DNA from: Phycisphaerae bacterium
Lineage (GTDB): Bacteria > Planctomycetota > Phycisphaerae > UBA1845
Direction: 5' to 3'
NCBI GenBank assembly: GCA_024102815.1
Contig: JAGFJJ010000010.1
Coordinates: 1-64,000 of the forward strand
Length of the DNA stretch: 64,000 nucleotides
Both the position numbers and the translations under genes were made by a program. Below are positions 1-64,000 of the stretch, piece after piece. How positions within the stretch are numbered: position 1 is the first letter of the stretch; each line of letters begins with the position of its first letter. The notes below the pieces were generated by a model that was not told where the DNA came from, did not search any database, and saw only the letters and a program-made list of their open reading frames with translations.

Positions 1-45
1 CTGTCAACTACGCGCACTGTCACCGACTAGGAGACCTGAACCACC

Positions 46-2742
<2,697 letters not shown>

Positions 2743-2812
2743 GCAATGGGCGACGGGGCAATTGTAGGCGTTGCCCGGCCCACAACAACAGCTTGAAGAA
2801 GGAGATTCGCTG

Positions 2813-3352
2813 ATGAGGTACATGCCGCCGAAACAAATCGAATTAACGCAGTCTGAAACGGACTTATATGCACGCATCCCTGATATGCCTTCCAGCGACA
2901 ATTGGCAGGCGGGCGCCGATGCAATGGAGGAACTCGTCACATCGCTCCTGGACCGAAATGCGGTCCCAGAAGTGCGTCTGCGGCTCTTCCAGGATACGGA
3001 CTACACTGAAACGGATAGCGGCAAATCGCCGGAAACAGTGTTTGAATCCAACGGTAAGATTGGTAGCGCGATATACCGCGACGGCAACTTCATACCGTAC
3101 TTGCGGCACTGGATTGAAGGGCCTAATCTGCCATCTCACGTCGTCGATGGTCTGTGTGCGATCATGAATGAGGATCGAGGCACATCCGGGATGATGATGA
3201 AACAATACCAGAGTTTCGCAAGGGAAGCAGTGCGCAAATACAACCTTAATGCACAAAGAGCTGCGAAAGAGTTCTTTCGGCTTGGTGTAGAGATCGGTAT
3301 GGAAATCGGGGATGCAAGGGTCTTACGGCAGGCGGCAATGAGCGCCCGGTAG
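2813..3352 (+). CDS. Hypothetical protein, 179 aa
   Basis: I do not recognise the function. The ATG at 2813 is chosen because GAAGGAGA lies just upstream; an in-frame start at 2771 would be upstream of that ribosome site. The product is soluble, mixed alpha/beta in composition, without a signal peptide or transmembrane segment. It has an N-terminal segment beginning MRYMPPKQIEL and a C-terminal helical region. Base composition is visibly lower in GC and richer in AAA/GAA/AAT codons than the flanking genes, suggesting recent acquisition. It stands alone between clpB and a convergent SDR gene. Confidence 0.7.
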   Translation: MRYMPPKQIELTQSETDLYARIPDMPSSDNWQAGADAMEELVTSLLDRNAVPEVRLRLFQDTDYTETDSGKSPETVFESNGKIGSAIYRDGNFIPYLRHWIEGPNLPSHVVDGLCAIMNEDRGTSGMMMKQYQSFAREAVRKYNLNAQRAAKEFFRLGVEIGMEIGDARVLRQAAMSAR

Positions 3353-3407
3353 CCAAAGATTGGGTAGGAAGCAAGGCGGGATCATCCGTGCGTACTCCGT
3401 CGTCCCT

Positions 3408-3481
3408 CCTATTGCCCATTGCCTGTTGCCTCTCTTCCCCTTCGTGGCTCCGTGGCTTCGTCGCTTCGTGGCTATCTTCTG
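3408..3481 (-). repeat. Composite heptad/octad repeat at SDR 3' end
   Basis: Heptads, a CTCTTCCCC linker and octads are seen on the plus strand. The G-rich strand is the minus strand, which codes for the SDR gene. The SDR stop codon TAG (3472-3474) lies within the octads. Confidence 0.85.
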
Positions 3482-4170
3482 ACAAACACCGTCTCCCCCG
3501 TCGCGTAGTGGAATTCTTCTCCGCACAGGCCGAACACCGCGGCCGCGACGTGGGAGGGTTCGAGCGCCTGTCCTTCGGGAAAGTCGGGGAACGCATCGCG
3601 GAGCATGCGCGTCTCCACCGCGCCGGGAGCCACGGCATACACGCGGATGTTGTGCGCCCGCCCTTCGTCCGCGAGCGCCCGCGTCCACAGGTTCACCCAG
3701 GCCTTGGATGACCCATACGCGGCGAAGCCTGAGAAGGGATCGACCGAGGCAACGGACGAAATCGTTACGATCACGCCCCCGCCCTGCCGCTTCATGATCG
3801 GCCAGGCATAGCGGCACCCGTGGTAGACGGCGTCGATGTTCACGGCGCGAATGGTGTCGAACAAGGCTGGCTCCATCTCGTCGAAGGGCCCCTTCGGCGC
3901 GACCCCCGCGCAGTTCACCAGAATGTCCACCCGTCCGAACTGCTTGGCCGTGTCGTTGATCAGCGACTGGATGTCACCCGGGGCGCACACGTCCGCCGCC
4001 TGGAAATAGCACTTCCCGCCCGACGCCTCGATGGCCGACGCCGTCTCCTTGAGTTCCTTCACCGAGCGCGACGCCGCCACCACCTGCGCCCCGGCCGCGG
4101 CGAATCGCTCGCACACCGCCCGCCCGATTCCCCGGCCTCCGCCCGTCACCACGACAACTTTCCCATTCAT
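3472..4170 (-). CDS. SDR family oxidoreductase
   Basis: This is a classical short-chain dehydrogenase/reductase of 232 aa, a cytoplasmic NAD(P)-dependent oxidoreductase of unknown substrate. The Rossmann cofactor motif TGGGRGIG lies at residues 8-15, NAG is represented by NCAG in LVNCAGVAP, and the catalytic Tyr/Lys pair is in YGSSK near residue 150 with an upstream SS in ISSVAS. The ATG at 4170 is chosen because it begins the MNGKVVVVTGG Rossmann strand and follows GGAGAA; the open frame extends 38 codons further upstream without a conserved sequence. The end of the gene reads into a repeat (VRR then stop). It lies downstream of the ygfZ-like gene on the same strand with about 80 bp between them. 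Confidence 0.93.
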   Translation of the reverse strand: MNGKVVVVTGGGRGIGRAVCERFAAAGAQVVAASRSVKELKETASAIEASGGKCYFQAADVCAPGDIQSLINDTAKQFGRVDILVNCAGVAPKGPFDEMEPALFDTIRAVNIDAVYHGCRYAWPIMKRQGGGVIVTISSVASVDPFSGFAAYGSSKAWVNLWTRALADEGRAHNIRVYAVAPGAVETRMLRDAFPDFPEGQALEPSHVAAAVFGLCGEEFHYATGETVFVRR

Positions 4171-4250
4171 CGCGGATTCTCCGTTGGGTGAATGTTGAAT
4201 GTCGACTTCGTGCCTTCGCGCCGGCGCTCGGACCGCACGCGCTCTGCTTG

Positions 4251-5399
4251 CTACGCGATGGGCAGCTCCGCCAGCCGGGCACAACGCGGGTGCTCTTGCG
4301 ACCCCTCGCCCCCGCCGATCATGACGACCTTCTCCGCACCGAGCGCCACCGTTCGCACGTACCCGAGGGCCACGATCTCCGGCCGGGCGGGCGATCGCGC
4401 CGCGCTGGTCATCGTTCCAATCGTCTGACCGGCTTCATCCAGAATCGCCTGCGGCGCCGCCAGCACATCGCCCGGTTCCACGAGCAACCCGCAGAGCCGC
4501 CGCGCCACCACGCCGCGCGAACGCATCCGCTCCACGACCTCCTGCCCGAGATAGCACCCCTTATTGTAGCTGACCGCCCGCCGCGACTGCCCCGTCTCCG
4601 CCGGAAGATATTCCTCGATGATTTCCCGCCCCGGCCAGGGCACACCCGCCTCGATCCGCCGCACGTCCAGCGCTTCGCTGCCCACCGGACCGGCCGGCAT
4701 TTTTCGCGAGCCGTCCGTCAGCCACTGCCAGAGCTCGACCGCTTTGCCCACCGGAACGATCAGCTCCATCGCATACGCGCCGGAAAAGTCGCTGCGGAAC
4801 AAGGTGACCGGCACGCCGCACAGTTTCGCCTCCCCGTGCGACCAGACGGCGAGATTGGCCGCTTGCGGCAAACCCTCCCCGGCCAGAAGCTCGCGCGTCC
4901 GCTCGCCGACCAGCGCCATCCGGACGCACTCGTCTCCCATCGCCGCGATCGCGACATCCTCGGTGATCGTGTACTTTTCCAAGTGCCTCAGGGCGGTGTC
5001 TAGAAATCGACAATCCAGATCGAGTCGGATTTCCTCTCGCCCGACGAGCAGACCGACATCGAACAGAATGCGCCCCTGAACGTTGAGCACGAACGCGTAA
5101 TTGCCCTCTCCTGCCCCAACCGTCTTCACGTGATTCGTGGTGAGATTGTGCAGCCACGAGGCGCGGTCGGCCCCGCGAACGCTCAGGATGGTGCGGTTCG
5201 ATCGGTCGACCAGCGCCGGCCCGGAACCGAGCAGCGCATACTCCTCATCAAGCGCGCCGAACCGGGCAACCGGCGACTCGCCTTCCGCGATCGCTGCCGC
5301 ACCGGTCGAGCTAATCTGAGACTTTAAGAAATCCGTCCATCGTTGCATGGCAACTGGTTCCGTTGCAGAGGATTCCGACTTCAGATCAGGACGCTCCAT
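4251..5399 (-). CDS. ygfZ: YgfZ/GcvT-like folate-binding protein
   Basis: This is a tetrahydrofolate-binding protein of the YgfZ/COG0354 family, which supports Fe-S cluster maintenance and MiaB-type tRNA modification in other bacteria. The diagnostic KGCYLGQE motif is present in NKGCYLGQEVVERMRSRG, about residue 285-302, and the family's GcvT-like fold fits the 382-aa length. The start at 5399 is uncertain; an ATG at 5348 (MQRWTDF) is an alternative, and neither has a strong ribosome site. It is divergent from an A-type Fe-S carrier gene across a 323-bp gap, which fits a shared role in Fe-S metabolism. Confidence 0.9.
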   Translation of the reverse strand: MERPDLKSESSATEPVAMQRWTDFLKSQISSTGAAAIAEGESPVARFGALDEEYALLGSGPALVDRSNRTILSVRGADRASWLHNLTTNHVKTVGAGEGNYAFVLNVQGRILFDVGLLVGREEIRLDLDCRFLDTALRHLEKYTITEDVAIAAMGDECVRMALVGERTRELLAGEGLPQAANLAVWSHGEAKLCGVPVTLFRSDFSGAYAMELIVPVGKAVELWQWLTDGSRKMPAGPVGSEALDVRRIEAGVPWPGREIIEEYLPAETGQSRRAVSYNKGCYLGQEVVERMRSRGVVARRLCGLLVEPGDVLAAPQAILDEAGQTIGTMTSAARSPARPEIVALGYVRTVALGAEKVVMIGGGEGSQEHPRCARLAELPIA

Positions 5400-5722
5400 A
5401 GGAGAAGCATACGAGCGCGGGCTAGGTCCGCAAACACCTCGTCAGCCGGCCGTGGAATGACGATGGAAAAGGGGGCGGGTCGTTCCGGCGATAACCGAAA
5501 TCCAGAACCCGCGTTTGCCTGCTTCCTGGACTCTGGCGTGTTCCGAAGTGATGGCGGGTCGCAAGGCGGACCGCTTGTCTGGAGTTCCCCCGGGGCCGAT
5601 GTCCGCCCACGAATCAGGCGGAAATCCCGGGCGCTGAATTTTTCGCGTCCCGTGTATACAATTGGTCGGACCGGAGAATCGGGCCAATACAAGAGCATTG
5701 ATCTGAATCGGAGAACAACGTC
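5400..5722. promoter_or_regulatory. Divergent intergenic region ygfZ / Fe-S carrier
   Basis: This is 323 bp with no convincing gene on either strand. It must hold the promoters for both divergent genes. A TATACA -10-like hexamer at about 5655-5660, in TGTATACAATTGG, points to the Fe-S carrier gene, but I see no good -35 partner. Confidence 0.4.
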
Positions 5723-6073
5723 ATGGTCATGTTGACGGAACGGGCCGCGAAAGAGGTCAGCCAGATCATCGAGCAGCAGAACGAAGCCGCGCGGAGCAGC
5801 AACGAAGAAGCCAAGCCGCTGTACCTTCGCGTGGGCGTCAAGGGCGGCGGTTGCAGCGGATTCAGTTACTCGCTCGACCTGACCGAGAGCAAGTCGGATC
5901 AGGACGAAACCTGGGACCAGCACGGCGTCCAGGTCATCTGCGACCCCAAGAGCCACCTCTACCTTGACGGCACCGAAATCGACTTTAAGGACGAAGTCAT
6001 GGGACGCGGGTTCGTGTTCAAGAACCCGAACGCCACTTCGAGCTGCGGCTGCGGATCGAGCTTCTCGGCGTAG
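5723..6073 (+). CDS. iscA: A-type iron-sulfur carrier (IscA/ErpA/HesB family)
   Basis: This is a small cytoplasmic Fe-S assembly scaffold/carrier of 116 aa, typical for the family. The three family cysteines are visible: one in GGGCSGFSY (about residue 44) and the C-terminal CGC pair in SSCGCGSSF (about 108 and 110). The ATG at 5723 follows GGAGAA. The gene is monocistronic, divergent from ygfZ and followed by a hairpin before argS. Whether it is IscA or ErpA cannot be decided from the sequence alone. Confidence 0.95.
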   Translation: MVMLTERAAKEVSQIIEQQNEAARSSNEEAKPLYLRVGVKGGGCSGFSYSLDLTESKSDQDETWDQHGVQVICDPKSHLYLDGTEIDFKDEVMGRGFVFKNPNATSSCGCGSSFSA

Positions 6074-6120
6074 CCACCATCTCGCGTACGGCCGACCTTC
6101 AGCGCCGACGCCGCTCGAAA

Positions 6121-6166
6121 CAGACTTACGCAAGCCGCGGAGGTAAAGGCCTTCGCGGCTTGTCTG
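6121..6166 (+). terminator. Hairpin after Fe-S carrier gene
   Basis: CAGAC...GTCTG encloses a 9-bp stem CAAGCCGCG/CGCGGCTTG. It is followed by CTTATG, with no true T-run, so intrinsic termination is only possible. Confidence 0.45.
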
Positions 6167-6215
6167 CTTATGACCCGCGGGCGCACGGTTGCGGACGCCC
6201 CGCGCTGCGGTCATT

Positions 6216-8051
6216 ATGCCCGCCATGCGTTCACCACAAGAGGAACTCGACGTTCGTATGCGGCAGGCTCTGACGGCCTTGGGTGCCGCGGACGCCGACC
6301 CGTTGCTGCGCCCCGCGCAGGACGAGAAGTTCGGCGATTACCAATCCAATTGCGCCATGGGTCTGGCCCGGCAACTCGGCAAGAAGCCGCGCGATCTTGC
6401 CCAGGCCATTGTCGAGAACCTCAAGATTGACGACGTGTGCGAGCCCGTGGAGATCGCCGGACCGGGGTTCCTCAACTTCCGCCTCAAGCCGGAATACCTG
6501 TCCCGAGTCCTCGCGTCGATCCCCGCTGCGAAAGAAGGCGAAGTCGACCGTCTGGGGGTTCCGCCCGCCGAGCATCCCGAGATCGTCGCGGTCGATCTTT
6601 CCAGTCCCAACCTCGCCAAGGAAATGCACGTCGGCCACCTCCGCAGCACGGTCATAGGCGACTGCATTTGCCGCGTCCTCGAGTTTGAAGGCCACACGGT
6701 CCACCGCGAGAACCACGTCGGCGACTGGGGCACGCAGTTCGGCATGCTCGTCGCGTTCTTGCGCCGCGTTCGCCCGGATGTCGCCGATCGCCCCGAAGAG
6801 CTCGTCATCCGCGATCTGGAGACGTTCTACGTCGAGGCCAAGAACCTCTTCGATGCCGACGAGGAATTTCGCAAAGAAGCCCGCGATACGGTCGTCGCAC
6901 TGCAGAAAGGCCATCCCGGTACGCGCAAGATCTGGCGCGCGTTCTGCGACGAATCCCTTCGCCACTGTCACGAGATCTACCGCCGCCTCGGCGTGCGGCT
7001 CGAGGACCGCGGCGAGAGCTTCTACACCGACCTGATGGACGAGGTCATTCGACGCATCGAGAGAATTCGTCAGAAAGATGAATCCACCGGCCGCCCACGC
7101 GACAGAGACTGGTACGTCGACGAAAGCGACGGGGCGCTGTGCGTCTTCCTCGGCGAACGATTCAAGACGCGTGAGGGCAACGACCTGCCCCTCATCGTCC
7201 GCAAGGCCGACGGCGGCTACAACTACGCCACCTCCGACCTCGCCGCGATCATCCACCGCATCGAGCAGCTCCACGCCACGCGAATCGTGTACGTCGTAGG
7301 ACTCCCCCAGAAGCAGCATTTTGAGATGGTCTTCGAGGCTGCCCGAAAGCTGGGCTTCGCGGATGACTCCGTGGCCCTCGAACACGTCGGATTCGGAAGC
7401 ATGCTGGCCAAGTCCGGACGCCCCTTCAAAACGCGCGAGGGCGGAACGGTCAAGCTCAAGGACCTCCTCGACGAAGCCGTCGCCCGCGCGCGGCAGGTTG
7501 TGGATGCCTCTTCGGCCGAGAGCGCCGCCGAGTCCGACCTCGACGAGTCACACCGGAAGGCCATCGCCGAAACGGTCGGGCTGTCCGCCGTCCAGTACTT
7601 CGACCTCTCCCATGCCATCACCAGCGACTACAAGTTCGACCTCGACACCATGCTGTCGCTCGAAGGGAACACGGCCCCGTACATGCTCTACGCCTACGCC
7701 CGCGTCCGCTCCATCGGGCGCAAGGCCGGTATCGAGTGGTCGTCGCTGGACGCACATGCGCCGCTGCCGGTGGAGCACCCGGCCGAGGTCGCTCTGGCGA
7801 AGCGACTGCTTCAGTTCCCGGATGTTCTGCGCGCCGTGACCGCGGAGCTCCGCCCGAATCTGTTGACCGACTACCTCTATGAGCTCTCCCGCGCTTTCAG
7901 CCGCTTCTACGACAAGAAGCTCGGCGTGCGCGTGATTGACGCAACACCCGAGAGCACGCGAAATGCCCGCCTGCGCCTCTGCGACCTCACCGCCCGCACG
8001 CTAAAGCTCGGCCTGCACCTGCTGGGCATCGAGACGCTCGAGCGAATGTGA
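6216..8051 (+). CDS. argS: Arginyl-tRNA synthetase
   Basis: This is a class I aminoacyl-tRNA synthetase that charges tRNA-Arg in the cytoplasm. The N-terminal additional domain (about residues 1-115) contains the KFGDYQSN-type segment. The HIGH signature appears as HVGH near residue 137 in KEMHVGHLRSTVIGD. The C-terminal DALR anticodon-binding domain ends the protein (NLLTDYLYELSRAFSRFYD). KMSKS is replaced by the usual ArgRS variant (SGRPFKTREGGTVKL). At about 611 aa the length is normal. ATG 6216 or ATG 6225 are both possible starts. Confidence 0.97.
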   Translation: MPAMRSPQEELDVRMRQALTALGAADADPLLRPAQDEKFGDYQSNCAMGLARQLGKKPRDLAQAIVENLKIDDVCEPVEIAGPGFLNFRLKPEYLSRVLASIPAAKEGEVDRLGVPPAEHPEIVAVDLSSPNLAKEMHVGHLRSTVIGDCICRVLEFEGHTVHRENHVGDWGTQFGMLVAFLRRVRPDVADRPEELVIRDLETFYVEAKNLFDADEEFRKEARDTVVALQKGHPGTRKIWRAFCDESLRHCHEIYRRLGVRLEDRGESFYTDLMDEVIRRIERIRQKDESTGRPRDRDWYVDESDGALCVFLGERFKTREGNDLPLIVRKADGGYNYATSDLAAIIHRIEQLHATRIVYVVGLPQKQHFEMVFEAARKLGFADDSVALEHVGFGSMLAKSGRPFKTREGGTVKLKDLLDEAVARARQVVDASSAESAAESDLDESHRKAIAETVGLSAVQYFDLSHAITSDYKFDLDTMLSLEGNTAPYMLYAYARVRSIGRKAGIEWSSLDAHAPLPVEHPAEVALAKRLLQFPDVLRAVTAELRPNLLTDYLYELSRAFSRFYDKKLGVRVIDATPESTRNARLRLCDLTARTLKLGLHLLGIETLERM

Positions 8052-8173
8052 TGCTTGCGGAGTTGCGAACGCGGAGAAACGTAGGGTACGTCCCCCCGAC
8101 GCGCCATCTTCTGGTCCAGCTTCCGAGGCGCCATTCGACCATTCGCTGACGGCTAGAGGGGCTGCCGAGCACG

Positions 8174-8449
8174 TCACTTCGGCGCAGGCCGGAATCCAGA
8201 GGAATGTGCTGGAATCCGGTCTTGAATCCCGGCTTCCGCCGGATTGACGCCTTCAGGATGCATAACGTTGACGGTCACCAGCGGAATCACCTTTACCTGA
8301 CGCGATGTTTCACGCTGATCGCCGCTGGACGCGCAGCCTCCGCAAGACGACCCGCACCCCGCGTCGCCGCGCATGGAGCGCCACATCCACCGTGCGGCGT
8401 AAACCGCCGCGGCAAGCACAAGCAAAATGGCAATGATGTCACCGATCAT
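8174..8449 (-). CDS. FeoB-associated Cys-rich membrane protein
   Basis: A 91-aa protein with one N-terminal transmembrane helix (GDIIAILLVLAAAVYAARWM) followed by a cysteine cluster, CGSSCGGCASS. This architecture is that of the small FeoB-associated proteins. It starts immediately after the feoB stop, so the two are translationally linked at the end of a feoA-feoB operon. The last ~25 residues are encoded by a dispersed GGAATCC/CCGG repeat and are probably not conserved. Confidence 0.85.
   Translation of the reverse strand: MIGDIIAILLVLAAAVYAARWMWRSMRGDAGCGSSCGGCASSGDQRETSRQVKVIPLVTVNVMHPEGVNPAEAGIQDRIPAHSSGFRPAPK
8185..8245. repeat. REP-like GGAATCC palindromic repeat
   Basis: Contains GGCCGGAATCC, GGAATCCGG and CCGGCTTCCGCCGG segments that resemble the dispersed repeats at about 15390, 27615 and 60250. 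It overlaps the 3' end of the Cys-rich gene. Confidence 0.6.
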
Positions 8450-10858
8450 TCACGACACCCAGTGCGAGGCCAACTGATACGTGGCCAGCGCCGCAACGTA
8501 CGCCAGCGAAGTCATGTACACGAATGTCACGATCGGCCACGTCCAGCTCCTTGTCTCTCGCTTGATCGTGGCCAGCGTGCCGCCGCATTGGCAGCAAAGC
8601 GCAAAGAACACCATAATGGAAAGCGCAACCGCGATGTTGAAAACCGGCGAACCGTCCGGCCAGGTCGCCGACCGCAGCTTCTCCCGCAAGCTCACGCTTT
8701 CTTCGTTCTCGTTGCCTCCAAGATTGTAGATCGTGCCCATCGTGGCGACGACAACCTCGCGTGCCGGGAACGATGCGATCACGGCCGTCCCGATCCGCCA
8801 GTCCCAGCCGAGCGGTTTCACGACCGGCTCGATCCACTGCCCCATCCGCCCCAGCAGGCTGTGCCGCAGATACGCCCCCGACTCCAGGTGGTCGATTTCC
8901 GCCAGCCGCTCATCCAGCGACTGCGCTTCGACTTTATGCGTCGTTTGCACTTCCCCTTCGTGCCTTCGTGCCTCCGTGTCTTCGTGCCTTCTTCGATCTT
9001 CCCCTCCGTGGCTCCGTGGCTCCGTGGCTCCGTGGCTTCCTCTCGCTGCCTGTTGCCCATTGCCTTCTTCAAACGTCGCCGCCGCCTCGGCCCGCATCTG
9101 CTCGAACCTCTCGCCAATCGAAGCCGGGCGAGGATAGTATCCCAGCGCCCAGATGATCAACGTCACGGCGAAAATGATCGTCCCGGCGGACGAGACGAAG
9201 GCCTTCCCCTGCCCGACGACCCGATGCAATACGGTTCGCACAGACGGCCATTTGTACGAAGGCAACTCCATCAGGAACGCTTGCGGCGGGCCGCGCATGA
9301 TCGTTCGCTTCAGCAGCAGCACGACCCCCACCGCCGCGATAACGCCGATCACGTACATCGACAGCAGCACGACCGCCTGGAGGTTCAGCAATCCCCCCAG
9401 GATCCACACCGACGGAACGAACGCCCCGATGAGCAGCACGTACACCGGCAGACGCGCGCTGCAACTCATCAACGGCGCGACCAGGATCGTGATCAGCCGA
9501 TCGCGCCGGTCCTCGATCGTCCGTGTCGCCATGATGCCCGGTACGGCGCAGGCAAAAGAAGAAAGCAGCGGAATGAACGACTTGCCGCTCAGCCCGACCA
9601 GACCCATCCAGCGATCCAGCAGGAACGCCGCCCGCGCCATGTAGCCGCAGTCTTCCAATATCGCCAGAAAAAGAAACAGGATCAGAATCTGCGGCAGAAA
9701 GATGAGCACCGCCCCCACGCCGGCGATCACGCCGTCCACCACGAGACTGCGCAGCGCTCCCGTAGGAAGCAGGGGACCGATCACCGTCCCCGACCAGGCA
9801 AACCCCGTGTCCACTGCGTCCATGATCGGCGCCGCCCACGCGTAGATCGACTGGAATACCGCTCCCATGAGCAGAATGAGCACGGCCAGCCCCAGCACGC
9901 GATGCGTCAGCACGCGATCGACGCGCTCCGACCACGACGCCGGTGCCGGAAAGCGACGCACGAGCGCGTTTCGTCGAACACGATCGATCCACGCATAGCG
10001 GATCCGCGCTTCGATTTCTCCGCGCGGGACACCCTTGCCCTCAAAGACCGACCGCCGCCGATGAAGCTCGACCTCTGCTTCGGCGCCGTACCGCCGGCTG
10101 ATGCGCTCCTCGTGATAGCCCCCGCTGTCCAGCAAGGCCTGAAGCACCTCGGCCTCGGATACATGGCCCCCCCCGTTCCCGAACTGGGCGATAAACGCCC
10201 GGAATCCGGCGACCTCGGCCGCGACCTCTTCCGGCAACGTGACCTGCCGCGGAGGAGGCTCCCCGCCGATGGACGCAACCACCGCCTGGATGAGTTCCGC
10301 GACGCCCTTCTGCGTTCGTGCAACCACCGGCACAACGGGAACGCCAAGCTCGCGCGACAACGCCGCGGCGTCGATCGTGACGCCCGTTGCTTCGGCCAGA
10401 TCAACCATGTTCAACGCCGTGACCACAGGCCGGTCCAGCTCCAGGAGCTGACTCACGAGAAACAGGCTTCGCCCGAGGTTGGTCGCATCGATCACCGCAA
10501 CGATCACGTCCGGCGCGGGCACGTCCGCCTGAGCGCCGAGCAGCACATCCAGAACAACGGCCTCATCCGCCGAACCGGCCGCAAGACTGTACGCACCTGG
10601 AAGATCCACGATTTCGACCTTGCGCCCGTCTCCGCCCTGCCGAAGAATGCCGACGGTCTTGTCGACGGTCACGCCCGGATAGTTTCCGACGCGCTCCCGG
10701 AAACCCGTAAGCGCGTTGAACAGCGTGGTCTTGCCCGTATTGGGATTTCCGACCAGGGCCACGAATGCGGCGCGCTGGTATACGACCTGACTTGCGTTTG
10801 CGGGAGATCGCGGCGCGTCAGCCGTCGCGGGGTTGGGGCTGGGAGGAAGATGGCTCAT
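8450..10858 (-). CDS. feoB: Ferrous iron transporter FeoB
   Basis: This is an inner-membrane Fe(II) permease of 802 aa. The N-terminal GTPase domain shows G1 GNPNTGKT near residue 36, G3 DLPGAYS and G4-like NMVD. A helical GDI-like linker and a polytopic Gate-type membrane region follow, with many helices from about residue 330. Between two membrane segments (about residues 598-640) lies a hydrophilic stretch, rich in R, H, E and G, that is translated directly from the octad/heptad repeat family. It has kept an open frame. The gene is downstream of feoA and upstream of the Cys-rich protein on the minus strand. Confidence 0.97.
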   Translation of the reverse strand: MSHLPPSPNPATADAPRSPANASQVVYQRAAFVALVGNPNTGKTTLFNALTGFRERVGNYPGVTVDKTVGILRQGGDGRKVEIVDLPGAYSLAAGSADEAVVLDVLLGAQADVPAPDVIVAVIDATNLGRSLFLVSQLLELDRPVVTALNMVDLAEATGVTIDAAALSRELGVPVVPVVARTQKGVAELIQAVVASIGGEPPPRQVTLPEEVAAEVAGFRAFIAQFGNGGGHVSEAEVLQALLDSGGYHEERISRRYGAEAEVELHRRRSVFEGKGVPRGEIEARIRYAWIDRVRRNALVRRFPAPASWSERVDRVLTHRVLGLAVLILLMGAVFQSIYAWAAPIMDAVDTGFAWSGTVIGPLLPTGALRSLVVDGVIAGVGAVLIFLPQILILFLFLAILEDCGYMARAAFLLDRWMGLVGLSGKSFIPLLSSFACAVPGIMATRTIEDRRDRLITILVAPLMSCSARLPVYVLLIGAFVPSVWILGGLLNLQAVVLLSMYVIGVIAAVGVVLLLKRTIMRGPPQAFLMELPSYKWPSVRTVLHRVVGQGKAFVSSAGTIIFAVTLIIWALGYYPRPASIGERFEQMRAEAAATFEEGNGQQAARGSHGATEPRSHGGEDRRRHEDTEARRHEGEVQTTHKVEAQSLDERLAEIDHLESGAYLRHSLLGRMGQWIEPVVKPLGWDWRIGTAVIASFPAREVVVATMGTIYNLGGNENEESVSLREKLRSATWPDGSPVFNIAVALSIMVFFALCCQCGGTLATIKRETRSWTWPIVTFVYMTSLAYVAALATYQLASHWVS
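8948..9068 (-). repeat. Composite repeat inside feoB
   Basis: On the coding (minus) strand, heptads (GGCAATGGGCAACAGGCAG) are followed by octads (GCCACGGA), a GGGGAAGA linker and more octads. Unlike intergenic copies, no heptad carries TAG, so feoB stays open. Confidence 0.9.
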
Positions 10859-10958
10859 CGATCATCGAAGAACCGGGACGACCCTTCGGCCGACCGGCGT
10901 CATCCCGGCAAATGCAGCATTCGTTTGCGATTCGCGTCGGCCCGAACAACGATCGCGA

Positions 10959-11288
10959 TCAAGCGGCGCCGGCAATGGGAAGGTGTTCGCCCGGAAGTTT
11001 CTGCACGACTCGGCTGATCCGGATGCAGGCCTGATGGCGCCGCCCAAGCCCCACGCATCGACCATCGAGCCGTACAATGCACGGACAACCCGCGCGCACC
11101 ATGGTCAGCTCCATGCCCTGCGTGAACCCGAGGTCAGCGAGTCGCTTGCAGTGCAGATAACCGCAGTCAATCGACTCGATCCGCACCGTCTCCCCGGATT
11201 CCAGCGATGCCAGCGTGAGGCCCCCGAGACCGGCCCCCAAACCTCGCTTGCCACATCCCTGTTTGCGAACCATGCCCAGCCCCATCAT
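10959..11288 (-). CDS. feoA: FeoA family protein
   Basis: A small SH3-like cytoplasmic protein of about 109 aa that acts with FeoB. The core runs from SLESGETVRIESIDC through LADLGFTQGMELTMVRAG to a final VGLGRRHQACIRI strand, which is the FeoA pattern. It is Cys-rich for the family and has a basic N-terminal extension (MVRKQGCGKRG). ATG 11288 is chosen over in-frame sites upstream because the upstream part would run through an operator-like palindrome. feoB begins about 100 bp downstream. Confidence 0.9.
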   Translation of the reverse strand: MMGLGMVRKQGCGKRGLGAGLGGLTLASLESGETVRIESIDCGYLHCKRLADLGFTQGMELTMVRAGCPCIVRLDGRCVGLGRRHQACIRISRVVQKLPGEHLPIAGAA

Positions 11289-11301
11289 TCTTGAGACTCC
11301 G

Positions 11302-11322
11302 TCTCCGATTCGAAATCGGAGA
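11302..11322. promoter_or_regulatory. Operator-like palindrome upstream of feoA
   Basis: A perfect 9-bp inverted repeat TCTCCGATT/AATCGGAGA with a 3-bp spacer (CGA), 14 bp upstream of the feoA start. Position suggests a metalloregulator operator (Fur or DtxR class) for feoAB, but the sequence does not match the standard E. coli Fur or DtxR consensus. Confidence 0.5.
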
Positions 11323-11727
11323 ATACGTTCCGGGGTTGACTCCGGCCCCGTCGGCCCGTCGCGGTACCCATCCGCGCCTCTCGCCGTTCTGTCCAGCAAT
11401 CAACGTGCCATGAACGGCGTCCGCGCCGAGATACTCAATGTCAACTCGCCCCATTATTCTACCACGCAATCGCCGATCGTGTAGGGATTGGTGCGCATAA
11501 ACGAAACTTGGTCTCAAAGAATCCGCACGTTCGTGTCTCACAAACGGACGCGCATCGGAGACGAACGACGGCTCTCTTCTCTGACCACATCGAGGGTAAC
11601 CGTGCGGAAAGCGTCAAGTTGCAATAATCCGGGGGCTCCGGGACATTGTTCTCCATGAGGGCTGTTCAATGGGGTAGCCCGACGGGTCGATTGGCCAGAT
11701 TAGATCCCCGCCATCTTGCCATTGCGA
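11323..11727. other. Gene-free stretch between feoA and sigma factor gene
   Basis: About 400 bp with no supported gene. It presumably carries the divergent promoters of the feo operon and the sigma/anti-sigma pair. I see no clear -35/-10 pair. Confidence 0.4.
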
Positions 11728-12264
11728 ATGGACGAATTCTCCGACGCGTTCCGCGGGGCTTACCGGTCCCTCTGGTTTGTCGCCGTAGGTACGTCCTCAT
11801 GCGCCTCAGAAGCGGACGACATCGTCCAGGAGGCCGCCGTAGTCGCCCTGAAAAAGCTCCACGAGTTTCAACCCGGTACTGATTTTGTCGCCTGGATGGC
11901 CCAGATCGTTCGCTACGTCGGCCTGAATCACTCGCGCAAGCGCCGCAGAAGGCCCATGAACAACGCCGACCCGAGCACTCAGACTGACGCTGCCCATCGT
12001 GCCCATGCGGGCGAAACTCCCGCGCCCGGCAACAGCGCCCTCAAGCACGGCATTCTGACGGCACTGGAGGACGTTTCCGATACGGCGCGAGCCTGCCTTA
12101 TCCTGAGAACCGTCGAGGACATGCCCTATGGCCGGATCGCCGAATTGCTCGAGATACCTGAAGGAACCGCCATGAGCCATGTGCACCGGACCCGGCAGAT
12201 TCTCCGCAAGCGCCTGCGCCAAATCGCGCAGCCGCAGCACAACTGGACCGAGGGGAACGGATGA
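11728..12264 (+). CDS. ECF-type RNA polymerase sigma factor
   Basis: A sigma-70 family factor of the extracytoplasmic-function type, 178 aa. Region 2 covers about residues 5-75 (AYRSLWFVAVGTSSCASEADDIVQEAAVVALKK split over two helices) and region 4 covers about 110-165 with the HTH IAELLEIPEGTAMSHVHRTR. Start ATG 11728 gives MDEFSDAF; ATG 11716 is also possible. It overlaps the next gene by 4 bp (ATGA), the standard arrangement for a sigma factor and its membrane anti-sigma factor. The pair is probably autoregulated. Confidence 0.92.
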   Translation: MDEFSDAFRGAYRSLWFVAVGTSSCASEADDIVQEAAVVALKKLHEFQPGTDFVAWMAQIVRYVGLNHSRKRRRRPMNNADPSTQTDAAHRAHAGETPAPGNSALKHGILTALEDVSDTARACLILRTVEDMPYGRIAELLEIPEGTAMSHVHRTRQILRKRLRQIAQPQHNWTEGNG

Positions 12265-13052
12265 GCCTGGACCCGAACATTCCCATCGATGACCAGCTCG
12301 ACCGTTATCACGACGGCATGATGAGCGAGGACGAGCGCCGCGCATTTGAGCAGCGGCTCGCCTCCGATCCCGAGTTGCGTCGCGAACTCCAGCACCAGGA
12401 CAGGATCGACGCCGAGATCCGCCGAGTCTTCGCACCTCCCCGTGTGGAATCCGAGCGCGCGGACGACGTACTGAACCGGGCACTGGCCGCGACCGCAGGC
12501 GGCACCCGCGCGCCCCGGATGAGTGCAAGTCCTCGATCTCCCTGGCGGTTCGTTGCCGCCCTCGCGGCCGCGCTTGCTATGAGCATCTACGCGGGATGGC
12601 AGGTGTACGAGTTCACCCGCCCCGAGCGCCCGGCCGTGCGATCCTACGTCGTCGGCCCGAAGCGGAGCATGCTCGCCGTCTACCGGGAGGAGCTCGAGAA
12701 GGGGTTCAAGCCCGAGTGGGTCTGCCGAAATGAGGAGGAATTCCGGCGCTCCTTCAGCGACCGATTCGGCCAGGCTCTGGCATTCGCCCACCTGCCCAGG
12801 AACGTCTGCCCGCAAGGCCTCTCCTACGAACACATCTTCTCCACGTTCACCATGCACCTGCTGGTCCGCGTGGACGACCGCGCCGTCGTCGTCTTCGCCG
12901 ACAAGCTGGACCGCGACGAACCCCAGACCCTCCCGCCGGACTCCGACCTGCATCTCCACCGCCGCGTCATCGGCGATCTCGTCCTCTACGAAATCTCGCC
13001 CTTCGCCGAGCCGCGCGTAATACCCTACTTCTTTGATCCCGACGCAAACTGA
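12261..13052 (+). CDS. Anti-sigma factor-like membrane protein
   Basis: 263 aa. The N-terminal cytoplasmic part (about residues 1-75) has the zinc-finger-less anti-sigma form DQLDRYHDGMMSEDERRAFEQRL. A single transmembrane helix lies near residues 93-112 (FVAALAAALAMSIYAGW), followed by a periplasmic domain of about 150 residues. It is translationally coupled to the sigma factor by an ATGA overlap. The partner role is inferred from this coupling and topology. The signal sensed by the periplasmic domain is unknown. Confidence 0.85.
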   Translation: MSLDPNIPIDDQLDRYHDGMMSEDERRAFEQRLASDPELRRELQHQDRIDAEIRRVFAPPRVESERADDVLNRALAATAGGTRAPRMSASPRSPWRFVAALAAALAMSIYAGWQVYEFTRPERPAVRSYVVGPKRSMLAVYREELEKGFKPEWVCRNEEEFRRSFSDRFGQALAFAHLPRNVCPQGLSYEHIFSTFTMHLLVRVDDRAVVVFADKLDRDEPQTLPPDSDLHLHRRVIGDLVLYEISPFAEPRVIPYFFDPDAN

Positions 13053-13088
13053 TCACCCTTCGCAGGCATCGGCGTTCGGCCCAAAACA

Positions 13089-13124
13089 AATCGACCCGGA
13101 CGACGTCTGCCATCCGGGTCGATT
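13089..13124 (-). terminator. Terminator hairpin between convergent genes
   Basis: A perfect 12-bp stem AATCGACCCGGA/TCCGGGTCGATT with a 12-nt loop. On the minus strand it is followed by TGTTTTGG, so it most likely ends the pepF-like transcript. On the plus strand there is no T-run. Confidence 0.75.
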
Positions 13125-13153
13125 GAAATGGCCATTTCGTCAATGCGCAGCGA

Positions 13154-15058
13154 TCAGGCCCCGGGGCCCACCTTCTTCAGCAGCTCCTCCGTCTGATTCA
13201 GAAGGTCCTCGAAGATCTTCATCGCATCGAGAATGGGCTGCGGCGAAGTCATGTCCACGCGGGCCATCTTGAGCATGTCGATCGGATATTTCGTGCTCCC
13301 GCCCTTGAGGAACGACAGATACGCGTCTACCGCTCCCGGCTCCTTGTCCATGATCCGCCGGGCAATGTTCGACGCGGCGCAGTAGCTTGTCGCATACTTG
13401 TACACGTAGAAGTTGTAGTAGAAGTGCGGAATGCGGATCCAGTAGCTGTCCACGAGATCATCGTGCGTGTACGCCGGTCCGTAGTACTTCTTCATGATCT
13501 TCCCGTACTCGGCATCGAGCGCATCGGCCGTGAGCGGCTGTCCCTGCTCGGCCATCTCGTGAACGCGCTGCTCGAACTCGCTGAACATCGTCTGCCGGAA
13601 CACCGTCCCGCGAATGCCCTCCAGGAACTCCACCAGCAGGTACAGCTTGAGCTCCGGATCGGCCGTCTCCTTCAGGACGTAGTTCTGGAGGAGAATCTCG
13701 TTGCAGGTCGAAGCCACCTCGGCGCAGAAGATGTCGTAGTCGGCGTAGATATACGGCTGAGTCGTCCGCGAAAGGTACGAGTGCATCGAGTGACCCATCT
13801 CGTGGGCCAGCGTGGACATGTCCTCGTATCCGCCGTGGAAATTCATCAGGATGTACGGCTGGGTGAGGAACGTCCCGCTCGAATAGGCTCCGCTGCGCTT
13901 GCCCTTGGTGGGATACACGTCCACCCAACGGGACTCGAAACCCGTCGTCATGGCCTTGATGTACTCGTCTCCCAGCGGAGCGAGGGCCGTTTCAATCTTC
14001 TTCACCGCCGGGTCGTATTCGATCTCATACTTCTGCTCCGTGACAAACGGGGCGAAGAGATCGTACGCGTGCACGCCGTCCTTCAGGTTCAGCGCCTGCT
14101 TGCGGATCTTCTGATAGCGATGAAGCAGCGGCAGATTATCATTGATCGTCTTGATCAGATTGTTGTACACCTCCGTGGGAATATTGCCGCCGTCCAGCGC
14201 CGCCGCCAGGCAACTGTCGTATCCCCTGGCCCTCACGTTCATGATGTGCGTTTGCACGACGCCGTTGAGCAGCGCGGCCGCCGTATTGCGGAATTCGCGA
14301 TACGTACCCACGATCCCTTCATACGCCGCCTTGCGCACGTCGCGATTCGTATTGCGCATGAACAGGTAGAACGCGGAGTCACTCAGCTCCACGTTGTCGC
14401 CCTTCTCGTTCTTGATCGTGGGGAACTTCATGTCGGCGTCCTTCAGGAAGCTGTAGGCCTGATAGGGCGTCGACGTCACCTCGCCGGTCAGCGCCATGAG
14501 CTCTTCCTCGCGCGGAGAGAGGATGTGCGCCTTCTGCCGGAACAAGTTGTCGAAGTACTGCCGATACAGCGCCAGCACCGGATTGTCACTCATCCAGGAA
14601 TCCAGCGTCTCTTTCGGAATAGACGTGAGCTCAGGCTCCAGCCATGACGTGGACCGGCTGTAGTTGACCGCCAGCGAACGAGCCCGCGAGCGCATGGCCT
14701 GCGTATCGCCCTCGCGCAGGTCCTGGTCGGCCAGCAGAGACGCGTACACGTAGACCCGCTCCAGCCGGGCGGCAGCGTCATCGCGTGCCTTCAGCACACC
14801 CAGGAGCTGGCTCGGCCCCCGGCTGGGCATGCCCTGCATGCTGCCCAACTCGGTGATCTGCTTCTCGACGGCCTTGTACTCATCCTCCCAGGCGCCCTTG
14901 TTGATGAAGATCGTCTCGGTCGCCCAGGTGTATTGCTTGGGAACCTCGCTGCGATCGAGGACGCGCTGGGTCTCCTCTGCTCGGGTCGTCGAGGCGGACG
15001 AACTCATAACCGTCACCATCCCTGCCATCGATAAGAGTAGGAAGCGGAACGAAAACAT
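13154..15058 (-). CDS. pepF: Oligoendopeptidase F-like M3 metallopeptidase, exported
   Basis: A zinc peptidase of family M3B, 634 aa. The active-site HExxH is HEMGH at about residue 417 in LAHEMGHSMHSYL, with the downstream glutamate helix (ADYDIFCAEVASTCNEILL). Typical M3B length is about 600 aa. The extra N-terminus (MFSFRFLLLSMAGMVTVM) looks like a signal peptide ending near STTRAEE, so the enzyme is probably periplasmic, unlike cytoplasmic PepF of Firmicutes. Transcribed alone, convergent with the anti-sigma gene. Confidence 0.95.
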   Translation of the reverse strand: MFSFRFLLLSMAGMVTVMSSSASTTRAEETQRVLDRSEVPKQYTWATETIFINKGAWEDEYKAVEKQITELGSMQGMPSRGPSQLLGVLKARDDAAARLERVYVYASLLADQDLREGDTQAMRSRARSLAVNYSRSTSWLEPELTSIPKETLDSWMSDNPVLALYRQYFDNLFRQKAHILSPREEELMALTGEVTSTPYQAYSFLKDADMKFPTIKNEKGDNVELSDSAFYLFMRNTNRDVRKAAYEGIVGTYREFRNTAAALLNGVVQTHIMNVRARGYDSCLAAALDGGNIPTEVYNNLIKTINDNLPLLHRYQKIRKQALNLKDGVHAYDLFAPFVTEQKYEIEYDPAVKKIETALAPLGDEYIKAMTTGFESRWVDVYPTKGKRSGAYSSGTFLTQPYILMNFHGGYEDMSTLAHEMGHSMHSYLSRTTQPYIYADYDIFCAEVASTCNEILLQNYVLKETADPELKLYLLVEFLEGIRGTVFRQTMFSEFEQRVHEMAEQGQPLTADALDAEYGKIMKKYYGPAYTHDDLVDSYWIRIPHFYYNFYVYKYATSYCAASNIARRIMDKEPGAVDAYLSFLKGGSTKYPIDMLKMARVDMTSPQPILDAMKIFEDLLNQTEELLKKVGPGA

Positions 15059-15205
15059 CGGGGAAGTCTCGCAACGGGGCGTATGGAATGAGCTTGCCCG
15101 CGGCGACCCCGCCTGCCGCGGCGCGGGCGCGTCGGCCTTACGCTGTAGGTCAACGAATCGTCAGACTATCGACCCGCCGCCGACGCCGCAAGTCAGATCT
15201 GGTAA

Positions 15206-15292
15206 CGGAGCGGGAGGGATTCGAACCCTCGGTGCAGTTACCCGCACACCGCATTTCCAGTGCGGTCCCTTCAGCCACTCGGACACCGCTCC
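15206..15292 (-). tRNA. tRNA-Ser(GGA)
   Basis: An 87-nt class II tRNA on the minus strand. Acceptor stem GGAGCGG/CCGCTCC with discriminator G, anticodon loop CTGGAAA closed by CCGCA/TGCGG, a long variable arm, and T-loop GGTTCGAATCC. Anticodon GGA reads UCC/UCU. Confidence 0.97.
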
Positions 15293-15380
15293 GGGGCACT
15301 TCGCACGATCCGCCATCTCGCGGACCGCGCGGACCCGCAAGTCTAATCCCCACCGCAGTCCCGGTAAAGGTTTTGCCATC

Positions 15381-15424
15381 CCGAGCCCCCGTCATTCCGG
15401 CCGAAGCCGGAATCCGGTCCTGCC
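15381..15424. repeat. REP-like GTCATTCCGG repeat
   Basis: CCGTCATTCCGGCC...GCCGGAATCCGG forms a short palindrome of the dispersed type also seen near 8185, 27615 and 60250. It lies in the tRNA-Ser to S9-peptidase gap (15293-15620), where I see no gene. Confidence 0.6.
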
Positions 15425-15620
15425 CGCTTGTCGGCTCGGCAACGAATAGTTTCGACAATAAGTAACACGCCGTCTTCCCTTACCCCCGGTTATCATCTAT
15501 TGGTGTTGGAACCGCCGCACGGCCCGTCCGTACGGCGACGACGCAACTCGGCCGGCGCCGTTCACGATAAAGCGCAGCGACGTCACCGTTGCCATGAATC
15601 GAAAACGCGGAGCGAGCAAC

Positions 15621-17582
15621 ATGAATCGAATGAACTACGCAGGAGGCATCATCCTCATCGCCTGTGCACTCATGAGCCCAAGAACTTTCACCCCGAACGC
15701 CAAGGCCGAGCTGCCGCCCCTCATCCCGAGGAAGGTTCTTTTCGGAAACCCCGACCGCGTGTCCCCGCAGGTCTCCCCGGACGGCAAGCTCCTCGCGTAC
15801 ATCGCGCCCGACGAAGGCGTCCTCAACGTCTGGGTACGAACAGTCGGCGCCAGCGACGACCGCGCCGTCACCGAGGACCGCAAGCGCGGCATTCGCTACT
15901 ACACCTGGGCGGAGAACAGCCGCCAGCTCCTCTACATTCAGGACAAGGACGGCGACGAGAACTGGCATGTCTACGCGACCGACATCGCCACGGAGAACAC
16001 CCGCGACCTGACCCCGATCAACGGCATCCAGGCCCGCATTCTCGCCACCGAGCCCCAGTTTCCCAACGAAGTCCTCGTCGCAATCAACGAGCGCAATCCG
16101 CAACTTCATGACGTCTACCGCGTCGATCTCCGTACCGCCGAACGCAACATGGTCGCCGAGAACGACCAGGGCTTCATCGGCTGGCTGGCCGACCAGAACC
16201 TCGCCGTGCGCGGTGCCATGCAGGCCACGCCCGATGGCGGCACGCGCCTCCTTGTCCGCGACACCGTCCGCGCCCCGTGGCGCCCGCTCGTATCATGGGA
16301 TACGGCCGATGCCCTCAACAGCGGACCCGTCGCCTTCACCGCCGACGGCCGGTCCATGTACATCATCAGCAGCGCCGGCAGCAACACCGGCGAACTCCGC
16401 CGTGTGGACCTCGCCACCGGCAAGCAGACCACCCTTGCCTCCGATCCCCAGGCCGACGTCTCCAGCCTCTTCATTCACCCCGTGACCCGCGTGGTGCAGG
16501 CCGTGGCCTTCACCAAGGAACGCGAGGAGTGGAAGGTGCTCGATCCCGCCATCGCCGATGACTTCGATGCCCTGCGCAAGGCCCATCGCGGCGATTTCAC
16601 CATCATCAACCGCGATCGCGCCGACCGCACCTGGCTCGTCGCCTACGTCACCGACGACGGACCGGTCTATTACTACGCCTGGCAGCGCCCGGAGAAAAAG
16701 GCCGAGTTCCTCTTCACCAACCGCAAGGAGCTTGTCGACCTCACGCTCGCCCGCATGGAGCCCATCGCCTACCAGGCCCGTGACGGCCTCGTGGTTCACG
16801 GCTACCTCACCCTCCCGCCCGGGCTGGAGCCCAAGAACCTGCCGCTTGTGCTCAACGTCCATGGCGGACCTTGGTACCGCGACACCTGGGGCTACAACGG
16901 CGAGGTCCAGTGGCTCGCCAACCGCGGCTACGCCGTTCTTCAGGTGAACTTCCGCGGCTCGACCGGTTACGGCAAGGGGTTCCTCAATGCCGGCAACCGT
17001 GAGTGGGGCGGCAAGATGCAGGACGATCTCGTCGACGCCGTGAAGTGGGCGATCGAGAGGGGCTTCGCCGATCCCAAGCGTATCGCCATCTACGGCGGCT
17101 CCTACGGCGGATACGCCACCCTCCGAGGCATGACGTCCACACCCGAACTCTTCGCCTGCGGCGTCAGCATCGTCGGCCCCAGCAACCTCATCACCTTCAT
17201 GAAGAGCATTCCGCCCTACTGGAAACCGCTCGAACCCATCTTCTTCGAGCGCGTCGGCAATCCCGAAAAGGACGCCGAGTTCCTGAAGGAACGCTCCCCG
17301 CTGACCCACGTGGACAAGATCACTAATCCCCTGCTCATCGCCCAGGGTGCCAATGATCCGCGGGTCAACCGCGCGGAGTCCCTCCAGATCGTCGAAGCCA
17401 TGAAGGCCAAGAGCAAAACAGTCGAGTACGTCGAGTATCCCGACGAAGGCCACGGCCTCGCCCGACCCGAGAACCGCCTCGACTTCTACACCAAGGCCGA
17501 GAAATTCCTATCCGAGCACGTCGGAGGCCGGTACGAAAAATCCCCCGACGACGGCGGCGGCCCATCCTCACATTCGGATTGA
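15621..17582 (+). CDS. S9 family prolyl oligopeptidase-type peptidase, exported
   Basis: A serine peptidase of family S9 (acylaminoacyl-/dipeptidyl-peptidase type), about 653 aa. A signal peptide-like N-terminus is followed by a beta-propeller region (about residues 40-370) with repeated DG..L.Y blades, then an alpha/beta hydrolase domain. The nucleophile lies in GGSYGGYA (Ser about 494), the Asp probably in GANDPRVN (about 577) and the His in DEGHG (about 609). ATG 15621 is chosen for the GGAGCGAG ribosome site; ATG 15594 is in frame upstream. Two hairpin repeats follow the stop. Confidence 0.95.
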   Translation: MNRMNYAGGIILIACALMSPRTFTPNAKAELPPLIPRKVLFGNPDRVSPQVSPDGKLLAYIAPDEGVLNVWVRTVGASDDRAVTEDRKRGIRYYTWAENSRQLLYIQDKDGDENWHVYATDIATENTRDLTPINGIQARILATEPQFPNEVLVAINERNPQLHDVYRVDLRTAERNMVAENDQGFIGWLADQNLAVRGAMQATPDGGTRLLVRDTVRAPWRPLVSWDTADALNSGPVAFTADGRSMYIISSAGSNTGELRRVDLATGKQTTLASDPQADVSSLFIHPVTRVVQAVAFTKEREEWKVLDPAIADDFDALRKAHRGDFTIINRDRADRTWLVAYVTDDGPVYYYAWQRPEKKAEFLFTNRKELVDLTLARMEPIAYQARDGLVVHGYLTLPPGLEPKNLPLVLNVHGGPWYRDTWGYNGEVQWLANRGYAVLQVNFRGSTGYGKGFLNAGNREWGGKMQDDLVDAVKWAIERGFADPKRIAIYGGSYGGYATLRGMTSTPELFACGVSIVGPSNLITFMKSIPPYWKPLEPIFFERVGNPEKDAEFLKERSPLTHVDKITNPLLIAQGANDPRVNRAESLQIVEAMKAKSKTVEYVEYPDEGHGLARPENRLDFYTKAEKFLSEHVGGRYEKSPDDGGGPSSHSD

Positions 17583-17591
17583 CGCCCGTCG

Positions 17592-17640
17592 GGTCCGCCC
17601 TGCGGACCATGTTCCCGTGTGCCACTGCTCTTGAGCAGTG
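17592..17640. repeat. Two palindromic repeats after S9 peptidase
   Basis: GGTCCGC-CCT-GCGGACC (17592-17608) is followed by CACTGCTC-TT-GAGCAGTG (17623-17640). The second, with its GTGTGC leader, recurs identically over 24 bp at 26757-26780. It may also act as a transcription end signal. Confidence 0.8.
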
Positions 17641-17745
17641 CAGTCCCTGCCCGTCCAGGGATTGCCCCCATTCGATTAACATACCCGCCCTCCATCCGTC
17701 CCATACGGCAACGACACGGCAACGCCGTTCCCGGAGCCGACAGGC

Positions 17746-20349
17746 ATGTATCGAACACGAACGAATCCCCGTACGCGCAACCTGATTTGGGCGCCCCTCT
17801 TCGCCCTTGCCTCTGCCCAATCCACCCTCGCCGCAGGGAACGCGGCCCCGCAGCTTGCTCGCCCCGCCGACGCCGCCCCGCCGGCCCTCCGCTTCGCTCA
17901 CTCCCCCGACGGCCTCGAGTTCCGCGACACCGGCGTTGTCTTCGCCAAGCGGGCCGCCGCACCCGACCTCTTCCGCATGCCCGGCGGAACGCTGCTCGCC
18001 CTCTTCGACCACGCCCCCGACACCGCCACCCCCAACCGCTACGCCGCCCACGTCTGCTTCTCGCGCGACGACGGCAAGACCTGGTCACGCCCCCAACCGG
18101 TCGACATCACCGACCGCGCCAAGCGGAGGCACCTTGCCATCCAGGGTGACATTTTCCTGGCACCGGACGGCATCATTCGACTCTACTTCGTTGAACCGGT
18201 TGCAGATGCCCGCGCGTCACGCTCCGGGGGAAACCGCAGCCACTTTCGCCTCCGTTCCGCCGTCACCCGCGACGGCATCCATTACCGGCTTGACGAGCGT
18301 TTCCGCGCCCCCGACTGGGGCGACCGCGTCGCCGACCCCACGCCCATCGTGATCGACAACCGTGTCCACCTGCTTATCCGCGCGGCCGAGAACGAAGACG
18401 ATAAGTCCTCGGCTCTTCGCCACGCCGTGTCCCGCGACGCCCGCCGATTCGCCCGCCTCGCCCCGCCGGATCTCCCTCGCGACGCCGTTCCCTTCGCGAC
18501 GGTCAAGCTCGCCGATCGCCTGCGCATCTACGTCGCCACGCCGGACGGCATCCGCTCCGCCACGTCGCGCGACGCCCGCCGCTGGGATATGGAAGACGGC
18601 GTTCGTCTCGCCGACGCCACGGACGCGGCCGTCGTCCGCCTCGTGGACGGCTCGTACCTCATGCTCTACCGCCCCGCTGATCCCGCATCGCTCCCATCCG
18701 ATTCGCCCGGGTTGACATCGTCCCTGACGCAATCCCTGTATGGATACGACCTCGACGCGCCATCGGCCGATGCCGCCGTCATGGCACTCGACACCGGCCA
18801 GCCGGACACCGGGCACATGCCCACGGACGCAGACAGCGGCGATTCCAGCGGCAGTGCCAACAGCTTGGAAGCATCCGACGCCTCCATGCAGGGGGGTGAC
18901 GACTTCGACTCTGATTCGGACGTTGCCTCTTCAGACGCCGGCACAGATCCAGTCGACGCGAAGGCCACCGATCCCGACGACGAAGGCCATGCGGAAATAC
19001 TCGATGAAATGTCGCCGTTTCCCGACCCCGACGGCTTCGCTCCCCTGCCGGATTTCACCAACCCCGTCGATTACTTGAGCTGGTACCGCGACTACTCGGC
19101 CAACCCCGCCGGAACTGCTGCCTACGACGCTTACACGCAGTTGATTCCACTCGATCAATCCCAGGACGGCCGCGGCACTGTCTGGCCGGAGGACACCACG
19201 AACATGTTCTCCGACCCCGATTACGATGGACCACCCCGCCCCTGGAATCCCGCGGACCACCCTGACTGGGAATCCTCCTACCAGGCCATGCGCGATCTTG
19301 TAGACCGCTTCCGCGATGCCTCCGAGCTCGACGGCTACGCCACCCCCGCCGCCACCCGCGACAGCACCAACATCCTGCTCGGAATCCTCCTGCCCTCGCT
19401 TGCTCCACACCGCGCCCTGGCAAAGCAGACCCTGGCCGACGCCTGGCGGATGGAGAACGGCAGAGTACCGCCGGAGCGCATGCGCCAGGCTTTTCAGACC
19501 ACTCTCCGCGCCGCCGCGCACATGGAGGAGGGAGCCACCCTGATCGAGGGTCTCGTCGGTCTCGCCGAGTGCAGACTCGTTCGTGACAACGCCCGCGCCG
19601 CCCTCGCTCAAGACGTATTCAATTCGCCCGAGCAGATCGCCGAAACGCTGCACACGCTGCGCGAATACGACCGCCCTGGCCCTGACCCGACGTTCGCCTT
19701 GCGCGGCGAACATGCCGCCGCTATGGACCTGATCCAATACATGTTCACCCCACCCGCCCCCGACGGAACGCCGCAGTACCATCCCGAGCGCGGTCAGGAT
19801 CTGCTCTCCGAATTCGTCGACGACCCGGTCCGAATCGATCTCGGCCGGCTCACGCCCAACGATGCCTACCGCTCAATTGCCACGCTTGATAACCACTACC
19901 GTGAGCTGGCTCAGATGATGAGCATCGGCTATCCCACGGTCCGCGCAGCCGATATCGCCGCCATGGAAACCGTCAACGCCCAATCGACGCCGCTCACCAA
20001 AGTCCTCCTGCCCTCGCTCAGCCGCCTGTACAGCCTTCACGCCCGCGCCGAGGCCGACCGCCGCGCGACGCAGCTTGCCTACGCCACGGAGCTCTTCCGC
20101 GCCCGCAACGGCCGCTGGCCCGCCTCGCTGGCGGAACTTCCCGCCACCGAAATCGCCCCGGAAGCGCGCACCGATCCCTTCACCGGACGCGATTTCGGCT
20201 ATCGCGTCGATGACAACGGACCGCGCATCTATTCGCTTTCGGAAAACGCCCGCGATGACGGCGGCGTTCATGCGCCGCGCTGGAACGATCGACTTGAAAG
20301 CGAAGACGCCTCCGATGACTACGTCTTCTGGCCGCCCCAAGAGAAGTGA
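17746..20349 (+). CDS. Large secreted protein: sialidase-like propeller plus pilin-like tail
   Basis: 867 aa with a signal peptide (NLIWAPLFALASAQSTLAAG). About residues 35-310 resemble a sialidase/glycosyl-hydrolase-like beta-propeller, with Asp-box-like FSRDDGKTWSRP and repeats of the DGIRSATSRDARRW kind. A low-complexity acidic linker (about 340-420, rich in D, S, T) follows. The C-terminal ~450 residues are helical and end with a segment (ATELFRARNGRWPASLAEL, then DPFTGRDFGYRV) that I know from pseudopilin-like planctomycete proteins. Enzymatic activity is not established. It is flanked by repeats on both sides and is not in an obvious operon. Confidence 0.8.
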   Translation: MYRTRTNPRTRNLIWAPLFALASAQSTLAAGNAAPQLARPADAAPPALRFAHSPDGLEFRDTGVVFAKRAAAPDLFRMPGGTLLALFDHAPDTATPNRYAAHVCFSRDDGKTWSRPQPVDITDRAKRRHLAIQGDIFLAPDGIIRLYFVEPVADARASRSGGNRSHFRLRSAVTRDGIHYRLDERFRAPDWGDRVADPTPIVIDNRVHLLIRAAENEDDKSSALRHAVSRDARRFARLAPPDLPRDAVPFATVKLADRLRIYVATPDGIRSATSRDARRWDMEDGVRLADATDAAVVRLVDGSYLMLYRPADPASLPSDSPGLTSSLTQSLYGYDLDAPSADAAVMALDTGQPDTGHMPTDADSGDSSGSANSLEASDASMQGGDDFDSDSDVASSDAGTDPVDAKATDPDDEGHAEILDEMSPFPDPDGFAPLPDFTNPVDYLSWYRDYSANPAGTAAYDAYTQLIPLDQSQDGRGTVWPEDTTNMFSDPDYDGPPRPWNPADHPDWESSYQAMRDLVDRFRDASELDGYATPAATRDSTNILLGILLPSLAPHRALAKQTLADAWRMENGRVPPERMRQAFQTTLRAAAHMEEGATLIEGLVGLAECRLVRDNARAALAQDVFNSPEQIAETLHTLREYDRPGPDPTFALRGEHAAAMDLIQYMFTPPAPDGTPQYHPERGQDLLSEFVDDPVRIDLGRLTPNDAYRSIATLDNHYRELAQMMSIGYPTVRAADIAAMETVNAQSTPLTKVLLPSLSRLYSLHARAEADRRATQLAYATELFRARNGRWPASLAELPATEIAPEARTDPFTGRDFGYRVDDNGPRIYSLSENARDDGGVHAPRWNDRLESEDASDDYVFWPPQEK

Positions 20350-20593
20350 CCCCGGAAGCGAGGCGACCAGCAGCGACTGACCGGCAGAAACCCACCGGCA
20401 TGACACGGCGCGCTATGAGCATGGTGCAACCCACAACACGCGCCCGGCGACCGGAATTTCGCGAAATGCAGCACGCAATCGGCGACAGAACAAAGAACCG
20501 TAGGCTTCCGCTCTCCGATTCCCTCCGTTCCGGCGCAAACTGGAATTCAGACCCTCCCCGGAATCTCATCCGGCACGGCTCGTGAGCCAATCT
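20350..20593. other. Gene-free stretch
   Basis: No supported gene. Together with the repeat array to its right it separates two convergent genes by 486 bp. Confidence 0.5.
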
Positions 20594-20840
20594 TGCTATT
20601 GCCTACTGCCTATTATTGCCTCTTGCCTGCTGCCTATTGCCTACTGCCTATTGCCTTTCTTCTCTTCCCCTTCGTGCCTCCGTGCCTCCGTGGCTACGTC
20701 GCTTCTTCCTCCGTGCCTCCGTGCCATCTTCCTACTGCCTACTGCCTATTGCCTATTGCCTACTGCCTATTGCCTATTGCCTTCCTTCTCTTCCCCTCCG
20801 TGCCTCCGTGCCTCCGTGGCTACGTCGCTTCTTCCTCAAC
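20594..20840 (-). repeat. Long composite heptad/octad repeat
   Basis: Two near-identical ~110-bp units, each with heptads (CTATTGC series), CTTCTCTTCCCC and octads (GTGCCTCC). The G-rich strand is the minus strand, which codes for the adjacent hemerythrin-like gene whose stop it abuts. Confidence 0.9.
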
Positions 20841-21291
20841 TCTCCCCCCCGATATCATGCCACAGCGCCAGGTACAGCACCCGGTCCTCCTCCGCCTCGT
20901 GCCGCCGCACCACCGCGATCAGCTCCCGCACCCGCGCCGCGAACACGAACCGGTCCTCCAGACCAAGATCGGCCAGCGTCTCCGACGTCCGAATCAGCCG
21001 GTCCAGAGCGCCGATCATCGTCGAGTGCTCATTCCGCAGCGCCTCGAACTGGGCCAAATAGCGCGGAGCGATCTCCTTCGCATCCTTCGGCGTCTCCAAT
21101 ACACCGATGGCATGATGAATCCGCATCTGCGCGTGAAGCTCGCGAAGGGCCTGATCAATCACACCGAGATCACAGCCCTCCACCCCGCCATCACGACCTT
21201 CGTCCAGAATCCGCTCCAGCCGGTCCACGAAAGGCCCGATTTCGCTGGCGCGCGTTTGCCCGCTCTCCATTTCCGACGGTAAGCTGGACAT
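20836..21291 (-). CDS. Hemerythrin-like helical protein
   Basis: 151 aa, all helical. Histidines and carboxylates sit in a hemerythrin-like spacing: MRIHHAIGVLE, LRNEHSTMIGALDRLIR, and VVRRHEAEEDRVLYLALWHD. The canonical H-HxxxE-HxxxH-HxxxxD pattern is not exact, so metal binding is plausible but unproven. It is divergent from the selenoprotein gene across about 200 bp, which may suggest a common redox or oxygen theme. Confidence 0.65.
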   Translation of the reverse strand: MSSLPSEMESGQTRASEIGPFVDRLERILDEGRDGGVEGCDLGVIDQALRELHAQMRIHHAIGVLETPKDAKEIAPRYLAQFEALRNEHSTMIGALDRLIRTSETLADLGLEDRFVFAARVRELIAVVRRHEAEEDRVLYLALWHDIGGES

Positions 21292-21448
21292 GTCTTGACC
21301 TCCTGAGGAAGGGGGATTTCGACACCGGCCGCGCTGGGATTTCGACCGTCCCGTGGAACCCGGCCCGCGCGGCCCATTCTACCGGGGCCCGCAGTCGGCG
21401 ACCAGCCTCCACCGGCGCCGCCATGCGAGCGCCGCTCCGACGCCGGTG

Positions 21449-21470
21449 TGCCGCTGCCCCGAGGCAGTGC
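21449..21470. repeat. Variant of the GTGTGCC palindrome
   Basis: GTGTGCCGCTGCCCCGAGGC followed by AGTG resembles the repeats at 17617 and 26757, with a CTGCC/GGCAG stem. It lies 24 bp upstream of the selenoprotein start. Confidence 0.55.
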
Positions 21471-21494
21471 TCGTCCCATGACTGGAGAACCGCA

Positions 21495-21845
21495 ATGCCC
21501 GCGAAGATCGACTGGTACTACCATCGCAAGGGCTGAACGACCTGCGGAAAAACGCAGGGGTACCTTGCGAAGAACAACCTGGAACCGAAGGAAATCATCG
21601 ACGCCAAGGCCAGACTCGGCCAAAGCGACGCACTCGAACTGGCACGATCCGCCTCGACCGTCATTGCCGCCAAGGGCAAAAACGTGGTGCGCTTCAATAT
21701 GAAAATGGACCCGCCGGACGATGCCACGCTTCTGTCACACATGCTCGGCCCGACCGGCAACCTGCGCGCCCCCACGCTCCGCATCGGCAAGACCCTGCTG
21801 ATCGGCTTCGACGAGCAGACCTACGGCGACATACTGGGAGCCTGA
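21495..21845 (+). CDS. ArsC-family selenoprotein (UGA = Sec14)
   Basis: The frame opens at ATG 21495 after GGAGAA and meets TGA at 21534-21536. It then continues coding for 102 codons to TGA 21843. Read with selenocysteine at the first TGA, the product is a 116-aa thioredoxin-fold protein of the ArsC/Spx family. It has WYYHRKG-U-TTCGK at the N-terminus, so U replaces the first Cys of a CxxC motif. The C-terminal half carries GPTGNLRAPTLRIGKTLLIG, the cis-Pro region typical of this family. The redox family is known in which some members have Cys and others Sec here. A 6-bp stem with a G-initiated loop follows the TGA. Standard gene calling misses or truncates this gene. Confidence 0.88.
21541..21558 (+). 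promoter_or_regulatory. Candidate bacterial SECIS hairpin
   Basis: CCTGCG-GAAAAA-CGCAGG, a perfect 6-bp stem with a loop that begins with G, starting 5 nt after the in-frame TGA. Bacterial SECIS elements lie directly after the UGA and need a G at the start of the apical loop. The loop here (10 nt after the UGA) is somewhat closer than usual. Confidence 0.6.
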
Positions 21846-21977
21846 CGCCAATCAAACGGAAGTCGCGCCGCCAGGCGCACTGCGGTCATTTTCGGGGGGA
21901 CTCCGTAGAATCTGCGGTGCGGACCAGCTATGCAGCGGCTCGGAAGGTCGTTGTTCATCAACGAAAACTGGACAGGC

Positions 21978-22664
21978 ATGCTCATCGCCGAAATTTTCCA
22001 CAGCATCCAGGGCGAAGGAAAGCTCGCCGGCGTGCCCAGCGCCTTCATCCGCACCAGTGGCTGCAACCTCCGCTGCTCCTGGTGCGACACGCCGTACACG
22101 TCCTGGGAGCCCGAAGGCGAAGAATTGTCGATCGATCAGATTCTCGCGCGCATTCGCGAGTACGCCGTCACGCATGTCGTCCTCACCGGCGGCGAGCCTC
22201 TCATCGTTCCCGGTGTCGAGCAGTTGTCCCGCGCCCTCGTCGAAGGCGGCCACCATCTGACCATTGAAACCGCCGCCACCGTCTGGAAGGACGTCGCCTG
22301 CGACCTCGCCAGCCTTAGCCCCAAGCTTGCCAACTCCACGCCCTGGCAGCGCGAGTCAGGCCGCTGGGCCCTGGCCCACGAGCGCTCCCGCATCCACGCC
22401 GACGTCATCCGCCGTTTCATGGAATTCCCGGATTATCAATTGAAATTCGTCGTCGAGAATCCTGACGACCTGAAGGAAATCGATGATTTGCTTGCCGAAC
22501 TCGGCCCCGTCCCCACGACCAACGTCCTGCTCATGCCCCAGGGTCTGACCGCCGACGAAATCAACGCTCGCTCATCCTGGCTTGCCCGCCTCTGCCTCGA
22601 CCGCGGATTCCGCTACTGCCCCCGCCTGCACATCGAACTCTTCGGCAACACCCGCGGCACGTGA
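21978..22664 (+). CDS. queE: 7-carboxy-7-deazaguanine synthase
   Basis: A radical SAM enzyme that converts 6-carboxytetrahydropterin to 7-carboxy-7-deazaguanine in queuosine/7-deazaguanine synthesis. The CxxxCxxC cluster motif is SGCNLRCSWCDTPY, about residues 27-38. The HSIQGEG substrate loop (residues 8-14), TGGEPL, and the FVVEN strand are also present. ATG 21978 (MLIAEIFHSIQGEG) is the conserved start; the frame extends 16 codons upstream. About 229 aa, normal for the family. No other queuosine gene is adjacent. Confidence 0.96.
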   Translation: MLIAEIFHSIQGEGKLAGVPSAFIRTSGCNLRCSWCDTPYTSWEPEGEELSIDQILARIREYAVTHVVLTGGEPLIVPGVEQLSRALVEGGHHLTIETAATVWKDVACDLASLSPKLANSTPWQRESGRWALAHERSRIHADVIRRFMEFPDYQLKFVVENPDDLKEIDDLLAELGPVPTTNVLLMPQGLTADEINARSSWLARLCLDRGFRYCPRLHIELFGNTRGT

Positions 22665-22683
22665 AGCGCCTTCCACTTTCTGT

Positions 22684-22897
22684 GGCCTACTGCCTATTGT
22701 CTATTGCCTATTGCCTATTGCTTATTGCCTTTCTTCTCTTCCCCTTCGTGGCTCCGTCGCTTTGTCGCTCCGTGGCTTCTTCTTCTCTGCTTCGTGCCTC
22801 CGTGCCTCCGTGCCATCGTGCCTTCTTCCTACTGCCTATTGCCTATTGCCTACTGCCTTTCTTCTCTTCCCCTTCGTGCCTACGTGCCTTCTTCCTC
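22684..22897 (-). repeat. Composite repeat between convergent queE and GGDEF gene
   Basis: Two heptad-linker-octad blocks. The G-rich strand is the minus strand, the coding strand of the GGDEF gene, whose stop codon lies inside the array (product ends EEEGT). Confidence 0.9.
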
Positions 22898-24196
22898 CCC
22901 TATCACAAACACCCGATTCTTCCCCGCCCGCTTCGCCGCCAGCAGTGCCTCGTCCGCCTTGGCCACCAGCTCCTCGGCCGACTTCCCATCCCACGGATAC
23001 GTCGCCAGCCCCCCGCTGATCGTCACTTCCGCCCGCGCCTCCGACGCCAGCCGCGGAAACGACTCGTCGTGCAGCGCCGCGCGGAATCGATCCAACACGT
23101 CCAGCGCCTGCTGCGGCGGAGCCGAACCCGCCATCCGCGACCCCTCCGCATCCCAGAACACCACCGCGAACTCATCCCCCCCGTACCGCGCGACGATATC
23201 CTGTTCCCGGCAGTACTTGCGGAACAGCTCCCCTACGCGCCGGATGATGTCATCCCCCGCATCATGCCCGCACGTATCGTTGAACGTCTTGAAGTTGTCG
23301 ATGTCAAACAGCAGCACCGTCACCGCGAACCGCTGTCGCTCCGCCCGCGACAGAATCTCGCCGAGCCGCTCGCGAAGATACCGCCGGTTGGGAAGCCCGC
23401 TCGTCTCATCCGTCTCCGCCAGCCGACGCAATCGCCGCTGCCGAGTCGCGGCATCCAGCAAATACCCCGTAATCCGCGCGTAATGCGCCAGCTTCTCCAC
23501 TTCCGCCGGCAGATATCCCGTCCGCTCCCGCTCCGACACCGTGATCTGCCCGATCACCCCCGAAGCCCCCTCCAGCGGAACCACCAGCACCGGCCGCGAC
23601 ACCGCCTCACCCGCCGTCGCCACCGCCCCCTCCGCCACCACCGTCACGCCCCGCGCCCCCAGCGCCCACTGCACCAGCGACGCAAGCGACCGCAACAGCT
23701 CGATCGGCCGGCCCTCCATCCGCGACAGCGTCTCCGCGAATCGCGCCAGCTCCTCCGTCGACGCCGGCGGAACCTCGGCCGACCTGACCCGCGCCTCCTC
23801 CCTCACCAGCCCCAATGCCGCGTCCATCTCCTCACCCACCGGAGGCAACAGCACGTAATCATCCGCCCCGTCGCGCATCAGCTCCCGCGCCTGCGACTCC
23901 AGCGCCGGCTCGCAAACCGGCACGATCCGCACCTCGCGCCCTCCGGCCATCCGCATACCCGCAATCGCCCGCCGCGTCCGCCGGGCATCCTCCACCAGCG
24001 GAATCAGCACCGCCTGCACATCATCCCGCGCCGCCTGCACGACCCCCGCCAGCAGACTCGGAATGACCACCGTCCGCATCGCCGGATACCGCCCCCGCAC
24101 AAACTCCGCGAGCTGCTCGTGCATCCCGCCCGCGGCCACGACGACCAGTCGTCGTGCTTCTTCCTGATCGGACTTGATCATCGGCGTAACGCTCAC
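22880..24196 (-). CDS. Diguanylate cyclase (GGDEF) with N-terminal receiver-like and GAF-like regions
   Basis: 438 aa cytoplasmic signalling protein making cyclic di-GMP. The C-terminal GGDEF domain has the intact active site RYGGDEF (about residue 336) and an RxxD inhibitory site (REQD) five residues before it, so product inhibition is expected. An N-terminal receiver-like fold lies at about residues 15-125, and a GAF-like segment (about 140-255) follows. Start GTG 24196 overlaps the stop of the upstream partner gene (ATGA-type overlap), so the two are one transcription unit. Confidence 0.92.
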   Translation of the reverse strand: MSVTPMIKSDQEEARRLVVVAAGGMHEQLAEFVRGRYPAMRTVVIPSLLAGVVQAARDDVQAVLIPLVEDARRTRRAIAGMRMAGGREVRIVPVCEPALESQARELMRDGADDYVLLPPVGEEMDAALGLVREEARVRSAEVPPASTEELARFAETLSRMEGRPIELLRSLASLVQWALGARGVTVVAEGAVATAGEAVSRPVLVVPLEGASGVIGQITVSERERTGYLPAEVEKLAHYARITGYLLDAATRQRRLRRLAETDETSGLPNRRYLRERLGEILSRAERQRFAVTVLLFDIDNFKTFNDTCGHDAGDDIIRRVGELFRKYCREQDIVARYGGDEFAVVFWDAEGSRMAGSAPPQQALDVLDRFRAALHDESFPRLASEARAEVTISGGLATYPWDGKSAEELVAKADEALLAAKRAGKNRVFVIGEEEGT

Positions 24197-25455
24197 GATG
24201 ACGCATCCTCCCCGCCGGAGCGGCCTGCGTCGGACTCACCGTTTCCGCGATCTCCGCGCTTTCCCCCCGCATCCCGCATCCGCGGCACAAACGCCGCAAC
24301 ATCATCACCCAGCAACTCACGCAGCTCGGCCTCGCTCAGCAAAGGCTCCTCCCGCCGCGCACGCGACGTCGAACCCTTGGCGGATTCCGATGCCTCTCCC
24401 GGTTGGAAACTTTCCGCGGCAGGCGCGCTCGACTCTGCCGCCGGCGAGGTCAACCGCGCGTCGCCCGCCTCCTGTTCGCCCGCTTTCTTTCCGCCCGCTT
24501 CCAGTTCACCCGCTTTCTGAAATACGTTTCCCTTTGGATCACCGCCACGATCCGCGGACGTCGCTTCCTTCGATCCCGCCTCTGCGCTTCCCGGCTTTCG
24601 CCTGACCGGCCGACCCTCATACTGCTTCCACGGAACCCGCACCCCCTCGGCCCCGCCTTGGCCGGCTATCTCTTCTTCTTGATGGGTCCGTGCTTCCGTC
24701 GCTTTTTCCTTCTTCCCCTCCGCGCCTTCGTGCCTTCTTCCTTCTTCCCCTTCGTCGCTCCGTGGCTTCGTGGCCCCGTGGCTTGCTTCTCCCTGTTGCC
24801 TGTTGCCCGTTGCCTGTTGCCCCTTCTCTGCTTCGTGCCTCCGTGCCTCCGTGCCTTCGTGCCTTCTTCCTTCTTCCCCTTCGTCGCTCCGTGGCTTCGT
24901 GGCTTCGTCGCTTCTTCTCTCCACCCACCGTTCCGCCCTCGCCTTCGCCAAGACCTTCACGCCGCCCGCGCGCTCCAGCCGCTCCAGCAATCCGCCGTCG
25001 GCCCCCCCGCGATACACCACCACTTCGGGCCCTCCGCGCATGCGCGACAGAATCCCGAAAAACTCCTCATCTTCCGGATCGAGGTCGCGCGTCCGGACGA
25101 TCACCGCGTCCCATAAACACTTCGATTCACCTTCATGACCATCCCCCCCCACGATCATTGCCATCGCCTGAAAAACATCCGGGCACGCAACCACCTCCGC
25201 CCCCGCCTCGCGCAGCCGCGCTTCAACCGCGCCGACCAGCGCCTCATCTTCAACCCCGGCCGACTTCTCCGCCGGGCTCGGGATCTTGCTTCCCGGGCTC
25301 CATGAGCTCCGTCGCACGCCCGACTCGGCGCCCGGCCCGCTCCGAGCCCCGTTCAACGGCGATTTCTGACCCTCTTTTCCCGGGAATTCTCGGACGAACG
25401 CAGGTGTTCGGACATGAAGCACGCGAAACGCGGATGTTGGGGCCTCGGCGGTCAT
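24193..25455 (-). CDS. Receiver-like regulator with repeat-derived middle, GGDEF partner
   Basis: About 420 aa from ATG 25455; an in-frame start at 25527 is possible. Residues about 60-180 look like a receiver-type alpha/beta domain (VEARLREAGAEVVACPDVFQ, then WDAVIVRTRDL, then PEVVVYRGG, KVLAKA). The centre (about 180-265) is translated from the octad/heptad repeat family. The C-terminus is acidic and low in complexity with a final helix LSEAELRELLGDDVAAF. Function is inferred only from its coupling to the diguanylate cyclase. It probably tolerates the insert because the middle is a disordered linker. Confidence 0.65.
   Translation of the reverse strand: MTAEAPTSAFRVLHVRTPAFVREFPGKEGQKSPLNGARSGPGAESGVRRSSWSPGSKIPSPAEKSAGVEDEALVGAVEARLREAGAEVVACPDVFQAMAMIVGGDGHEGESKCLWDAVIVRTRDLDPEDEEFFGILSRMRGGPEVVVYRGGADGGLLERLERAGGVKVLAKARAERWVERRSDEATKPRSDEGEEGRRHEGTEARRHEAEKGQQATGNRQQGEASHGATKPRSDEGEEGRRHEGAEGKKEKATEARTHQEEEIAGQGGAEGVRVPWKQYEGRPVRRKPGSAEAGSKEATSADRGGDPKGNVFQKAGELEAGGKKAGEQEAGDARLTSPAAESSAPAAESFQPGEASESAKGSTSRARREEPLLSEAELRELLGDDVAAFVPRMRDAGGKRGDRGNGESDAGRSGGEDASS
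24684..24920 (-). repeat. Composite repeat inside the GGDEF-partner gene
   Basis: Octads, GAAGGGGAAGAAGG linkers and heptads of the CAACAGG form read in frame on the coding strand. The heptads carry CAG/CGG in place of TAG, so no stop occurs. Confidence 0.9.
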
Positions 25456-25757
25456 GGCGACGGCGATCGCGTGAAATGCATCTGTGGGCTCGCTCTTTTC
25501 CTCCAATTCCCAGTCTAGGGATCGCACTGAGGGGCGTCAATCGCGTTTTGCGCTACTGGGGCCGGGGGCGCTCACTCGGCCGCCACTTTGCGCGCGATCA
25601 CCCATCACGTTATTACCTATGGAGGCATCAACGGGCATCGTGCCCCGACCTCCCGCAACGTTCCCCGCGCGAGCACCAATGCGCACGAACGTCGCCCGCT
25701 CGTCCTTCATGGAACGCACTCCCGGTGCCTTATGTCCTCTTCTCTCGTCGTTTCTGT
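25456..25757. other. Gene-free stretch
   Basis: About 300 bp upstream of two divergent genes, presumably with promoters. No clear motif seen. Confidence 0.4.
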
Positions 25758-25945
25758 ATTCCCTCTTCTCTTCCCCTTCGTGGCTTCGTGGCTCCGTGGC
25801 TTCGTGGCTTCGTCGCTTCTTCCTCCGTGCCTCCGTGCCTTCGTGCCTTCTTCCTATTGCCTATTGCCTACTGCCTATTGCCTACTGCCTATTGCCTTTC
25901 TTCTCTTCCCCTTCGTCGCTCCGTGGCTTCGTGGCTTCTTCTCCC
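25758..25945 (-). repeat. Composite repeat upstream of phage-remnant gene
   Basis: Octads and heptads with the G-rich strand on minus, ending directly at the start codon of the next plus-strand gene. This is one of the two copies that do not follow the usual stop-codon orientation. Confidence 0.88.
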
Positions 25946-26362
25946 ATGCTGACCACCACCATTGAATCTCACGCCGCTTTGATCGCCCTGCTCACGCCGC
26001 TCATCGGCGTGCCCCTCGGCCTGATCACCTTCTACCTGCGTTCCCTCCGCGAGAACCAGCAGTCCTGGGCCGCGGAGTTTCGCCGCCGCATCGCCGCCCT
26101 CGAAGCCGCCCTTCGCGATCTCCGCCGCGCCGACGCCGACTTCGCCCGCGACTACACCACCAAGGAGGAATGGCTCCGCGAGCTCTTGCACGCCCGCCGC
26201 CTCTTCGAACGCCTCTCCGAACGAACCTGCCGACTGGAAACGCACGCCGACCGGGCCCGGCCGGCGCGCCATGATCCACCCGAAACGAAACAAGCCGACG
26301 GCGCCGCACGCGCGACTTCCGCGCCGGCGGCGACCCGGCCCACCCAGGAGAAAAAACCGTGA
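25946..26362 (+). CDS. Membrane-anchored coiled-coil protein, Mu-like phage type
   Basis: 138 aa. One N-terminal transmembrane helix (LIALLTPLIGVPLGLITFYL) is followed by a long coiled coil with FARDYTTKEEWLRELLHARR and a basic, Ala/Pro-rich tail. From memory this layout matches small proteins that precede the terminase genes in Mu-like prophages. It starts immediately downstream of a repeat array with no visible ribosome site and overlaps the next gene by 4 bp (GTGA). Confidence 0.6.
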   Translation: MLTTTIESHAALIALLTPLIGVPLGLITFYLRSLRENQQSWAAEFRRRIAALEAALRDLRRADADFARDYTTKEEWLRELLHARRLFERLSERTCRLETHADRARPARHDPPETKQADGAARATSAPAATRPTQEKKP

Positions 26363-26676
26363 CCGTCACAAACCGAGACGCCACCGAAACCAAGCGTGTG
26401 CGAAACGAATTGCTTGTCGTCCTGAAAGTCGTCTACCCGGCCGCGCTCCAGACCGACCAGATCTTTCGCAGCATGCTCGTCCTCTTCCCCATGCTCGAAC
26501 TCGATGAGCTCCGCCGCGACCTGCACTACCTCGCCGCCAAGAACTACGTCGAACGCGTCGTCGCCGACGACGAGCACAACGGCGATTACACCGCTTGGCG
26601 CCGCCGCTGGTTCCGCCTCACCACCACCGGCCTGGAGCTCGCCGATCGCTGCATCCACGACCCGGCCTTGGAGTAA
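26359..26676 (+). CDS. Winged-helix protein, Mu-like phage type
   Basis: 105 aa from GTG 26359. A winged-helix-like pattern is seen: VRNELLVVLKVVYPAALQTD, then LDELRRDLHYLAAKNYVERV and RRRWFRLTTTGLELADR. It is coupled to the previous gene by a 4-bp overlap. I recall similar proteins between the membrane protein and DUF3486-type genes in Mu-like prophages. No phage structural genes follow. Confidence 0.6.
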   Translation: MTVTNRDATETKRVRNELLVVLKVVYPAALQTDQIFRSMLVLFPMLELDELRRDLHYLAAKNYVERVVADDEHNGDYTAWRRRWFRLTTTGLELADRCIHDPALE

Positions 26677-26706
26677 TCCTCGGCGTAGTTGGCTGTCGTT
26701 GGATTT

Positions 26707-26780
26707 GATTGGATGAACTCGATTGGATGAACTCGAATGACCCCGGACCCAGTCATGTGTGCCACTGCTCTTGAGCAGTG
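26707..26780. repeat. Tandem 14-bp repeat and GTGTGCC palindrome
   Basis: GATTGGATGAACTC occurs twice in tandem (26707-26720, 26721-26734). It is followed at 26757-26780 by a copy of the 24-bp palindromic repeat also present at 17617-17640. Confidence 0.8.
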
Positions 26781-26859
26781 TTGTTTAGGCGCGATCCCAT
26801 CGCTCTTGGGCAGCGCCAACCTAGATCCAGGCGACAGGCACCTCTCTTGGCCATTGCCT

Positions 26860-27015
26860 GCCGCCGTTCTTCTCTTCCCCCTTCGTGGCTCAGTGGCTCC
26901 GTGGCTTCGTGGCTTCTTCCTTCGTGCCTCCGTGCCTCCGTGCCTTCGTGCCTACTTCCTATTGCCTACTGCCTACTGCCTATTGCCTTTCTTCTCTCCC
27001 CCTTCGTGCCTTCTT
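26860..27015 (-). repeat. Composite repeat within the phage remnant
   Basis: Octads and heptads with the G-rich strand on minus although the neighbouring genes are on plus. The second orientation exception. Confidence 0.88.
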
Positions 27016-27034
27016 CCACAAAAGGTCTCCCACA

Positions 27035-27534
27035 ATGACGTCACCCGCCCACCACAATCAGATTCCCGGTGCCGAAGTTCCCATCGACCCCCACCGCCAC
27101 CGGCAGGTCTCCATCGCCGCCATCCTCGATTCCACCTTCGGGCGCTTCGCCGAAGCGCACCCCGATCTCTGGCAGCGCCGCGCCTTCCTCATGCTCGTAG
27201 GTCTCGTCTACGACCGCCTCGCCACCGACGAGCAGGAACTCTCCACCGAGGACCTCGTCAAACTCGCCCGCGTCCTGGCGGAGAGCCGTCGCGCGCAGCC
27301 CAGTCCGGCGGAATCGGGCGATGACGTGACCGCCGGACAGGAAGGCAGCGGCCCCGATGCACCATCCGCCGGCGGACTCCCCCATTTCCTCCGGAACATC
27401 CCGGATCAATGGACCACGGCCGTACGCGAAATCTACGGCGCCGATCCGGAAGGTGATGTTCCGGATATCTCCTGCGAGCCGCAGACTCCTGTCCCTGACG
27501 CGAGGCCACTCGCTTTGCGGGGGAACACGTGTCA
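27035..27534 (+). pseudogene. Truncated Mu-like phage gene (gp27/DUF3486-like)
   Basis: Coding character starts at ATG 27035. It continues through a helical region (PDLWQRRAFLMLVGLVYDRL, then ELSTEDLVKLARVLAESRRAQ) that resembles the C-terminal part of DUF3486-type small-terminase-region proteins. After about 27500 the sequence passes into short repeats and then antisense to rnpB with no stop in frame until 28921, so the authentic 3' end is missing. I call it a truncated remnant. Family assignment is tentative. Confidence 0.5.
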
Positions 27535-27826
27535 AGGATCAGCCTTCGCGGCAACCCCGATTTCGATAACTTCCCGCACCCCCTCCGACCCGCCGGCCTG
27601 TGAGACATGCGGTTCGCCGCTCGTCATTCCGGCGAAAGCCTGTATGCCATGCGGTTCGCGTGTCTCCGGACACGCGGTTCGCATGCCTGTACCAATCCGC
27701 CAACACAGATCAACAGCCCAACGCCTCAGCGCAATCGCGCAGGCGAATTTCTACCCCGAACTGCCTTCGTCAACCCGCGCAAATGCCTCGACACGATGGG
27801 ATGCGATCCCGGAAGTGAAAAAACGC
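27535..27826. other. Gene-free stretch with short GCGGTTCGC repeats
   Basis: Three copies of GCGGTTCGC-like sequence lie at about 27607-27690, near a GTCATTCCGGCGAAAGCC REP-like segment. No supported gene. Confidence 0.5.
27816..27826 (-). terminator. T-run after rnpB
   Basis: On the minus strand the 3' side of the long P1 helix is directly followed by GGCG and six T residues, consistent with intrinsic termination. Confidence 0.55.
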
Positions 27827-27829
27827 CGG

Positions 27830-28234
27830 ACGGTGGCGGAGGGGGTGCGTAAGCCGAATTCTGTTCCCCGATCACTCGGGGCGGCGGTCATGTATCTGGG
27901 CCGGCGGTCGCCCGCCGGCTCGAGCACCCTACCCGCAGCTTACGGCCGGAGCCCGGCCGACGGAACGGGCCGCTCCTCGCTGCCTATTTGGGCTTGCTGG
28001 CGGTGGGGTTTGCCCTGCCGCGACCGTCACCGGCCGCGCGGTGCGCTCTTACCGCACCTTTTCACCCTTGCCGTCCGCCGGTCGCCCGGCGGCTTGGGCG
28101 GTGTCTTTTCTGTGGCACTTTCCCTCGGCTTGCGCCGGGTTGGCGTTACCAACCACCGTGCCCTGCCCAGTTCGGACTTTCCTCCCGATCGCCTGTGGCG
28201 ATCGCGCGACCACCCGCACCCCCTCCGCCACCGT
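27830..28234 (-). ncRNA. rnpB: RNase P RNA (class A)
   Basis: The minus strand carries the conserved landmarks of bacterial RNase P RNA in order: GAGGAAAGTCCGAACT, GGGAAAGTGCCACAGAA, GGTGAAAAGGTGCGGTAAG, GGCAGGGCAAACCCCACC, AAATAGGCAGCGAGG, and a 3' ACAGAATTCGGCTTACG. The molecule matures the 5' ends of tRNAs. The two ends pair in a perfect 23-bp inverted repeat (27827-27849 with 28215-28237), longer than a usual P1 helix. This is followed on the minus strand by CGTTTTTTCAC, which suggests a terminator fused to P1. Exact ends are uncertain by about 10 nt. Confidence 0.95.
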
Positions 28235-28256
28235 CCGGAGTGCAAGGCAACGCGTC

Positions 28257-28262
28257 ATTGTA
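28257..28262 (-). promoter_or_regulatory. -10-like box for rnpB
   Basis: TACAAT on the minus strand (in GGATACAATGACG), about 20-25 nt upstream of the presumed RNA 5' end. No clear -35 element is seen at the right distance. Confidence 0.4.
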
Positions 28263-28388
28263 TCCGACCATGCGCAAATCGCACGGCCGCACGTTCTACA
28301 AATTGTAAGACTGGAATCTTGCTTGAATCGATCGGCGTGTACGCCCCGCCCGCGGAACTACATCGTCCCCCCGGAGCGTCTTCCCGGT

Positions 28389-28545
28389 GCCCATTGCCTA
28401 TTGCCTCTCCTCTCTTCCCCTCCGTGTCTTCGTCGCTTCGTGGCTCCGTGGCTTCTTCCTATTGCCTACTGCCCATTGCCTATTGCCTCTCCTCTCTTCC
28501 CCTCTGTGGCTTCGTCGCTTCGTGGCTCCGTGGCTTCTTCGCCAA
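28389..28545 (-). repeat. Composite repeat at herA 3' end
   Basis: On the minus (coding) strand the order is octads, GGGGAAGAG, heptads, octads, linker, heptads, beginning right at the herA stop codon. Confidence 0.9.
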
Positions 28546-30513
28546 TCATCTCCACCGCTGCTGCGGACCCAGCGCCGCCGGCCTGCGGAACGGAACCGGT
28601 CCCGTCGGCAAGGGCTTGGCCGACGGCGCTGCCGCACCGGCCTCCGCCAGCTCCGGCGCGATCGCGGGGGGAAGTTCCTCCTGGTCCAGTTCGCGCCGCC
28701 CGGCGTTGCGGTCCTGCCGCCGCCAGTGGTCGATGATGTTGTCCAGATCGCCCTGCGGGATCTGCGACGACCACAGCGTGAAGAAGTCGAGGTTGCCGCT
28801 GTTCGGCGGCGGAGCCGGGAAATCCACCAGCGTGCGCATGGGCATGATCACGCTGTCGCCGATCACGAAGGCCTCGCCGGGACGAAGAATCGGCAGCATC
28901 TGGATCAGGCCCGTAAAGTGATCGCTGACCACCTTCGCCACGTAGTTCTGGTCCTCCGGGTTGCTCAGACGCATCGTCACGAAGCTGTTGCACTGGGCCA
29001 GCACCGTTTCGGAGAGCTCCGACGGACGCTGCGAGACGATCATGGCCGCCACGCCGTACTTTCGGCCTTCCTTCGCCACCCGCTCCACGGCGGTGCGGGC
29101 GAACGACGAGATCTTCGAATCGCGCGGAATGTAGTTGTGCGCTTCCTCGAAGACCAGCAGCATCGGATGCCGTTCGTTGTGCGGCGTCCAGAAGTTCAGA
29201 TCGAAGAGCAGCCGCGTGAGCACGGCCACGGTGATATCGATGATCTCGAACGGCAGTCCGGACAAATCGATAATGGTCATGTTGCAGCGCGGCTCGACCC
29301 GCCCCGTAAGCAGCTTGATGAGGTGGTTCATGAGCAGCGAGGTTTGGCCGGCGCTGGCGTTAGCGATGAGATGGTCGCGGAAATAACGCGACTTCAGGCC
29401 GTGATCCATCGGCCGCAGCAGGAACTCGTAGCGCCGGTCATTGTACTTGGTGTCAATGGAATCGATCAGCCCGAGCAGCTTTCCGAAGTAGAGCGGATGC
29501 GGCGTCTCGCCTTCGGGATTGCCCCGGTTGAAATGGCAGCGCTGGGTGCGCATGAGCTGCTGTTGCTCGTCGATGGGCAACGAGCGCAAGGCGAGCTGGC
29601 TGAAGGCCAGGTGATCGTCGTTGAGCACGAAGCGGGCTTCGTTGAGGTTCTCCGCGTACGCCTTGAAGCGATCCAGCGAGAAGTAGATGGGCGTATCCAG
29701 CGTCAGCGTCTTGGTGAGGCCGAGTTCGCGAGCGGCGTCCTGCTTGAACTCCAGCAACGCGGTCCGCAGGAACGAAACCTGCGTCGAAACGTTCATCGGG
29801 TTCGACTCGTCCAGAAAAATGGCCTCGATCTCCTCGTACTTGAGCAGCCAGTACGGAAGCACAAGGTCATCGGCGCCGAGATAGGTGACGTTGGCATTGA
29901 GCTGCCCGTGCTCATCCGAGAAGGCGGAACGGTACTCACCGTGCATGTCAAAGAGCACGACCTGGGCCTGGGGAAAATCCAGCACCTCCTGCATGATCTT
30001 GGCCGTGGTGCAGCTTTTGCCGCTACCGCTGTTCCCCAGGACGGCCACGTGCTTGGTGAACAGCTCCGTACCGAGAACCTTGACCTCGAAATCCGGATTG
30101 AGCGCGAAGCGGCCGAGGGTGAAGCTTTGCGGGTACTTGGAACCGGCCAGGAGCTGGTCGAAGCTGCCGAAGATCTTCTCGAAGTCGCCGCTGACGGCGA
30201 CCCAGACATCGTCGCCGACGATGGGGTACTCGTTGACGCCGCGGACAAAGCGCCCGGCCTTGATCTCGCCGAGGAGCTGCACGTGCATGATCATCTGCGG
30301 CTCGACGTCGACGACGGTGATCTCCTGCCGCCCGACGCCCGTCACGAAGCCGACCAGGGTGCGGTCGTCCATGGGAATGGTGATATAGGAGCCGAGTTGT
30401 CCCACCCGGTAGGTCCGCTCCTCGTGAAGGAGGTTGAGCTCAGGGGTGGTGATGACGACGTCCACCCGGCCGCTGGCTACCTTGACGACATTGCCGATCT
30501 TGAGCTGGCTCAT
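28546..30513 (-). CDS. HerA-type FtsK-fold ATPase
   Basis: 655 aa. An N-terminal HAS-barrel (about residues 1-95) is followed by a RecA-like motor of the HerA/FtsK superfamily with Walker A GNSGSGKS near residue 160, Walker B LLVFEEAHN near 452, and the HerA-typical SQRPSELSETVLAQCNSF region near 495. A Pro/Ala-rich tail of about 70 residues ends the protein. HerA proteins are hexameric DNA translocases, in archaea with NurA for end resection and in bacteria often with SIR2 or DUF4297 effectors in phage defence. Here no partner gene adjoins it: upstream is a 1-kb gene-free stretch and downstream a repeat and rnpB. Confidence 0.9.
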   Translation of the reverse strand: MSQLKIGNVVKVASGRVDVVITTPELNLLHEERTYRVGQLGSYITIPMDDRTLVGFVTGVGRQEITVVDVEPQMIMHVQLLGEIKAGRFVRGVNEYPIVGDDVWVAVSGDFEKIFGSFDQLLAGSKYPQSFTLGRFALNPDFEVKVLGTELFTKHVAVLGNSGSGKSCTTAKIMQEVLDFPQAQVVLFDMHGEYRSAFSDEHGQLNANVTYLGADDLVLPYWLLKYEEIEAIFLDESNPMNVSTQVSFLRTALLEFKQDAARELGLTKTLTLDTPIYFSLDRFKAYAENLNEARFVLNDDHLAFSQLALRSLPIDEQQQLMRTQRCHFNRGNPEGETPHPLYFGKLLGLIDSIDTKYNDRRYEFLLRPMDHGLKSRYFRDHLIANASAGQTSLLMNHLIKLLTGRVEPRCNMTIIDLSGLPFEIIDITVAVLTRLLFDLNFWTPHNERHPMLLVFEEAHNYIPRDSKISSFARTAVERVAKEGRKYGVAAMIVSQRPSELSETVLAQCNSFVTMRLSNPEDQNYVAKVVSDHFTGLIQMLPILRPGEAFVIGDSVIMPMRTLVDFPAPPPNSGNLDFFTLWSSQIPQGDLDNIIDHWRRQDRNAGRRELDQEELPPAIAPELAEAGAAAPSAKPLPTGPVPFRRPAALGPQQRWR

Positions 30514-31107
30514 TGAGCTGCCTCTCCAGGATGTAATCGGGGCGGGCCCGCCACCGAGTGGCCTCGGGGCCTCTTATTCATCGGAATCGAGCGGGCGTAC
30601 CGGAACCGCATGTGCAGGTTGTTTCTCTAGAACAGGGTACGATTCCGGCGATCGGCCGCGCCCCGCCGACGCCACCGGCTATCTTCTCGGCTGGTTGATA
30701 AATCAGGGAAAAAATGAACGGCCCGCGCGTGCTCGAACTACACCTCGCCGGCGTGTGCATTATCGGTACGAGAGACCTTTCCCCTCCGGGTCACCGGACG
30801 GCGGACGATTGCTCGGCCGCCACCGCCGGTCCAAACCGCGCCGGACGGCGCGAGCCCTCGACGCTGTTACAGAGCCGGCCCTCGGTCATCCGGGGAAGCG
30901 CTCGACAACGACCAGACACTCGGCAGGAGTTGCCGATTGCAGCTCCAATGGATTTATTTCCACAATCGCCGAGGCGCGCCGACCCGCGTTGCGTCGTTTC
31001 CGGAAAGTCGGCCATCCCAAGTCTAACTCGGTCACCGCTTAGTTTTGATCGTGTCACGGCGAATCTAGGACGGCAGCGAATAATTCTTGGGAGAAATCTT
31101 GTCGATG
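30514..31107. other. Gene-free stretch upstream of HerA gene
   Basis: About 600 bp with lower GC than its neighbours and no convincing reading frame on either strand. Possible promoter region for the HerA gene, or decayed sequence of a former partner. Confidence 0.5.
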
Positions 31108-31135
31108 TTGACCTTGGACGATGAACGGGTATAGT
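31108..31135 (+). promoter_or_regulatory. Sigma-70-like promoter
   Basis: TTGACC (31108-31113), 16-bp spacer, TATAGT (31130-31135). This is the best promoter match I see in the window. It points into the candidate small RNA. Confidence 0.6.
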
Positions 31136-31141
31136 ATGAGG

Positions 31142-31264
31142 CGGATGCGCGATCAAGGCAGGGCCGAAAGAATCGCGCAGATTGCCAGAATAACCAAGCT
31201 TCCACTCGCTGCGGCACCCTTAGACCGCGCCAATTTCTCAATCGGGGTGCCGCACGCCTTTTTA
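31142..31264 (+). ncRNA. Candidate small RNA
   Basis: A roughly 120-nt transcription unit between the promoter at 31108-31135 and the terminator-like hairpin at 31211-31263. It does not carry the landmarks of SRP RNA, tmRNA or 6S RNA that I know. No start codon with a plausible frame is apparent. Function unknown. Confidence 0.35.
31211..31263 (+). terminator. Terminator-like hairpin
   Basis: A perfect 9-bp stem GCGGCACCC (31211-31219) / GGGTGCCGC (31245-31253), followed 5 nt later by TTTTT (31259-31263). The loop is long (25 nt). Confidence 0.55.
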
Positions 31265-31511
31265 CAGGCCTGTGATATTTTTGCTCAAGTCGTTCATTCA
31301 TCGTGCACGGGTCTTCGAACCAGTCAGACTTCAATAACAGCCACCGCTGGTCTTTTCGGGAATCCGAGCGCGTCCGGCGCGTATTCTGGTGAAATGGCGC
31401 ATCCGGACGCACCCCGCCACCGATTCGCGCTGATCAAGAGGCGCATCAAGATGCACCCAGCGCGTTCTGGACGCGCGTGATGAATCGCACGATCATCCGG
31501 CATTGTGACAT

Positions 31512-33707
31512 TTGCTTGGCAGTATTGTGATTAGCAGGCATTCATCCCCGTTGGGTCCCCCGCGAATCAAGGCGTGGATCATCGTCCTGGCGTTGATCGT
31601 CGTCGGGAGTTGGTGCTCACCGGCTCAGGCCTACATCGGACCGGGCGCCGGATTCGCGGTCGGCTCGACGGTCGTCGCATTCTTCTTTGCATTTCTTTCC
31701 GGTCTCGCGGCGATTTTCCTCTGGCCGATTCGATGGCTTTTCCGATTCATGCGCAGCCGGCGGGCGATGTCGCGGGCGCGGATTCGGCGAGCGGTGATTC
31801 TCGGTCTGGACGGCATGGAGCCGAGCCTGGCGGAACAGTTCATGGCCGAGGGCCGGATGCCGAACCTCAAACGGCTCGCCGAGCAGGGTTGTTACAAGAA
31901 GCTGGCGACGACGGCCCCGCCACTGTCTCCAGTGGCCTGGTCCACCTTTCTCACAGGCTGCAACCCGGGCAAGCACAATATCTTCGACTTCCTCACGCGG
32001 GATAAGCGCACCTATCTGCCGCTGCTTTCTTCCGTGAGCATTCATGGCCCGCGCCGGACCATGAAAATCGGGCGGTGGTCCGTGCCGCTGGGAAAGCCGG
32101 AGATCCGTTTGCTTCGGCGCGGCAAGCCGTTCTGGAACGTGCTCGGCGAGCACGGCATTTTCAGCAATATCATTCGCGTGCCCATCACGTTTCCGCCGGA
32201 GCGGTTTCGGGGCGTGCTGCTTTCGGCGATGTGCGTTCCGGATCTGCGGGGCAGCCAGGGAACCTTCAGCTTCTATACGACACGATCTGAAGCCGACGAG
32301 GAGCACATCGGCGGCGAGCAGATCCGCGTGCGGCGCGAGGGTGACGTCATCCGGTCACACCTGGTGGGGCCGAGCGTTTCGTCGGAAGGAAACGGCGGGC
32401 CGCTGAAGTGCCCCTTCGAGCTGCGCATCACGGGGAAAGACAGGGCGATTCTCAAGGTCAACGGGGAGTCGATTTCGCTGACGCGGGGAGAGTATACGCC
32501 GTGGGTGCGGGTCTCGTTCCGCGCCGGCCCGGGGGTGAAAGTAAGGGGCATTTGCGAGTTCCTGCTGCAAGCGACAGAGCCGGAGGTCGAGTTGTACGTA
32601 ACGCCGATCCAGATCGACCCGGAGCGGCCGGCGATGGCGATCGCGCATCCGACGGTGTTCTCCACGTACCTGGCGAAGAACCAGGGGATGTACGCGACAC
32701 TGGGACTGGCGGAGGACACGTGGGGACTCAATGCGAAAATCCTGAGCGACGATGACTTTTTGCACCAATGCCTGGAGGCGGACCAAGAGCGCGAAGAGAT
32801 GTTCTTCGATGCGCTGGAGAAAGTGCGGAGCGGACTGGTGACGTGCGTGTTCGACAACACGGATCGTATCCAGCACATGTTCTGGCGGTACATCGATCCG
32901 GATCATCCGGCGCATGCGGGACAGGCGCCGGTGCAGCACCGCAAGGCGATCGAGGAGCTCTACGAGCGGATGGATGATCTCGTGGGACGGACGATGGAGG
33001 CGTGCGATGACGATCGCACACTGCTCATGGTCGTCTCGGATCATGGGTTCGCGCCGTTCCGTCGGGGCATCGATCTGAACGTATGGCTGGAGCAGAACGG
33101 CTATCTGAAGCTAAAACCGGACGGGCGGGGGAAGAAGTATCTGGCGGGCGTGGACTGGGAGAACACGCGAGCGTACTGCCTGGGGCTGGCGGGAATCTGG
33201 CTGAACGTGAAAGGCCGGGAGTCCCAAGGGGTGGTCGAACCCGAAGAGGCGGCGGTGCTGCGCGACGAATTGTGCGCGCGGCTGACGGGCTTGCAGGACG
33301 AGGAAAGAGGCGCGCCCGCGGTGCGGCGGGCGATGAACGCGCACCGGATCTATCGCGGGCCGTACAAGGAGGACGCGCCGGATATCATATTGGGATATGA
33401 ACGAGGCTACCGGGTGAGCTGGGAGGCAGCGATCGGGCAAGTCACCGACGCACTGTTCCACGACAACATGAAGGCGTGGAGCGGAGATCACTGTATCGAC
33501 CCGACGCTGGTGCCGGGTGTGCTGTTCTGCAACCGGGCGATCTCTGACGAGCGGCCTCGGCTGATGGATCTGGGAGCGACGGTGCTCGATCTGTTCGGCG
33601 TCGATGTCCCCCGGCACATGGACGGCGCGGCGCTCAAGGTGGCGGATATCGATGGCACGTTCTCCGGCAATGGAGTGCGCGCCCAAACGGCAGGTCAAAC
33701 GGAATGA
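31512..33707 (+). CDS. Alkaline-phosphatase-superfamily phosphodiesterase, membrane-bound (paralog 1)
   Basis: About 731 aa. The start is uncertain (TTG 31512 or GTG 31527) and no clear ribosome site is seen. Two hydrophobic N-terminal segments (WIIVLALIVVGSWCSPAQA and STVVAFFFAFLSGLAAIFLW) precede a type I phosphodiesterase/nucleotide-pyrophosphatase domain. Metal motifs are GLDGMEP (about residue 97), a nucleophile region SPVAWSTFLTG, and late VVSDHGF and GDH sites (SDHGFAPFRRG; WSGDHC). The substrate is unknown. It overlaps its paralog by 4 bp, and the pair is followed by a small RHH-like protein and a membrane protein. Confidence 0.88.
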   Translation: MLGSIVISRHSSPLGPPRIKAWIIVLALIVVGSWCSPAQAYIGPGAGFAVGSTVVAFFFAFLSGLAAIFLWPIRWLFRFMRSRRAMSRARIRRAVILGLDGMEPSLAEQFMAEGRMPNLKRLAEQGCYKKLATTAPPLSPVAWSTFLTGCNPGKHNIFDFLTRDKRTYLPLLSSVSIHGPRRTMKIGRWSVPLGKPEIRLLRRGKPFWNVLGEHGIFSNIIRVPITFPPERFRGVLLSAMCVPDLRGSQGTFSFYTTRSEADEEHIGGEQIRVRREGDVIRSHLVGPSVSSEGNGGPLKCPFELRITGKDRAILKVNGESISLTRGEYTPWVRVSFRAGPGVKVRGICEFLLQATEPEVELYVTPIQIDPERPAMAIAHPTVFSTYLAKNQGMYATLGLAEDTWGLNAKILSDDDFLHQCLEADQEREEMFFDALEKVRSGLVTCVFDNTDRIQHMFWRYIDPDHPAHAGQAPVQHRKAIEELYERMDDLVGRTMEACDDDRTLLMVVSDHGFAPFRRGIDLNVWLEQNGYLKLKPDGRGKKYLAGVDWENTRAYCLGLAGIWLNVKGRESQGVVEPEEAAVLRDELCARLTGLQDEERGAPAVRRAMNAHRIYRGPYKEDAPDIILGYERGYRVSWEAAIGQVTDALFHDNMKAWSGDHCIDPTLVPGVLFCNRAISDERPRLMDLGATVLDLFGVDVPRHMDGAALKVADIDGTFSGNGVRAQTAGQTE

Positions 33708-35779
33708 GGGGAAGGCCGCTTAACGTCGCGATGCTGACACGAAGTGTCGTTGCCGCCCTGGGCCTGGCTGCGGCGATCGGTCTGACGTCGTGCAGTCGTT
33801 CGGCGGCGAAATCGAGCGCGGCGGGCAGCGGCGCGCAGGCGGTCGATCCCGCGCGGCGGAAAGTCGTGGTCATCGGATTCGACGGCATGGATCCGCGGAT
33901 GTGCCAACGGCTGATGGACGAGGGCGAGCTGTCGAATCTGAAGGCGATGGCAGACCGCGGCGGGTATCGGCCGTTGGGTACGAGCATACCACCGCAGAGC
34001 CCGGTGGCGTGGTCGAACTTTATCACGGGTGCGGGGCCGGGGGTTCACGGCATCTTCGACTTCGTACACCGTGACCCGGCCAAGCAGATCGACGCGTATT
34101 ACTCGGCGGCGAAGACGATCGAGAGCGAGGACGGCTGGGTGGTGGGCGAGCACAAGCTCCCGCTGACGTTCTGGCCGTTCGGGGACAAGCCGACCGAGAC
34201 GGTGCTCATGCGGAGGGGAACGCCGTTCTGGGATTACCTCGATCGCGCGGGGATCGCGGTCCGGCTCTACGACATTCCATCCAACTACCCGCCGACGCTG
34301 TCTTCGGCGGGGAATGCCAAGTGCATGAGCGGGATGGGCGTTCCCGACCTCATGGGGACGTATGGGACGTACCAGTATTTTTCCGAAGACACGACACGGG
34401 TGACGCGCGAGGACGGCGGGATTCGGCGAGGGCTGGTGTTCGTGAAGGATCGGGCGTCGGGGATTCTGGAGGGGCCCGCCAACTCGTATGCCGACGGGCG
34501 GACGGTGCCCTCCACCGTACCATTCGTGATCTACCGGCATCCTTCGGAAGCGACGGCGCGGATCGAGATCCAAGGGCAGACGGTGCTGCTGCGGCAAGGT
34601 GAGTGGAGCACGTGGAAGCGGGTCGTATTCGACATGGACATGCCCCCGTTCCTGCCGAAAGCGAAGGCGAACGGGATCTGCCGGTTCTTCCTGCAAGAGG
34701 TGCGGCCCAACTTCCGGCTGTTCGTTTCGCAGATTCATATCGATCCGAGCGACCCGGCCGGTCAACGCGTGAGCGAGCCGGAGGCATTCGTCACGGAGAT
34801 CTACGATCGGCTGGGGCTTTTCCCCACGGCGGGATTTCAGGAGGCGTACAAGGCGCTGTCCAACGAGGTGTTCAACGACGCGGAGTATCGCGAGCAGGCG
34901 GATAACGTCTTGACGGAGCGGTTGCGGTTGCTGGGCTTCGCGCGGGAGGAGTATCAAGGCGGGTTGCTGTTCTTTTACTTCTCGAGCACAGACCTCCAGG
35001 CGCACATGTTCTGGTGGGACAGCGACCAGCCGCATCCGACGCGGACGCCGGCCGAGGCACGCAGGTACCACAAGGTGATTCAGGACCTGTACCGGTCGAT
35101 GGACGGCGTGGTTGGAGAGATTGTCGAGCAGTATGGGAAAGACGCGCTGGTGCTGGTGCTTTCGGACCACGGGTTCTGCAATTTCAAGCGGCAGTTCCAT
35201 TTGAATACGTGGCTGCGGCAGGAGGGGTACATCAAGCCGGATGACTGTACGTCGGTCGCCGATGAGAAGGCGGCGGTGGCGGTGGACTGGAGTCGGACGC
35301 GGGCGTACGGGTTGGGGTTGAACGGGCTGTACCTGAATCTGAAGGGACGGGAGAAGCTGGGGATCGTCGAGCCGTTTGAGAAGGAGGCGCTGCTGCGGGA
35401 GATCTCGCAGAAGCTGCTGAGCGTGCGCGATCCGGTCGACGGCCGGCCGGTGATCAAGTACGTCTATCAAACAAGTGAGGTTTATGACGGGCCGGAAGCT
35501 GCGAATGCGCCGGACCTGATCGTCGGGTATTACCGGGACTTTCGGGCGTCGTGGGCGACGACGCTGGGGGAGATCACGGATTCCATCCTGACGGACAATC
35601 ACTCGGCATGGAGCGCGGACCATTGCATTGCGTCGGACGAGGTTCCGGGGGTACTGTTTTCGAATCGGCCGATCACGCGGACTGACCCGGCATTGATCGA
35701 TTTGGCGCCGACGATATTGGAGGAGTTCGGCGTGGCGCGGCCGGAGGCGATGCAGGGGAAGAGTGTGTTTGGCGAGTAG
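33704..35779 (+). CDS. Alkaline-phosphatase-superfamily lipoprotein (paralog 2)
   Basis: 691 aa, coupled to paralog 1 by ATGA. A signal peptide ends in a lipobox-like LTSC (about residue 29), so it is probably a lipoprotein. The catalytic domain aligns with paralog 1 in order: GFDGMDP, SPVAWSNFITG, a long middle domain, LSDHGFCNFKRQ, and WSADHC. Tandem duplication with different anchors (membrane helices versus lipid) suggests the two act at the same envelope site, perhaps on different phosphoesters. The stop is immediately followed by an octad repeat. Confidence 0.88.
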   Translation: MRGRPLNVAMLTRSVVAALGLAAAIGLTSCSRSAAKSSAAGSGAQAVDPARRKVVVIGFDGMDPRMCQRLMDEGELSNLKAMADRGGYRPLGTSIPPQSPVAWSNFITGAGPGVHGIFDFVHRDPAKQIDAYYSAAKTIESEDGWVVGEHKLPLTFWPFGDKPTETVLMRRGTPFWDYLDRAGIAVRLYDIPSNYPPTLSSAGNAKCMSGMGVPDLMGTYGTYQYFSEDTTRVTREDGGIRRGLVFVKDRASGILEGPANSYADGRTVPSTVPFVIYRHPSEATARIEIQGQTVLLRQGEWSTWKRVVFDMDMPPFLPKAKANGICRFFLQEVRPNFRLFVSQIHIDPSDPAGQRVSEPEAFVTEIYDRLGLFPTAGFQEAYKALSNEVFNDAEYREQADNVLTERLRLLGFAREEYQGGLLFFYFSSTDLQAHMFWWDSDQPHPTRTPAEARRYHKVIQDLYRSMDGVVGEIVEQYGKDALVLVLSDHGFCNFKRQFHLNTWLRQEGYIKPDDCTSVADEKAAVAVDWSRTRAYGLGLNGLYLNLKGREKLGIVEPFEKEALLREISQKLLSVRDPVDGRPVIKYVYQTSEVYDGPEAANAPDLIVGYYRDFRASWATTLGEITDSILTDNHSAWSADHCIASDEVPGVLFSNRPITRTDPALIDLAPTILEEFGVARPEAMQGKSVFGE

Positions 35780-36001
35780 CCACGAAGCGACGAAGCCACG
35801 GAGGGAAGAAAGGCAATAGAAGCTGTTTCAAAACCCCTGTGACACCGCGTTTTCAGTAGCCCCGGGCCAGATGCCGGGCAGTTTTGAAATGGCTTCTAGG
35901 CAATAGGCAATAGGCAATAGGCAATAGGCAATAGGCAATAGGCAATAGGCAATAGGCAATAGGCAATAGGCAATAGGCAATAGGCAATAGGCAATAGGAA
36001 G
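35778..36001 (+). repeat. Composite repeat with about 14 perfect heptads
   Basis: Octads start at the paralog 2 stop codon and are followed by GGGAAGAAA and then heptads. From 35899 there are about 14 perfect GGCAATA copies, the longest array in the window. A 78-bp MITE-like element interrupts it at 35819-35896. Confidence 0.92.
35819..35896. mobile_element. 78-bp MITE with TA duplication
   Basis: Terminal inverted repeats GAAGCTGTTTCAAAAC and GTTTTGAAATGGCTTC match at 14 of 16 positions. The element is flanked by TA at 35817-35818 and 35897-35898. Removing it and one TA restores the exact 7-bp register of the heptad array, which proves insertion. The ends match the IS5-family IS at 47552-48472 at 11 of 14 positions. 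Confidence 0.85.
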
Positions 36002-36056
36002 ATGGTCGGAGCGGGATGCTCGGTTACATGAACGAAAAGCACTGGGAGAGGTGATT

Positions 36057-36251
36057 GTGGCGAAGATCAAGATCGAGGACAGCGTGTTTGATCGGGTGAA
36101 GCGGGTGGCGGAGATCGCGGGGTACGCGACGCCGGAGGAGTTCGTCGTTCACGTGATCGAGCGGGAGCTGGAACGGATCGAGGGGAGTGAGGGCGCGGCC
36201 GACGAACAGCAGGTGATCGATCGCCTCAAGGGGCTGGGGTACCTGGAATAG
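36057..36251 (+). CDS. Small ribbon-helix-helix-like protein
   Basis: 64 aa from GTG 36057, preceded by GGGAGAG at good spacing. An N-terminal beta strand ([13 protein letters not shown]) is followed by two helices ([20 protein letters not shown] and ELERIEG), which resembles ribbon-helix-helix DNA-binding proteins. The C-terminus ends with [12 protein letters not shown]. It follows the two phosphodiesterase genes and may belong to the same unit, although a 277-bp repeat region separates them. Confidence 0.65.
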
Positions 36252-36252
36252 A

Positions 36253-36380
36253 AATGCGGAATGGTGAATACGGAATGTGGAATGAAGACATAGCATAGAA
36301 ATCGGTCTGCGGGGCAGACCCCATGATCTGTGAATGCTCAATGGCGAATGCGGAATGCGGAAGGTGGAATTGGCGACAAA
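36253..36380 (+). repeat. GGAATGC-type heptad repeats with palindrome
   Basis: A second heptad family (ATGCGGA units) surrounds GTCTGCGGGGCAGAC, a palindrome. Similar units lie inside addB at 38652-38755 and 40240-40285. Confidence 0.75.
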
Positions 36381-36434
36381 GAAGTGACAGAGAAATCGGT
36401 CCTATAGGCTGACAGTGCAAGGGTGTAATAGGGC

Positions 36435-37379
36435 GTGGATGCGGTCGAGTGGGTATTGATCGAAGGTGCGCTGGCGGTTCGCTGGCTGGGCGGCGCGATC
36501 GCGTGGCTGGCGGAGCGCGCCTGGGGCGGATTCGATCAGGTGGCCAACCCGTTGCTTTCCCCCATCGTCGGGTTCGTGAACCCGGTTACGACGACGATCG
36601 GGGATGCGGTCTACGCGGTGCTAGGGTGGATACCGGCGTGGGCGGGGCTGGTGATTTTGTCGGTAATCGTGGGCGTGGTGATGGTGCCGCTGTTCGGGCG
36701 ATTGTCCAATCAGGCGGGGATCGCGCGGGCCAAGGATGCGATCAAGGCCAACCTGCTGGCACTGAAGCTCTATCGCGATGAGTTGCACGTGACGTTCCGG
36801 TCGCAGTGGCGGATTCTAAAGGCGATCGGGCGGCTGCAATGGCATGTGTTGATGCCCATTCTGATCCTGCTGTTTCCAATGCTGCTGGTGCTGGCGCAGA
36901 TGGGCGTGCATTACCAGTGGCGCGCGGTGCGGCCCGGGGAAGTCGTTCAGGTGCGGATGAAGGTCGACGAGGCGCGGCTTGGCGATCGGCCGGTGGTGTT
37001 GAAGGCAGGGCCGGGGTTTGCCGTGGAGGTCGGGCCGGTGCCGGGGGGCGGGGAGATGTGGTGGCGGCTGCGGGCGGAAGAGGCCGGGCGTTGCAATCTC
37101 GATTTCGCGGTTGGTCCGCTGACAATTCGGAAGGAGCTGGTGGTCGGCGAGGGAATCAGGCAGGTGAGCGCGGTGCGGCCGGGGGCGTCGTGGACGGCGC
37201 GGCTGCTGCATCCGGTAGAGCGGCCTTTGCCGGCGAAGTCGGGCGTGGAAGAAATCGAGGTGTTGTATCCGGCAAATCCATCGTGGATTGCGGGATCGAA
37301 CGTGTGGGTGGTGACGTTTTTCGTGGTGTCGATGGCGGCGGCGCTGATCGCGGCGCCGGTGTTCGGGGTGAAGTTCTGA
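36435..37379 (+). CDS. Polytopic membrane protein of unknown function
   Basis: 314 aa from GTG 36435. Hydrophobic helices lie near residues 20-35, 65-95 and 130-155, and at the C-terminus (VVTFFVVSMAAALIAAPVFG, about 295-314). The cytoplasmic loop LSNQAGIARAKDAIKANLLALKLYRDEL between helices 2 and 3, rich in basic and amphipathic residues, recalls the YidC/DUF106-like loop, but I cannot confirm homology. A large extracytoplasmic beta-rich domain (about 165-290) follows. It sits downstream of the phosphodiesterase pair and might serve the same envelope pathway. Confidence 0.7.
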   Translation: MDAVEWVLIEGALAVRWLGGAIAWLAERAWGGFDQVANPLLSPIVGFVNPVTTTIGDAVYAVLGWIPAWAGLVILSVIVGVVMVPLFGRLSNQAGIARAKDAIKANLLALKLYRDELHVTFRSQWRILKAIGRLQWHVLMPILILLFPMLLVLAQMGVHYQWRAVRPGEVVQVRMKVDEARLGDRPVVLKAGPGFAVEVGPVPGGGEMWWRLRAEEAGRCNLDFAVGPLTIRKELVVGEGIRQVSAVRPGASWTARLLHPVERPLPAKSGVEEIEVLYPANPSWIAGSNVWVVTFFVVSMAAALIAAPVFGVKF

Positions 37380-37480
37380 AGAAGGCACGGAGGGGAAGAG
37401 AAGAAAGGCAATAGGCAGTAGGCAGTAGGCAAGAGGAAAAAGGCACGGAGGCACGAAGCGACGGAGGGGAAGAGAAGAGG
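37380..37480 (+). repeat. Composite repeat after membrane protein gene
   Basis: Octad, GGGGAAGAG linker, heptads and octads begin immediately after the TGA stop. G-rich strand equals coding strand. Confidence 0.9.
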
Positions 37481-37532
37481 CCCCCGGGGGGAATGTTGAC
37501 CGTCGGGGGGCGGTCGGATACCACGCGGGGTC

Positions 37533-40500
37533 ATGTCGGTTCGATTCATCATCGGGCGAGCGGGCACGGGCAAGACGCACTACTGTCTGCAATCCGTCCG
37601 GGAGAACCTCAAGCAAAGTCCGGTTGACGGGCCACGGTTGATCGTACTGGTTCCGGAGCAGGCGGCGCTGCAAACGGAGCGGTCGCTGCTGGAGTCGGGC
37701 GGCGTGGGGGCTGCGCATCGCGCGGAAGCGCTGTCGTTCCGGCGACTGGCGATGAAGGTATTGGAATCGACCGGCGGTTCGGACCGGATGGCACTGTCCG
37801 AGCCGGCGCGGGCGATGGTGCTGCGGCACCTCGTACACGTGCACGGGAAGAAGCTTCAGTATTACCGGCGGGTGGATCGGCTGGGCGGGTTTCTGGAGCG
37901 ACTGGGGGGAACGATCTCGGAGCTGATGCAGGAGTGCGTGGGGCCGGAAGAGTTGGTTAGAAGAAGGCACGGAGGCACGAGGGCACGGAGGAACGGAGGA
38001 AGAAGCGACGAAGCCACGAAGCCACGGAGGCACGAAGGAGAAGAAAGAAGAAGGCACGGAGGCACGGAGGCACGGAGGCACGGAGGAAGAAGCGACGAAG
38101 CGACGGAGCCACGGAGCCACGAAGGGGAAGAAAGAAAAAGGCACGGAGGCACGAAGGCACAGAGGAACGAAGGGGAAGAGAAAGACTGGGGGGATGATCC
38201 GCTGCGGGCGGCGAAGCTGGCGGATGTGGCGCGGTTGTATCGAGCTTATCTCGATTACCTGGGTGACAGCCGGGTTGATCCGACGCAGTATCTCGATCTG
38301 GCGCGGGAGCGCATCGCGCGGTGCGGGTGGTTAAGCGGGGCGCTGCTGTGGATGGATGGGTTCGCGTCGGTGAGCCGGCAGGAGATGCGGATTCTGCTGG
38401 AGTTGGGGAAGGTCTGCCGGCGGGTTGAAATCTGCCTGATGGGCGATCCCGGGGCGATGCACACGGCGGGACGGTCGGGCGGGGAGCTGGAATCTCTGCG
38501 GTTGTTTCGGCGGCTGGAGGAAACGCGGGAAGACCTGGAGCAGGCGTTTGCGGAAGCCGGCGTGGAGATCGAATCCCCCCTGCTGCTGAAGGGTCGGCCG
38601 GGACGGTTTCGGGACGGTTCGATGCTGGCGACGATGGAGGCGCGATGGACGGGGAATGGGGAATGCGGAATTGTGAATGGGGAAGGAATAGAAAAAGACG
38701 ATCCGCATAGCGGACCCTGCGGAACGGGGAATGCGGAATTCGGAATTGCGGAAGAAGAAGCGCTCGGAGCAGACGCGCGGGTTGAGACGGGTGGGTCCGA
38801 GGAAAGACCACAAGGTGGTGCGTCGGGGGACGCACCCTACGAAGGCTCAGAACGAGCGCGCGAAGCAAGCGTAATCGGAAGGACCGCGCAGGCTGAAGCC
38901 TGCGGCTCGTTGGGCGGGATCGAGCTGGTTGAATTGCCAACGCGGCGGGTCGAGGTCGAGTATGCAGTGTCAAGGATCTGTCAGTGGCTGCGCGGCGAGG
39001 ATGGTGCGCCCCCCCACCGCCTGCGGGACACGGCCATCATCGTGCGGGACCTGGAGCCCTATCACGATCTGATCACGGCGGCCCTTTCCGCGCGGAACAT
39101 TCCACACTTCATCGATCGCCGGCGCCCGATCGGGCATCACCCAATCGTCGAACTGCTTCGCTGCGCAGTGAAGCTGGTCGTTGATGACCTGCCCCTGGAT
39201 TCGATGCGGACGCTGCTCAAAACGGGCTTGTTGCCGCTCGGCGCTTCGGACGCGGACGCGTTGGAGAACGCGCTGATCGCCCGGGGTATCGAGGGGATCG
39301 AGGCATGGCGCCAAGCGTGGCCGGCGTGGACGGAGGCCGGTGGCGATCGCGGAATGCACCGTGAGCAAGCGTACGAGGAAGCGCTCGCGGCGCAGGTGAA
39401 TCAAGCGCGCGAGAGCATACTGGGAGTACTGGAGCCGTGGCTGGACGTCGTGCAGCGGGAGGCGGTGCTCAGCGGGCCGGCGTGGGCGGAGGCGATTCGG
39501 TCGTGGCTCAAGCACCTGAATGCGGCCGGAACGCTTGCCGCGTGGAGCACCGAGGCGGAGCGACGGGGGGATGCGGACGAGGCGAACGAGCATCGGCAGG
39601 CGTGGCGGGACGTGGCGGCGTTTCTGGACGATCTCGAGGGCGCGTTCGCGGAGACAGAACTGGCGACGGAAGAACTCGCCCGTGTGCTGGAGCACGGCCT
39701 GGCGGCGCTGACGCTGGGGCTGGCGCCGCCGATGGTAGACCAGGTGCTGGTGGGATCGATCGAGCGGAGCCGGCATCCGAACATCCGATCGGCGGTGCTG
39801 CTGGGGTTCAACGACGGGATGTTCCCGCGACGTATCGCGGAAGACGCCATTCTGAACGACGAGGATCGAACGTTTCTGCGGGGGCGCGGATTGCGCGTGG
39901 CGCCGCCATCGCGGGAGAGACTGCTCGACGAGCGCTTGCTGGTGTACATCGCCCTGACGCGGCCGAGTGAGCGCATGGTGATCACATGGGCGGCGGCGGA
40001 CGACGACGGCCGGGCGCTGCGGGCATCGCCGTTTGTCGAGGCGGTGAAGGGATCGGTTGCGGGTTTGGAAACAGCGAGTGTGGGCGATCCGGTTCGGACG
40101 CGGAGCTTCTGGGACATTCAGACGATTCAAGAGGCGGCGCGGCGAATCGGAATGGAGATGCGGAACCGGCCGTCACGGGCGGAAGATGAAGAAGGCGTTC
40201 GGGGGGCGTGGAATGGGCTGTATGAGTCGCTGCGGGGGGAAATGAAGAATGCGGAATGCGGAATGGGGAATGCGGAGAGAACAGGCGGCGAGGAAGATGG
40301 TTCGTCGGGGGACGCACCCTACGAGTTGCGGGCGTTGGGGGCGGAGCGCGAGGCGCGGCTGACCGCGGAATCCGTGCAGACGCTGTTTGGCGGCACGCTA
40401 CGGATGAGCGTTTCGCAACTGGAATCCTACGCGGCGTGTCCGTTCCAGCACTTTGCGCGGTTTTCGCTGCGGCTGCGCGAGCGGCAGACGTCGGAGATGG

Positions 40501-41534
40501 CGGCGGTGGACATGGGCCGGGTGCATCACGCGGTGCTGGAGCGAACCGTTCAGGAGATCATCAGTCGCAAGCATGATCTTGTGGCGATGGACGAGGATGC
40601 GCTGGGCGGCGTCGTGGAGGACGTATGCGCGGCCGTGGGCAAGGAACTGGAGGATGCGGCGCGCGTATCGCAGGCGCGGGATCGCTACCAGTTGCGTCGT
40701 ACGGCGGAGGAGTTGCGTAGAATCCTCCAGGCGCAACGCCGGATAGCGGGTGCGGGTCGCATGCGGCCTGCGGCGGTGGAACTGGGTTTCGGATTTGACG
40801 AGCCGGGCTCATTGCCGGCGCTGGAGGTGTCGACACCGAATGGGCGGAAGATGCTCGTGCGCGGATATATCGACCGAGTGGATCTGGCGGATCTGGCCGG
40901 GGAGATGCTCGGCGTGGTCATCGACTACAAGCGGACGCGGCATCGCACGCTTGATCTCGGACAGGTGTTTCACGGGCTGTCGCTGCAACTGCCGGCGTAT
41001 CTGCTGGTGCTGGCGGCGCGGGGCGAGGCGCTGGCGGGCCGGCCGGTTCGTCCGGTGGGTGCGTTCTTCGTGACGCTGGAGCGGACGTATCAATCGGTGG
41101 TGCATCCGGATGCGAAAAAGGGGGACGACGACGAGGATCCGGCGAGCGGCGTGGGGAAACCGCGTGGTGTGCTGCTCGGCGACCATGTGGATGTGCTGGA
41201 AATGATCGGGTCCGGCGGGCAGTCGGCGTGCTACAACTTTCGATGGAAGAAGGACGGGGACATCGCGGCGATCGATCGCAGCGACGGGGCGGACGCGGCG
41301 GGTTTCGACAAGATCATGGCGATTGCGCTGCGGCGGATCGGGGAGTTGGGTGACGCGATGATCGATGGTCGCGTAGAGGTGCGGCCGTTTCGGATGACGG
41401 GCACGACCTCGCCGTGTACATGGTGCAAGATGATGCCGGTGTGCCGGTTCGAGTTCGCACCGGACCGGGTGCGGTATCTGGAGAGATTGGGACGGAAGGA
41501 AGTGATGGGAGGGAGCAGGCACGAAGGCACGTAG
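37533..41534 (+). CDS. addB: AddB-type helicase/nuclease subunit with repeat-derived inserts
   Basis: 1333 aa. This is the AddB/RexB subunit of a RecBCD-like enzyme that processes double-strand breaks. Residues 8-15 hold a P-loop GRAGTGKT. A PD-(D/E)XK nuclease near the C-terminus shows RGYIDRVD, VIDYKRT and the Q-motif SLQLPAYL. The Fe-S cysteines are in YAACPFQHF (about 968) and CTWCKMMPVC (about 1295-1304). Around 200 residues more than usual come from three inserts made of dispersed repeats, at about 37957-38190, 38645-38930 and 40235-40330. All are in frame and hydrophilic. The C-terminus (RHEGT) also reads into a repeat. No addA lies in the window. Confidence 0.92.
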   Translation: MSVRFIIGRAGTGKTHYCLQSVRENLKQSPVDGPRLIVLVPEQAALQTERSLLESGGVGAAHRAEALSFRRLAMKVLESTGGSDRMALSEPARAMVLRHLVHVHGKKLQYYRRVDRLGGFLERLGGTISELMQECVGPEELVRRRHGGTRARRNGGRSDEATKPRRHEGEERRRHGGTEARRHGGRSDEATEPRSHEGEERKRHGGTKAQRNEGEEKDWGDDPLRAAKLADVARLYRAYLDYLGDSRVDPTQYLDLARERIARCGWLSGALLWMDGFASVSRQEMRILLELGKVCRRVEICLMGDPGAMHTAGRSGGELESLRLFRRLEETREDLEQAFAEAGVEIESPLLLKGRPGRFRDGSMLATMEARWTGNGECGIVNGEGIEKDDPHSGPCGTGNAEFGIAEEEALGADARVETGGSEERPQGGASGDAPYEGSERAREASVIGRTAQAEACGSLGGIELVELPTRRVEVEYAVSRICQWLRGEDGAPPHRLRDTAIIVRDLEPYHDLITAALSARNIPHFIDRRRPIGHHPIVELLRCAVKLVVDDLPLDSMRTLLKTGLLPLGASDADALENALIARGIEGIEAWRQAWPAWTEAGGDRGMHREQAYEEALAAQVNQARESILGVLEPWLDVVQREAVLSGPAWAEAIRSWLKHLNAAGTLAAWSTEAERRGDADEANEHRQAWRDVAAFLDDLEGAFAETELATEELARVLEHGLAALTLGLAPPMVDQVLVGSIERSRHPNIRSAVLLGFNDGMFPRRIAEDAILNDEDRTFLRGRGLRVAPPSRERLLDERLLVYIALTRPSERMVITWAAADDDGRALRASPFVEAVKGSVAGLETASVGDPVRTRSFWDIQTIQEAARRIGMEMRNRPSRAEDEEGVRGAWNGLYESLRGEMKNAECGMGNAERTGGEEDGSSGDAPYELRALGAEREARLTAESVQTLFGGTLRMSVSQLESYAACPFQHFARFSLRLRERQTSEMAAVDMGRVHHAVLERTVQEIISRKHDLVAMDEDALGGVVEDVCAAVGKELEDAARVSQARDRYQLRRTAEELRRILQAQRRIAGAGRMRPAAVELGFGFDEPGSLPALEVSTPNGRKMLVRGYIDRVDLADLAGEMLGVVIDYKRTRHRTLDLGQVFHGLSLQLPAYLLVLAARGEALAGRPVRPVGAFFVTLERTYQSVVHPDAKKGDDDEDPASGVGKPRGVLLGDHVDVLEMIGSGGQSACYNFRWKKDGDIAAIDRSDGADAAGFDKIMAIALRRIGELGDAMIDGRVEVRPFRMTGTTSPCTWCKMMPVCRFEFAPDRVRYLERLGRKEVMGGSRHEGT
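37957..38190 (+). repeat. Octad repeat insert inside addB
   Basis: About 230 bp of GCACGGAG/CCACGAAG octads with GAAGGGGAAGA-type linkers, translated in frame as R/H/E/G-rich sequence (for example GGTEARRHGG). Confidence 0.92.
38645..38930 (+). repeat. GGAATGC heptads and palindromes inside addB
   Basis: Contains GGAATGC heptads, then two perfect 8-bp-stem hairpins: GGTGCGTC-GGGG-GACGCACC (38817-38836) and CGCAGGCT-GA-AGCCTGCG (38887-38904). The whole stretch is open in the addB frame. Confidence 0.85.
40235..40330 (+). repeat. Third repeat insert in addB
   Basis: GGAATGC-type heptads (40240-40285), followed by CGTCGGGGGACGCACCCTAC, which repeats the second half of the 38817 palindrome. Confidence 0.85.
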
Positions 41535-41680
41535 GCACGGAACTACGAACGGGAAGAGAAGAAAGGCAATAGGCAGCAGGCAATAGGCAATAGGAAGAAG
41601 GCACGGAGGTACGAAGCAGAGAAGAGGCAGCAGGCAAAAGGCAACAGGCAATGGGCAGTAGGCAATAGCAGGCAAGAGCG
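41512..41680 (+). repeat. Composite repeat at addB 3' end
   Basis: Octads start inside the last codons of addB, followed by GGGAAGAGAAG and heptads. The array reaches to within about 15 bp of the next start codon. Confidence 0.9.
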
Positions 41681-41695
41681 AGTGCGAAGCAACCT

Positions 41696-42541
41696 ATGCG
41701 GGCGTTGTGGTCAAGATTGAAGATGGTCCGCGAGGCAATCGCGCTGCGGAGGCAGTTCGGATTGCCCGAAGTGGACGGCTCGCTGGAGCACGGGGCGCTG
41801 TTCCTGCTCGACGGCGTCGGCGGTCTGCAACTGAGCGTGGTGCTGGCACGGGCGGCGCTTGCGGCGGAGACGGATGCTCCGGGAACGATCGTGTTTCGCT
41901 GGCAGACGCCGGTCATGGGCGAGATGCTCAGCGATCTGATGTGGCTGCGGCGTAACAAGGTGCAGGCGGCGAAACTGGCGCGGCGGATCCTGGCGGTGCG
42001 GCGAGCACACCCGGAAGCGAAGATTCACGTGCTGGCGGTGAGCGGGGGTTCGGGGATCGCGGTGTTCGCGATGGAGGCGCTGCGCGGCCGGGCTGTCGTC
42101 GAAACACTGATCCTTGCATGTCCTGCGCTTTCGCCGGGGTATAATCTCGGGCCGGCGTTGCAGTGCGTCGAAAGGGCTTACGCGCTGGTCAGCCATCGAG
42201 ATCGGTTGATCCTCGGCGTGGGAACGTCGGTTTTTGGGACGGTCGATCGGAAGTGGTGTGCGTCGGCGGGCCGGGTGGGATTCGAGCTGCCGATCGCGGC
42301 AAGCTCAAGCGATCTTGCGAACTACGGGAAGTTTCGCGAGTTGCACTGGTCGGAGGATCTGGAGGCCGTCGGGCACCACGGCAGCCACGCGGAGTGGGCC
42401 GGGCGGCGTTTTCTTGAAGCGCACCTGATGCCGATGCTGCGGGGGGAACCGCTGATCGAGGCCCGGCCTATTACGCGTCGGACGGCGGACCGTGCTCGAA
42501 GCGGGCCAGCAGGCGGAGCACATCGGACGGAGCTTCCGTGA
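41696..42541 (+). CDS. Alpha/beta-hydrolase-like protein
   Basis: 281 aa. A central segment (HVLAVSGGSGIAVFAMEAL, about residues 117-135) resembles a nucleophile elbow, with Ser in GGSG instead of the usual GxSxG. Upstream GALFLLDGVGGLQLS may be the oxyanion strand, and EDLEAVGHHGSHAEWAG may provide the histidine. No signal peptide or membrane segment. The exact family is not recognised. Its 3' end overlaps a convergent small gene by about 70 bp. Confidence 0.7.
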   Translation: MRALWSRLKMVREAIALRRQFGLPEVDGSLEHGALFLLDGVGGLQLSVVLARAALAAETDAPGTIVFRWQTPVMGEMLSDLMWLRRNKVQAAKLARRILAVRRAHPEAKIHVLAVSGGSGIAVFAMEALRGRAVVETLILACPALSPGYNLGPALQCVERAYALVSHRDRLILGVGTSVFGTVDRKWCASAGRVGFELPIAASSSDLANYGKFRELHWSEDLEAVGHHGSHAEWAGRRFLEAHLMPMLRGEPLIEARPITRRTADRARSGPAGGAHRTELP

Positions 42542-42692
42542 GGGGTACGACTTCGGAGCTCGAGGTGATGGCGCCGGAATCGTGCTCTCCGGCGAAATTC
42601 ATGACGACGACGTCGGCGCGGGCTCCCCGGCGGGAATAGACCTCGGCGACCCGGCCGTCGCGGAGGACGACAATGATTTCCGTGCGCGTCAT
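42471..42692 (-). CDS. Small hypothetical protein, 73 aa
   Basis: From ATG 42692: MTRTEIIVVLRDGRVAEVYS, then ADVVVMNFAGEH and a C-terminal helix. It appears to be a compact beta-rich protein with protein-like codon use, but it overlaps the end of the plus-strand hydrolase gene, so it might be spurious. No function can be proposed. Confidence 0.45.
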   Translation of the reverse strand: MTRTEIIVVLRDGRVAEVYSRRGARADVVVMNFAGEHDSGAITSSSEVVPLTEAPSDVLRLLARFEHGPPSDA

Positions 42693-42871
42693 GCGATGAG
42701 CGACCTCGGCGGCGCAGGAACAGACCACGGCTCGAACCGGCAGGCGTCGAGTTTATCACAAGCGGAGTTCATGGACATCCGGGGGACGGGGGAGCCAATC
42801 GCCGATAAGCCATTGGGCGGGACCGGGCGGAGAAAAGCGGAGGCGAGGTCCTGCATCGCTTGGAGCCGAAC

Positions 42872-43738
42872 ATGATGAATCGAGCGAGAAGGTGGATGTA
42901 CATTCCGGCAGCGGCGGCTGTAGCGCTGCTCGCTTTCGGAACGACCTGGGCACAGCAGATCGAGCCGGCGCGAAAGCGGCAGCCGGCGAGGCCGGTCTCG
43001 CGGAAGTCGCTGGAAAGCGATCGGGCGCGGAAACCGGGTGGGCCCGCGATCGGGGGGTATTGCCCGGTGTCGTACTTCCGGGACGGAAAGGCGGTTCCCG
43101 GCAAGGAAGAATTCAAGCTGACGCGGCTGGGGGAGACGTACTACTTCGCCGATGCGGAAGCGCGGGCGATGTTCGAGAAGGATCCGGAAAGGTACACGCC
43201 GAGGTTGTCCGGGTGGTGCGTGCTGACATTGGGGGGGCCGTACGGAAACCGGTTGGAGGGCGATCCGGAGGTTTTCCGGATCATCGACGGGAAATTGTAT
43301 CTTTTCTTGTCCCCGCGAGCGATGCGGGCGTTTGACGCCCAACCGGCCGGCGTCATTGAGAAAGCGGAACAACGATTTCACCAGCCGATGATCATCGGAT
43401 ACTGCCCCGTTTCGTACTTTACCAAGGGGAAGGCGGTGATGGGGAGCCCGGAGTTCATCGCCGTCTATGCGCGACGGACGTACCAGTTCGCTGACGCGGA
43501 GGCGAAGGCCAAATTCCTGGCCGACCCGGAGAAGTACCTGCCGCAATACAACGGATATTGTGCCGCGTCATTGATCGACCGGAAGAAGCTCTTTGCCGAC
43601 CCGACACAATTCAGCATCGTGAACGGACGGCTGTTGCTGTTTCTCAATGCTGAGAAGAAGGCCTGGTTCGACGAACACGCCAAGGAAGCGATCGAGTCGG
43701 CTGACCGGGTCTGGGCGCTTGTGCGAGACCGATACTAG
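42872..43738 (+). CDS. Secreted protein with two YHS-like domains
   Basis: 288 aa with an N-terminal signal peptide (MYIPAAAAVALLAFGTTWAQ). Two tandem copies of a YHS-type module follow. Each starts with GYCPVSYF..GKAV (about residues 60 and 172) and continues with a YxFADAEA..MF..DPE.Y segment. Each copy is followed by a GWC/GYC half-module ending in a DG(K/R)L.LFL strand. YHS domains are associated with metal binding and copper proteins. The internal duplication is clear at the sequence level. Metal specificity is unknown. Confidence 0.82.
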   Translation: MMNRARRWMYIPAAAAVALLAFGTTWAQQIEPARKRQPARPVSRKSLESDRARKPGGPAIGGYCPVSYFRDGKAVPGKEEFKLTRLGETYYFADAEARAMFEKDPERYTPRLSGWCVLTLGGPYGNRLEGDPEVFRIIDGKLYLFLSPRAMRAFDAQPAGVIEKAEQRFHQPMIIGYCPVSYFTKGKAVMGSPEFIAVYARRTYQFADAEAKAKFLADPEKYLPQYNGYCAASLIDRKKLFADPTQFSIVNGRLLLFLNAEKKAWFDEHAKEAIESADRVWALVRDRY

Positions 43739-43788
43739 GCCCTGCGGTCGCGTTCGGGGTGGAGCGCCGCCCGGAGGACAGCCGATAT

Positions 43789-43868
43789 CAAGGGAAGAAG
43801 CCACGGAGCGACGAAGCCACTGAGCCACGAAGGGAAAGAGAAGAAAGGCAACAGGCAACAGGAAGAAG
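43789..43868 (+). repeat. Composite repeat after YHS protein gene
   Basis: GGGAAGAAG, octads, GAAGGGAAAGAG linker and two CAACAGG heptads, in coding orientation, about 50 bp after the stop. Confidence 0.85.
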
Positions 43869-43923
43869 AGATCGGACACGGAGGGATGAGGGGCGCAATT
43901 GACGGCACCTCTCTTGACCAGGG

Positions 43924-46473
43924 ATGAGTCGCCGAACGACGGACAGCATGGAGGCGGAATTGCCTACGCCGAGGTCGCTCCTGCTGCCTCTGGCGGCGCT
44001 GACGGCATGTCTGTTTTTCTGGGCGGCGCTGCTGACATTCAACCCGGGCGACTGGCCCAGTCCTCACCAGTTTCCGCATAATCAACCGGCCGTGAACGCG
44101 TGCGGTCAGGTGGGCGCTTTCGGAGCGTACTGGCTGCGTCATGTTCTGGGCGATGGGGCCTATCCCCTGCTGCTGTTCTTTACGCTGATGGCGCTGTCGC
44201 GGCTGACGCAGGGGCCCATCGGGAGTCTGTGGGAGCGCGGTTTCGGACTGGCCCTGCTGGTCGGCGCGACATCCACGACCTCGTATTTGATGACCCGTGG
44301 GACGGCGACGGCGTCGCTGACGGGGCACGGAGGGCTGGTCGGGTTCGGGCTGGGTCGGTTGATGACCACGTACCTGGATCGGACGGGAACGATCATCGTC
44401 GTGGTTTCAAGCCTGATCGTGGGACTGCTGTTCATCACCGAGGGATGGGTCCTGCGCCTGCCGGGAATCGCCCGGCGGACAAGCGTGACGGCAGGAAATC
44501 AAGCGATTCGTGTGATCCGGGCGGCTTCGGCGACGGCGGGATCGGTGTTGAAACCGGCGATCGGGGTGACGGCCGAGGAAACCGAGGAACTTCTCGGAGC
44601 GCCGCGCGCACGCGCGTCGGCGGGATCGGGTTCGCGGAACAAGTCCGGGACCGCTCAAGGGAATCTCTTCGACGAGGAAGAGGCCGCGGAAGAAGAGCGC
44701 AAGTCAGCGCGCCGAGGACGCCGGACGGTGGAGCCGGAGGATGAGGAAGAGGACGAGGCCGTCGACGAAGTAGAAGAGGATGCGATCGACGAGGACGAGG
44801 AACTGGACGAAGACGTCGACGCCGAGGAGGAGGAGGAGGAGGAGGCGCCCGCCCAGGCCGCTCGTGCCCGTGCGGCGCGGGCGCTTGCCGGTCCCAAGGT
44901 GAACATGCCCAGTCCGCAGCGCATGGCGCGAGCGGAGCCCTATCCAAAGCAGATCGAGAACTGGCGGTTGCCGTCGCTGGATCTTCTGGAGGCGCCGCAG
45001 TTCAACTTCAGCGCCCAGCAGGAAACGGCCGTGCGGGAGCAGGCCAAAGTCCTGGAGGGCACGTTGAGCGAGTTCCGGCTGGACGCGCGGGTCGTGGAGA
45101 TCGACACGGGGCCGGTCATCACGATGTTCGAGCTGCGGCTGGGTTCGGGTGTGAAGGTCTCGCAGATTTCGGCCCTTTCGAATGATATCGCCCGGGCGCT
45201 GAAGGCACACGCCATTCGCGTGGTGGCGCCGATTTCGGGGAAAAACACGATCGGCGTCGAGGTTCCCAACCTGCAAAAGGAACAGGTCCGCCTGAAAGAG
45301 CTGATGACCATGGCGGGCAAAAAGGCGTCGGAGCAGAACCTGCCCCTCTTTCTTGGGAAAGACGCGAGCGGCGCGGCGCTGGTGACGGACCTGACCAAGA
45401 TGCCGCACCTGCTGATCGCGGGCACGACGGGATCGGGAAAGAGCGTGTGCCTGAATGCGATCATCCTCAGTCTGCTGATGACCAAACGGCCGGACCATGT
45501 GAAGCTGATTCTGATCGACCCGAAAATGGTGGAGATGAGTCAGTTCAAGGAAGTGCCGCACCTGATGTGTCCGATCGTCACGGACATGGCCCGGGCGGAG
45601 AAGATCCTGGAATGGGCCGTGACGAAAATGGACGAGCGCTACGAACTGCTGGCCGAGGCTCGCGTGCGAGACATCGCTTCGTACAACCGGCTGGGCGCGG
45701 ACGAGCTGTATCGGCGCATGGAGCCGACGACGGATGAAGAGAAGGCCCAGATTTCAACGCACCTGCCGTTCATCGTGATCGTGATCGACGAGCTTGCGGA
45801 CCTGATGATGACCTCGGCCAAGGAAGTCGAGCATCATCTGTCGCGGCTGGCGCAAAAGTCTCGGGCGGTGGGGATCCACATCATCGTGGCGACGCAGCGT
45901 CCCGAGGCGAAGGTGCTGACGGGGCTTATCAAATCCAACCTCCCTTGCCGGATTTGCTTCCGCGTGGCGTCGCGGCTGGACTCGCGGATCGTGCTCGACC
46001 AGAACGGCGGCGAGGTACTGCTGGGACAGGGCGATATGCTGCTGCTGCCGCCGGGCATGCATAAGCTGACGCGAGCGCAGGGAACGTTCCTGGACGACAG
46101 GGAGGTCCAAGCCGTCCTGGATGATCTTGCCAGCCGGGCCAAGCCGGAATTCCATCCGGAACTGGTGCGGATCAAGACGCCGGGCGAGGAAGGTGACCTC
46201 TCCCTGCGTGACCCGCTCTTCGACGATGCGGTGCGGATCATTCTCGAGTCGCGGCGCGGAAGCGTGAGTTTGCTTCAGCGGCGGCTCAACGTCGGCTATT
46301 CGCGGGCGTCGCGGCTGATCGACCAGATGGCGGAAGCGGGAATCGTCGGAGACTACAAGGGCTCGCAGGCGCGGGAAGTGACGCTGACGCTCGAGGAGTG
46401 GGATGCGATCCGGTCGCGGATGGAGGAAGAAGAGAACGAGGAGGCGACGGTATCGACGGAGCATGAAGGGTAG
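43924..46473 (+). CDS. ftsK: DNA translocase FtsK/SpoIIIE
   Basis: 849 aa. The N-terminal membrane region has about four helices (residues 20-190). An extremely acidic E/D linker (about 240-310) follows, then the alpha/beta motor with the domain start at ETAVREQAKVLEGTL and Walker A GTTGSGKS near residue 501, Walker B IVIVIDELADL near 620, and a C-terminal winged-helix gamma domain (SVSLLQRRLNVGYSRASRLI). FtsK pumps DNA at the septum and activates dif recombination. The last residues (EHEG) border on a heptad array. The tRNA-Leu integration hotspot lies just downstream. Confidence 0.96.
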   Translation: MSRRTTDSMEAELPTPRSLLLPLAALTACLFFWAALLTFNPGDWPSPHQFPHNQPAVNACGQVGAFGAYWLRHVLGDGAYPLLLFFTLMALSRLTQGPIGSLWERGFGLALLVGATSTTSYLMTRGTATASLTGHGGLVGFGLGRLMTTYLDRTGTIIVVVSSLIVGLLFITEGWVLRLPGIARRTSVTAGNQAIRVIRAASATAGSVLKPAIGVTAEETEELLGAPRARASAGSGSRNKSGTAQGNLFDEEEAAEEERKSARRGRRTVEPEDEEEDEAVDEVEEDAIDEDEELDEDVDAEEEEEEEAPAQAARARAARALAGPKVNMPSPQRMARAEPYPKQIENWRLPSLDLLEAPQFNFSAQQETAVREQAKVLEGTLSEFRLDARVVEIDTGPVITMFELRLGSGVKVSQISALSNDIARALKAHAIRVVAPISGKNTIGVEVPNLQKEQVRLKELMTMAGKKASEQNLPLFLGKDASGAALVTDLTKMPHLLIAGTTGSGKSVCLNAIILSLLMTKRPDHVKLILIDPKMVEMSQFKEVPHLMCPIVTDMARAEKILEWAVTKMDERYELLAEARVRDIASYNRLGADELYRRMEPTTDEEKAQISTHLPFIVIVIDELADLMMTSAKEVEHHLSRLAQKSRAVGIHIIVATQRPEAKVLTGLIKSNLPCRICFRVASRLDSRIVLDQNGGEVLLGQGDMLLLPPGMHKLTRAQGTFLDDREVQAVLDDLASRAKPEFHPELVRIKTPGEEGDLSLRDPLFDDAVRIILESRRGSVSLLQRRLNVGYSRASRLIDQMAEAGIVGDYKGSQAREVTLTLEEWDAIRSRMEEEENEEATVSTEHEG

Positions 46474-46510
46474 GGAAAGGCAATAGGCAATAGGCAATAG
46501 GCAATAGGAG
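46474..46510 (+). repeat. Heptad array after ftsK
   Basis: GGGAAA followed by four GGCAATA heptads, directly after the ftsK stop and 19 bp before attL. Confidence 0.88.
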
Positions 46511-46528
46511 GCGTCGTTCGTTCTGAAT

Positions 46529-46558
46529 TGCGGCTGGGGGGACTCGAACCCCCACGAC
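46529..46558. repeat. attL core
   Basis: A 30-bp exact copy of 57066-57095: TGCGGCTGGGGGGACTCGAA followed by CCCCCACGAC. It is a detached 3' tRNA-Leu end. The next base begins the detached integrase tail. Confidence 0.93.
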
Positions 46559-46741
46559 ACGTCCATAAAGCCCCGTCAATCAAGCACTTACAAGCGATCT
46601 GAAAACGACATATGTCGAGACATATGCTCCGAGGCCCTCGATCCCGAGTTGGCGGCCCTGGTGCGGGCGTGGCCCCGGCTGCCCGAGGCTCTCCGGGCTG
46701 GCATCATGGCGATGATTCGATCGACGGCGGACGGTGGGTAA
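46559..46741 (+). other. Detached C-terminal coding tail of the integrase
   Basis: Directly after the attL core, in the frame that the integrase uses in attR, 60 codons run to TAA at 46739. They include a coding-like stretch (LDPELAALVRAWPRLPEALR and AGIMAMI) that resembles C-terminal tails I recall from other site-specific integrases. No own start codon is needed if the circle rejoins it to int. Confidence 0.8.
46607..46626 (+). promoter_or_regulatory. Left arm-type repeat pair
   Basis: GACATATG-TCGA-GACATATG, two 8-bp copies 12 bp apart, 49 bp from the attL core. The same pair and spacing occur at 56903-56922. Confidence 0.65.
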
Positions 46742-46847
46742 ACTGTAAGCGGGTAGGTCGCTGATCCCGACCGAACCGAGCCGAGTGGAGATCGGACGCT
46801 ATCCCCCGATCCCCTCGGCCCGGGCCCGCCCTTAGGGGGGTAGCACC

Positions 46848-47552
46848 ATGCTCGATCAATTCCTGGCTGACGTGGCCCAAGCGGCCGACGAAGTAAGGCG
46901 ACTCATCCGAGATCACGGCACGGTGACGGTGCCCGGCCCCGTCGAGGGCTCGACGTGGGAGCTGTCCGAACGCGAGAAGCCCCTCGGGAAGCTGTGCGGC
47001 AAAGTACGCGACGCGGCGGATCGTGCTCGCCGATCTCTTGCTCCCAACGGCCCGACGCTGCTCTCCGGCAAGGTCGATGCAATCGAGGAGCTATTCCTCA
47101 GGTTCGCGGCCGATGCCTTGTACGCCCGGCGATCGAACGAGCCCCCGGCATCGGCTACCGAGATCGACACGGCAATCGGTGACGCCGTCAAGTATCGGTA
47201 CGCGGCCGACGGGGCAAGCACGCCCGAGGCTGCCCGGTTTACGCACTCCGATGATTTTATGAGTGTGCTGTGGGGCGAGCGAGTATTTCACTTTACCAAA
47301 TCGCAAGCGGCAGCGATCAAGCTCCTATGGCAAGCGTGGGAACGCGGCGGGCTTTCTGTGGCCGAGGAAACGCTTGGCGAGGCCGTGGGCAGCATTGCAG
47401 ATCGCTATCGGCTACTGCACACTTTTCGGAAGAATGGCAAGAATCATCCCGCCTGGGGCACGATGATCGTCAAAGCCGCTAAAGGCACCTATCGACTGGC
47501 TCCGCCCAACTCTATCGAGAATCACCAGAAATCACCAAACGTCAACCGTTAG
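46848..47552 (+). CDS. Hypothetical protein of the satellite, 234 aa
   Basis: Starts at ATG 46848, shortly after a GGGGGG run. The N-terminal half is helical (LDQFLADVAQAADEVRRLIR). The C-terminal half (about residues 145-225) has a winged-helix-like appearance (FTKSQAAAIKLLWQAWERGG, then SVAEETLGEAVGSIADRYRL, then WGTMIVKAAKGTYRL), suggesting DNA binding. The IS inserted at its stop codon; TAG is retained because both target and IS start supply it. Possibly a replication or regulatory factor of the element, but I cannot name it. Confidence 0.6.
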   Translation: MLDQFLADVAQAADEVRRLIRDHGTVTVPGPVEGSTWELSEREKPLGKLCGKVRDAADRARRSLAPNGPTLLSGKVDAIEELFLRFAADALYARRSNEPPASATEIDTAIGDAVKYRYAADGASTPEAARFTHSDDFMSVLWGERVFHFTKSQAAAIKLLWQAWERGGLSVAEETLGEAVGSIADRYRLLHTFRKNGKNHPAWGTMIVKAAKGTYRLAPPNSIENHQKSPNVNR

Positions 47553-47555
47553 AAA

Positions 47556-48026
47556 CTATCTCAAATTAGCCAGTCGCCATGATCGACGATACCACAGCAG
47601 AAGGCACGCCAGTTGAATCAAGCCGAGGTAGTTGTGCGCCTTTTTGTTGTAGCGGACGAGAATCGCGCGGCAACGATTCAACCAGCCCAGCGTGCGCTCC
47701 ACAACCCAGCGTCGTGCTGGCTTTGTCTTGCGAGATCGGTCGTCCATCTTCTCCTCGCCGATCCGACGGATGTGCGGATGGTATTCTCCGTTCACCGCAG
47801 CCGCACGGCCGGTCGGGTTATCATAGCCTTTATCCAAACACAGATGTTGTTCCTCGTCGTCCGGATCAGGACGCTCGACAACGATCGCTTCGATTGTCGC
47901 CTCCAGCAGCTTGGCGTCATGCACGTTCGCTGCCGCGACAACAACGCCCAGCGGACCGCCATCGCCCTCGACAATCACGCTGCGCTTGCAGCCGTTTTTC
48001 GCACGATCCGTCGGGTTTTTGCCCAC
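47556..48026 (-). CDS. IS5-family transposase, C-terminal part (orfB)
   Basis: 156 aa as an open frame, but the first codon (GTG) lies within the overlap and the real product is probably the frameshift fusion with orfA. It contains NPTDRAKNGCKRS, VAAANVHDAKLLEATI, the second catalytic Asp in CLDKGYD, and the catalytic Glu in RRWVVERTLGWLNR (DDE fold), ending in LACLLLWYRRSW. This is the C-terminal catalytic half of an IS5 transposase. Confidence 0.93.
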   Translation of the reverse strand: MGKNPTDRAKNGCKRSVIVEGDGGPLGVVVAAANVHDAKLLEATIEAIVVERPDPDDEEQHLCLDKGYDNPTGRAAAVNGEYHPHIRRIGEEKMDDRSRKTKPARRWVVERTLGWLNRCRAILVRYNKKAHNYLGLIQLACLLLWYRRSWRLANLR

Positions 48027-48439
48027 TTCGTCCCCCCCAAGCGCGCCTTGCCCATGGCCGCGTCACCGCTCTGCCACTGCCAGTCTACGCCATCGAGCTC
48101 ATCACAATGCTCGATCAGCAACGACCAGATTTCGGCAAACACGCCTTGTTCAATCCAGCGCTGCATTGTGCGATGCACCGAACTGTCGTCGCCGAACCGC
48201 TTGGGCAGCACGTTCCACTGACAACCGGTGCGCAACTGATAGATGATGCCGTTCAATGCTTTGCGGGCATCGATTCGGTTGCGACCCGGCCCCGGTTTGC
48301 GCGCATCCAACCGCTCCAACACCGGCTGAACATAATCGTTCCAGAGATCGTCCGGACACGCCCAGACGGTCTCCAACCGTTTGACACGCCGTTTCATTCT
48401 GGCCATCCATGGCTCCTTCCAAAAAGTCCATGACGCCAA
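47975..48439 (-). CDS. IS5-family transposase, N-terminal part (orfA)
   Basis: 154 aa with the DUF4096-type N-terminal domain of IS5 transposases: WACPDDLWNDYVQPVLERL, NGIIYQLRTGCQWNVLPKRFG, and the first catalytic Asp region SGDAAMGKA. A -1 slip on the G7 run at 48032-48038 joins it to orfB, giving LGGDEVGKNPTDR at the junction, which matches the family consensus. Without the slip it ends at TGA after 154 codons. Confidence 0.93.
   Translation of the reverse strand: MASWTFWKEPWMARMKRRVKRLETVWACPDDLWNDYVQPVLERLDARKPGPGRNRIDARKALNGIIYQLRTGCQWNVLPKRFGDDSSVHRTMQRWIEQGVFAEIWSLLIEHCDELDGVDWQWQSGDAAMGKARLGGTKWAKTRRIVRKTAASAA
48032..48038 (-). promoter_or_regulatory. -1 frameshift site (G7)
   Basis: TTGGGGGGGACG on the minus strand. 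Slipping back one base converts GGG-GGG-ACG into GGG-GGG-GAC and enters the orfB frame. Confidence 0.75.
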
Positions 48440-48504
48440 TATCGACAGGAAACGGCTTTTTGAGATAGTTTCTTAGTACACACCGTGCCCGGTAGACTTC
48501 GGGC

Positions 48505-48714
48505 ATGGAAACGCAACGGCTCGACAACCTACGGGCACTGGCACGCAAGCTCCAGCTCCCCGCCGATTGGCTAAAAGCTGAAGCCCGAGCCGGGCGGATT
48601 CCCTGTTTACAGGTTGGGCGGCAACTCAGATTCAACGCCGAGGCGGTAGAGCAAGCCCTTATACAACGTGCGACGGCGGAGCCCTCGAAGCAGGAGGGTC
48701 CGGCCAGTGAGTGA
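48505..48714 (+). CDS. Excisionase-like HTH protein 1
   Basis: 69 aa. It has the helix-turn-helix of excisionase/MerR-type domains: RALARKLQLPADWLKAEARAGRIPCLQVGRQLRF, with the typical G-R-I-P-x-x-x-V-G-R-Q-x-R-F wing. Such small proteins bind att arms or promoters of integrative elements. A 6-bp stem TGCCCG/CGGGCA reaches the start codon and no ribosome site is visible. It overlaps the next gene by 8 bp. It could be the excisionase or an AlpA-like activator. Confidence 0.82.
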   Translation: METQRLDNLRALARKLQLPADWLKAEARAGRIPCLQVGRQLRFNAEAVEQALIQRATAEPSKQEGPASE

Positions 48715-48934
48715 CATCCGGTTGACACCCGATCCTATGGGCGATCCCCTGCTCAATTCACGGAGTTTGTGCAAGTTCTTGGACTGCACCGATCGAACGC
48801 TCCGAACCTGGCGTGCCCTCGGGCGGCTCCCCGACGCGGACGTGTGCATCGGACGCAATCTTCGATGGCGACGCTCGACAATCGAGCGATGGCTTGAACA
48901 AGAAACCCGGCAGCGTGGCCGGTGTGATAGGTGA
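48707..48934 (+). CDS. Excisionase-like HTH protein 2
   Basis: 75 aa from GTG 48707, chosen for the AGGAGGG ribosome site; the frame is open further upstream. The HTH_17-type core is LLNSRSLCKFLDCTDRTLRT-WRALGRLPDADVCIGRNLRW, then RSTIERWLEQ. It is translationally coupled to HTH protein 1. Two different HTH_17 proteins in tandem allow one as excisionase and one as transcriptional activator. Confidence 0.82.
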   Translation: MSDIRLTPDPMGDPLLNSRSLCKFLDCTDRTLRTWRALGRLPDADVCIGRNLRWRRSTIERWLEQETRQRGRCDR

Positions 48935-48951
48935 TTTTCGAGAGGATAGCA

Positions 48952-49788
48952 ATGGCACGTGGACGACTGAAACCGAATTGGCAGGCACACTTTGTGTGCC
49001 CGGATTGTTTGGGATGTTCGGGCTGGCATGGCCCCGATCCGAGAGACGAAGTTTACGTCTGCGATGACTGCGAGACGTGGTGGCCCGGGTGCAATTTCGA
49101 TCCCGAGGATTCATTGCGAAAGCTGGACGCGGCGGAGGCGGCCGACAAAAAGGCCCGCTATCGTGAGGTTGCTTGCGTGCCCATGCCCGAGATCGTGATT
49201 GCGGAGCCGTGGGATAACCTCAGCACGTGCGTTTCCTGCAATAGTAGCTTTGCCGAGGATGAGCACTTCGGGCTGTCATTCTTTCACGAAAACTTGCTCT
49301 TTTCACTGTGCCGACGCTGCGGCGAACAACGCGATCTGCGACTCGCTCAATACGTCGCACTCCTGAATGCGGCGATCGGATTGCGGAAAGGCGACTGCCT
49401 GGCGATCGCCCGCAACAACGCAATGGCCGAATCACTTGCCCAATCGGGGGCACAACGAATTTACGGAGACGCGGGCGGGGGCGGATTGTTTAAGCTTGCA
49501 TTGGGGGCCGATGACGATGCGGCCGACATGAGCGTTTATTGCGGCCGATGCCCGGACTGCAACAAGGTGGGCGACTTGACGTGGCGTGATCCTGTGGTGC
49601 CTGTGTTTTGCTGCGATGATTGCAAGACTGTCTGGGGCATGAACGTGGGCACGATCTTCGGCGGCTGGCGGAGTATGTCCGAAGCGGACTTCGCTCGTGA
49701 GCGTGAGCGACTGGCGGGGTATCGCTGGTGTGGGGTTGGAGACGAGGTATCAAGCAAGGCCAGTGCCGAAGCAATTACCCCGTACTAA
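48952..49788 (+). CDS. Multi-zinc-ribbon protein
   Basis: About 278 aa from ATG 48952 (GAGAGGA upstream); in-frame ATG 48931 is possible. It has six CxxC pairs: FVCPDCLGC, VCDDCETW, CVSCNSSF, LCRRCGEQ, CGRCPDCNK, and CCDDCKTVW. These suggest three zinc ribbons. A helical region (about 115-180) lies between the second and third. No enzyme signature. Zinc-ribbon proteins next to a primase may help DNA binding or transcription takeover, but this is inference. Confidence 0.65.
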   Translation: MARGRLKPNWQAHFVCPDCLGCSGWHGPDPRDEVYVCDDCETWWPGCNFDPEDSLRKLDAAEAADKKARYREVACVPMPEIVIAEPWDNLSTCVSCNSSFAEDEHFGLSFFHENLLFSLCRRCGEQRDLRLAQYVALLNAAIGLRKGDCLAIARNNAMAESLAQSGAQRIYGDAGGGGLFKLALGADDDAADMSVYCGRCPDCNKVGDLTWRDPVVPVFCCDDCKTVWGMNVGTIFGGWRSMSEADFARERERLAGYRWCGVGDEVSSKASAEAITPY

Positions 49789-49832
49789 TGAGAAACCCGC
49801 CCCATACAGGCGGCGGGCGGAGTGATGACTAG

Positions 49833-52373
49833 GTGAATCATACTGATCCCAATTCCCCCCCGCAACGGCCCCGAGCTGGTGAGTTGCCCCCCGAAGCTCG
49901 CCAGCTCCTGGGGCTGATCTTCAAGCCGGATGATCTCATCGAGTTCCGGATCATCGATCCCGATGGCACCGTCGATCGAAGCTGGACTACCCTAGCAAAG
50001 CCGAGCCCGGCGGCCGTGGCGAATATGATCGGTGGCAATTCGGTGAAGCGGGCGGGTATTTACTTCTCGGTGTGTGCTCGCAAGCACAAGGGGGGGAAGA
50101 AACAAGACGTTGCCCGGGCTCGATCACTGTGGGGTGACTTCGACGGGATGACGCCCGACGAAGTTGCCTATCGATGCAACGAGCTGGGCATCCCCCCGAC
50201 GATCATCATATCCAGCGGCGGCGGCACTCACCTTTATTGGGTACTCGATGAGCCGATCGAGTTCGACAGCCCCGAGGCGATCGCCAAAGTCGAGAACGCA
50301 AACAAGCGGATCGCACAAGCGATCGGCGGGGATCACGTGTGCGACGTTTCAAGGGTGCTGCGACTGCCGGGCTTTCTCAACGCGAAATATGATCCTGCAC
50401 GCCCCTGCACAATCGTGAAGCTCGACGGCCCCCGGTGGGACTTCGATCGGCTCTTGGAGTTTCTGCCCGAGTTGCCGGCGGCTCCAACGCCCTCGGCGGA
50501 CGGCAACGGCAAGCATCGCGGCCCCGTCAATCACGCCCTGGTCGGCCGTGCGATGGAAATGCTGGCGGCCGATCCGGGGGACGGAGATCGCTCGCGGCGG
50601 GATCACGGAGCACTCTGCACACTGTATCGAGCGGGATGCACTCAAGAACATGCACAAGCCCTGTGCTCCGGTTTCTCGAAATTCGGCGACGGGCGAAAAG
50701 ATTACTTTGCACGCTCCTGGGTAGCGGCAATAGCGGCGACGAAAAACGAAACCCCCCGTGGCGACCCCGCCAGTAAGGGTTTTGTCACCGTCGCCAGTGC
50801 AGAGAGTTTGAAAATCGATATCCCGGCATGGCGGCCGTGCCCCGTCGAGGCCCTCCCCCCGAGGCTCTTGGAGATCGTGACGGCGATCTCCTCGGCGACT
50901 TCTACTGATCCGGCTTACGCTACCCTCGGTGTGCTCACAGCGGCGGCGGGGTGCATAGGCAATCGGGTAGCTGTGCTGCTCAAGGGGGGCTGGGTGGAGC
51001 CCTCGATATTGTGGGGCGGGATCGTAGGCCGATCCGGCGTGACGAAGAGCCCGGTAGTCAAGGCCGTCACACGCCCCCTCGTGCAGCTCTATCAGCAAGA
51101 TCGGCAAGCTTTCGCCGAGGCGATGACTGAGCACGCTATAGCTGAAGAGCGGTACGGGATCGAGCTTGCGGCGTGGAAGGCCGCTCAAAAAAAAGGCCCG
51201 CCTACTGATCCCCCGGTACGTCCAGAGAAGCCTAAACAGAGACGCGTGCTCATCGGTGACATAACCATTGAGGCCGTGGGTGCCAAGCATAGTGAGAATC
51301 CGCTCGGGCTGATCGCTGTGCGTGAAGAGCTTGCAAGCTGGGTAGGCTCATTCGACCGCTATGCCAGCGGCGGTAAGGGCTCGGACTCCGGGGCTTGGCT
51401 CTCAATGTACGACGCAACTCCCCTTGTGATCGATCGTAAGGGCGGAGACTCGATATTCATCCCCCGTGCGGCTGTGAGCATATTCGGCAGCATACAGCCC
51501 GGTATTCTGCGGCGTTACTTTGGTGCCAAGGAACGTGAATCCGGCCTACTCGCTAGGCTGCTGCTCACGTACCCCCCCGAGCGTGCTCCGGTATGGACGG
51601 AAGCCGAGCTGGCTGAGGGTGTAGAATCTCGTTGGGGGAGCCTGCTCGGTATGCTCCTGGGGCTCCTGCCCGGCATCGACGACGACGGCAACCCGAGGCC
51701 CCGGTACCTACCCCTCGGCGATAGTGCTAAGGCCTTGTGGATACCCTGGCACAACGCCCATGCCCAAGAGACGGTGGAGATCTCCAACGACGATCTCGGG
51801 GCTCACTTGGCAAAGCTCCGGGGTGTGTGTGCTCGGTTGGCCCTGATCTTTGCCTGTGTGCGTGCAGCGGATCACAACGCCCCCGTAAACAGCATCGGCC
51901 CCGAGGATATGCAACGGGCGATCACGTTCACGGATTGGCTCAAGTGTGAAGCCGGTAGGGTGTATGCCCTGCTTAACGAGACGGATGCACAGCGTGAGTA
52001 TCGCCAGCTTCTAGAGTGGATCACTCGACGTGGGGGATCGTGCTCTGTGCGTGATCTCACCCGAGGCCCCCGGCAGTATCGGGATGATCCCGAACACGCC
52101 CAGGCTGCACTAGAGCGTTTGGCTGAAGCGGGCTTCGGTACCCTCGGGTACGACTCCGGGCCCGGCCGGCCAAGTCTCAAGTTTCGGATCACTTCCAGTG
52201 GCGACGGCGACGAAACCCCTTGCGACGCTATCACCAATGAGGGTTTCGATTTTGAGACAGTGGATATCGAGGCTGATCCGACGTGTGGGACATCGGCGGT
52301 GGAATACCCCGACGTGCTGCCCGAGGAGTGTACGGGGAGCGATCCCCCAGCGGATTATCGTTATGGTACTTGA
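49833..52373 (+). CDS. Primase/DUF3987 replication protein
   Basis: 846 aa from GTG 49833. The N-terminal archaeo-eukaryotic primase-like domain (about residues 40-210) has the metal motif LWGDFDG, SSGGGTHLYWVLDEP and the RVLRLPGFLNAKYDP motif. Residues about 330-640 are a DUF3987-like (YfjI) helicase core with an altered P-loop GRSGVTKS near 398 and VREELASWVGSFDRYASGGK. A C-terminal winged-helix-like segment (QLLEWITRRGGSCSVRDLTR) follows. This type of protein starts autonomous replication in phages, satellites and plasmids. It is followed by the small terminase. Confidence 0.9.
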   Translation: MNHTDPNSPPQRPRAGELPPEARQLLGLIFKPDDLIEFRIIDPDGTVDRSWTTLAKPSPAAVANMIGGNSVKRAGIYFSVCARKHKGGKKQDVARARSLWGDFDGMTPDEVAYRCNELGIPPTIIISSGGGTHLYWVLDEPIEFDSPEAIAKVENANKRIAQAIGGDHVCDVSRVLRLPGFLNAKYDPARPCTIVKLDGPRWDFDRLLEFLPELPAAPTPSADGNGKHRGPVNHALVGRAMEMLAADPGDGDRSRRDHGALCTLYRAGCTQEHAQALCSGFSKFGDGRKDYFARSWVAAIAATKNETPRGDPASKGFVTVASAESLKIDIPAWRPCPVEALPPRLLEIVTAISSATSTDPAYATLGVLTAAAGCIGNRVAVLLKGGWVEPSILWGGIVGRSGVTKSPVVKAVTRPLVQLYQQDRQAFAEAMTEHAIAEERYGIELAAWKAAQKKGPPTDPPVRPEKPKQRRVLIGDITIEAVGAKHSENPLGLIAVREELASWVGSFDRYASGGKGSDSGAWLSMYDATPLVIDRKGGDSIFIPRAAVSIFGSIQPGILRRYFGAKERESGLLARLLLTYPPERAPVWTEAELAEGVESRWGSLLGMLLGLLPGIDDDGNPRPRYLPLGDSAKALWIPWHNAHAQETVEISNDDLGAHLAKLRGVCARLALIFACVRAADHNAPVNSIGPEDMQRAITFTDWLKCEAGRVYALLNETDAQREYRQLLEWITRRGGSCSVRDLTRGPRQYRDDPEHAQAALERLAEAGFGTLGYDSGPGRPSLKFRITSSGDGDETPCDAITNEGFDFETVDIEADPTCGTSAVEYPDVLPEECTGSDPPADYRYGT

Positions 52374-52487
52374 GTTAGTACAGTGTGGGTGTAGTGCCCT
52401 TGCAATCTCGGGTAGCTGGCCATTTATAGACCGTGTGCCCAACGTGCATTTTTTCGAGCCGTTGCCGACTGAAAATGGATATTCGCC
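52374..52487. other. Gap between primase and terminase genes
   Basis: 113 bp with no gene. Candidate place for a replication origin or pac-like site, but I see no iterons. Confidence 0.3.
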
Positions 52488-52838
52488 ATGAGCAAAGAAA
52501 CCATTAAGGCCCCCAAGCACTTGAAACCCGCCACTCGGCGTTGGTTCGAGGAGATCGCGGCCGAGTTCGAGCTTGAAGCCCATCACGTGAAGCTGCTCAC
52601 ACTGGCGGCTGAGTCGTGGGATAGGTGCCAAGGTGCTCGGGAGCTGCTCGACAAGTCGGGTGTGTCCTATACGGATCGCTTCGGGTGCCCGCGATCCCGG
52701 CCCGAAGTGGCTGTCGAGCGTGACTCCCGGCTGGCCTTTGCTCGCCTTGTACGGGAGCTGGGGCTCGATGTGGCACCCGAGCCCGGGCGGGTGCCTCGGT
52801 TATCGCCTACCGGCCCGGCCAAGAAAGGCGGTGCGTGA
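52488..52838 (+). CDS. P27-family phage terminase small subunit
   Basis: 116 aa. The P27-type pattern is visible: IKAPKHLKPATRRWFEEIAAEF, then LLTLAAESWDRCQGARELLD, a middle segment with YTDRFGCPRSRPEVAVERD, and the C-terminal RLAFARLVRELGLD helix. Small terminases recognise pac/cos DNA and bring it to the large terminase. Here no large terminase follows, so packaging would need a helper phage, as in PICIs. It overlaps the next gene start (GTGATG). Confidence 0.87.
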   Translation: MSKETIKAPKHLKPATRRWFEEIAAEFELEAHHVKLLTLAAESWDRCQGARELLDKSGVSYTDRFGCPRSRPEVAVERDSRLAFARLVRELGLDVAPEPGRVPRLSPTGPAKKGGA

Positions 52839-53374
52839 TGCCCCCTTACCGAAAAAGAACATCACGGCGGCAGCGGCCCGGCTTGGAGCTTACCGACGCT
52901 GTGCGTGCTCTCCTGGAGCGGGGCTCGACGATTCTCATCGAGCTGGAACGTGGGCTCCGGCACCATGTCGATGATGATGAGATTCGGGCATTGTGGGAAT
53001 TGCACGGCGAGCAGATCACTCGCGAGTGGGCTGCGAAATATCCCGGCTCCCGGCCGTATCACTGGTGGACATTTGATGCGCCTGAAAAGCGTTTGTGCTT
53101 GGGCGGTGTGCACTGGTTCGATGATCCCACGTGGAAAGCGGCGGTGGCCGAGGCCCATGCGGAGTACCCTGATATCTACGGCGTGGTCGGTGGATACTAC
53201 GGGCTGTCCCGCGGCGTGCCTCGGATTTGGAGTAGGGAGCTTGCCAGCAATGCGGCGGGCGATGACTTCGAGACTGAAGCCGAGTTCTTGACTCGGCTCG
53301 GGCTGTGGTTGCCCGGTGAATGTGAGCGGTGGGAGAGTCTACCCCCCGAGAATGATGCTGATGATGAGGAGTAA
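52838..53374 (+). CDS. Hypothetical protein next to terminase, 178 aa
   Basis: ATG 52838 overlaps the TGA of the terminase gene. It has a helical N-terminus, a central RPYHWWTFDAPE segment that recalls phage proteins of the form RPWxWWRxDAPE encoded beside terminase genes, and a C-terminal ETEAEFLTRLGLWLPGECERW. Function unknown, but the type is found in phage packaging neighbourhoods. Confidence 0.65.
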   Translation: MPPYRKRTSRRQRPGLELTDAVRALLERGSTILIELERGLRHHVDDDEIRALWELHGEQITREWAAKYPGSRPYHWWTFDAPEKRLCLGGVHWFDDPTWKAAVAEAHAEYPDIYGVVGGYYGLSRGVPRIWSRELASNAAGDDFETEAEFLTRLGLWLPGECERWESLPPENDADDEE

Positions 53375-53380
53375 GAAACA

Positions 53381-53707
53381 ATGGCGAGTGCTACGAAAGT
53401 CGAGCGTGACGTTGGCGAGCGAGTGCAGGAGTTGTGCAGGTCGGTATCTGAAGCCGGTAGGCATTTCGTCGAGGCGGCTTCGGATCGAAGCGTGCTCACG
53501 CTGGCATTGAACGAAAACCGCGACTTGCAAAACAAGCTTCGAGGCCGACTGCATATCGTGCTCGGACAAGAGGCCGATGATATCGCCGAGGAGTTGGATC
53601 ACTTATGGCATCGATCGCGGCGGCTGCTCGACATTCAATCGAGCATCGGTCGGATCGTGGTGGAATTGAAGCGTATGACTGAGGCTATCCAAGCAATAGG
53701 AGAGTGA
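53381..53707 (+). CDS. Helical hypothetical protein, 108 aa
   Basis: Almost entirely alpha-helical with heptad character (VGERVQELCRSVSEAGRHFV, LNENRDLQNKLRGRLHIVLG). Tightly packed 7 bp after the previous gene and 5 bp before the next, so one operon. Unrecognised. Confidence 0.65.
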   Translation: MASATKVERDVGERVQELCRSVSEAGRHFVEAASDRSVLTLALNENRDLQNKLRGRLHIVLGQEADDIAEELDHLWHRSRRLLDIQSSIGRIVVELKRMTEAIQAIGE

Positions 53708-53711
53708 ACGT

Positions 53712-54050
53712 ATGACAACGGACATGAAACTTCTGGCGACGATCGAGAACCTGGCCGAGGAAACTGCTCCGCTCCGTGATTCGACACGGCGTATCGAGGA
53801 GCTGCGGCTGATGGAGAAATCGTATCGAACCCTGGCGACCCGGGCGGCGGATCGACAGCGTGAAGCGGGATACAACGGCGACTATGCAGCGTCGAGTTCG
53901 GCGGGGCATGAGAACGAAGCTTTCCGCGTTTGTGCCGACATCACCCGCGACGTGGCCGAGACTCTCCTATCCCTGCAAACCCTGGGCGGGCGGTTTAAAT
54001 CGCTGCGGCGACGGCTCGAAGAAGAGCTCGCCAAGAAAGTAGGTGCCTGA
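53712..54050 (+). CDS. Helical hypothetical protein, 112 aa
   Basis: Predicted helical (MKLLATIENLAEETAPLRDS, then RFKSLRRRLEEELAKKVGA). It is similar in size and character to the previous protein, perhaps a pair of coiled-coil partners. The next gene starts 3 bp after its stop. Unrecognised. Confidence 0.65.
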   Translation: MTTDMKLLATIENLAEETAPLRDSTRRIEELRLMEKSYRTLATRAADRQREAGYNGDYAASSSAGHENEAFRVCADITRDVAETLLSLQTLGGRFKSLRRRLEEELAKKVGA

Positions 54051-54052
54051 CC

Positions 54053-54844
54053 ATGCCATATTATTCATCAACATTGGCGCAAAAGGCCGACTTCCTAGCG
54101 GGTTTCGTGCGGCACTGGTCAAAAAACCTAGACCAGCTTGAGAGAATGTCGGCACGCTCAGCGGAGGATGATGTGGAAGCCCTCTTCAGGGAAATTCACC
54201 ATCTTGCGACAGAGGAAGAATATCGTTGGCTGCAACGGTATCGCCCGGTGATCGACAAACTCAAAGGGGCGATATCGGGGCGTGCCGAACGGCGTTATTT
54301 AACGGCGAAAGCAGCAAGGCGGCTGCAAGAACCGCCAAGCACGGCCCAAGGTTGGGCGATATGCGGGCTGGCCAGCGTGTTCGAGGATGATCTCGACGAT
54401 GGCACAAGGTTCTGGATTCTGCCCGATGCTTACGAGACTGTCGCCCCCAGGGCTTTCGATAAAGCACTGCGGGAGCGACAAGCGGTGAAGTGCCTTATCA
54501 CCCACGATCGGCGATACGAGATCGGCTCGACAACGCGGGGCAATCTATCATTGTCCACCACATGCAAGGGGCTGCTATACGAGAATACCCTGACGGTGGA
54601 TTCTGCCATAGTTCGCAAAGCCCTCGGGGCAGTGTGGGATGGTGCCCTTGCCGGATCATCGTTTTGTTTTCAATTGGCGGCCGACGGCTCGGGCGAAGAG
54701 TATCGACTGTTGCCGGGCAATGTTGTGCATCGGCGGATTCTGGAAGTTGAGAAGCTCATCGACGTTGGCCCGTGTGAGCGTGGAGCGTACGCCTCGGCCA
54801 CGACGTACACAATGCGTGTCGATCAATTGGCACTCTCAGCGTGA
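54053..54844 (+). CDS. HK97-like prohead protease with helical N-terminal extension
   Basis: 263 aa. From about residue 95 the sequence follows the S78/U35 prohead protease pattern. AQGWAICGLASVFEDDLDDG and ILPDAYETVAPRAFDKALR are followed by the active-site His in CLITHDRRYEIGSTT (about 149), then the Ser in LAGSSFCFQLA (about 202), and the closing ILEVEKLIDVGPCERGAYAS strand. The first ~95 residues are a helical extension not usual in the family. In phages this enzyme cleaves scaffold and capsid during head maturation. Here no capsid gene is present, so it may act on a helper's proheads or have lost that role. Confidence 0.72.
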   Translation: MPYYSSTLAQKADFLAGFVRHWSKNLDQLERMSARSAEDDVEALFREIHHLATEEEYRWLQRYRPVIDKLKGAISGRAERRYLTAKAARRLQEPPSTAQGWAICGLASVFEDDLDDGTRFWILPDAYETVAPRAFDKALRERQAVKCLITHDRRYEIGSTTRGNLSLSTTCKGLLYENTLTVDSAIVRKALGAVWDGALAGSSFCFQLAADGSGEEYRLLPGNVVHRRILEVEKLIDVGPCERGAYASATTYTMRVDQLALSA

Positions 54845-54997
54845 TCGGGCTCCCCGTTACGCTGTGGTCGGGCTGTGCAGCACGCTCCGGCCGGTCGTTC
54901 CGTGACGGCTGGGGCGGTGCTCCCCCGCGTTAATGTGTGAACGAATCGGCGTGGTGCCGATCGCTGGTTATGTGGCTTATTATTTGGAGTATTTGCT

Positions 54998-55174
54998 ATG
55001 TTGTTTGTTGAAGTAAGTGCAGAGAACGGCCGGATATTGTTTCCGTTGAATGAGGTCGCTTTCGTTGAAGAAAAGGACGGTTCAGCGGTCGTTGTTTCGA
55101 AGGTCGGAGGTAAACGCTACCAGTGCGTTCGTTCGTTCGATGAGCTCAAAGCCCTGACCACACCGGCCGAGTAG
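54998..55174 (+). CDS. Small hypothetical protein, 58 aa
   Basis: ATG 54998 with GGAG upstream. MLFVEVSAENGRILFPLNEV continues into a second beta hairpin and a short helix (RSFDELKALTTPAE). The composition looks like a small beta-barrel or SH3-like fold. Codon use is AT-richer than the neighbours. It is preceded by 150 bp without a gene. Unrecognised. Confidence 0.6.
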   Translation: MLFVEVSAENGRILFPLNEVAFVEEKDGSAVVVSKVGGKRYQCVRSFDELKALTTPAE

Positions 55175-55183
55175 GAAGCGTCA

Positions 55184-55408
55184 ATGGCTGGCCGGGTAAA
55201 CCCCTTGTCCGATGCCCGGATCGGCGGGAGCAAAGCCGAAGCTCCGCCCCCGATGAGCAGCCCGCCGACAAGTCGAGACGGCCAGTATTCCGACGGCATC
55301 GAGGAGCGAAGCCCCGGCGACGCGGACAAGCTCCCGACTCGTGATGCCGTGTTCGCCAAGCACGTGCAGCGGATCGGTCGATGGCTGCGGCGGCATCGGA
55401 CGGGTTGA
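55184..55408 (+). CDS. Small hypothetical protein, 74 aa
   Basis: MAGRVNPLSDARIGGSKAEA, low complexity, Pro/Ser-rich, with a basic C-terminal helix (FAKHVQRIGRWLRRHRTG). It starts 9 bp after the previous stop. May be genuine but disordered. Confidence 0.45.
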   Translation: MAGRVNPLSDARIGGSKAEAPPPMSSPPTSRDGQYSDGIEERSPGDADKLPTRDAVFAKHVQRIGRWLRRHRTG

Positions 55409-55440
55409 CGGGATATCGACAACGGGATAAGCTATCCGGC

Positions 55441-55656
55441 ATGAATACGGATCAACTCAACGCGGCGGCCCGGCAGCACTTCGAGAAGCTCGGCATAAGC
55501 ATGAACGAGCTTTGCCGACGATCCGGGCTCGGATACGCGACGGTACACAATTGGTGCTCGGGTGCCCGACAAGGCACGGTGGAGCTGGCGACATTCGTAC
55601 GGATCGCCGAGGCCCTCGGGCTCGACATCCGGCTGGTGCGACGGCGAAAGGGGTAG
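55441..55656 (+). CDS. XRE-family regulator
   Basis: 71 aa Cro/CI-type HTH: ISMNELCRRSGLGYATVHNW, then CSGARQGTVELATFVRIAEA, then LGLDIRLVRR. It sits directly before the integrase, 2 bp from its start codon, and is likely the element's master repressor or the regulator of int. In PICIs a comparable repressor (Stl) keeps the element silent. Confidence 0.85.
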   Translation: MNTDQLNAAARQHFEKLGISMNELCRRSGLGYATVHNWCSGARQGTVELATFVRIAEALGLDIRLVRRRKG

Positions 55657-55658
55657 CG

Positions 55659-57116
55659 ATGGCCCATATCTTTAAGGCTAGGCATCCGAAAATGCGGACG
55701 GCTCGCGGGCGTGACGGCTCGCCGATCATGGTGGAGAAGATCGCGGCCCGAGGCCCCAACAAAGGCAAGCGTGTGCTCGTGCCTCAGCGGGAGCCGGTGC
55801 TCGGCCGTGACGGCAAGCCGGTGTACGTCGAGGCGGATGTATATTCCATCGCTTACACCGATGCCAGCGGCAAGCGTAAGACGGCATCCGGCTATCGTGA
55901 TCTCGCCTCCGCCAAGCAGAAGCTCGCCACGATTGAACGGAGCGTCGAGCGGCAGCGGGCGGGCATCGTCGATGTTTCCTTCGAGCACGGCGAGAAAGCC
56001 CTCGACAAGCACGTTGCCGACTGGATCGACGATCTTCAGCGGGCGGGGCGTGCATACCAGTACACCCGGAAGCTGCACGATCGGATGAAGCTGATTACCA
56101 ACGAGATCGGCTGGACAAAACTCGGCCATATCGACGTGGATAGCTTCTCCTCCTGGCTCGGACGAAAGCGGCGGGCGGGGCTGTCCGATCGGACGTGCAA
56201 TCACTACATCGAGGCTGTGCGTGCCTTGTGCAATTGGCTGGTAAGCCACAAGCGGATGGAGAAGAACCCGATCGCGGGCATCGCCAAGGCCGAAGCTACC
56301 GAGCCGGTGATCCCCCGGCGGGCGGCGACCCTCGATGAGCTTGGCAAGATCGTGACGGCCAAGCGTGGCCGAGGGCTGATCTATCGCACGCTGGCTTACA
56401 CGGGGCTGCGGCGGATGGAGTGCCAAGCACTTCGCTGGGGTGATCTACTGCTCGACGATCCCAAGCCCGCGATCCAGCTACGGGCGAGCACGACGAAGAG
56501 CCGACGGGCGGACGCGATCCCCCTGCCGGCGGACTTGGCCAAGCTGCTCCGTGAGTATCGCCCCGAGGGCTGGAAGCCCGGTGACACGGTGTTCGGCCCC
56601 CTGCCGACGTATCGCACGTTTCGACGTGATCTCAAGAGCATGGGCATTGAACCGATCACGGATGCCGGGCGGCTCGATCTTCATTCCCTGCGGGTAACGT
56701 ACGGGACGATGCTCGCCAAGGCTGGCGTGAACATCCGTACGGCGATGGAGTTGATGAGACACACGGACATCCGGCTCACGACTCGTGTCTATACCGATGC
56801 CCGGCTTCTCGATACGGCTGGAGCGGTGGAGCAGCTCCCCCGGCTGGACGATTCGCCGCAGCAGGAGCAAGCCCGAGCGACGGGTACGGACGGGCGATCT
56901 CAGACATATGTTGAGACATATGTTGAGGGGCTTCCGAAAGGGCGTAAAACTTACCGGATGCCTAACAAAATGGACGATCGGCCCGTAAGTGCCGACGGTG
57001 CGAAAAAGCCTATAAAACAAGGCAAAAACGCACAAAAACGAAGTGACAAGATTCTGTCACTTAACTGCGGCTGGGGGGACTCGAACCCCCACGACCTCTC
57101 GGCCACTGGATCCTAA
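55659..57116 (+). CDS. int: Tyrosine integrase, C-terminus formed by the att site
   Basis: 485 aa from ATG 55659 (AAAGGGG ribosome site). A basic N-terminal arm-binding region (about 1-80), a SAM-like core-binding domain (about 115-215) and the catalytic domain follow. Catalytic residues are Arg in TGLRRME (about 250), Lys in STTKSRRAD, HxxR in LHSLR (about 342-345), His in MRHTD and Tyr in TRVYTD (about 377). The frame enters the att core exactly in codon register (10 codons: CGWGDSNPHD) and ends after LSATGS inside tRNA-Leu. In the excised circle it would instead continue into the 60 codons at 46559-46741, giving 539 aa. Confidence 0.95.
   Translation: MAHIFKARHPKMRTARGRDGSPIMVEKIAARGPNKGKRVLVPQREPVLGRDGKPVYVEADVYSIAYTDASGKRKTASGYRDLASAKQKLATIERSVERQRAGIVDVSFEHGEKALDKHVADWIDDLQRAGRAYQYTRKLHDRMKLITNEIGWTKLGHIDVDSFSSWLGRKRRAGLSDRTCNHYIEAVRALCNWLVSHKRMEKNPIAGIAKAEATEPVIPRRAATLDELGKIVTAKRGRGLIYRTLAYTGLRRMECQALRWGDLLLDDPKPAIQLRASTTKSRRADAIPLPADLAKLLREYRPEGWKPGDTVFGPLPTYRTFRRDLKSMGIEPITDAGRLDLHSLRVTYGTMLAKAGVNIRTAMELMRHTDIRLTTRVYTDARLLDTAGAVEQLPRLDDSPQQEQARATGTDGRSQTYVETYVEGLPKGRKTYRMPNKMDDRPVSADGAKKPIKQGKNAQKRSDKILSLNCGWGDSNPHDLSATGS
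56903..56922 (+). promoter_or_regulatory. Right arm-type repeat pair
   Basis: GACATATG-TTGA-GACATATG, two copies 12 bp apart inside the int coding sequence, 144 bp from the core. The same DNA repeat on the left arm is in a different reading frame, so protein coding does not explain it. Confidence 0.65.
57066..57095. repeat. attR core
   Basis: The 30-bp core shared with 46529-46558. It forms the last 30 nt of tRNA-Leu and ten codons of int. Confidence 0.93.
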
Positions 57117-57149
57117 GTCCAGCGCGTCTGCCAATTCCGCCACAGCCGC
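57066..57149 (-). tRNA. tRNA-Leu(TAG), integration site
   Basis: 84-nt class II tRNA on minus. Acceptor stem GCGGCTG/CAGCCGC with discriminator A, anticodon loop CTTAGGA closed by CTGGA/TCCAG, a long variable arm, and T-loop GGTTCGAGTCC. Anticodon TAG reads CUA and probably other CUN codons. The 3' part is supplied by the element and is intact. Confidence 0.97.
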
Positions 57150-57174
57150 AAGCTGCCGTTCGGGCGCATTCGGA

Positions 57175-58356
57175 TCAGGGCTGAGCGCCATCGCCCGGGG
57201 CGGATGCGGGCGAGAGCGAACGGGCCGCGCGCAGAAAATACTCATACGCCGCCCGCACCTCGTCCAACGTATCGCCGCCGAACTTCTCGAGGAACGCCCT
57301 CCCGATCTCAAAGGCGACGACATTCTCCGCAACTACGCTGGCCGCTGCAACCGCTGCCACATCGCTGCGCTCGTAGTCGGATCGCTCGGGGGTAAGTGTC
57401 AAAAGATTGACACTCGGCATACCCCGCAGGAGCGTGCTGATCGGTTTCATCGCGGCCCGCAGGACGATCGGCGCGCCGTTCGTCATGCCACCTTCGATTC
57501 CCCCCGCGTTGTTCGTCGGCCGCACGAATCCGAGCGAGGGCAGGTTTCGCTCGGCCGGGCTGAAGGTAATTTCGTCGTGTACCGCGCTGCCGGGCAACCG
57601 GGCTGCGCCGAATCCCAGGCCGATCTCCACACCCTTGATCGCCTGAATGGAGCCGACGGCCTGCATGATGCGGCCATCCAGCTTGTCCTGCCAGCGCATG
57701 CAAGAGCCCAATCCCGGTGGATGTCCGGTCACGTGTACTTCAACCACACCGCCGACCGTGTCCCGATCGGCGGCGGCGCGATGAATAACGTCGATCATGC
57801 GCAGAGCGGCCGCGGCGTCGGGGCAATAGGCTTCGTTGGCGTCGCGATTCCGCCGAAGATCATCGGGAGCCGTATCGAGGTCGACGGCCGCTTCAGCCCC
57901 CTCGATCGACTTGACGAAGCCCACGACGTCAATGCCGAATTCGTCCAGCAGGTTGCGCACCAAGGCGCCCGCCGCGACACGGGCAGCGGTCTCTCGCGCC
58001 GAGGCCCGTTCGAGCGTCTCGCGACAATCCACGGTCAAGAACTTGAGGCTTCCGGCCAGATCGGCATGACCCGGACGGGGGCGATGAACCGCCGGCGCCT
58101 CGTCGATGCGGACATCGCGGTTGACGATCTGAAGCGCAAGGGGCGAACCGATCGTCCGGCCTCCGCGAATCCCCGAGAGGATCTGGACCTCATCGTGCTC
58201 AATTCGCTGCCGACCGCCTCGGCCGTAGCCACCCTGCCGTCGACGGAGCTCTCCGTTGATGCGGTCCTCGCGAACCGTAACGCCCGCCGGCAGGCCCTCC
58301 ACCAGCGCAATCAGCGCTTTACCGTGCGATTCACCGGCGGTGCGATAGTCGAGCAT
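57175..58356 (-). CDS. aroC: Chorismate synthase
   Basis: 393 aa, FMN-dependent last step of the shikimate pathway (EPSP to chorismate). Family motifs: GESHGKALIALVEGLPAG at residues 8-25, RRQGGYGRGGRQ, RPGHAD, and the late RSDYERSDVAAVAAASVV. ATG 58356 is chosen because MLDYRTAGESHG is the conserved N-terminus; the frame is open further upstream into ftsY. Operon-like with ftsY, nusB and ribH (gap to ftsY stop 4 bp). Confidence 0.97.
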   Translation of the reverse strand: MLDYRTAGESHGKALIALVEGLPAGVTVREDRINGELRRRQGGYGRGGRQRIEHDEVQILSGIRGGRTIGSPLALQIVNRDVRIDEAPAVHRPRPGHADLAGSLKFLTVDCRETLERASARETAARVAAGALVRNLLDEFGIDVVGFVKSIEGAEAAVDLDTAPDDLRRNRDANEAYCPDAAAALRMIDVIHRAAADRDTVGGVVEVHVTGHPPGLGSCMRWQDKLDGRIMQAVGSIQAIKGVEIGLGFGAARLPGSAVHDEITFSPAERNLPSLGFVRPTNNAGGIEGGMTNGAPIVLRAAMKPISTLLRGMPSVNLLTLTPERSDYERSDVAAVAAASVVAENVVAFEIGRAFLEKFGGDTLDEVRAAYEYFLRAARSLSPASAPGDGAQP

Positions 58357-58360
58357 CGGA

Positions 58361-59275
58361 CTACTCTGCAAAAAGCGCTTCCACAAACGTCGCCGGATCG
58401 AAGGGTGCGATGGCGTCAGGCGTTTCCCCGAGTCCGACGAACTTGACCGGCACGTTGAGCTGATCGCGAATGCCGACGACGACACCCCCCTTGGCACTGC
58501 CGTCGAGCTTGGCCAGGAAGATGCCGGTTACATCCACGTGCTCGGAAAACTGTCTTGCCTGGTTGATGGCGTTCTGGCCGATGGTCGCGTCCAGCACGAG
58601 CACCACTTCATGCGGTGCACCTTCGATCTTGCGCTCAACGACCTTACGGATTTTGCCGAGTTCGCGCATGAGGTGATCCTGCGTATGGAGCCGACCGGCC
58701 GTGTCGAGCAGAAGTACGTCCGCCTCCCTGGCCACGGCCGCCTCGCAGGCATCGTAGGCCACGGCACCGGGGTCGGCCCCCTGCCCGTGCTTGACGATCT
58801 GCACACCGACGCGCTGCGACCAGATGGAGAGTTGTTCAACGGCGGCCGCACGGTACGTATCGCAGGCACCGAGAATGACCTTCTTTCCCTGCCCGGTGAA
58901 CCACTGCCCGAGCTTGGCGACGCTGGTGGTCTTGCCGGAGCCGTTGATACCGGTGACGAGAATGACGGTCGGCCCGGACGGCGCAAAGTGGATACTCCGA
59001 TCGGACTCCGGCCAGAGGGAAATGATGTGGCGTTTCAGGTAGGGCGTGACATCCTGCTCTTCGACAATCTCGCCCTTTTTCCAGGCCGCATTGAGCAGGC
59101 CCACGAGCTTGGCGGTTGTCGCGGGGCCGAAGTCCCCGGCGAGCATGGCTGCTTCCAGGCGGTCCAGGGTTTCCTGATCGATCTTTCGCCCCACGCGGAG
59201 GATGGACCGGAATCCGGTGGCGATCTTCTCGCGGGTGCGCTGCAACCCCTGTTTGATACGATCGAACAGTCCCAT
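58361..59275 (-). CDS. ftsY: Signal recognition particle receptor FtsY
   Basis: 305 aa from ATG 59275 (MGLFDRIKQG). NG domain only, without the acidic A domain of E. coli FtsY. The N domain is followed by G1 GINGSGKTT near residue 107, the DTYRAAAVEQL insertion-box helix, G3 DTAGR (about 187), and the closing GLGETPDAIAPFD. It docks SRP-ribosome complexes to the membrane. Sits between nusB and aroC on minus. Confidence 0.97.
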   Translation of the reverse strand: MGLFDRIKQGLQRTREKIATGFRSILRVGRKIDQETLDRLEAAMLAGDFGPATTAKLVGLLNAAWKKGEIVEEQDVTPYLKRHIISLWPESDRSIHFAPSGPTVILVTGINGSGKTTSVAKLGQWFTGQGKKVILGACDTYRAAAVEQLSIWSQRVGVQIVKHGQGADPGAVAYDACEAAVAREADVLLLDTAGRLHTQDHLMRELGKIRKVVERKIEGAPHEVVLVLDATIGQNAINQARQFSEHVDVTGIFLAKLDGSAKGGVVVGIRDQLNVPVKFVGLGETPDAIAPFDPATFVEALFAE

Positions 59276-59283
59276 GATTCTCT

Positions 59284-59718
59284 TTACGCAGGTTCGTCCG
59301 GAGTCGCCCGAATCGATCGCCACACGCGATCGAGTACACCGTTGATGAAGCGCGGTGATTCGGCGCCGCCGAATTCCCGGCCGATGTCGACGGCTTCCGT
59401 AATCGCCACCTTGGGCGGCGTGCGTCCGCCGAGGAGCTCCACGGCGGCGACCCTCATGATGTTACGCTCGACGGTGGAAATTCGCGAGAAGTCCCAGTGT
59501 TCGGTGGCGGAGGCGATGAGCTTGTCAATCTGCGGAGCGCGCGACCAGTAGATTCCGACGATCCATTCCGCCTCCGTCGAGGCATCCGCGGGGACGTCCT
59601 GCTCGGCGAGGAATTCGCGCAAAAGGTCGTGGCCGGAGTCGGGCTGGGCCTCCCATTGACAGAGGGCCTGCATGGCCAGAATGCGAGCCTGATGACGTTC
59701 CAGGTGTGGAGCAGTCAT
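59284..59718 (-). CDS. nusB: Transcription antitermination factor NusB
   Basis: 144 aa helical RNA-binding factor that works with NusE on boxA in rRNA operons. Typical features are RHQARILAMQALCQWE at the N-terminus, ISTVERNIMRVAAVELL, and the C-terminal ESPRFINGVLDRVWR. It starts 8 bp after the ribH stop, the classical ribH-nusB order, and ends 9 bp before ftsY. Confidence 0.95.
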   Translation of the reverse strand: MTAPHLERHQARILAMQALCQWEAQPDSGHDLLREFLAEQDVPADASTEAEWIVGIYWSRAPQIDKLIASATEHWDFSRISTVERNIMRVAAVELLGGRTPPKVAITEAVDIGREFGGAESPRFINGVLDRVWRSIRATPDEPA

Positions 59719-59725
59719 GCCAGGA

Positions 59726-60202
59726 TCAGGAACCGGAGGGGAACTGGCGGAGCAGGGTGGTCAATTCGATCGCACTGAGCGCCGCATCGGCTCCCTTGTT
59801 GCCGGCCTTGCTGCCGGCGCGCTCCACGGCCTGCTCCAGCGAATCGGCGGTGATGACGCCGAAGGTGGTGGGCACGCCCGTGGACATGGCCACTTCGGCG
59901 ATGCCCTTCGCCGCTTCGGCGGCGATATACTCGAAGTGCGGTGTTTGCCCGCGAATGATGCAGCCCAGGCAGATGACCGCGTCGAACTGACCCGAGCGCG
60001 CAGCCTTGCCCGCGACGAGCGGTAACTCGAAAGAGCCGGGGACGTAGATCGCGGTAATCTGACCCTCCGGGCATCCGTGGCGCTTCAGCGCGTCAATCGC
60101 CCCGCTGACCAGGCGACCCGTGATGAAGTCGTTGTAGCGGCTCACGACCAACGCGAAGCGCTGCGAATCGACGGCGAGTTGTCCGTGAAGTTCCTTGACC
60201 AT
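59726..60202 (-). CDS. ribH: 6,7-dimethyl-8-ribityllumazine synthase
   Basis: 158 aa, penultimate enzyme of riboflavin synthesis, assembling into hollow shells. Conserved FALVVSRYNDFIT, VPGSFELPLVAGKAA, GCIIRGQTPHFEYIA and TFGVITADSLEQA segments. ATG 60202 is chosen (MVKELHGQL) over an upstream in-frame ATG at 60313 that would include a REP-like repeat. First gene of a ribH-nusB-ftsY-aroC cluster. Confidence 0.96.
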   Translation of the reverse strand: MVKELHGQLAVDSQRFALVVSRYNDFITGRLVSGAIDALKRHGCPEGQITAIYVPGSFELPLVAGKAARSGQFDAVICLGCIIRGQTPHFEYIAAEAAKGIAEVAMSTGVPTTFGVITADSLEQAVERAGSKAGNKGADAALSAIELTTLLRQFPSGS

Positions 60203-60239
60203 TGTGTCTATCCCTACGCGGCGAGGCCGTACGACACTT

Positions 60240-60310
60240 GGGCGAAAGCCGGAGGCCAACGGAAGCGTGCATTGGACGTGGATTCCGGATTGCGCCGGAA
60301 TCACACGCCC
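60240..60310. repeat. REP-like repeat upstream of ribH
   Basis: GGCGAAAGCCGGAGGC and GGATTCCGGATTGCGCCGGA segments of the dispersed CCGGAATC family. Confidence 0.55.
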
Positions 60311-60362
60311 CAATACCCCCTACCGCTCCTCAAATTACGGTGCACCGGGGACTGGTCAACCA

Positions 60363-61511
60363 CTAATCCCCCACCGCCTTGGCCTGGATCCGATTCGATT
60401 TCAGATCGACGACTTCCATCGTATCCGCCCATTCGTCGCGGACAAGATACTCGGCAAGCTCCTCCGCGGTCATCTTGGCCTTGATGCGGAACGTGGCGAC
60501 GCCCTTGGTCACCTTGGGGCCGTCCACGCTGACAATCTTATCGGGGTCAAGATCGCGCAGCCTTTGCTTGATTCTCAGCCCCTTGGCCACGGACATCCCT
60601 TCCACCTCCAGGGTGATCTCGCCGCCGGAGGAAATCCGCGTCGCCCACTGTTTCATGATCGTGTAGTAGACGTTCTCGACGAGGTCCACGCCGGCGTTCT
60701 CCAGGGCCTTCTTGCCGGCCTGCGGCGACGTGGTATGGAACCCGCGGGCACCTCCCCGCCAGTTCGGAATGGACTCGCTGGCGATGAGCTGGCCCGTATC
60801 GGTGTAGAACATCTTCACGGCGGCGTCGGCGTTGTACATGGCCGTGGGCTCGCCGAAGAGGTCTTTCACGCCGGCCGCGTTCGCCTGGGCCGTGCCGGTC
60901 ACGAAGATCTCCGTGCCGAAGTCCTTGGCGATCGCCTGGACCTTGGCGACGTTATCTTCTGCTGCAGCGTCAGCCGATTCCTTCTCCATGATCTTGCGAA
61001 TCTGCTCCCCGGCGTAGACCGTGAAGCCGATGTCGAGCAACCGCTTCTCGATCTGCGTCTCGAGGATGCTGCTGTCCTGCACGACGCCGTCGATGCGTTC
61101 GAGGATGTAGACGGCGATACCGGGCCGGCCGATCTGGTCGAGCACGTTCTGCACCGCGCCCCACTCCGAGCTGACCACGCTCTTGTCCACTTTGGCGCGA
61201 ATCGTGCAGTAGAAGACCCCCCCAGCCCCGGCCTCCTCCTTGACGACTTTGTAATCGGTGACGATGCCGTCGGCCCGTGCGTAGATGGTGTCGCGGATCA
61301 GTTCGAAATTCTCGGTCTGGCTGTGGGAGCTGATCTCGACCTGACCTCCCCGCTCCAACGCAACCCGAAGGGCGTCCTTGCAGGCGGCGTCCTTCGTAAT
61401 ACCTTTGCCTTCCGCGTTGACTTCAACGATTTCCGCCCGAACGGGGGGGACCATCGACAAGACAACGGCGAAAAATCCGATCCGAAGTACCGAATTCAAA
61501 ACAGCTTTCAT
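60363..61511 (-). CDS. FlgT-like exported protein
   Basis: About 382 aa from ATG 61511. A signal peptide (LNSVLRIGFFAVVLSMVPPVRA) is followed by a FlgT N-terminal-like domain: VNAEGKGITKDAACKDALRV, then an I-x-x-x-A-D-G-I-V-x-D-Y-K-V segment. A middle domain with IAVYILERIDG and ETQIEKRLLDIGFTVYAGEQ follows, and then a repeat-like C-terminus. FlgT domains occur in flagellar H-ring proteins and in other envelope proteins. No flagellar genes are in the window, so a flagellar role is not supported by context. Confidence 0.72.
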   Translation of the reverse strand: MKAVLNSVLRIGFFAVVLSMVPPVRAEIVEVNAEGKGITKDAACKDALRVALERGGQVEISSHSQTENFELIRDTIYARADGIVTDYKVVKEEAGAGGVFYCTIRAKVDKSVVSSEWGAVQNVLDQIGRPGIAVYILERIDGVVQDSSILETQIEKRLLDIGFTVYAGEQIRKIMEKESADAAAEDNVAKVQAIAKDFGTEIFVTGTAQANAAGVKDLFGEPTAMYNADAAVKMFYTDTGQLIASESIPNWRGGARGFHTTSPQAGKKALENAGVDLVENVYYTIMKQWATRISSGGEITLEVEGMSVAKGLRIKQRLRDLDPDKIVSVDGPKVTKGVATFRIKAKMTAEELAEYLVRDEWADTMEVVDLKSNRIQAKAVGD

Positions 61512-61708
61512 GCGGCTGATCCTGTACGAAAAGAGTCGATCCAACGCAATGAGATTGTCCCCGGCGAGGCGGGGCGGTCAAGTTGGGCAAAACGGTGCCC
61601 CCGCCCCCTTGAGCCAACCAAAGAAGCAACCGATCTACTTGGCAAGACCGCTCGCCGGACGAGAAGTTAGATAAAGTCCGTCGGATCGGACTGGTCAGGA
61701 CAGATGTC

Positions 61709-62704
61709 GTGGAAATACGCTTCAGCATGCCACATTCGCCGATTCTCCGGACTTACGGGAAGGTCCCGGGCGCTTTGCGGGAGGACCGTCGCGGGGGCTT
61801 CTGCAACAGGACTCGAACCTGCGCGGAACGGGCCGCGCTCGTCCTCGCGGCGTTGAGCATCAGCCTGCCCGGCTGCGGCAACATGCTGGGCACAACCCCC
61901 TACGTCCTGTTCACAGTCCCCTTTTCCGTTGACGGCGAGTCCGTTGGAAGCGCCTTGATCGACACCGGCGGAAGCTTCGAGATCATGTTGCGCGAGACCT
62001 ACGGTCTCGATGTCGTCGGGAGCGTTGACGTACTCTCGTTCGATGGGCCGCGCACGGTCGATATGACCGCGCCGTTCACGTACCGGGCAGGCGGAATCCA
62101 GGCTCAAGCGTCGGGGGCGATCGTCGGTGCCGCAGCCTGCGACTGCAACGCCCTTGGCATCGAGTTCTTCCGCAAGACGGGCGTTATTCTCTCCCTGGAT
62201 TTCCGGGAGCGAACGGCCGCGTTTGCCGCGGCAATCGCGCAAGAGGGTGTCTTCGTGCCGTTCGCCGATCCGCCGGAGCACCTTCGCGGATTCGATTCGG
62301 CGTTCCTCGAAGTGGACGTGACCTCCGGCAGCACGACCAAACGGATGCGCGCCCTGCTGGACACGGGCGCGGCTGCCTCGGTGATGTACCGTGGCGCCCT
62401 GCCCGGGCTCGAGGGCAGCACAGGCGACCGACAAACGATTGACATTCGCCACGATGCGCTGGGTACCGTTCGCGCGGGCGTCATCCTCCACTTGAACGAC
62501 GCAGTACCGGAACTCATCATCGGGAATGACATTCTGGGAGCCTGGGGAAACCAGTGGTACTTCCGATTTGATCCCGTCGGAGGCTACGTCGTTGTCGTGC
62601 CCGCGGAGCCGAGCCCCAGCAATGATCAGGCCGCATTCTCGCGGTCCCGCCAACCGCCAGCGTTGGGGGGCGGCGTCATCGCAGCGCCAACGCGGCGTCG
62701 ATAA
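61709..62704 (+). CDS. Exported protein with two retropepsin-like aspartyl protease domains
   Basis: 331 aa from GTG 61709; ATG 61727 or a later start is possible because the lipobox-like SLPGC near residue 56 would be too distant from 61709 for a normal lipoprotein signal. Two Asp-Thr-Gly motifs occur in SALIDTGGSFEIM (Asp about 85) and RALLDTGAAASVM (about 217), each followed by a hydrophobic-hydrophobic-Gly strand (LIIGNDIL in the second). This suggests an internal duplication that could form both halves of a pepsin-like active site. Its 3' end overlaps the convergent E1 gene by 29 bp. Confidence 0.78.
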   Translation: MEIRFSMPHSPILRTYGKVPGALREDRRGGFCNRTRTCAERAALVLAALSISLPGCGNMLGTTPYVLFTVPFSVDGESVGSALIDTGGSFEIMLRETYGLDVVGSVDVLSFDGPRTVDMTAPFTYRAGGIQAQASGAIVGAAACDCNALGIEFFRKTGVILSLDFRERTAAFAAAIAQEGVFVPFADPPEHLRGFDSAFLEVDVTSGSTTKRMRALLDTGAAASVMYRGALPGLEGSTGDRQTIDIRHDALGTVRAGVILHLNDAVPELIIGNDILGAWGNQWYFRFDPVGGYVVVVPAEPSPSNDQAAFSRSRQPPALGGGVIAAPTRRR

Positions 62705-64000
62705 TGCCTTGCTCACTCGGCAGGACCAGGTCAGCGGCCGGTCCCAGCGGAATGTAGGTATCCAGGCCGGTCACCCGGGCGGCACGCACCGCGCCGCCAC
62801 AATGCTCCCAGAGCAGGGCCAGCACGGCCTCGTTGATTCCCCCTGTTCGCCGGCCCTCGTCAACCACGAGAACCCGCCCGGTCGTCTGGGCCTGCGCGAT
62901 GATCCAATTTTCATTCAGCGGATTCAGCCAGCGTAGATCAACGATTCTTGCGGCCATCCCATGCTGCTCGTGGAGTGCCCGCGCGGCGCGGAGAGACAAG
63001 TACACGCCGTTGCCGAAGGTGATGATGGTGAGGTCGCGGGCTTCCTCGTGATAGACCGCCCCCTCCCCGAAAGGAATGAACTCCTGCGGCGGAGGGTATT
63101 CGAAGCTCCAGCTCCGATCCTTGGGTTCCCAGAGATCCTTGGTCATGTACAGGGCGATCGGCTCGACAAAGGCAATGACCCGGCCGTCGACCGTTGCCAT
63201 GGCCATACATGTCCGGAGCATCTTCACAGCGTCGTCGCCGCGGCTCGGCGTGGCGATGACGAGACCGGGCACATCGCGTAAGGCGGCGATGCTGTTGTCG
63301 TTATGGAAGTGCCCGCCGAATCCTTTCTGATATCCCCACCCGGCGATGCGAATGACCATGGGGTTGCGAAACTGTCCATTGGAGAAATACTGGAGCGAGC
63401 ACGCCTCGCCGCGAATCTGATCCTCGGCGTTATGGTAGTAGGCCAGGTATTGAATTTCCGGTATGGGAAGCAGCCCCAGATGGGCGGCGCCGACAGCCAG
63501 ACCAAGGATCGTGGTTTCATCCAGAACAGTATTGAAGACGCGCCCCGCTCCGAACCTGGACATGAGTCCGGTCGTGACGTGGTATACCCCGCCACGCTTG
63601 GCTACGTCTTCTCCGAAGACGACGGCGCGGGGGTACTTGACCAGCAGATCATGCAAACCGTGGTTGATCAGCGCTCCCAGGTGGCGAGCGGGCCGGTGCT
63701 CCGGCAACTGGTCTTCACTGCCGAAGATATGAAGACGATCCTCCAGCGACGGCACGCGCGCCGCTTCCGCGGCGACGGCGTCCGGCGAATGCGGCGCCAG
63801 GGGCGCCATGATCTGCGCAGCCGAACTCAATTTCGGCCGGTGGGCCGCGGCCTCCGCGGCCTCGCGAACCCGTTCGCGCGTCCGTTCATAAAGGGCAAGC
63901 ACGTCGGCAGGCGTCATCACGCCCAGATCCATCACGCGACGCGCGCAGCTCAGCAGCGGATCCCGCGCCTCGGCCGCCTCGATTTCGTCCCAGCCGTGGT
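62676..64000 (-). CDS. 2-oxoacid dehydrogenase E1, fused alpha-beta type (partial)
   Basis: The frame is open to the window's right edge, so the 5' part is missing. The first visible residues (DPLLSCARRVMDLGVMTPAD) are the end of an E1 alpha-type module. From about 63740 the E1 beta/transketolase module follows: FGEDVAKRGGVYHVTTGL, IPEIQYLAYYHNAEDQ, the pyrimidine-domain GFGGHFHNDNS region and a C-terminal transketolase domain (RIVDLRWLNPLN, VVDEGRRTGGINEAV). Alpha and beta in one polypeptide occur in a subgroup of branched-chain or pyruvate-type E1 enzymes. Substrate cannot be told. Confidence 0.88.
   Translation of the reverse strand, partial: HGWDEIEAAEARDPLLSCARRVMDLGVMTPADVLALYERTRERVREAAEAAAHRPKLSSAAQIMAPLAPHSPDAVAAEAARVPSLEDRLHIFGSEDQLPEHRPARHLGALINHGLHDLLVKYPRAVVFGEDVAKRGGVYHVTTGLMSRFGAGRVFNTVLDETTILGLAVGAAHLGLLPIPEIQYLAYYHNAEDQIRGEACSLQYFSNGQFRNPMVIRIAGWGYQKGFGGHFHNDNSIAALRDVPGLVIATPSRGDDAVKMLRTCMAMATVDGRVIAFVEPIALYMTKDLWEPKDRSWSFEYPPPQEFIPFGEGAVYHEEARDLTIITFGNGVYLSLRAARALHEQHGMAARIVDLRWLNPLNENWIIAQAQTTGRVLVVDEGRRTGGINEAVLALLWEHCGGAVRAARVTGLDTYIPLGPAADLVLPSEQGIIDAALALR

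Follow-up and report, generated by a model that had tools for sequence, protein, structure and literature searches.

A member of the NF041106 selenoprotein family with an in-frame UGA in a Phycisphaerae bacterium

The gene and its surroundings

The window (the whole stretch of 64 000 nucleotides analysed here) comes from a Phycisphaerae-type planctomycete with a draft assembly of 5.09 Mb in 79 contigs that is 95% complete. A real gene lies at 21495–21845 on the forward strand, and comparison with related sequences indicates that its own internal stop signal is almost certainly decoded as selenocysteine (Sec). The features of the locus are as follows.

21484–21487, + strand: Shine–Dalgarno-like GGAG, 7 nt upstream of the ATG at 21495
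21495–21845, + strand: gene for an ArsC/Spx-type selenoprotein of 116 amino acids including Sec14, with Sec14 and Cys17 forming a UxxC pair; scored with NF041106 and Pfam ArsC
21534–21536, + strand: in-frame UGA at codon 14, almost certainly read as Sec; UGA occupies the same codon in relatives
21541–21558, + strand: hairpin CCUGCG-GAAAAA-CGCAGG, which exists in the sequence, has little conservation and cannot form together with the SECIS stem
21543–21545, + strand: codon of Cys17, which completes the UxxC pair and stands in an invariant alignment column
21553–21569, + strand: probable SECIS with a 7 bp stem (CGCAGGG/CCUUGCG) and the apical loop GUA, the loop lying 23 nt past the UGA

Plain ORF calling misses this gene, the first 13 codons of which appear as the tail of a long TTG-initiated ORF that ends at the UGA. 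The first-pass annotation had described an ATG with a good ribosome site, a TGA at codon 14 followed by 102 further codons, and the family features TTCGK and GNLRAPTLRIGKTLL, and the sequence agrees throughout: GGAG precedes the ATG by 7 nt, 102 sense codons separate the TGA from a terminal TGA at 21843–21845, TTCGK comes directly after the internal TGA (U-T-T-C-G-K) and GNLRAPTLRIGKTLL is present too. With the UGA entered as Cys, the protein matches the NF041106 model [`ArsC family (seleno)protein'] over profile positions 1–107 of 107 with 134.3 bits against a cutoff of 85 (E = 2e-39), and its score with Pfam ArsC (23.4 bits) is marginally below the cutoff of 24. Downstream of the UGA, the protein shares 53–60% amino-acid identity with four relatives from the same class, and differences from these are about twice as frequent at third codon positions as at the other two. 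Because of the NF041106 E value, this pattern of identity and codon positions and the roughly 90 relatives with UGA at the same codon, the coding signal is far beyond chance. A search of the whole host genome found this single copy.

The gene is flanked by a gene for a hemerythrin-like HHE-domain protein (20839–21291, − strand) and, downstream, by a gene for a radical-SAM protein (21930–22664, + strand) that in Pfam matches only Radical_SAM and presumably resembles QueE. Among 79 loci analysed with crude ORF calls, a weak analysis, these two neighbours recur in few loci only, and the neighbourhoods offer no functional clue, with no recurring ars or redox operon. Elsewhere in the window, a bacterial class A RNase P RNA (266 bits) is located at 27834–28226 on the reverse strand. 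Low-complexity arrays of the 7-mers CCTATTG/CCTACTG and the 8-mers CCTCCGTG/CTTCGTGG are dispersed at the following positions.

20592–20828, 22685–22888, 24717–24908, 25775–25935, 26880–26988 and 28387–28540: 7-mer/8-mer arrays
35787–36001, 37406–38173, 41518–41668 and others: 7-mer/8-mer arrays, continued

As far as about 28.5 kb almost all of the arrays are on the forward strand, and from about 35.8 kb almost all are on the reverse strand; two probe patterns gave 60 and 54 matches, compared with 0.24 and 0.01 expected.

Relatives and the insertion signal

Members of the family were collected from three sets of genomes. In a sample of the phylum, 64 of 294 genomes scored above the NF041106 cutoff and 55 of the 65 places found carry one UGA; in a sample of the class, the corresponding figures are 35 of 298 genomes and 34 of 35, with 17 of the UGA-bearing members (the window counted) coming from the window's own family. 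A scan of named genomes yielded 80 loci (74 with UGA and six with Cys), a set that overlaps the phylum and class scans in that several contigs are common to both. These loci are mostly from Planctomycetota, with others from Acidobacteria, Wallbacteria, Tectomicrobia, Nitrospinae, Melainabacteria, Eisenbacteria and Proteobacteria, and the closest are in Phycisphaerae assemblies. Over 103 distinct sequences, the window included, the residue at the Sec site is UGA in 92, Cys in ten and Asp in one. The comparison with Cys homologues that had been proposed as a check thus shows UGA or Cys at this codon in the relatives and no random stops. The predicted active site, Sec14-Thr-Thr-Cys17, aligns with the UxxC or CxxC pair of about 100 relatives, and the invariant positions of the alignment are Arg11, site 14, Cys17, Lys38, Gly61, Gly85-Pro86-x-Gly88, Arg91, Pro93, Gly98 and Gly104. 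The single Asp (GAC) belongs to a genome with two members, the other of which has UGA; the Asp member retains the second Cys and has perhaps changed function. A tree of 101 proteins requires eight changes between Sec and non-Sec, at least six of them on well supported branches; it is built from few columns, so that its finer forks are unsure, and the direction of the changes is not fixed by the tree alone. No viral homologue was confirmed.

The published bSECIS model (PMC13188914) describes a loop of 3–9 nt with G within its first two positions, a stem of 4–16 bp, a distance of 16–37 nt from the UGA to the loop and a minimum free energy of at most −7.5. A test for a bacterial SECIS had been suggested, and a hairpin that fits this model in every respect was found 3′ of the UGA at 21553–21569 (a 3 nt loop, GUA, on 7 bp, 23 nt past the UGA, −9.6 kcal/mol). 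The best loops under the model lie 21–23 nt from the UGA in 74 of 92 Sec genes. The best G-loop hairpin has a mean energy of −11.7 kcal/mol in Sec genes compared with −8.4 in their synonymous shuffles, and of −9.2 kcal/mol in 11 non-Sec genes compared with −8.5. Stems of at least 5 bp occur at the SECIS position in 66% of Sec genes, in 21% of synonymous shuffles and in none of the 11 non-Sec genes. Within the same class the stem is kept in all 34 Sec genes, which is a cleaner figure than those from a set of 38 sequences consisting of these 34 and four others picked for a shared hairpin register. In that larger set, 98.9% of cells are paired, three pairs show changes on both sides (12 such cells against a shuffled mean of 2.0) and the pairing is lost when the partner arm is slid. 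In the named set, GU stands at the loop position in all 74 UGA loci and the stem reaches at least 5 bp in 69 of them and in none of the six Cys loci. Outside the class, some relatives, including many in which RADAF follows the UxxC, are without a hairpin at the exact SECIS position. Because of the compensatory changes, the presence in every one of the 34 Sec genes of the class and the absence from the non-Sec homologues examined, the 21553–21569 hairpin is probably the SECIS.

A different hairpin, with a 6 bp stem and a G-first loop after the TGA, had been pointed out in the first-pass annotation. It exists (21541–21558, loop GAAAAA), and when the 48 nt that follow the UGA in the window are folded for minimum energy, it is even preferred to the SECIS stem; its 3′ arm is shared with the 5′ arm of the 21553–21569 hairpin. 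As a candidate SECIS it was rejected on conservation and spacing: all six pairs are intact in only seven of the 34 same-class Sec genes, 77.2% of cells are paired (close to the shuffled 76.4%) and the loop begins 10 nt past the UGA, outside the range of the bSECIS model. A functional SECIS role for it is therefore unlikely.

Decoding of codon 14

The expectation that the host makes selenocysteine, and the search for selA, selB, selC and selD proposed to examine it, are answered by the genome, which contains all four genes. On contig C11, selB scores above its profile cutoff and is immediately followed by selA (579 bits). The tRNA-Sec (selC; 66 bits), with the anticodon UCA, is on contig C76. 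The selD gene (360 bits) has one in-frame UGA within the active-site loop SSCAGUAGK; the host SelD (contig C31, 207848–208771) is thus a selenoprotein itself. Across the genomes tested, selA is above the cutoff in 44 of 44 Sec-type genomes compared with three of ten Cys-only genomes.

We are highly confident that this gene is decoded by SelB-dependent Sec insertion to give a small UxxC protein of the ArsC/Spx superfamily, most likely an oxidoreductase of the thiol/disulfide type. In the proposed sequence of events, SelA would use selenophosphate from SelD to form Sec-tRNA(UCA), and SelB would bind the 21553–21569 hairpin just 3′ of codon 14 and bring the Sec-tRNA to the ribosome at the UGA, and translation would then run on to the UGA at 21843. 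In the product, Sec14 would attack and Cys17 would resolve the selenenylsulfide, a catalytic chemistry predicted from the motif. The initial description of the gene as an ArsC-family selenoprotein with an in-frame UGA is supported by the NF041106 match, the Sec machinery, the UGA and Cys homologues and the hairpin.

Two other accounts of the UGA have a negligible probability in our estimate. It might stem from a sequencing error or from a Cys codon mutated to a stop, the gene then being a pseudogene, as a single base change turns TGC or TGT into TGA and homologues with Cys do exist; however, about 90 distinct relatives spread over many families and 74 of the 80 named loci from several phyla have UGA at the same codon, the protein is conserved downstream of it and the conserved hairpin belongs to the UGA genes and is absent from the Cys genes. 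This account is already refuted by independent genomes, in which the UGA and the SECIS are both conserved. The codon might instead be read as a residue other than Sec, for example as Trp through a variant code, which would equally leave the frame open once the UGA is read. Against this, homologues that lack Sec at the site have Cys there (ten of 11), the genome holds the full Sec machinery together with a conserved SECIS-like hairpin, and the terminal stop of the gene is itself a UGA.

Function and place in the family

The family suggests a thioredoxin fold for the selenoprotein. A profile search of solved structures returned Spx as the best match (E = 4e-8), followed by the putative arsenate reductase 2m46, YffB and glutaredoxins; the Spx match spans nearly the full length of the selenoprotein, with the CxxC aligned. 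The arsC model TIGR00014 has no match in the host genome at an E value of 0.001, the selenoprotein gene included, and it is absent among the profile matches of the selenoprotein up to E = 1. Scores with the Spx models are far below their cutoffs (22.4 against 75.05 bits for TIGR01617 and 14.4 against 123 bits for PRK01655). From the absence of TIGR00014 and the low Spx scores, together with the motif and the family, a role as a Sec-x-x-Cys thiol oxidoreductase is favoured.

A selenium-dependent arsenate reductase appears unlikely. The family name is related to ArsC, reviews speak of an arsenate reductase-like protein (PMC13188914, PMC9312934) and the Pfam ArsC score is so near its cutoff; on the other side stand the missing TIGR00014 match in the genome, the closeness of the solved Spx structures, the lack of a recurring ars operon among the neighbours (79 loci, crude ORF calls) and the motif, UxxC here as against UxxS in the selenium arsenate reductases that have been described. 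The `ArsC-family' label of the first-pass annotation therefore holds as a family placement, through NF041106, and is not to be read as arsenate reductase, since TIGR00014 finds nothing and Spx proteins are the nearest relatives of solved structure; the selenoprotein is probably not such an enzyme. We give a similarly low chance to an Spx-like redox regulator that would bind RNA polymerase and carry Sec in its redox switch. The nearly full-length PDB matches to Spx with an aligned CxxC speak for it, and the scores far below the TIGR01617 and PRK01655 cutoffs speak against it. A broader proposal is decidedly improbable. In it, the whole family would be a selenium-dependent Spx-like transcriptional redox switch that is widespread in Planctomycetota and extends to Acidobacteria and further phyla; Sec would probably be the ancestral state, and Cys versions would have arisen several times as the SECIS was lost. 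The thiol oxidoreductase remains the favoured role.

Compared with known systems, the window protein shows no difference of substance from NF041106: it shares a full-length match above the curated cutoff, the UxxC motif, the position of the Sec codon and the mixture of Sec and Cys members, and is one more planctomycete member. With Spx/MgsR (TIGR01617; PDB entries 1z3e, 3gfk and 7f75) it is related at the profile level, and CxxC, G-x-L-R-x-P and VG[FY] align, but Sec replaces the first Cys and the scores are far below the Spx cutoffs. With the ArsC arsenate reductases (TIGR00014) it has in common the superfamily name and a weak Pfam ArsC similarity; it differs from the selenium form of ArsC, which is UxxS (PMC1088965), and TIGR00014 is without a match in the host genome. 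NF041106 is listed as `Arsenate reductase-like protein, UxxC' in PMC13188914 (2026), and an entry with the same name and motif in PMC9312934 (2022) cites the GOS survey (PMC2398784; 2008), in which `Arsenate reductase 2, cd03032, UxxC' comprises 42 Sec sequences and is probably the same group. From these entries it is well supported that the gene is a new example of an already catalogued selenoprotein family and not a discovery.

A gene interrupted by a stop codon and missed by plain ORF calling has thus been confirmed by several lines of evidence, and its probable SECIS has been placed. Within one phylum, the hairpin is found in most UGA genes and is absent from the sampled Cys genes, and the NF041106 family lends itself well, as a natural series, to the study of Sec and Cys exchange.

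Follow-up and report, generated by a model that had tools for sequence, protein, structure and literature searches.

What kind of mobile element has settled in the tRNA-Leu(TAG) gene of this Phycisphaerae bacterium, and does it live at the expense of a phage? The window analysed, a stretch of 64,000 nucleotides, contains an element of 10.5 kb (9.6 kb once a 921-bp insertion sequence is subtracted), with ftsK and aroC as the neighbours of the insertion site. A preliminary description had presented it as a PICI-like phage satellite. The element is quite likely a phage satellite, and the locus as a whole is probably best explained as an integrated satellite belonging to a family of the Phycisphaerae.

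The boundaries of the element are sharp. The two cores of the perfect 30-bp direct repeat reported previously are indeed identical (Table 1), and the right-hand core forms the 3′ end of tRNA-Leu(TAG), the sole match in an RNA family scan; a 30-bp identity ending exactly there is not a product of chance. The tRNA-Leu(TAG) gene behind aroC is vacant in 11 family relatives. Since relatives showed no conserved ftsK on the left side, the evidence for an empty site consists of the linkage of the tRNA to aroC and its vacancy, not of an exact junction. Related complete phages with capsid, portal and large terminase at this site, which the preliminary description had named as the finding that would speak against a satellite, were not encountered. 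The profile matches bear out its list of an integrase, an XRE regulator, two HTH_17 proteins, a DUF3987 primase and a P27 small terminase, and all genes of the element are on the plus strand, as it had stated, the insertion sequence excepted. This insertion sequence, like the detached integrase tail discussed below, was absent from that description; it is a later passenger outside the core element and lies directly behind the element's first gene. A search of the intergenic stretches for iterons or an origin gave only repeats of chance size.

Table 1. Features of the element and of its target site, with positions in the window.
Feature	Position	Strand	Remarks
attL core	46529..46558		30 bp; identical to attR
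Detached 60-codon integrase C-terminal tail	46559..46738	+	In frame with the integrase only in the circle; motif DPELAALVRAWPRLPEALRAGIMAMIR
234-aa protein, no assigned function	46848..47552	+	Homologues in family elements L043, L044, L046, L065, L067, L092
IS5-family insertion sequence	47552..48472	-	DUF4096 and DDE_Tnp_1 ORFs, terminal repeats, TTA target duplication
HTH_17/excisionase-like protein	48505..48714	+	Pfam 2.4e-4 (below curated cut-off); phrog_1840 excisionase 2.2e-7
Second HTH_17 protein, AlpA/excisionase type	48668..48934	+	Pfam 4.6e-8
285-aa cysteine-rich protein	48931..49788	+	No family match
Primase-helicase	49833..52373	+	RepB_primase 1.8e-6; DUF3987 2.2e-67
Small terminase TerS, P27/Terminase_4 family	52488..52838	+	Terminase_4 6e-5; TIGR01558 P27 1.9e-7
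orf179, no assigned function	52835..53374	+	Overlaps TerS stop
orf108, no assigned function	53381..53707	+	
orf112, no assigned function	53712..54050	+	
HK97-type prohead protease (Peptidase_S78)	54053..54844	+	PF04586 1.1e-21; TIGR01543 4.8e-11
58-aa ORF	54998..55174	+	
74-aa ORF	55184..55408	+	
XRE-type regulator	55381..55656	+	HTH_3 4.8e-7; directly ahead of the integrase
Tyrosine integrase	55659..57116	+	PF00589 1.2e-15; 485 aa integrated, 539 aa circular
tRNA-Leu(TAG), integration target	57065..57150	-	Restored
attR core	57066..57095		30 bp; falls within both the integrase ORF and the tRNA

In Pfam, PHROG and NCBIfam scans of the element no large terminase, portal, major capsid or tail gene was found, in line with the earlier account, nor any lysis gene. 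The conclusion of that account that structural genes are lacking altogether does not hold, however, because the element encodes a prohead protease. The match of this protein to PF04586 exceeds the cut-off and that to TIGR01543 falls below it; the protein is intact, retains the aligned residues His151 and Ser203 and has an N-terminal extension of ca. 90 residues. For TerS, both scores (Terminase_4 and TIGR01558) are under the curated cut-offs, and the protein joins a TerS profile of 12 members. The two genes follow the order of a phage head operon, with three small ORFs occupying the place of TerL and portal; the order TerS-TerL-portal-protease is retained in full prophages of Phycisphaerae. 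No close relative of this exact cassette was found. Peptide patterns revealed no relatives of the protease in genome and viral contigs, a comparison of TerS, orf179 and orf112 with annotated phages gave zero matches, and a comparison of protease and TerS with solved structures gave nothing above chance matches. An AlphaFold model of the protease from the single sequence reached a pLDDT of 38 and was set aside.

Relatives of the primase occur in 120 of the 397 sampled genomes of the class (30%). We examined 61 neighbourhoods with a related primase: the integrase is the next gene on the same strand in 54 of them, and in 33 a tRNA marks the end. Elements bounded by repeats could be delimited in 15 cases (4.9–10.5 kb; the 14 relatives 4.9–9.9 kb), and scans of these elements with Pfam and PHROGs detected no TerL, portal or tail families. 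They share a backbone of an HTH_17 excisionase/AlpA-like protein, primase, XRE regulator and integrase, which is found again at numerous tRNAs throughout the class, and the mapped genes are co-directional in these family members, too. Six of the 15, five of them among the 14 relatives, contain TerS alone, TerS together with protease, or a fusion of protease and capsid. This family of small tRNA elements, with one or two head or packaging genes borrowed from phages, is widespread and apparently undescribed, and the suggestion in the preliminary description that the element may represent a new family has thus been strengthened by the same backbone in small bounded elements without TerL, portal and tail. 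The many S78 frames of ca. 700 aa in genome G220 were also considered as satellites and rejected, as the three neighbourhoods inspected turned out to be complete prophages that possess TerL and portal.

The same genes could, in principle, be what is left of a prophage of the HK97/P27 type after the loss of its TerL, portal, capsid, tail and lysis genes, with integrase, primase, TerS and protease remaining. The order of TerS and protease, which is that of the full head operon in prophages of the class, would fit such decay, as would the insertion sequence in the element and the fact that viral contigs possessing TerL, portal and capsid (L178–L180) also contain related DUF3987 primases. Nevertheless, this is improbable: numerous small elements sharing this backbone fall in a tight size range between intact bounding repeats, the ORFs that separate TerS from the protease are intact, lie close together and show codon bias, and integrase and protease have retained the catalytic residues tested. 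We favour a satellite over a decayed prophage since bounded elements without TerL, portal and tail recur and six of them hold TerS, protease or a protease-capsid fusion.

It also seems quite improbable that we are dealing with a general integrative element that parasitises no phage, spreads, for example, by conjugative mobilisation or natural transformation, and holds its phage genes by accident or for phage interference as a satellite-derived defence. Such an element would explain why no phage head or packaging gene was recognised in nine of the 15 bounded elements and why several bounded relatives bear cargo of another kind, single proteins of which gave matches in PADLOC, Pfam and PHROG. 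However, the scanned proteins include no relaxase or conjugation family, and the head and packaging genes recur independently within the family. A search for a co-resident prophage had been suggested as a check; in the host assembly no helper with a capsid (PF05065) or portal (PF04860), and no complete helper, was found. TerS-TerL modules are present on the host contigs C26 and C31, and C26 has no DNA in common with the window over its initial 20 kb.

The integrase offers a second peculiarity of the element. Its attP very probably lies within the integrase gene, where the reading frame stays open in the circle through the att core into a tail of 60 residues whose codons lie at the far end of the element; an interpretation of this end, near 46.6 kb, as non-coding was rejected for this reason. 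Integration into the chromosome consequently swaps the end of the enzyme: the last six residues of the integrated form come from tRNA sequence, and the catalytic residues R251, H342, R345 and Y378 all precede the junction at residue 479. The tail motif is present in 11 of the 13 elements that could be tested (compared with 0.0018 per random site), and the tail profile matches distal ends, co-oriented, in loci outside its building set. Two viral contigs contain an unsplit integrase with a stretch resembling a tRNA 3′ end. The tail might be functionless, a neutral read-through that arises because the target is the 3′ end of a tRNA and attP overlaps the gene end. The position of every invariant catalytic residue before the junction and the lack of the motif in two bounded elements (L100 and L110) are consistent with this, but we consider it rather unlikely, as the motif is conserved despite being encoded at the opposite end and despite a preceding linker that lacks conservation; this implies that the full-length integrase is under selection. 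The chances that the tail acts as a regulatory switch appear about even.

How does the element compare with known systems? With PICIs and SaPIs it shares integrase, regulator, excisionase, primase and, as in some of these, TerS. In PICIs, however, the regulatory genes are divergent, int lying to one side of them and xis/primase to the other, and the elements measure ca. 15 kb, whereas here no divergent pair occurs and the length is 9.6 kb. A capsid homologue is known from some PICIs (PMC6092414); the structural gene here is the prohead protease. PICIs are further characterised by a unique att site that prophages never use, a point on which the present data give the vacancy of the site in 11 relatives, and by helper-phage induction with packaging into phage-like particles. 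The cf-PICIs are, as summarised in PMC10690885, defined by their own capsid, protease, portal, connectors, TerS, TerL and HNH, and of the genes named in that summary only TerS and the head maturation protease are present. The element lies outside both definitions: its proposed satellite nature remains the best reading, whereas its assignment to the PICIs does not survive the lack of a divergent module, the head gene and the smaller size. The core of the PICMIs of Vibrionaceae, i.e., integrase, AlpA/HTH_17 (PF12728) and a DUF3987 or DUF5906 primase (PMC10803314), is matched here by PF00589, PF12728 and PF13148, and both are small elements. In PICMIs iolg sits ahead of int, and here, too, a small gene directly precedes int, overlapping it in some relatives. 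PICMIs, however, integrate at fis rather than at tRNAs and encode nothing for capsid remodelling, whereas some members of the Phycisphaerae family carry TerS, protease or capsid genes. The names of the genes typical of P4-like satellites (P4 alpha primase, psu, delta and sid) did not appear among the results of Pfam, PHROG and NCBIfam scans of a general kind. The suicidal integrases of SSV type in archaea likewise have attP inside their gene, which is split on integration (PMC8371274), but there the N-terminal portion is parted from the catalytic domain, whereas here only the C-terminal tail beyond this domain is lost. They are of the Phage_integr_3 type (PF16795), which gave no match in our integrase; the latter is an ordinary bacterial PF00589 enzyme, with excision not obviously blocked. 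In the integration-dependent immunity of mycobacteriophage BPs, attP also lies inside a gene, and integration shortens the C-terminus and alters the behaviour of the protein (PMC4557955), although that gene encodes the repressor, whose long form carries a degradation tag, and not the integrase.

On the basis of these sequences, a life cycle of the satellite can be outlined. Infection by, or induction of, a helper would lead to excision by the integrase and an HTH_17 protein, and the primase would replicate the excised circle. The TerS of the satellite would steer the large terminase of a P27/HK97-type helper onto satellite DNA; the protease, possibly together with the small ORFs, would change the maturation or size of the helper heads; and the DNA would be delivered via helper tails. 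On entry, the circle would produce the 539-residue integrase, from which integration would remove the conserved tail. The resulting 485-residue form, with its catalytic domain complete, would serve as an inherent mark of integration, one by which the enzyme is most likely restricted or redirected. Tentatively, we propose as a reasonable possibility that this satellite family, together with at least one related viral genome, possesses a state-dependent integrase switch that spares catalysis, a counterpart to the archaeal suicidal integrases, and that it is modular, with a fixed core of integrase, primase and excisionase combined with exchangeable head parts (TerS alone, TerS together with prohead protease, or a protease-capsid fusion) that redirect helper heads.

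The open literature searched contained no paper on phage satellites of Planctomycetota, and a class-wide family would add to the range of satellites a phylum of which few phages have been studied. If the element is a satellite, the presence of a prohead protease in the absence of a capsid gene would suggest that it manipulates helper heads by way of their maturation. A review of 2021 stated that self-disrupting recombinases are exclusively archaeal (PMC8371274), a statement that the split bacterial integrase contradicts; its architecture provides a mechanism, amenable to direct testing, through which an element may record its integrated state.

The element at 46529-57095 is bounded by the perfect 30-bp direct repeat (the core) noted in the preliminary description, the right copy of which forms the 3' end of tRNA-Leu(TAG). 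All the genes listed in that description (integrase, XRE regulator, HTH_17 pair, primase and P27 small terminase, TerS) were indeed found, but a prohead protease and an IS5-family insertion sequence had been overlooked (see table). The TerS scores were modest (Terminase_4 6e-5, TIGR01558 1.9e-7; both below the curated cut-offs), although the protein falls within the TerS profile of the class Phycisphaerae. The protease retains the His and Ser that are invariant among its aligned relatives. The G+C content of the element is 60.3% vs. about 63.4% for its flanks, and the nearest primase relatives with named records are Phycisphaerae MAGs. In 11 relatives of the host's family tRNA-Leu(TAG) lies close behind aroC (mostly within 300 bp, in one within about 1.3 kb) and is not followed by an integrase of this type; therefore, the element has inserted into a site that is otherwise unoccupied, as judged from linkage on the aroC side, since the left neighbor varies among relatives.

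Coordinates of features in the window and in related loci (L-numbers).
Feature	Locus	Position	Strand	Remarks
ftsK	window	43924-46473		left flank
Short tandem repeat, AATAGGC units	window	46480-46515		between ftsK and attL
Left core	window	46529-46558		
IS5-family insertion sequence	window	47552-48472		behind stop of the element's first gene; duplicates TTA
Prohead protease	window	54053-54844		PF04586, 1.1e-21
Integrase	window	55659-57116		crosses right core, ends inside tRNA; 485 residues, last six from host tRNA
Right core	window	57066-57095		in tRNA-Leu(TAG), minus strand
aroC	window	57175-58497	minus	right flank
Tail motifs	L082	5283-5363, 7412-7495		just downstream of integrase, far side of att site
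Tail motif	L096	12630-12713		as L082
Stretch with charged protein ahead of TerS	L045	6325-8004		
Stretch with charged protein ahead of TerS	L067	7535-9190		
Stretch with charged protein ahead of TerS	L059	6585-8170		
TerS-TerL locus	L056 (host contig C26)	1-8600		runs off contig end
TerS-TerL locus	L057 (host contig C31)	1-8000		runs off contig end
tRNA-Pro element	L036 (host contig C70)	1780-14605		

The integrase gene is split by its own attachment site. Joining the ends of the element at the core, as in an excised circle, keeps the integrase in frame (offset 0) and appends 60 codons from 46559 onward, a tail ending in DPELAALVRAWPRLPEALRAGIMAMIRSTADGG; no in-frame start codon occurs between the core and the first residues of the tail motif (W-x-x-L-P-x-x-hydrophobic-R and neighbors). 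The same join yields this motif in 11 of the 13 bounded elements (both repeat ends mapped) whose integrase reads into the core, the window element included and L100 and L110 being the exceptions; a randomly chosen site would yield an open frame plus motif with a probability of 0.0018. A profile of the tail also matched distal ends, co-oriented with the integrase, in four loci outside the building set (L038, L049, L051, and L067; E 1e-9 to 1e-14) and, more weakly, in a fifth (L123). Furthermore, an unsplit integrase is present in two 35.7-kb contigs from IMG/VR, which are identical over 5.9 kb and may represent a single virus; its catalytic domain, a stretch resembling a tRNA 3' end (GGGATTCGAACC) and the tail share a reading frame, the site has no tRNA gene, and a nearby gene matches a phage minor-head family. 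This arrangement matches what would be expected of attP in a free genome. Integration thus alters the tail, which has no Pfam domain match, and spares the active site, since all invariant catalytic residues precede the junction. Further profile hits just downstream of an integrase in L082 and L096 may mark insertions in tandem, where the integrase of one element would gain the tail of another.

Of the 397 genomes sampled from the class, 120 contain a relative of the primase; this sample covers part of the class, and its contigs are often short. Among the 61 primase neighborhoods read, 54 have the integrase after the primase, in the same orientation and no more than 4 kb away. In 33, this integrase ends at a tRNA gene (about 20 tRNA types), and 14 of these loci have a copy of the tRNA 3' part at their other end, which defines elements of 4.9–9.9 kb. 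The host genome itself contains a second one (L037; tRNA-Cys, 8.5 kb, 65-bp repeat). Where recognized, the gene order is excisionase-primase-XRE-integrase-tRNA, all co-directional. The layout regarded as unusual in the preliminary description is, therefore, a trait of the family, albeit with a few exceptions (e.g., L059, where the integrase begins at the tRNA). The element does not qualify as a PICI, as it lacks a tested defining feature of PICIs (PMC6092414), and likewise one of cf-PICIs (PMC10690885). By core genes (integrase, HTH_17, and the DUF3987 primase of that model) PICMIs are closest (PMC10803314), although fis is not the integration site here. As in the archaeal SSV type, attP lies inside the integrase gene, but the integrase does not belong to that family (PMC8371274).

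Head or packaging genes were found in 6 of the 15 bounded elements: TerS plus protease in the window element, TerS in L045 and L059, and a protease-capsid fusion in L040 (broken by a stop), L107, and L115. With ends unmapped, L067, L122, and L176 carry TerS and L089, L123, and L124 the fusion. PHROGs and Pfam scans of 53 other proteins of the 14 bounded relatives matched head-protease/capsid fusions (phrog_4523, PF25209) and no large terminase, portal, or tail family. On the primase tree the packaging types fall on separate branches, with too few rows for counting gains. A TerL-like fragment lies near the primase, on the opposite strand, in the unbounded L079. Just ahead of TerS, three putative satellites (L045, L059, and L067) encode a charged-residue-rich protein of 220–250 aa, coiled-coil-like by eye and possibly a scaffold or size-determining protein; in L045 and L067 a protein of ~135 aa lies in between.

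Complete head operons of prophages of the class read TerS-TerL-portal-S78 protease (L119, L120, and L125; from TerL onward also L116 and L117). The cassette in the window (TerS, three small ORFs, protease) has this order minus TerL and portal, and it is not visibly decaying, since the three ORFs are tightly packed with a codon-position bias like that of their neighbors. Proteins of the Phage_capsid_4 family (PF25209) were found in 161 of the 397 genomes; nearly every genome of the host's family has, additionally, a single weak match (E about 1e-10), which may be a chromosomally conserved protein with the HK97 fold, e.g., an encapsulin. In one 7.4-Mb genome (G220), a protease-capsid fusion of ~700 aa is encoded at about a dozen loci, of which three were read (L061, L062, and L064); these are related prophages with TerL and portal.

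The host assembly contains no PF05065 capsid or PF04860 portal. Two of its contigs (C26 and C31) break off within a TerS-TerL module, with 92% similarity to each other over 819 bp, and C70 carries another head protease; the assembly may, therefore, lack part of a helper, or the helper may infect from outside. L056 and L057 on C26 and C31, like L071 and L074 of genome G019, combine primase/ParB-type genes with a TerS-TerL pair; in L071 and L074 an integrase-like fragment comes directly after TerL, and no portal or capsid was found. Each of these four loci could represent either a terminase-only element or a broken prophage. L036 encodes a head maturation protease with Sak4-like and resolvase-like proteins, and no capsid or portal was recognized in it.

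What we observed is gene structure, from which we infer a lifecycle for a putative satellite with putative packaging and tail functions. The circle would enter with a full-length integrase, and integration would leave a shortened one in the chromosome. Upon helper infection, the element would be excised with an HTH_17 protein and replicated by the primase; its TerS would steer packaging toward helper heads, and the protease would influence how these mature or what size they reach. The putative integrase switch could operate via stability (cf. the BPs repressor; PMC4557955), via synapsis, or by blocking re-integration.
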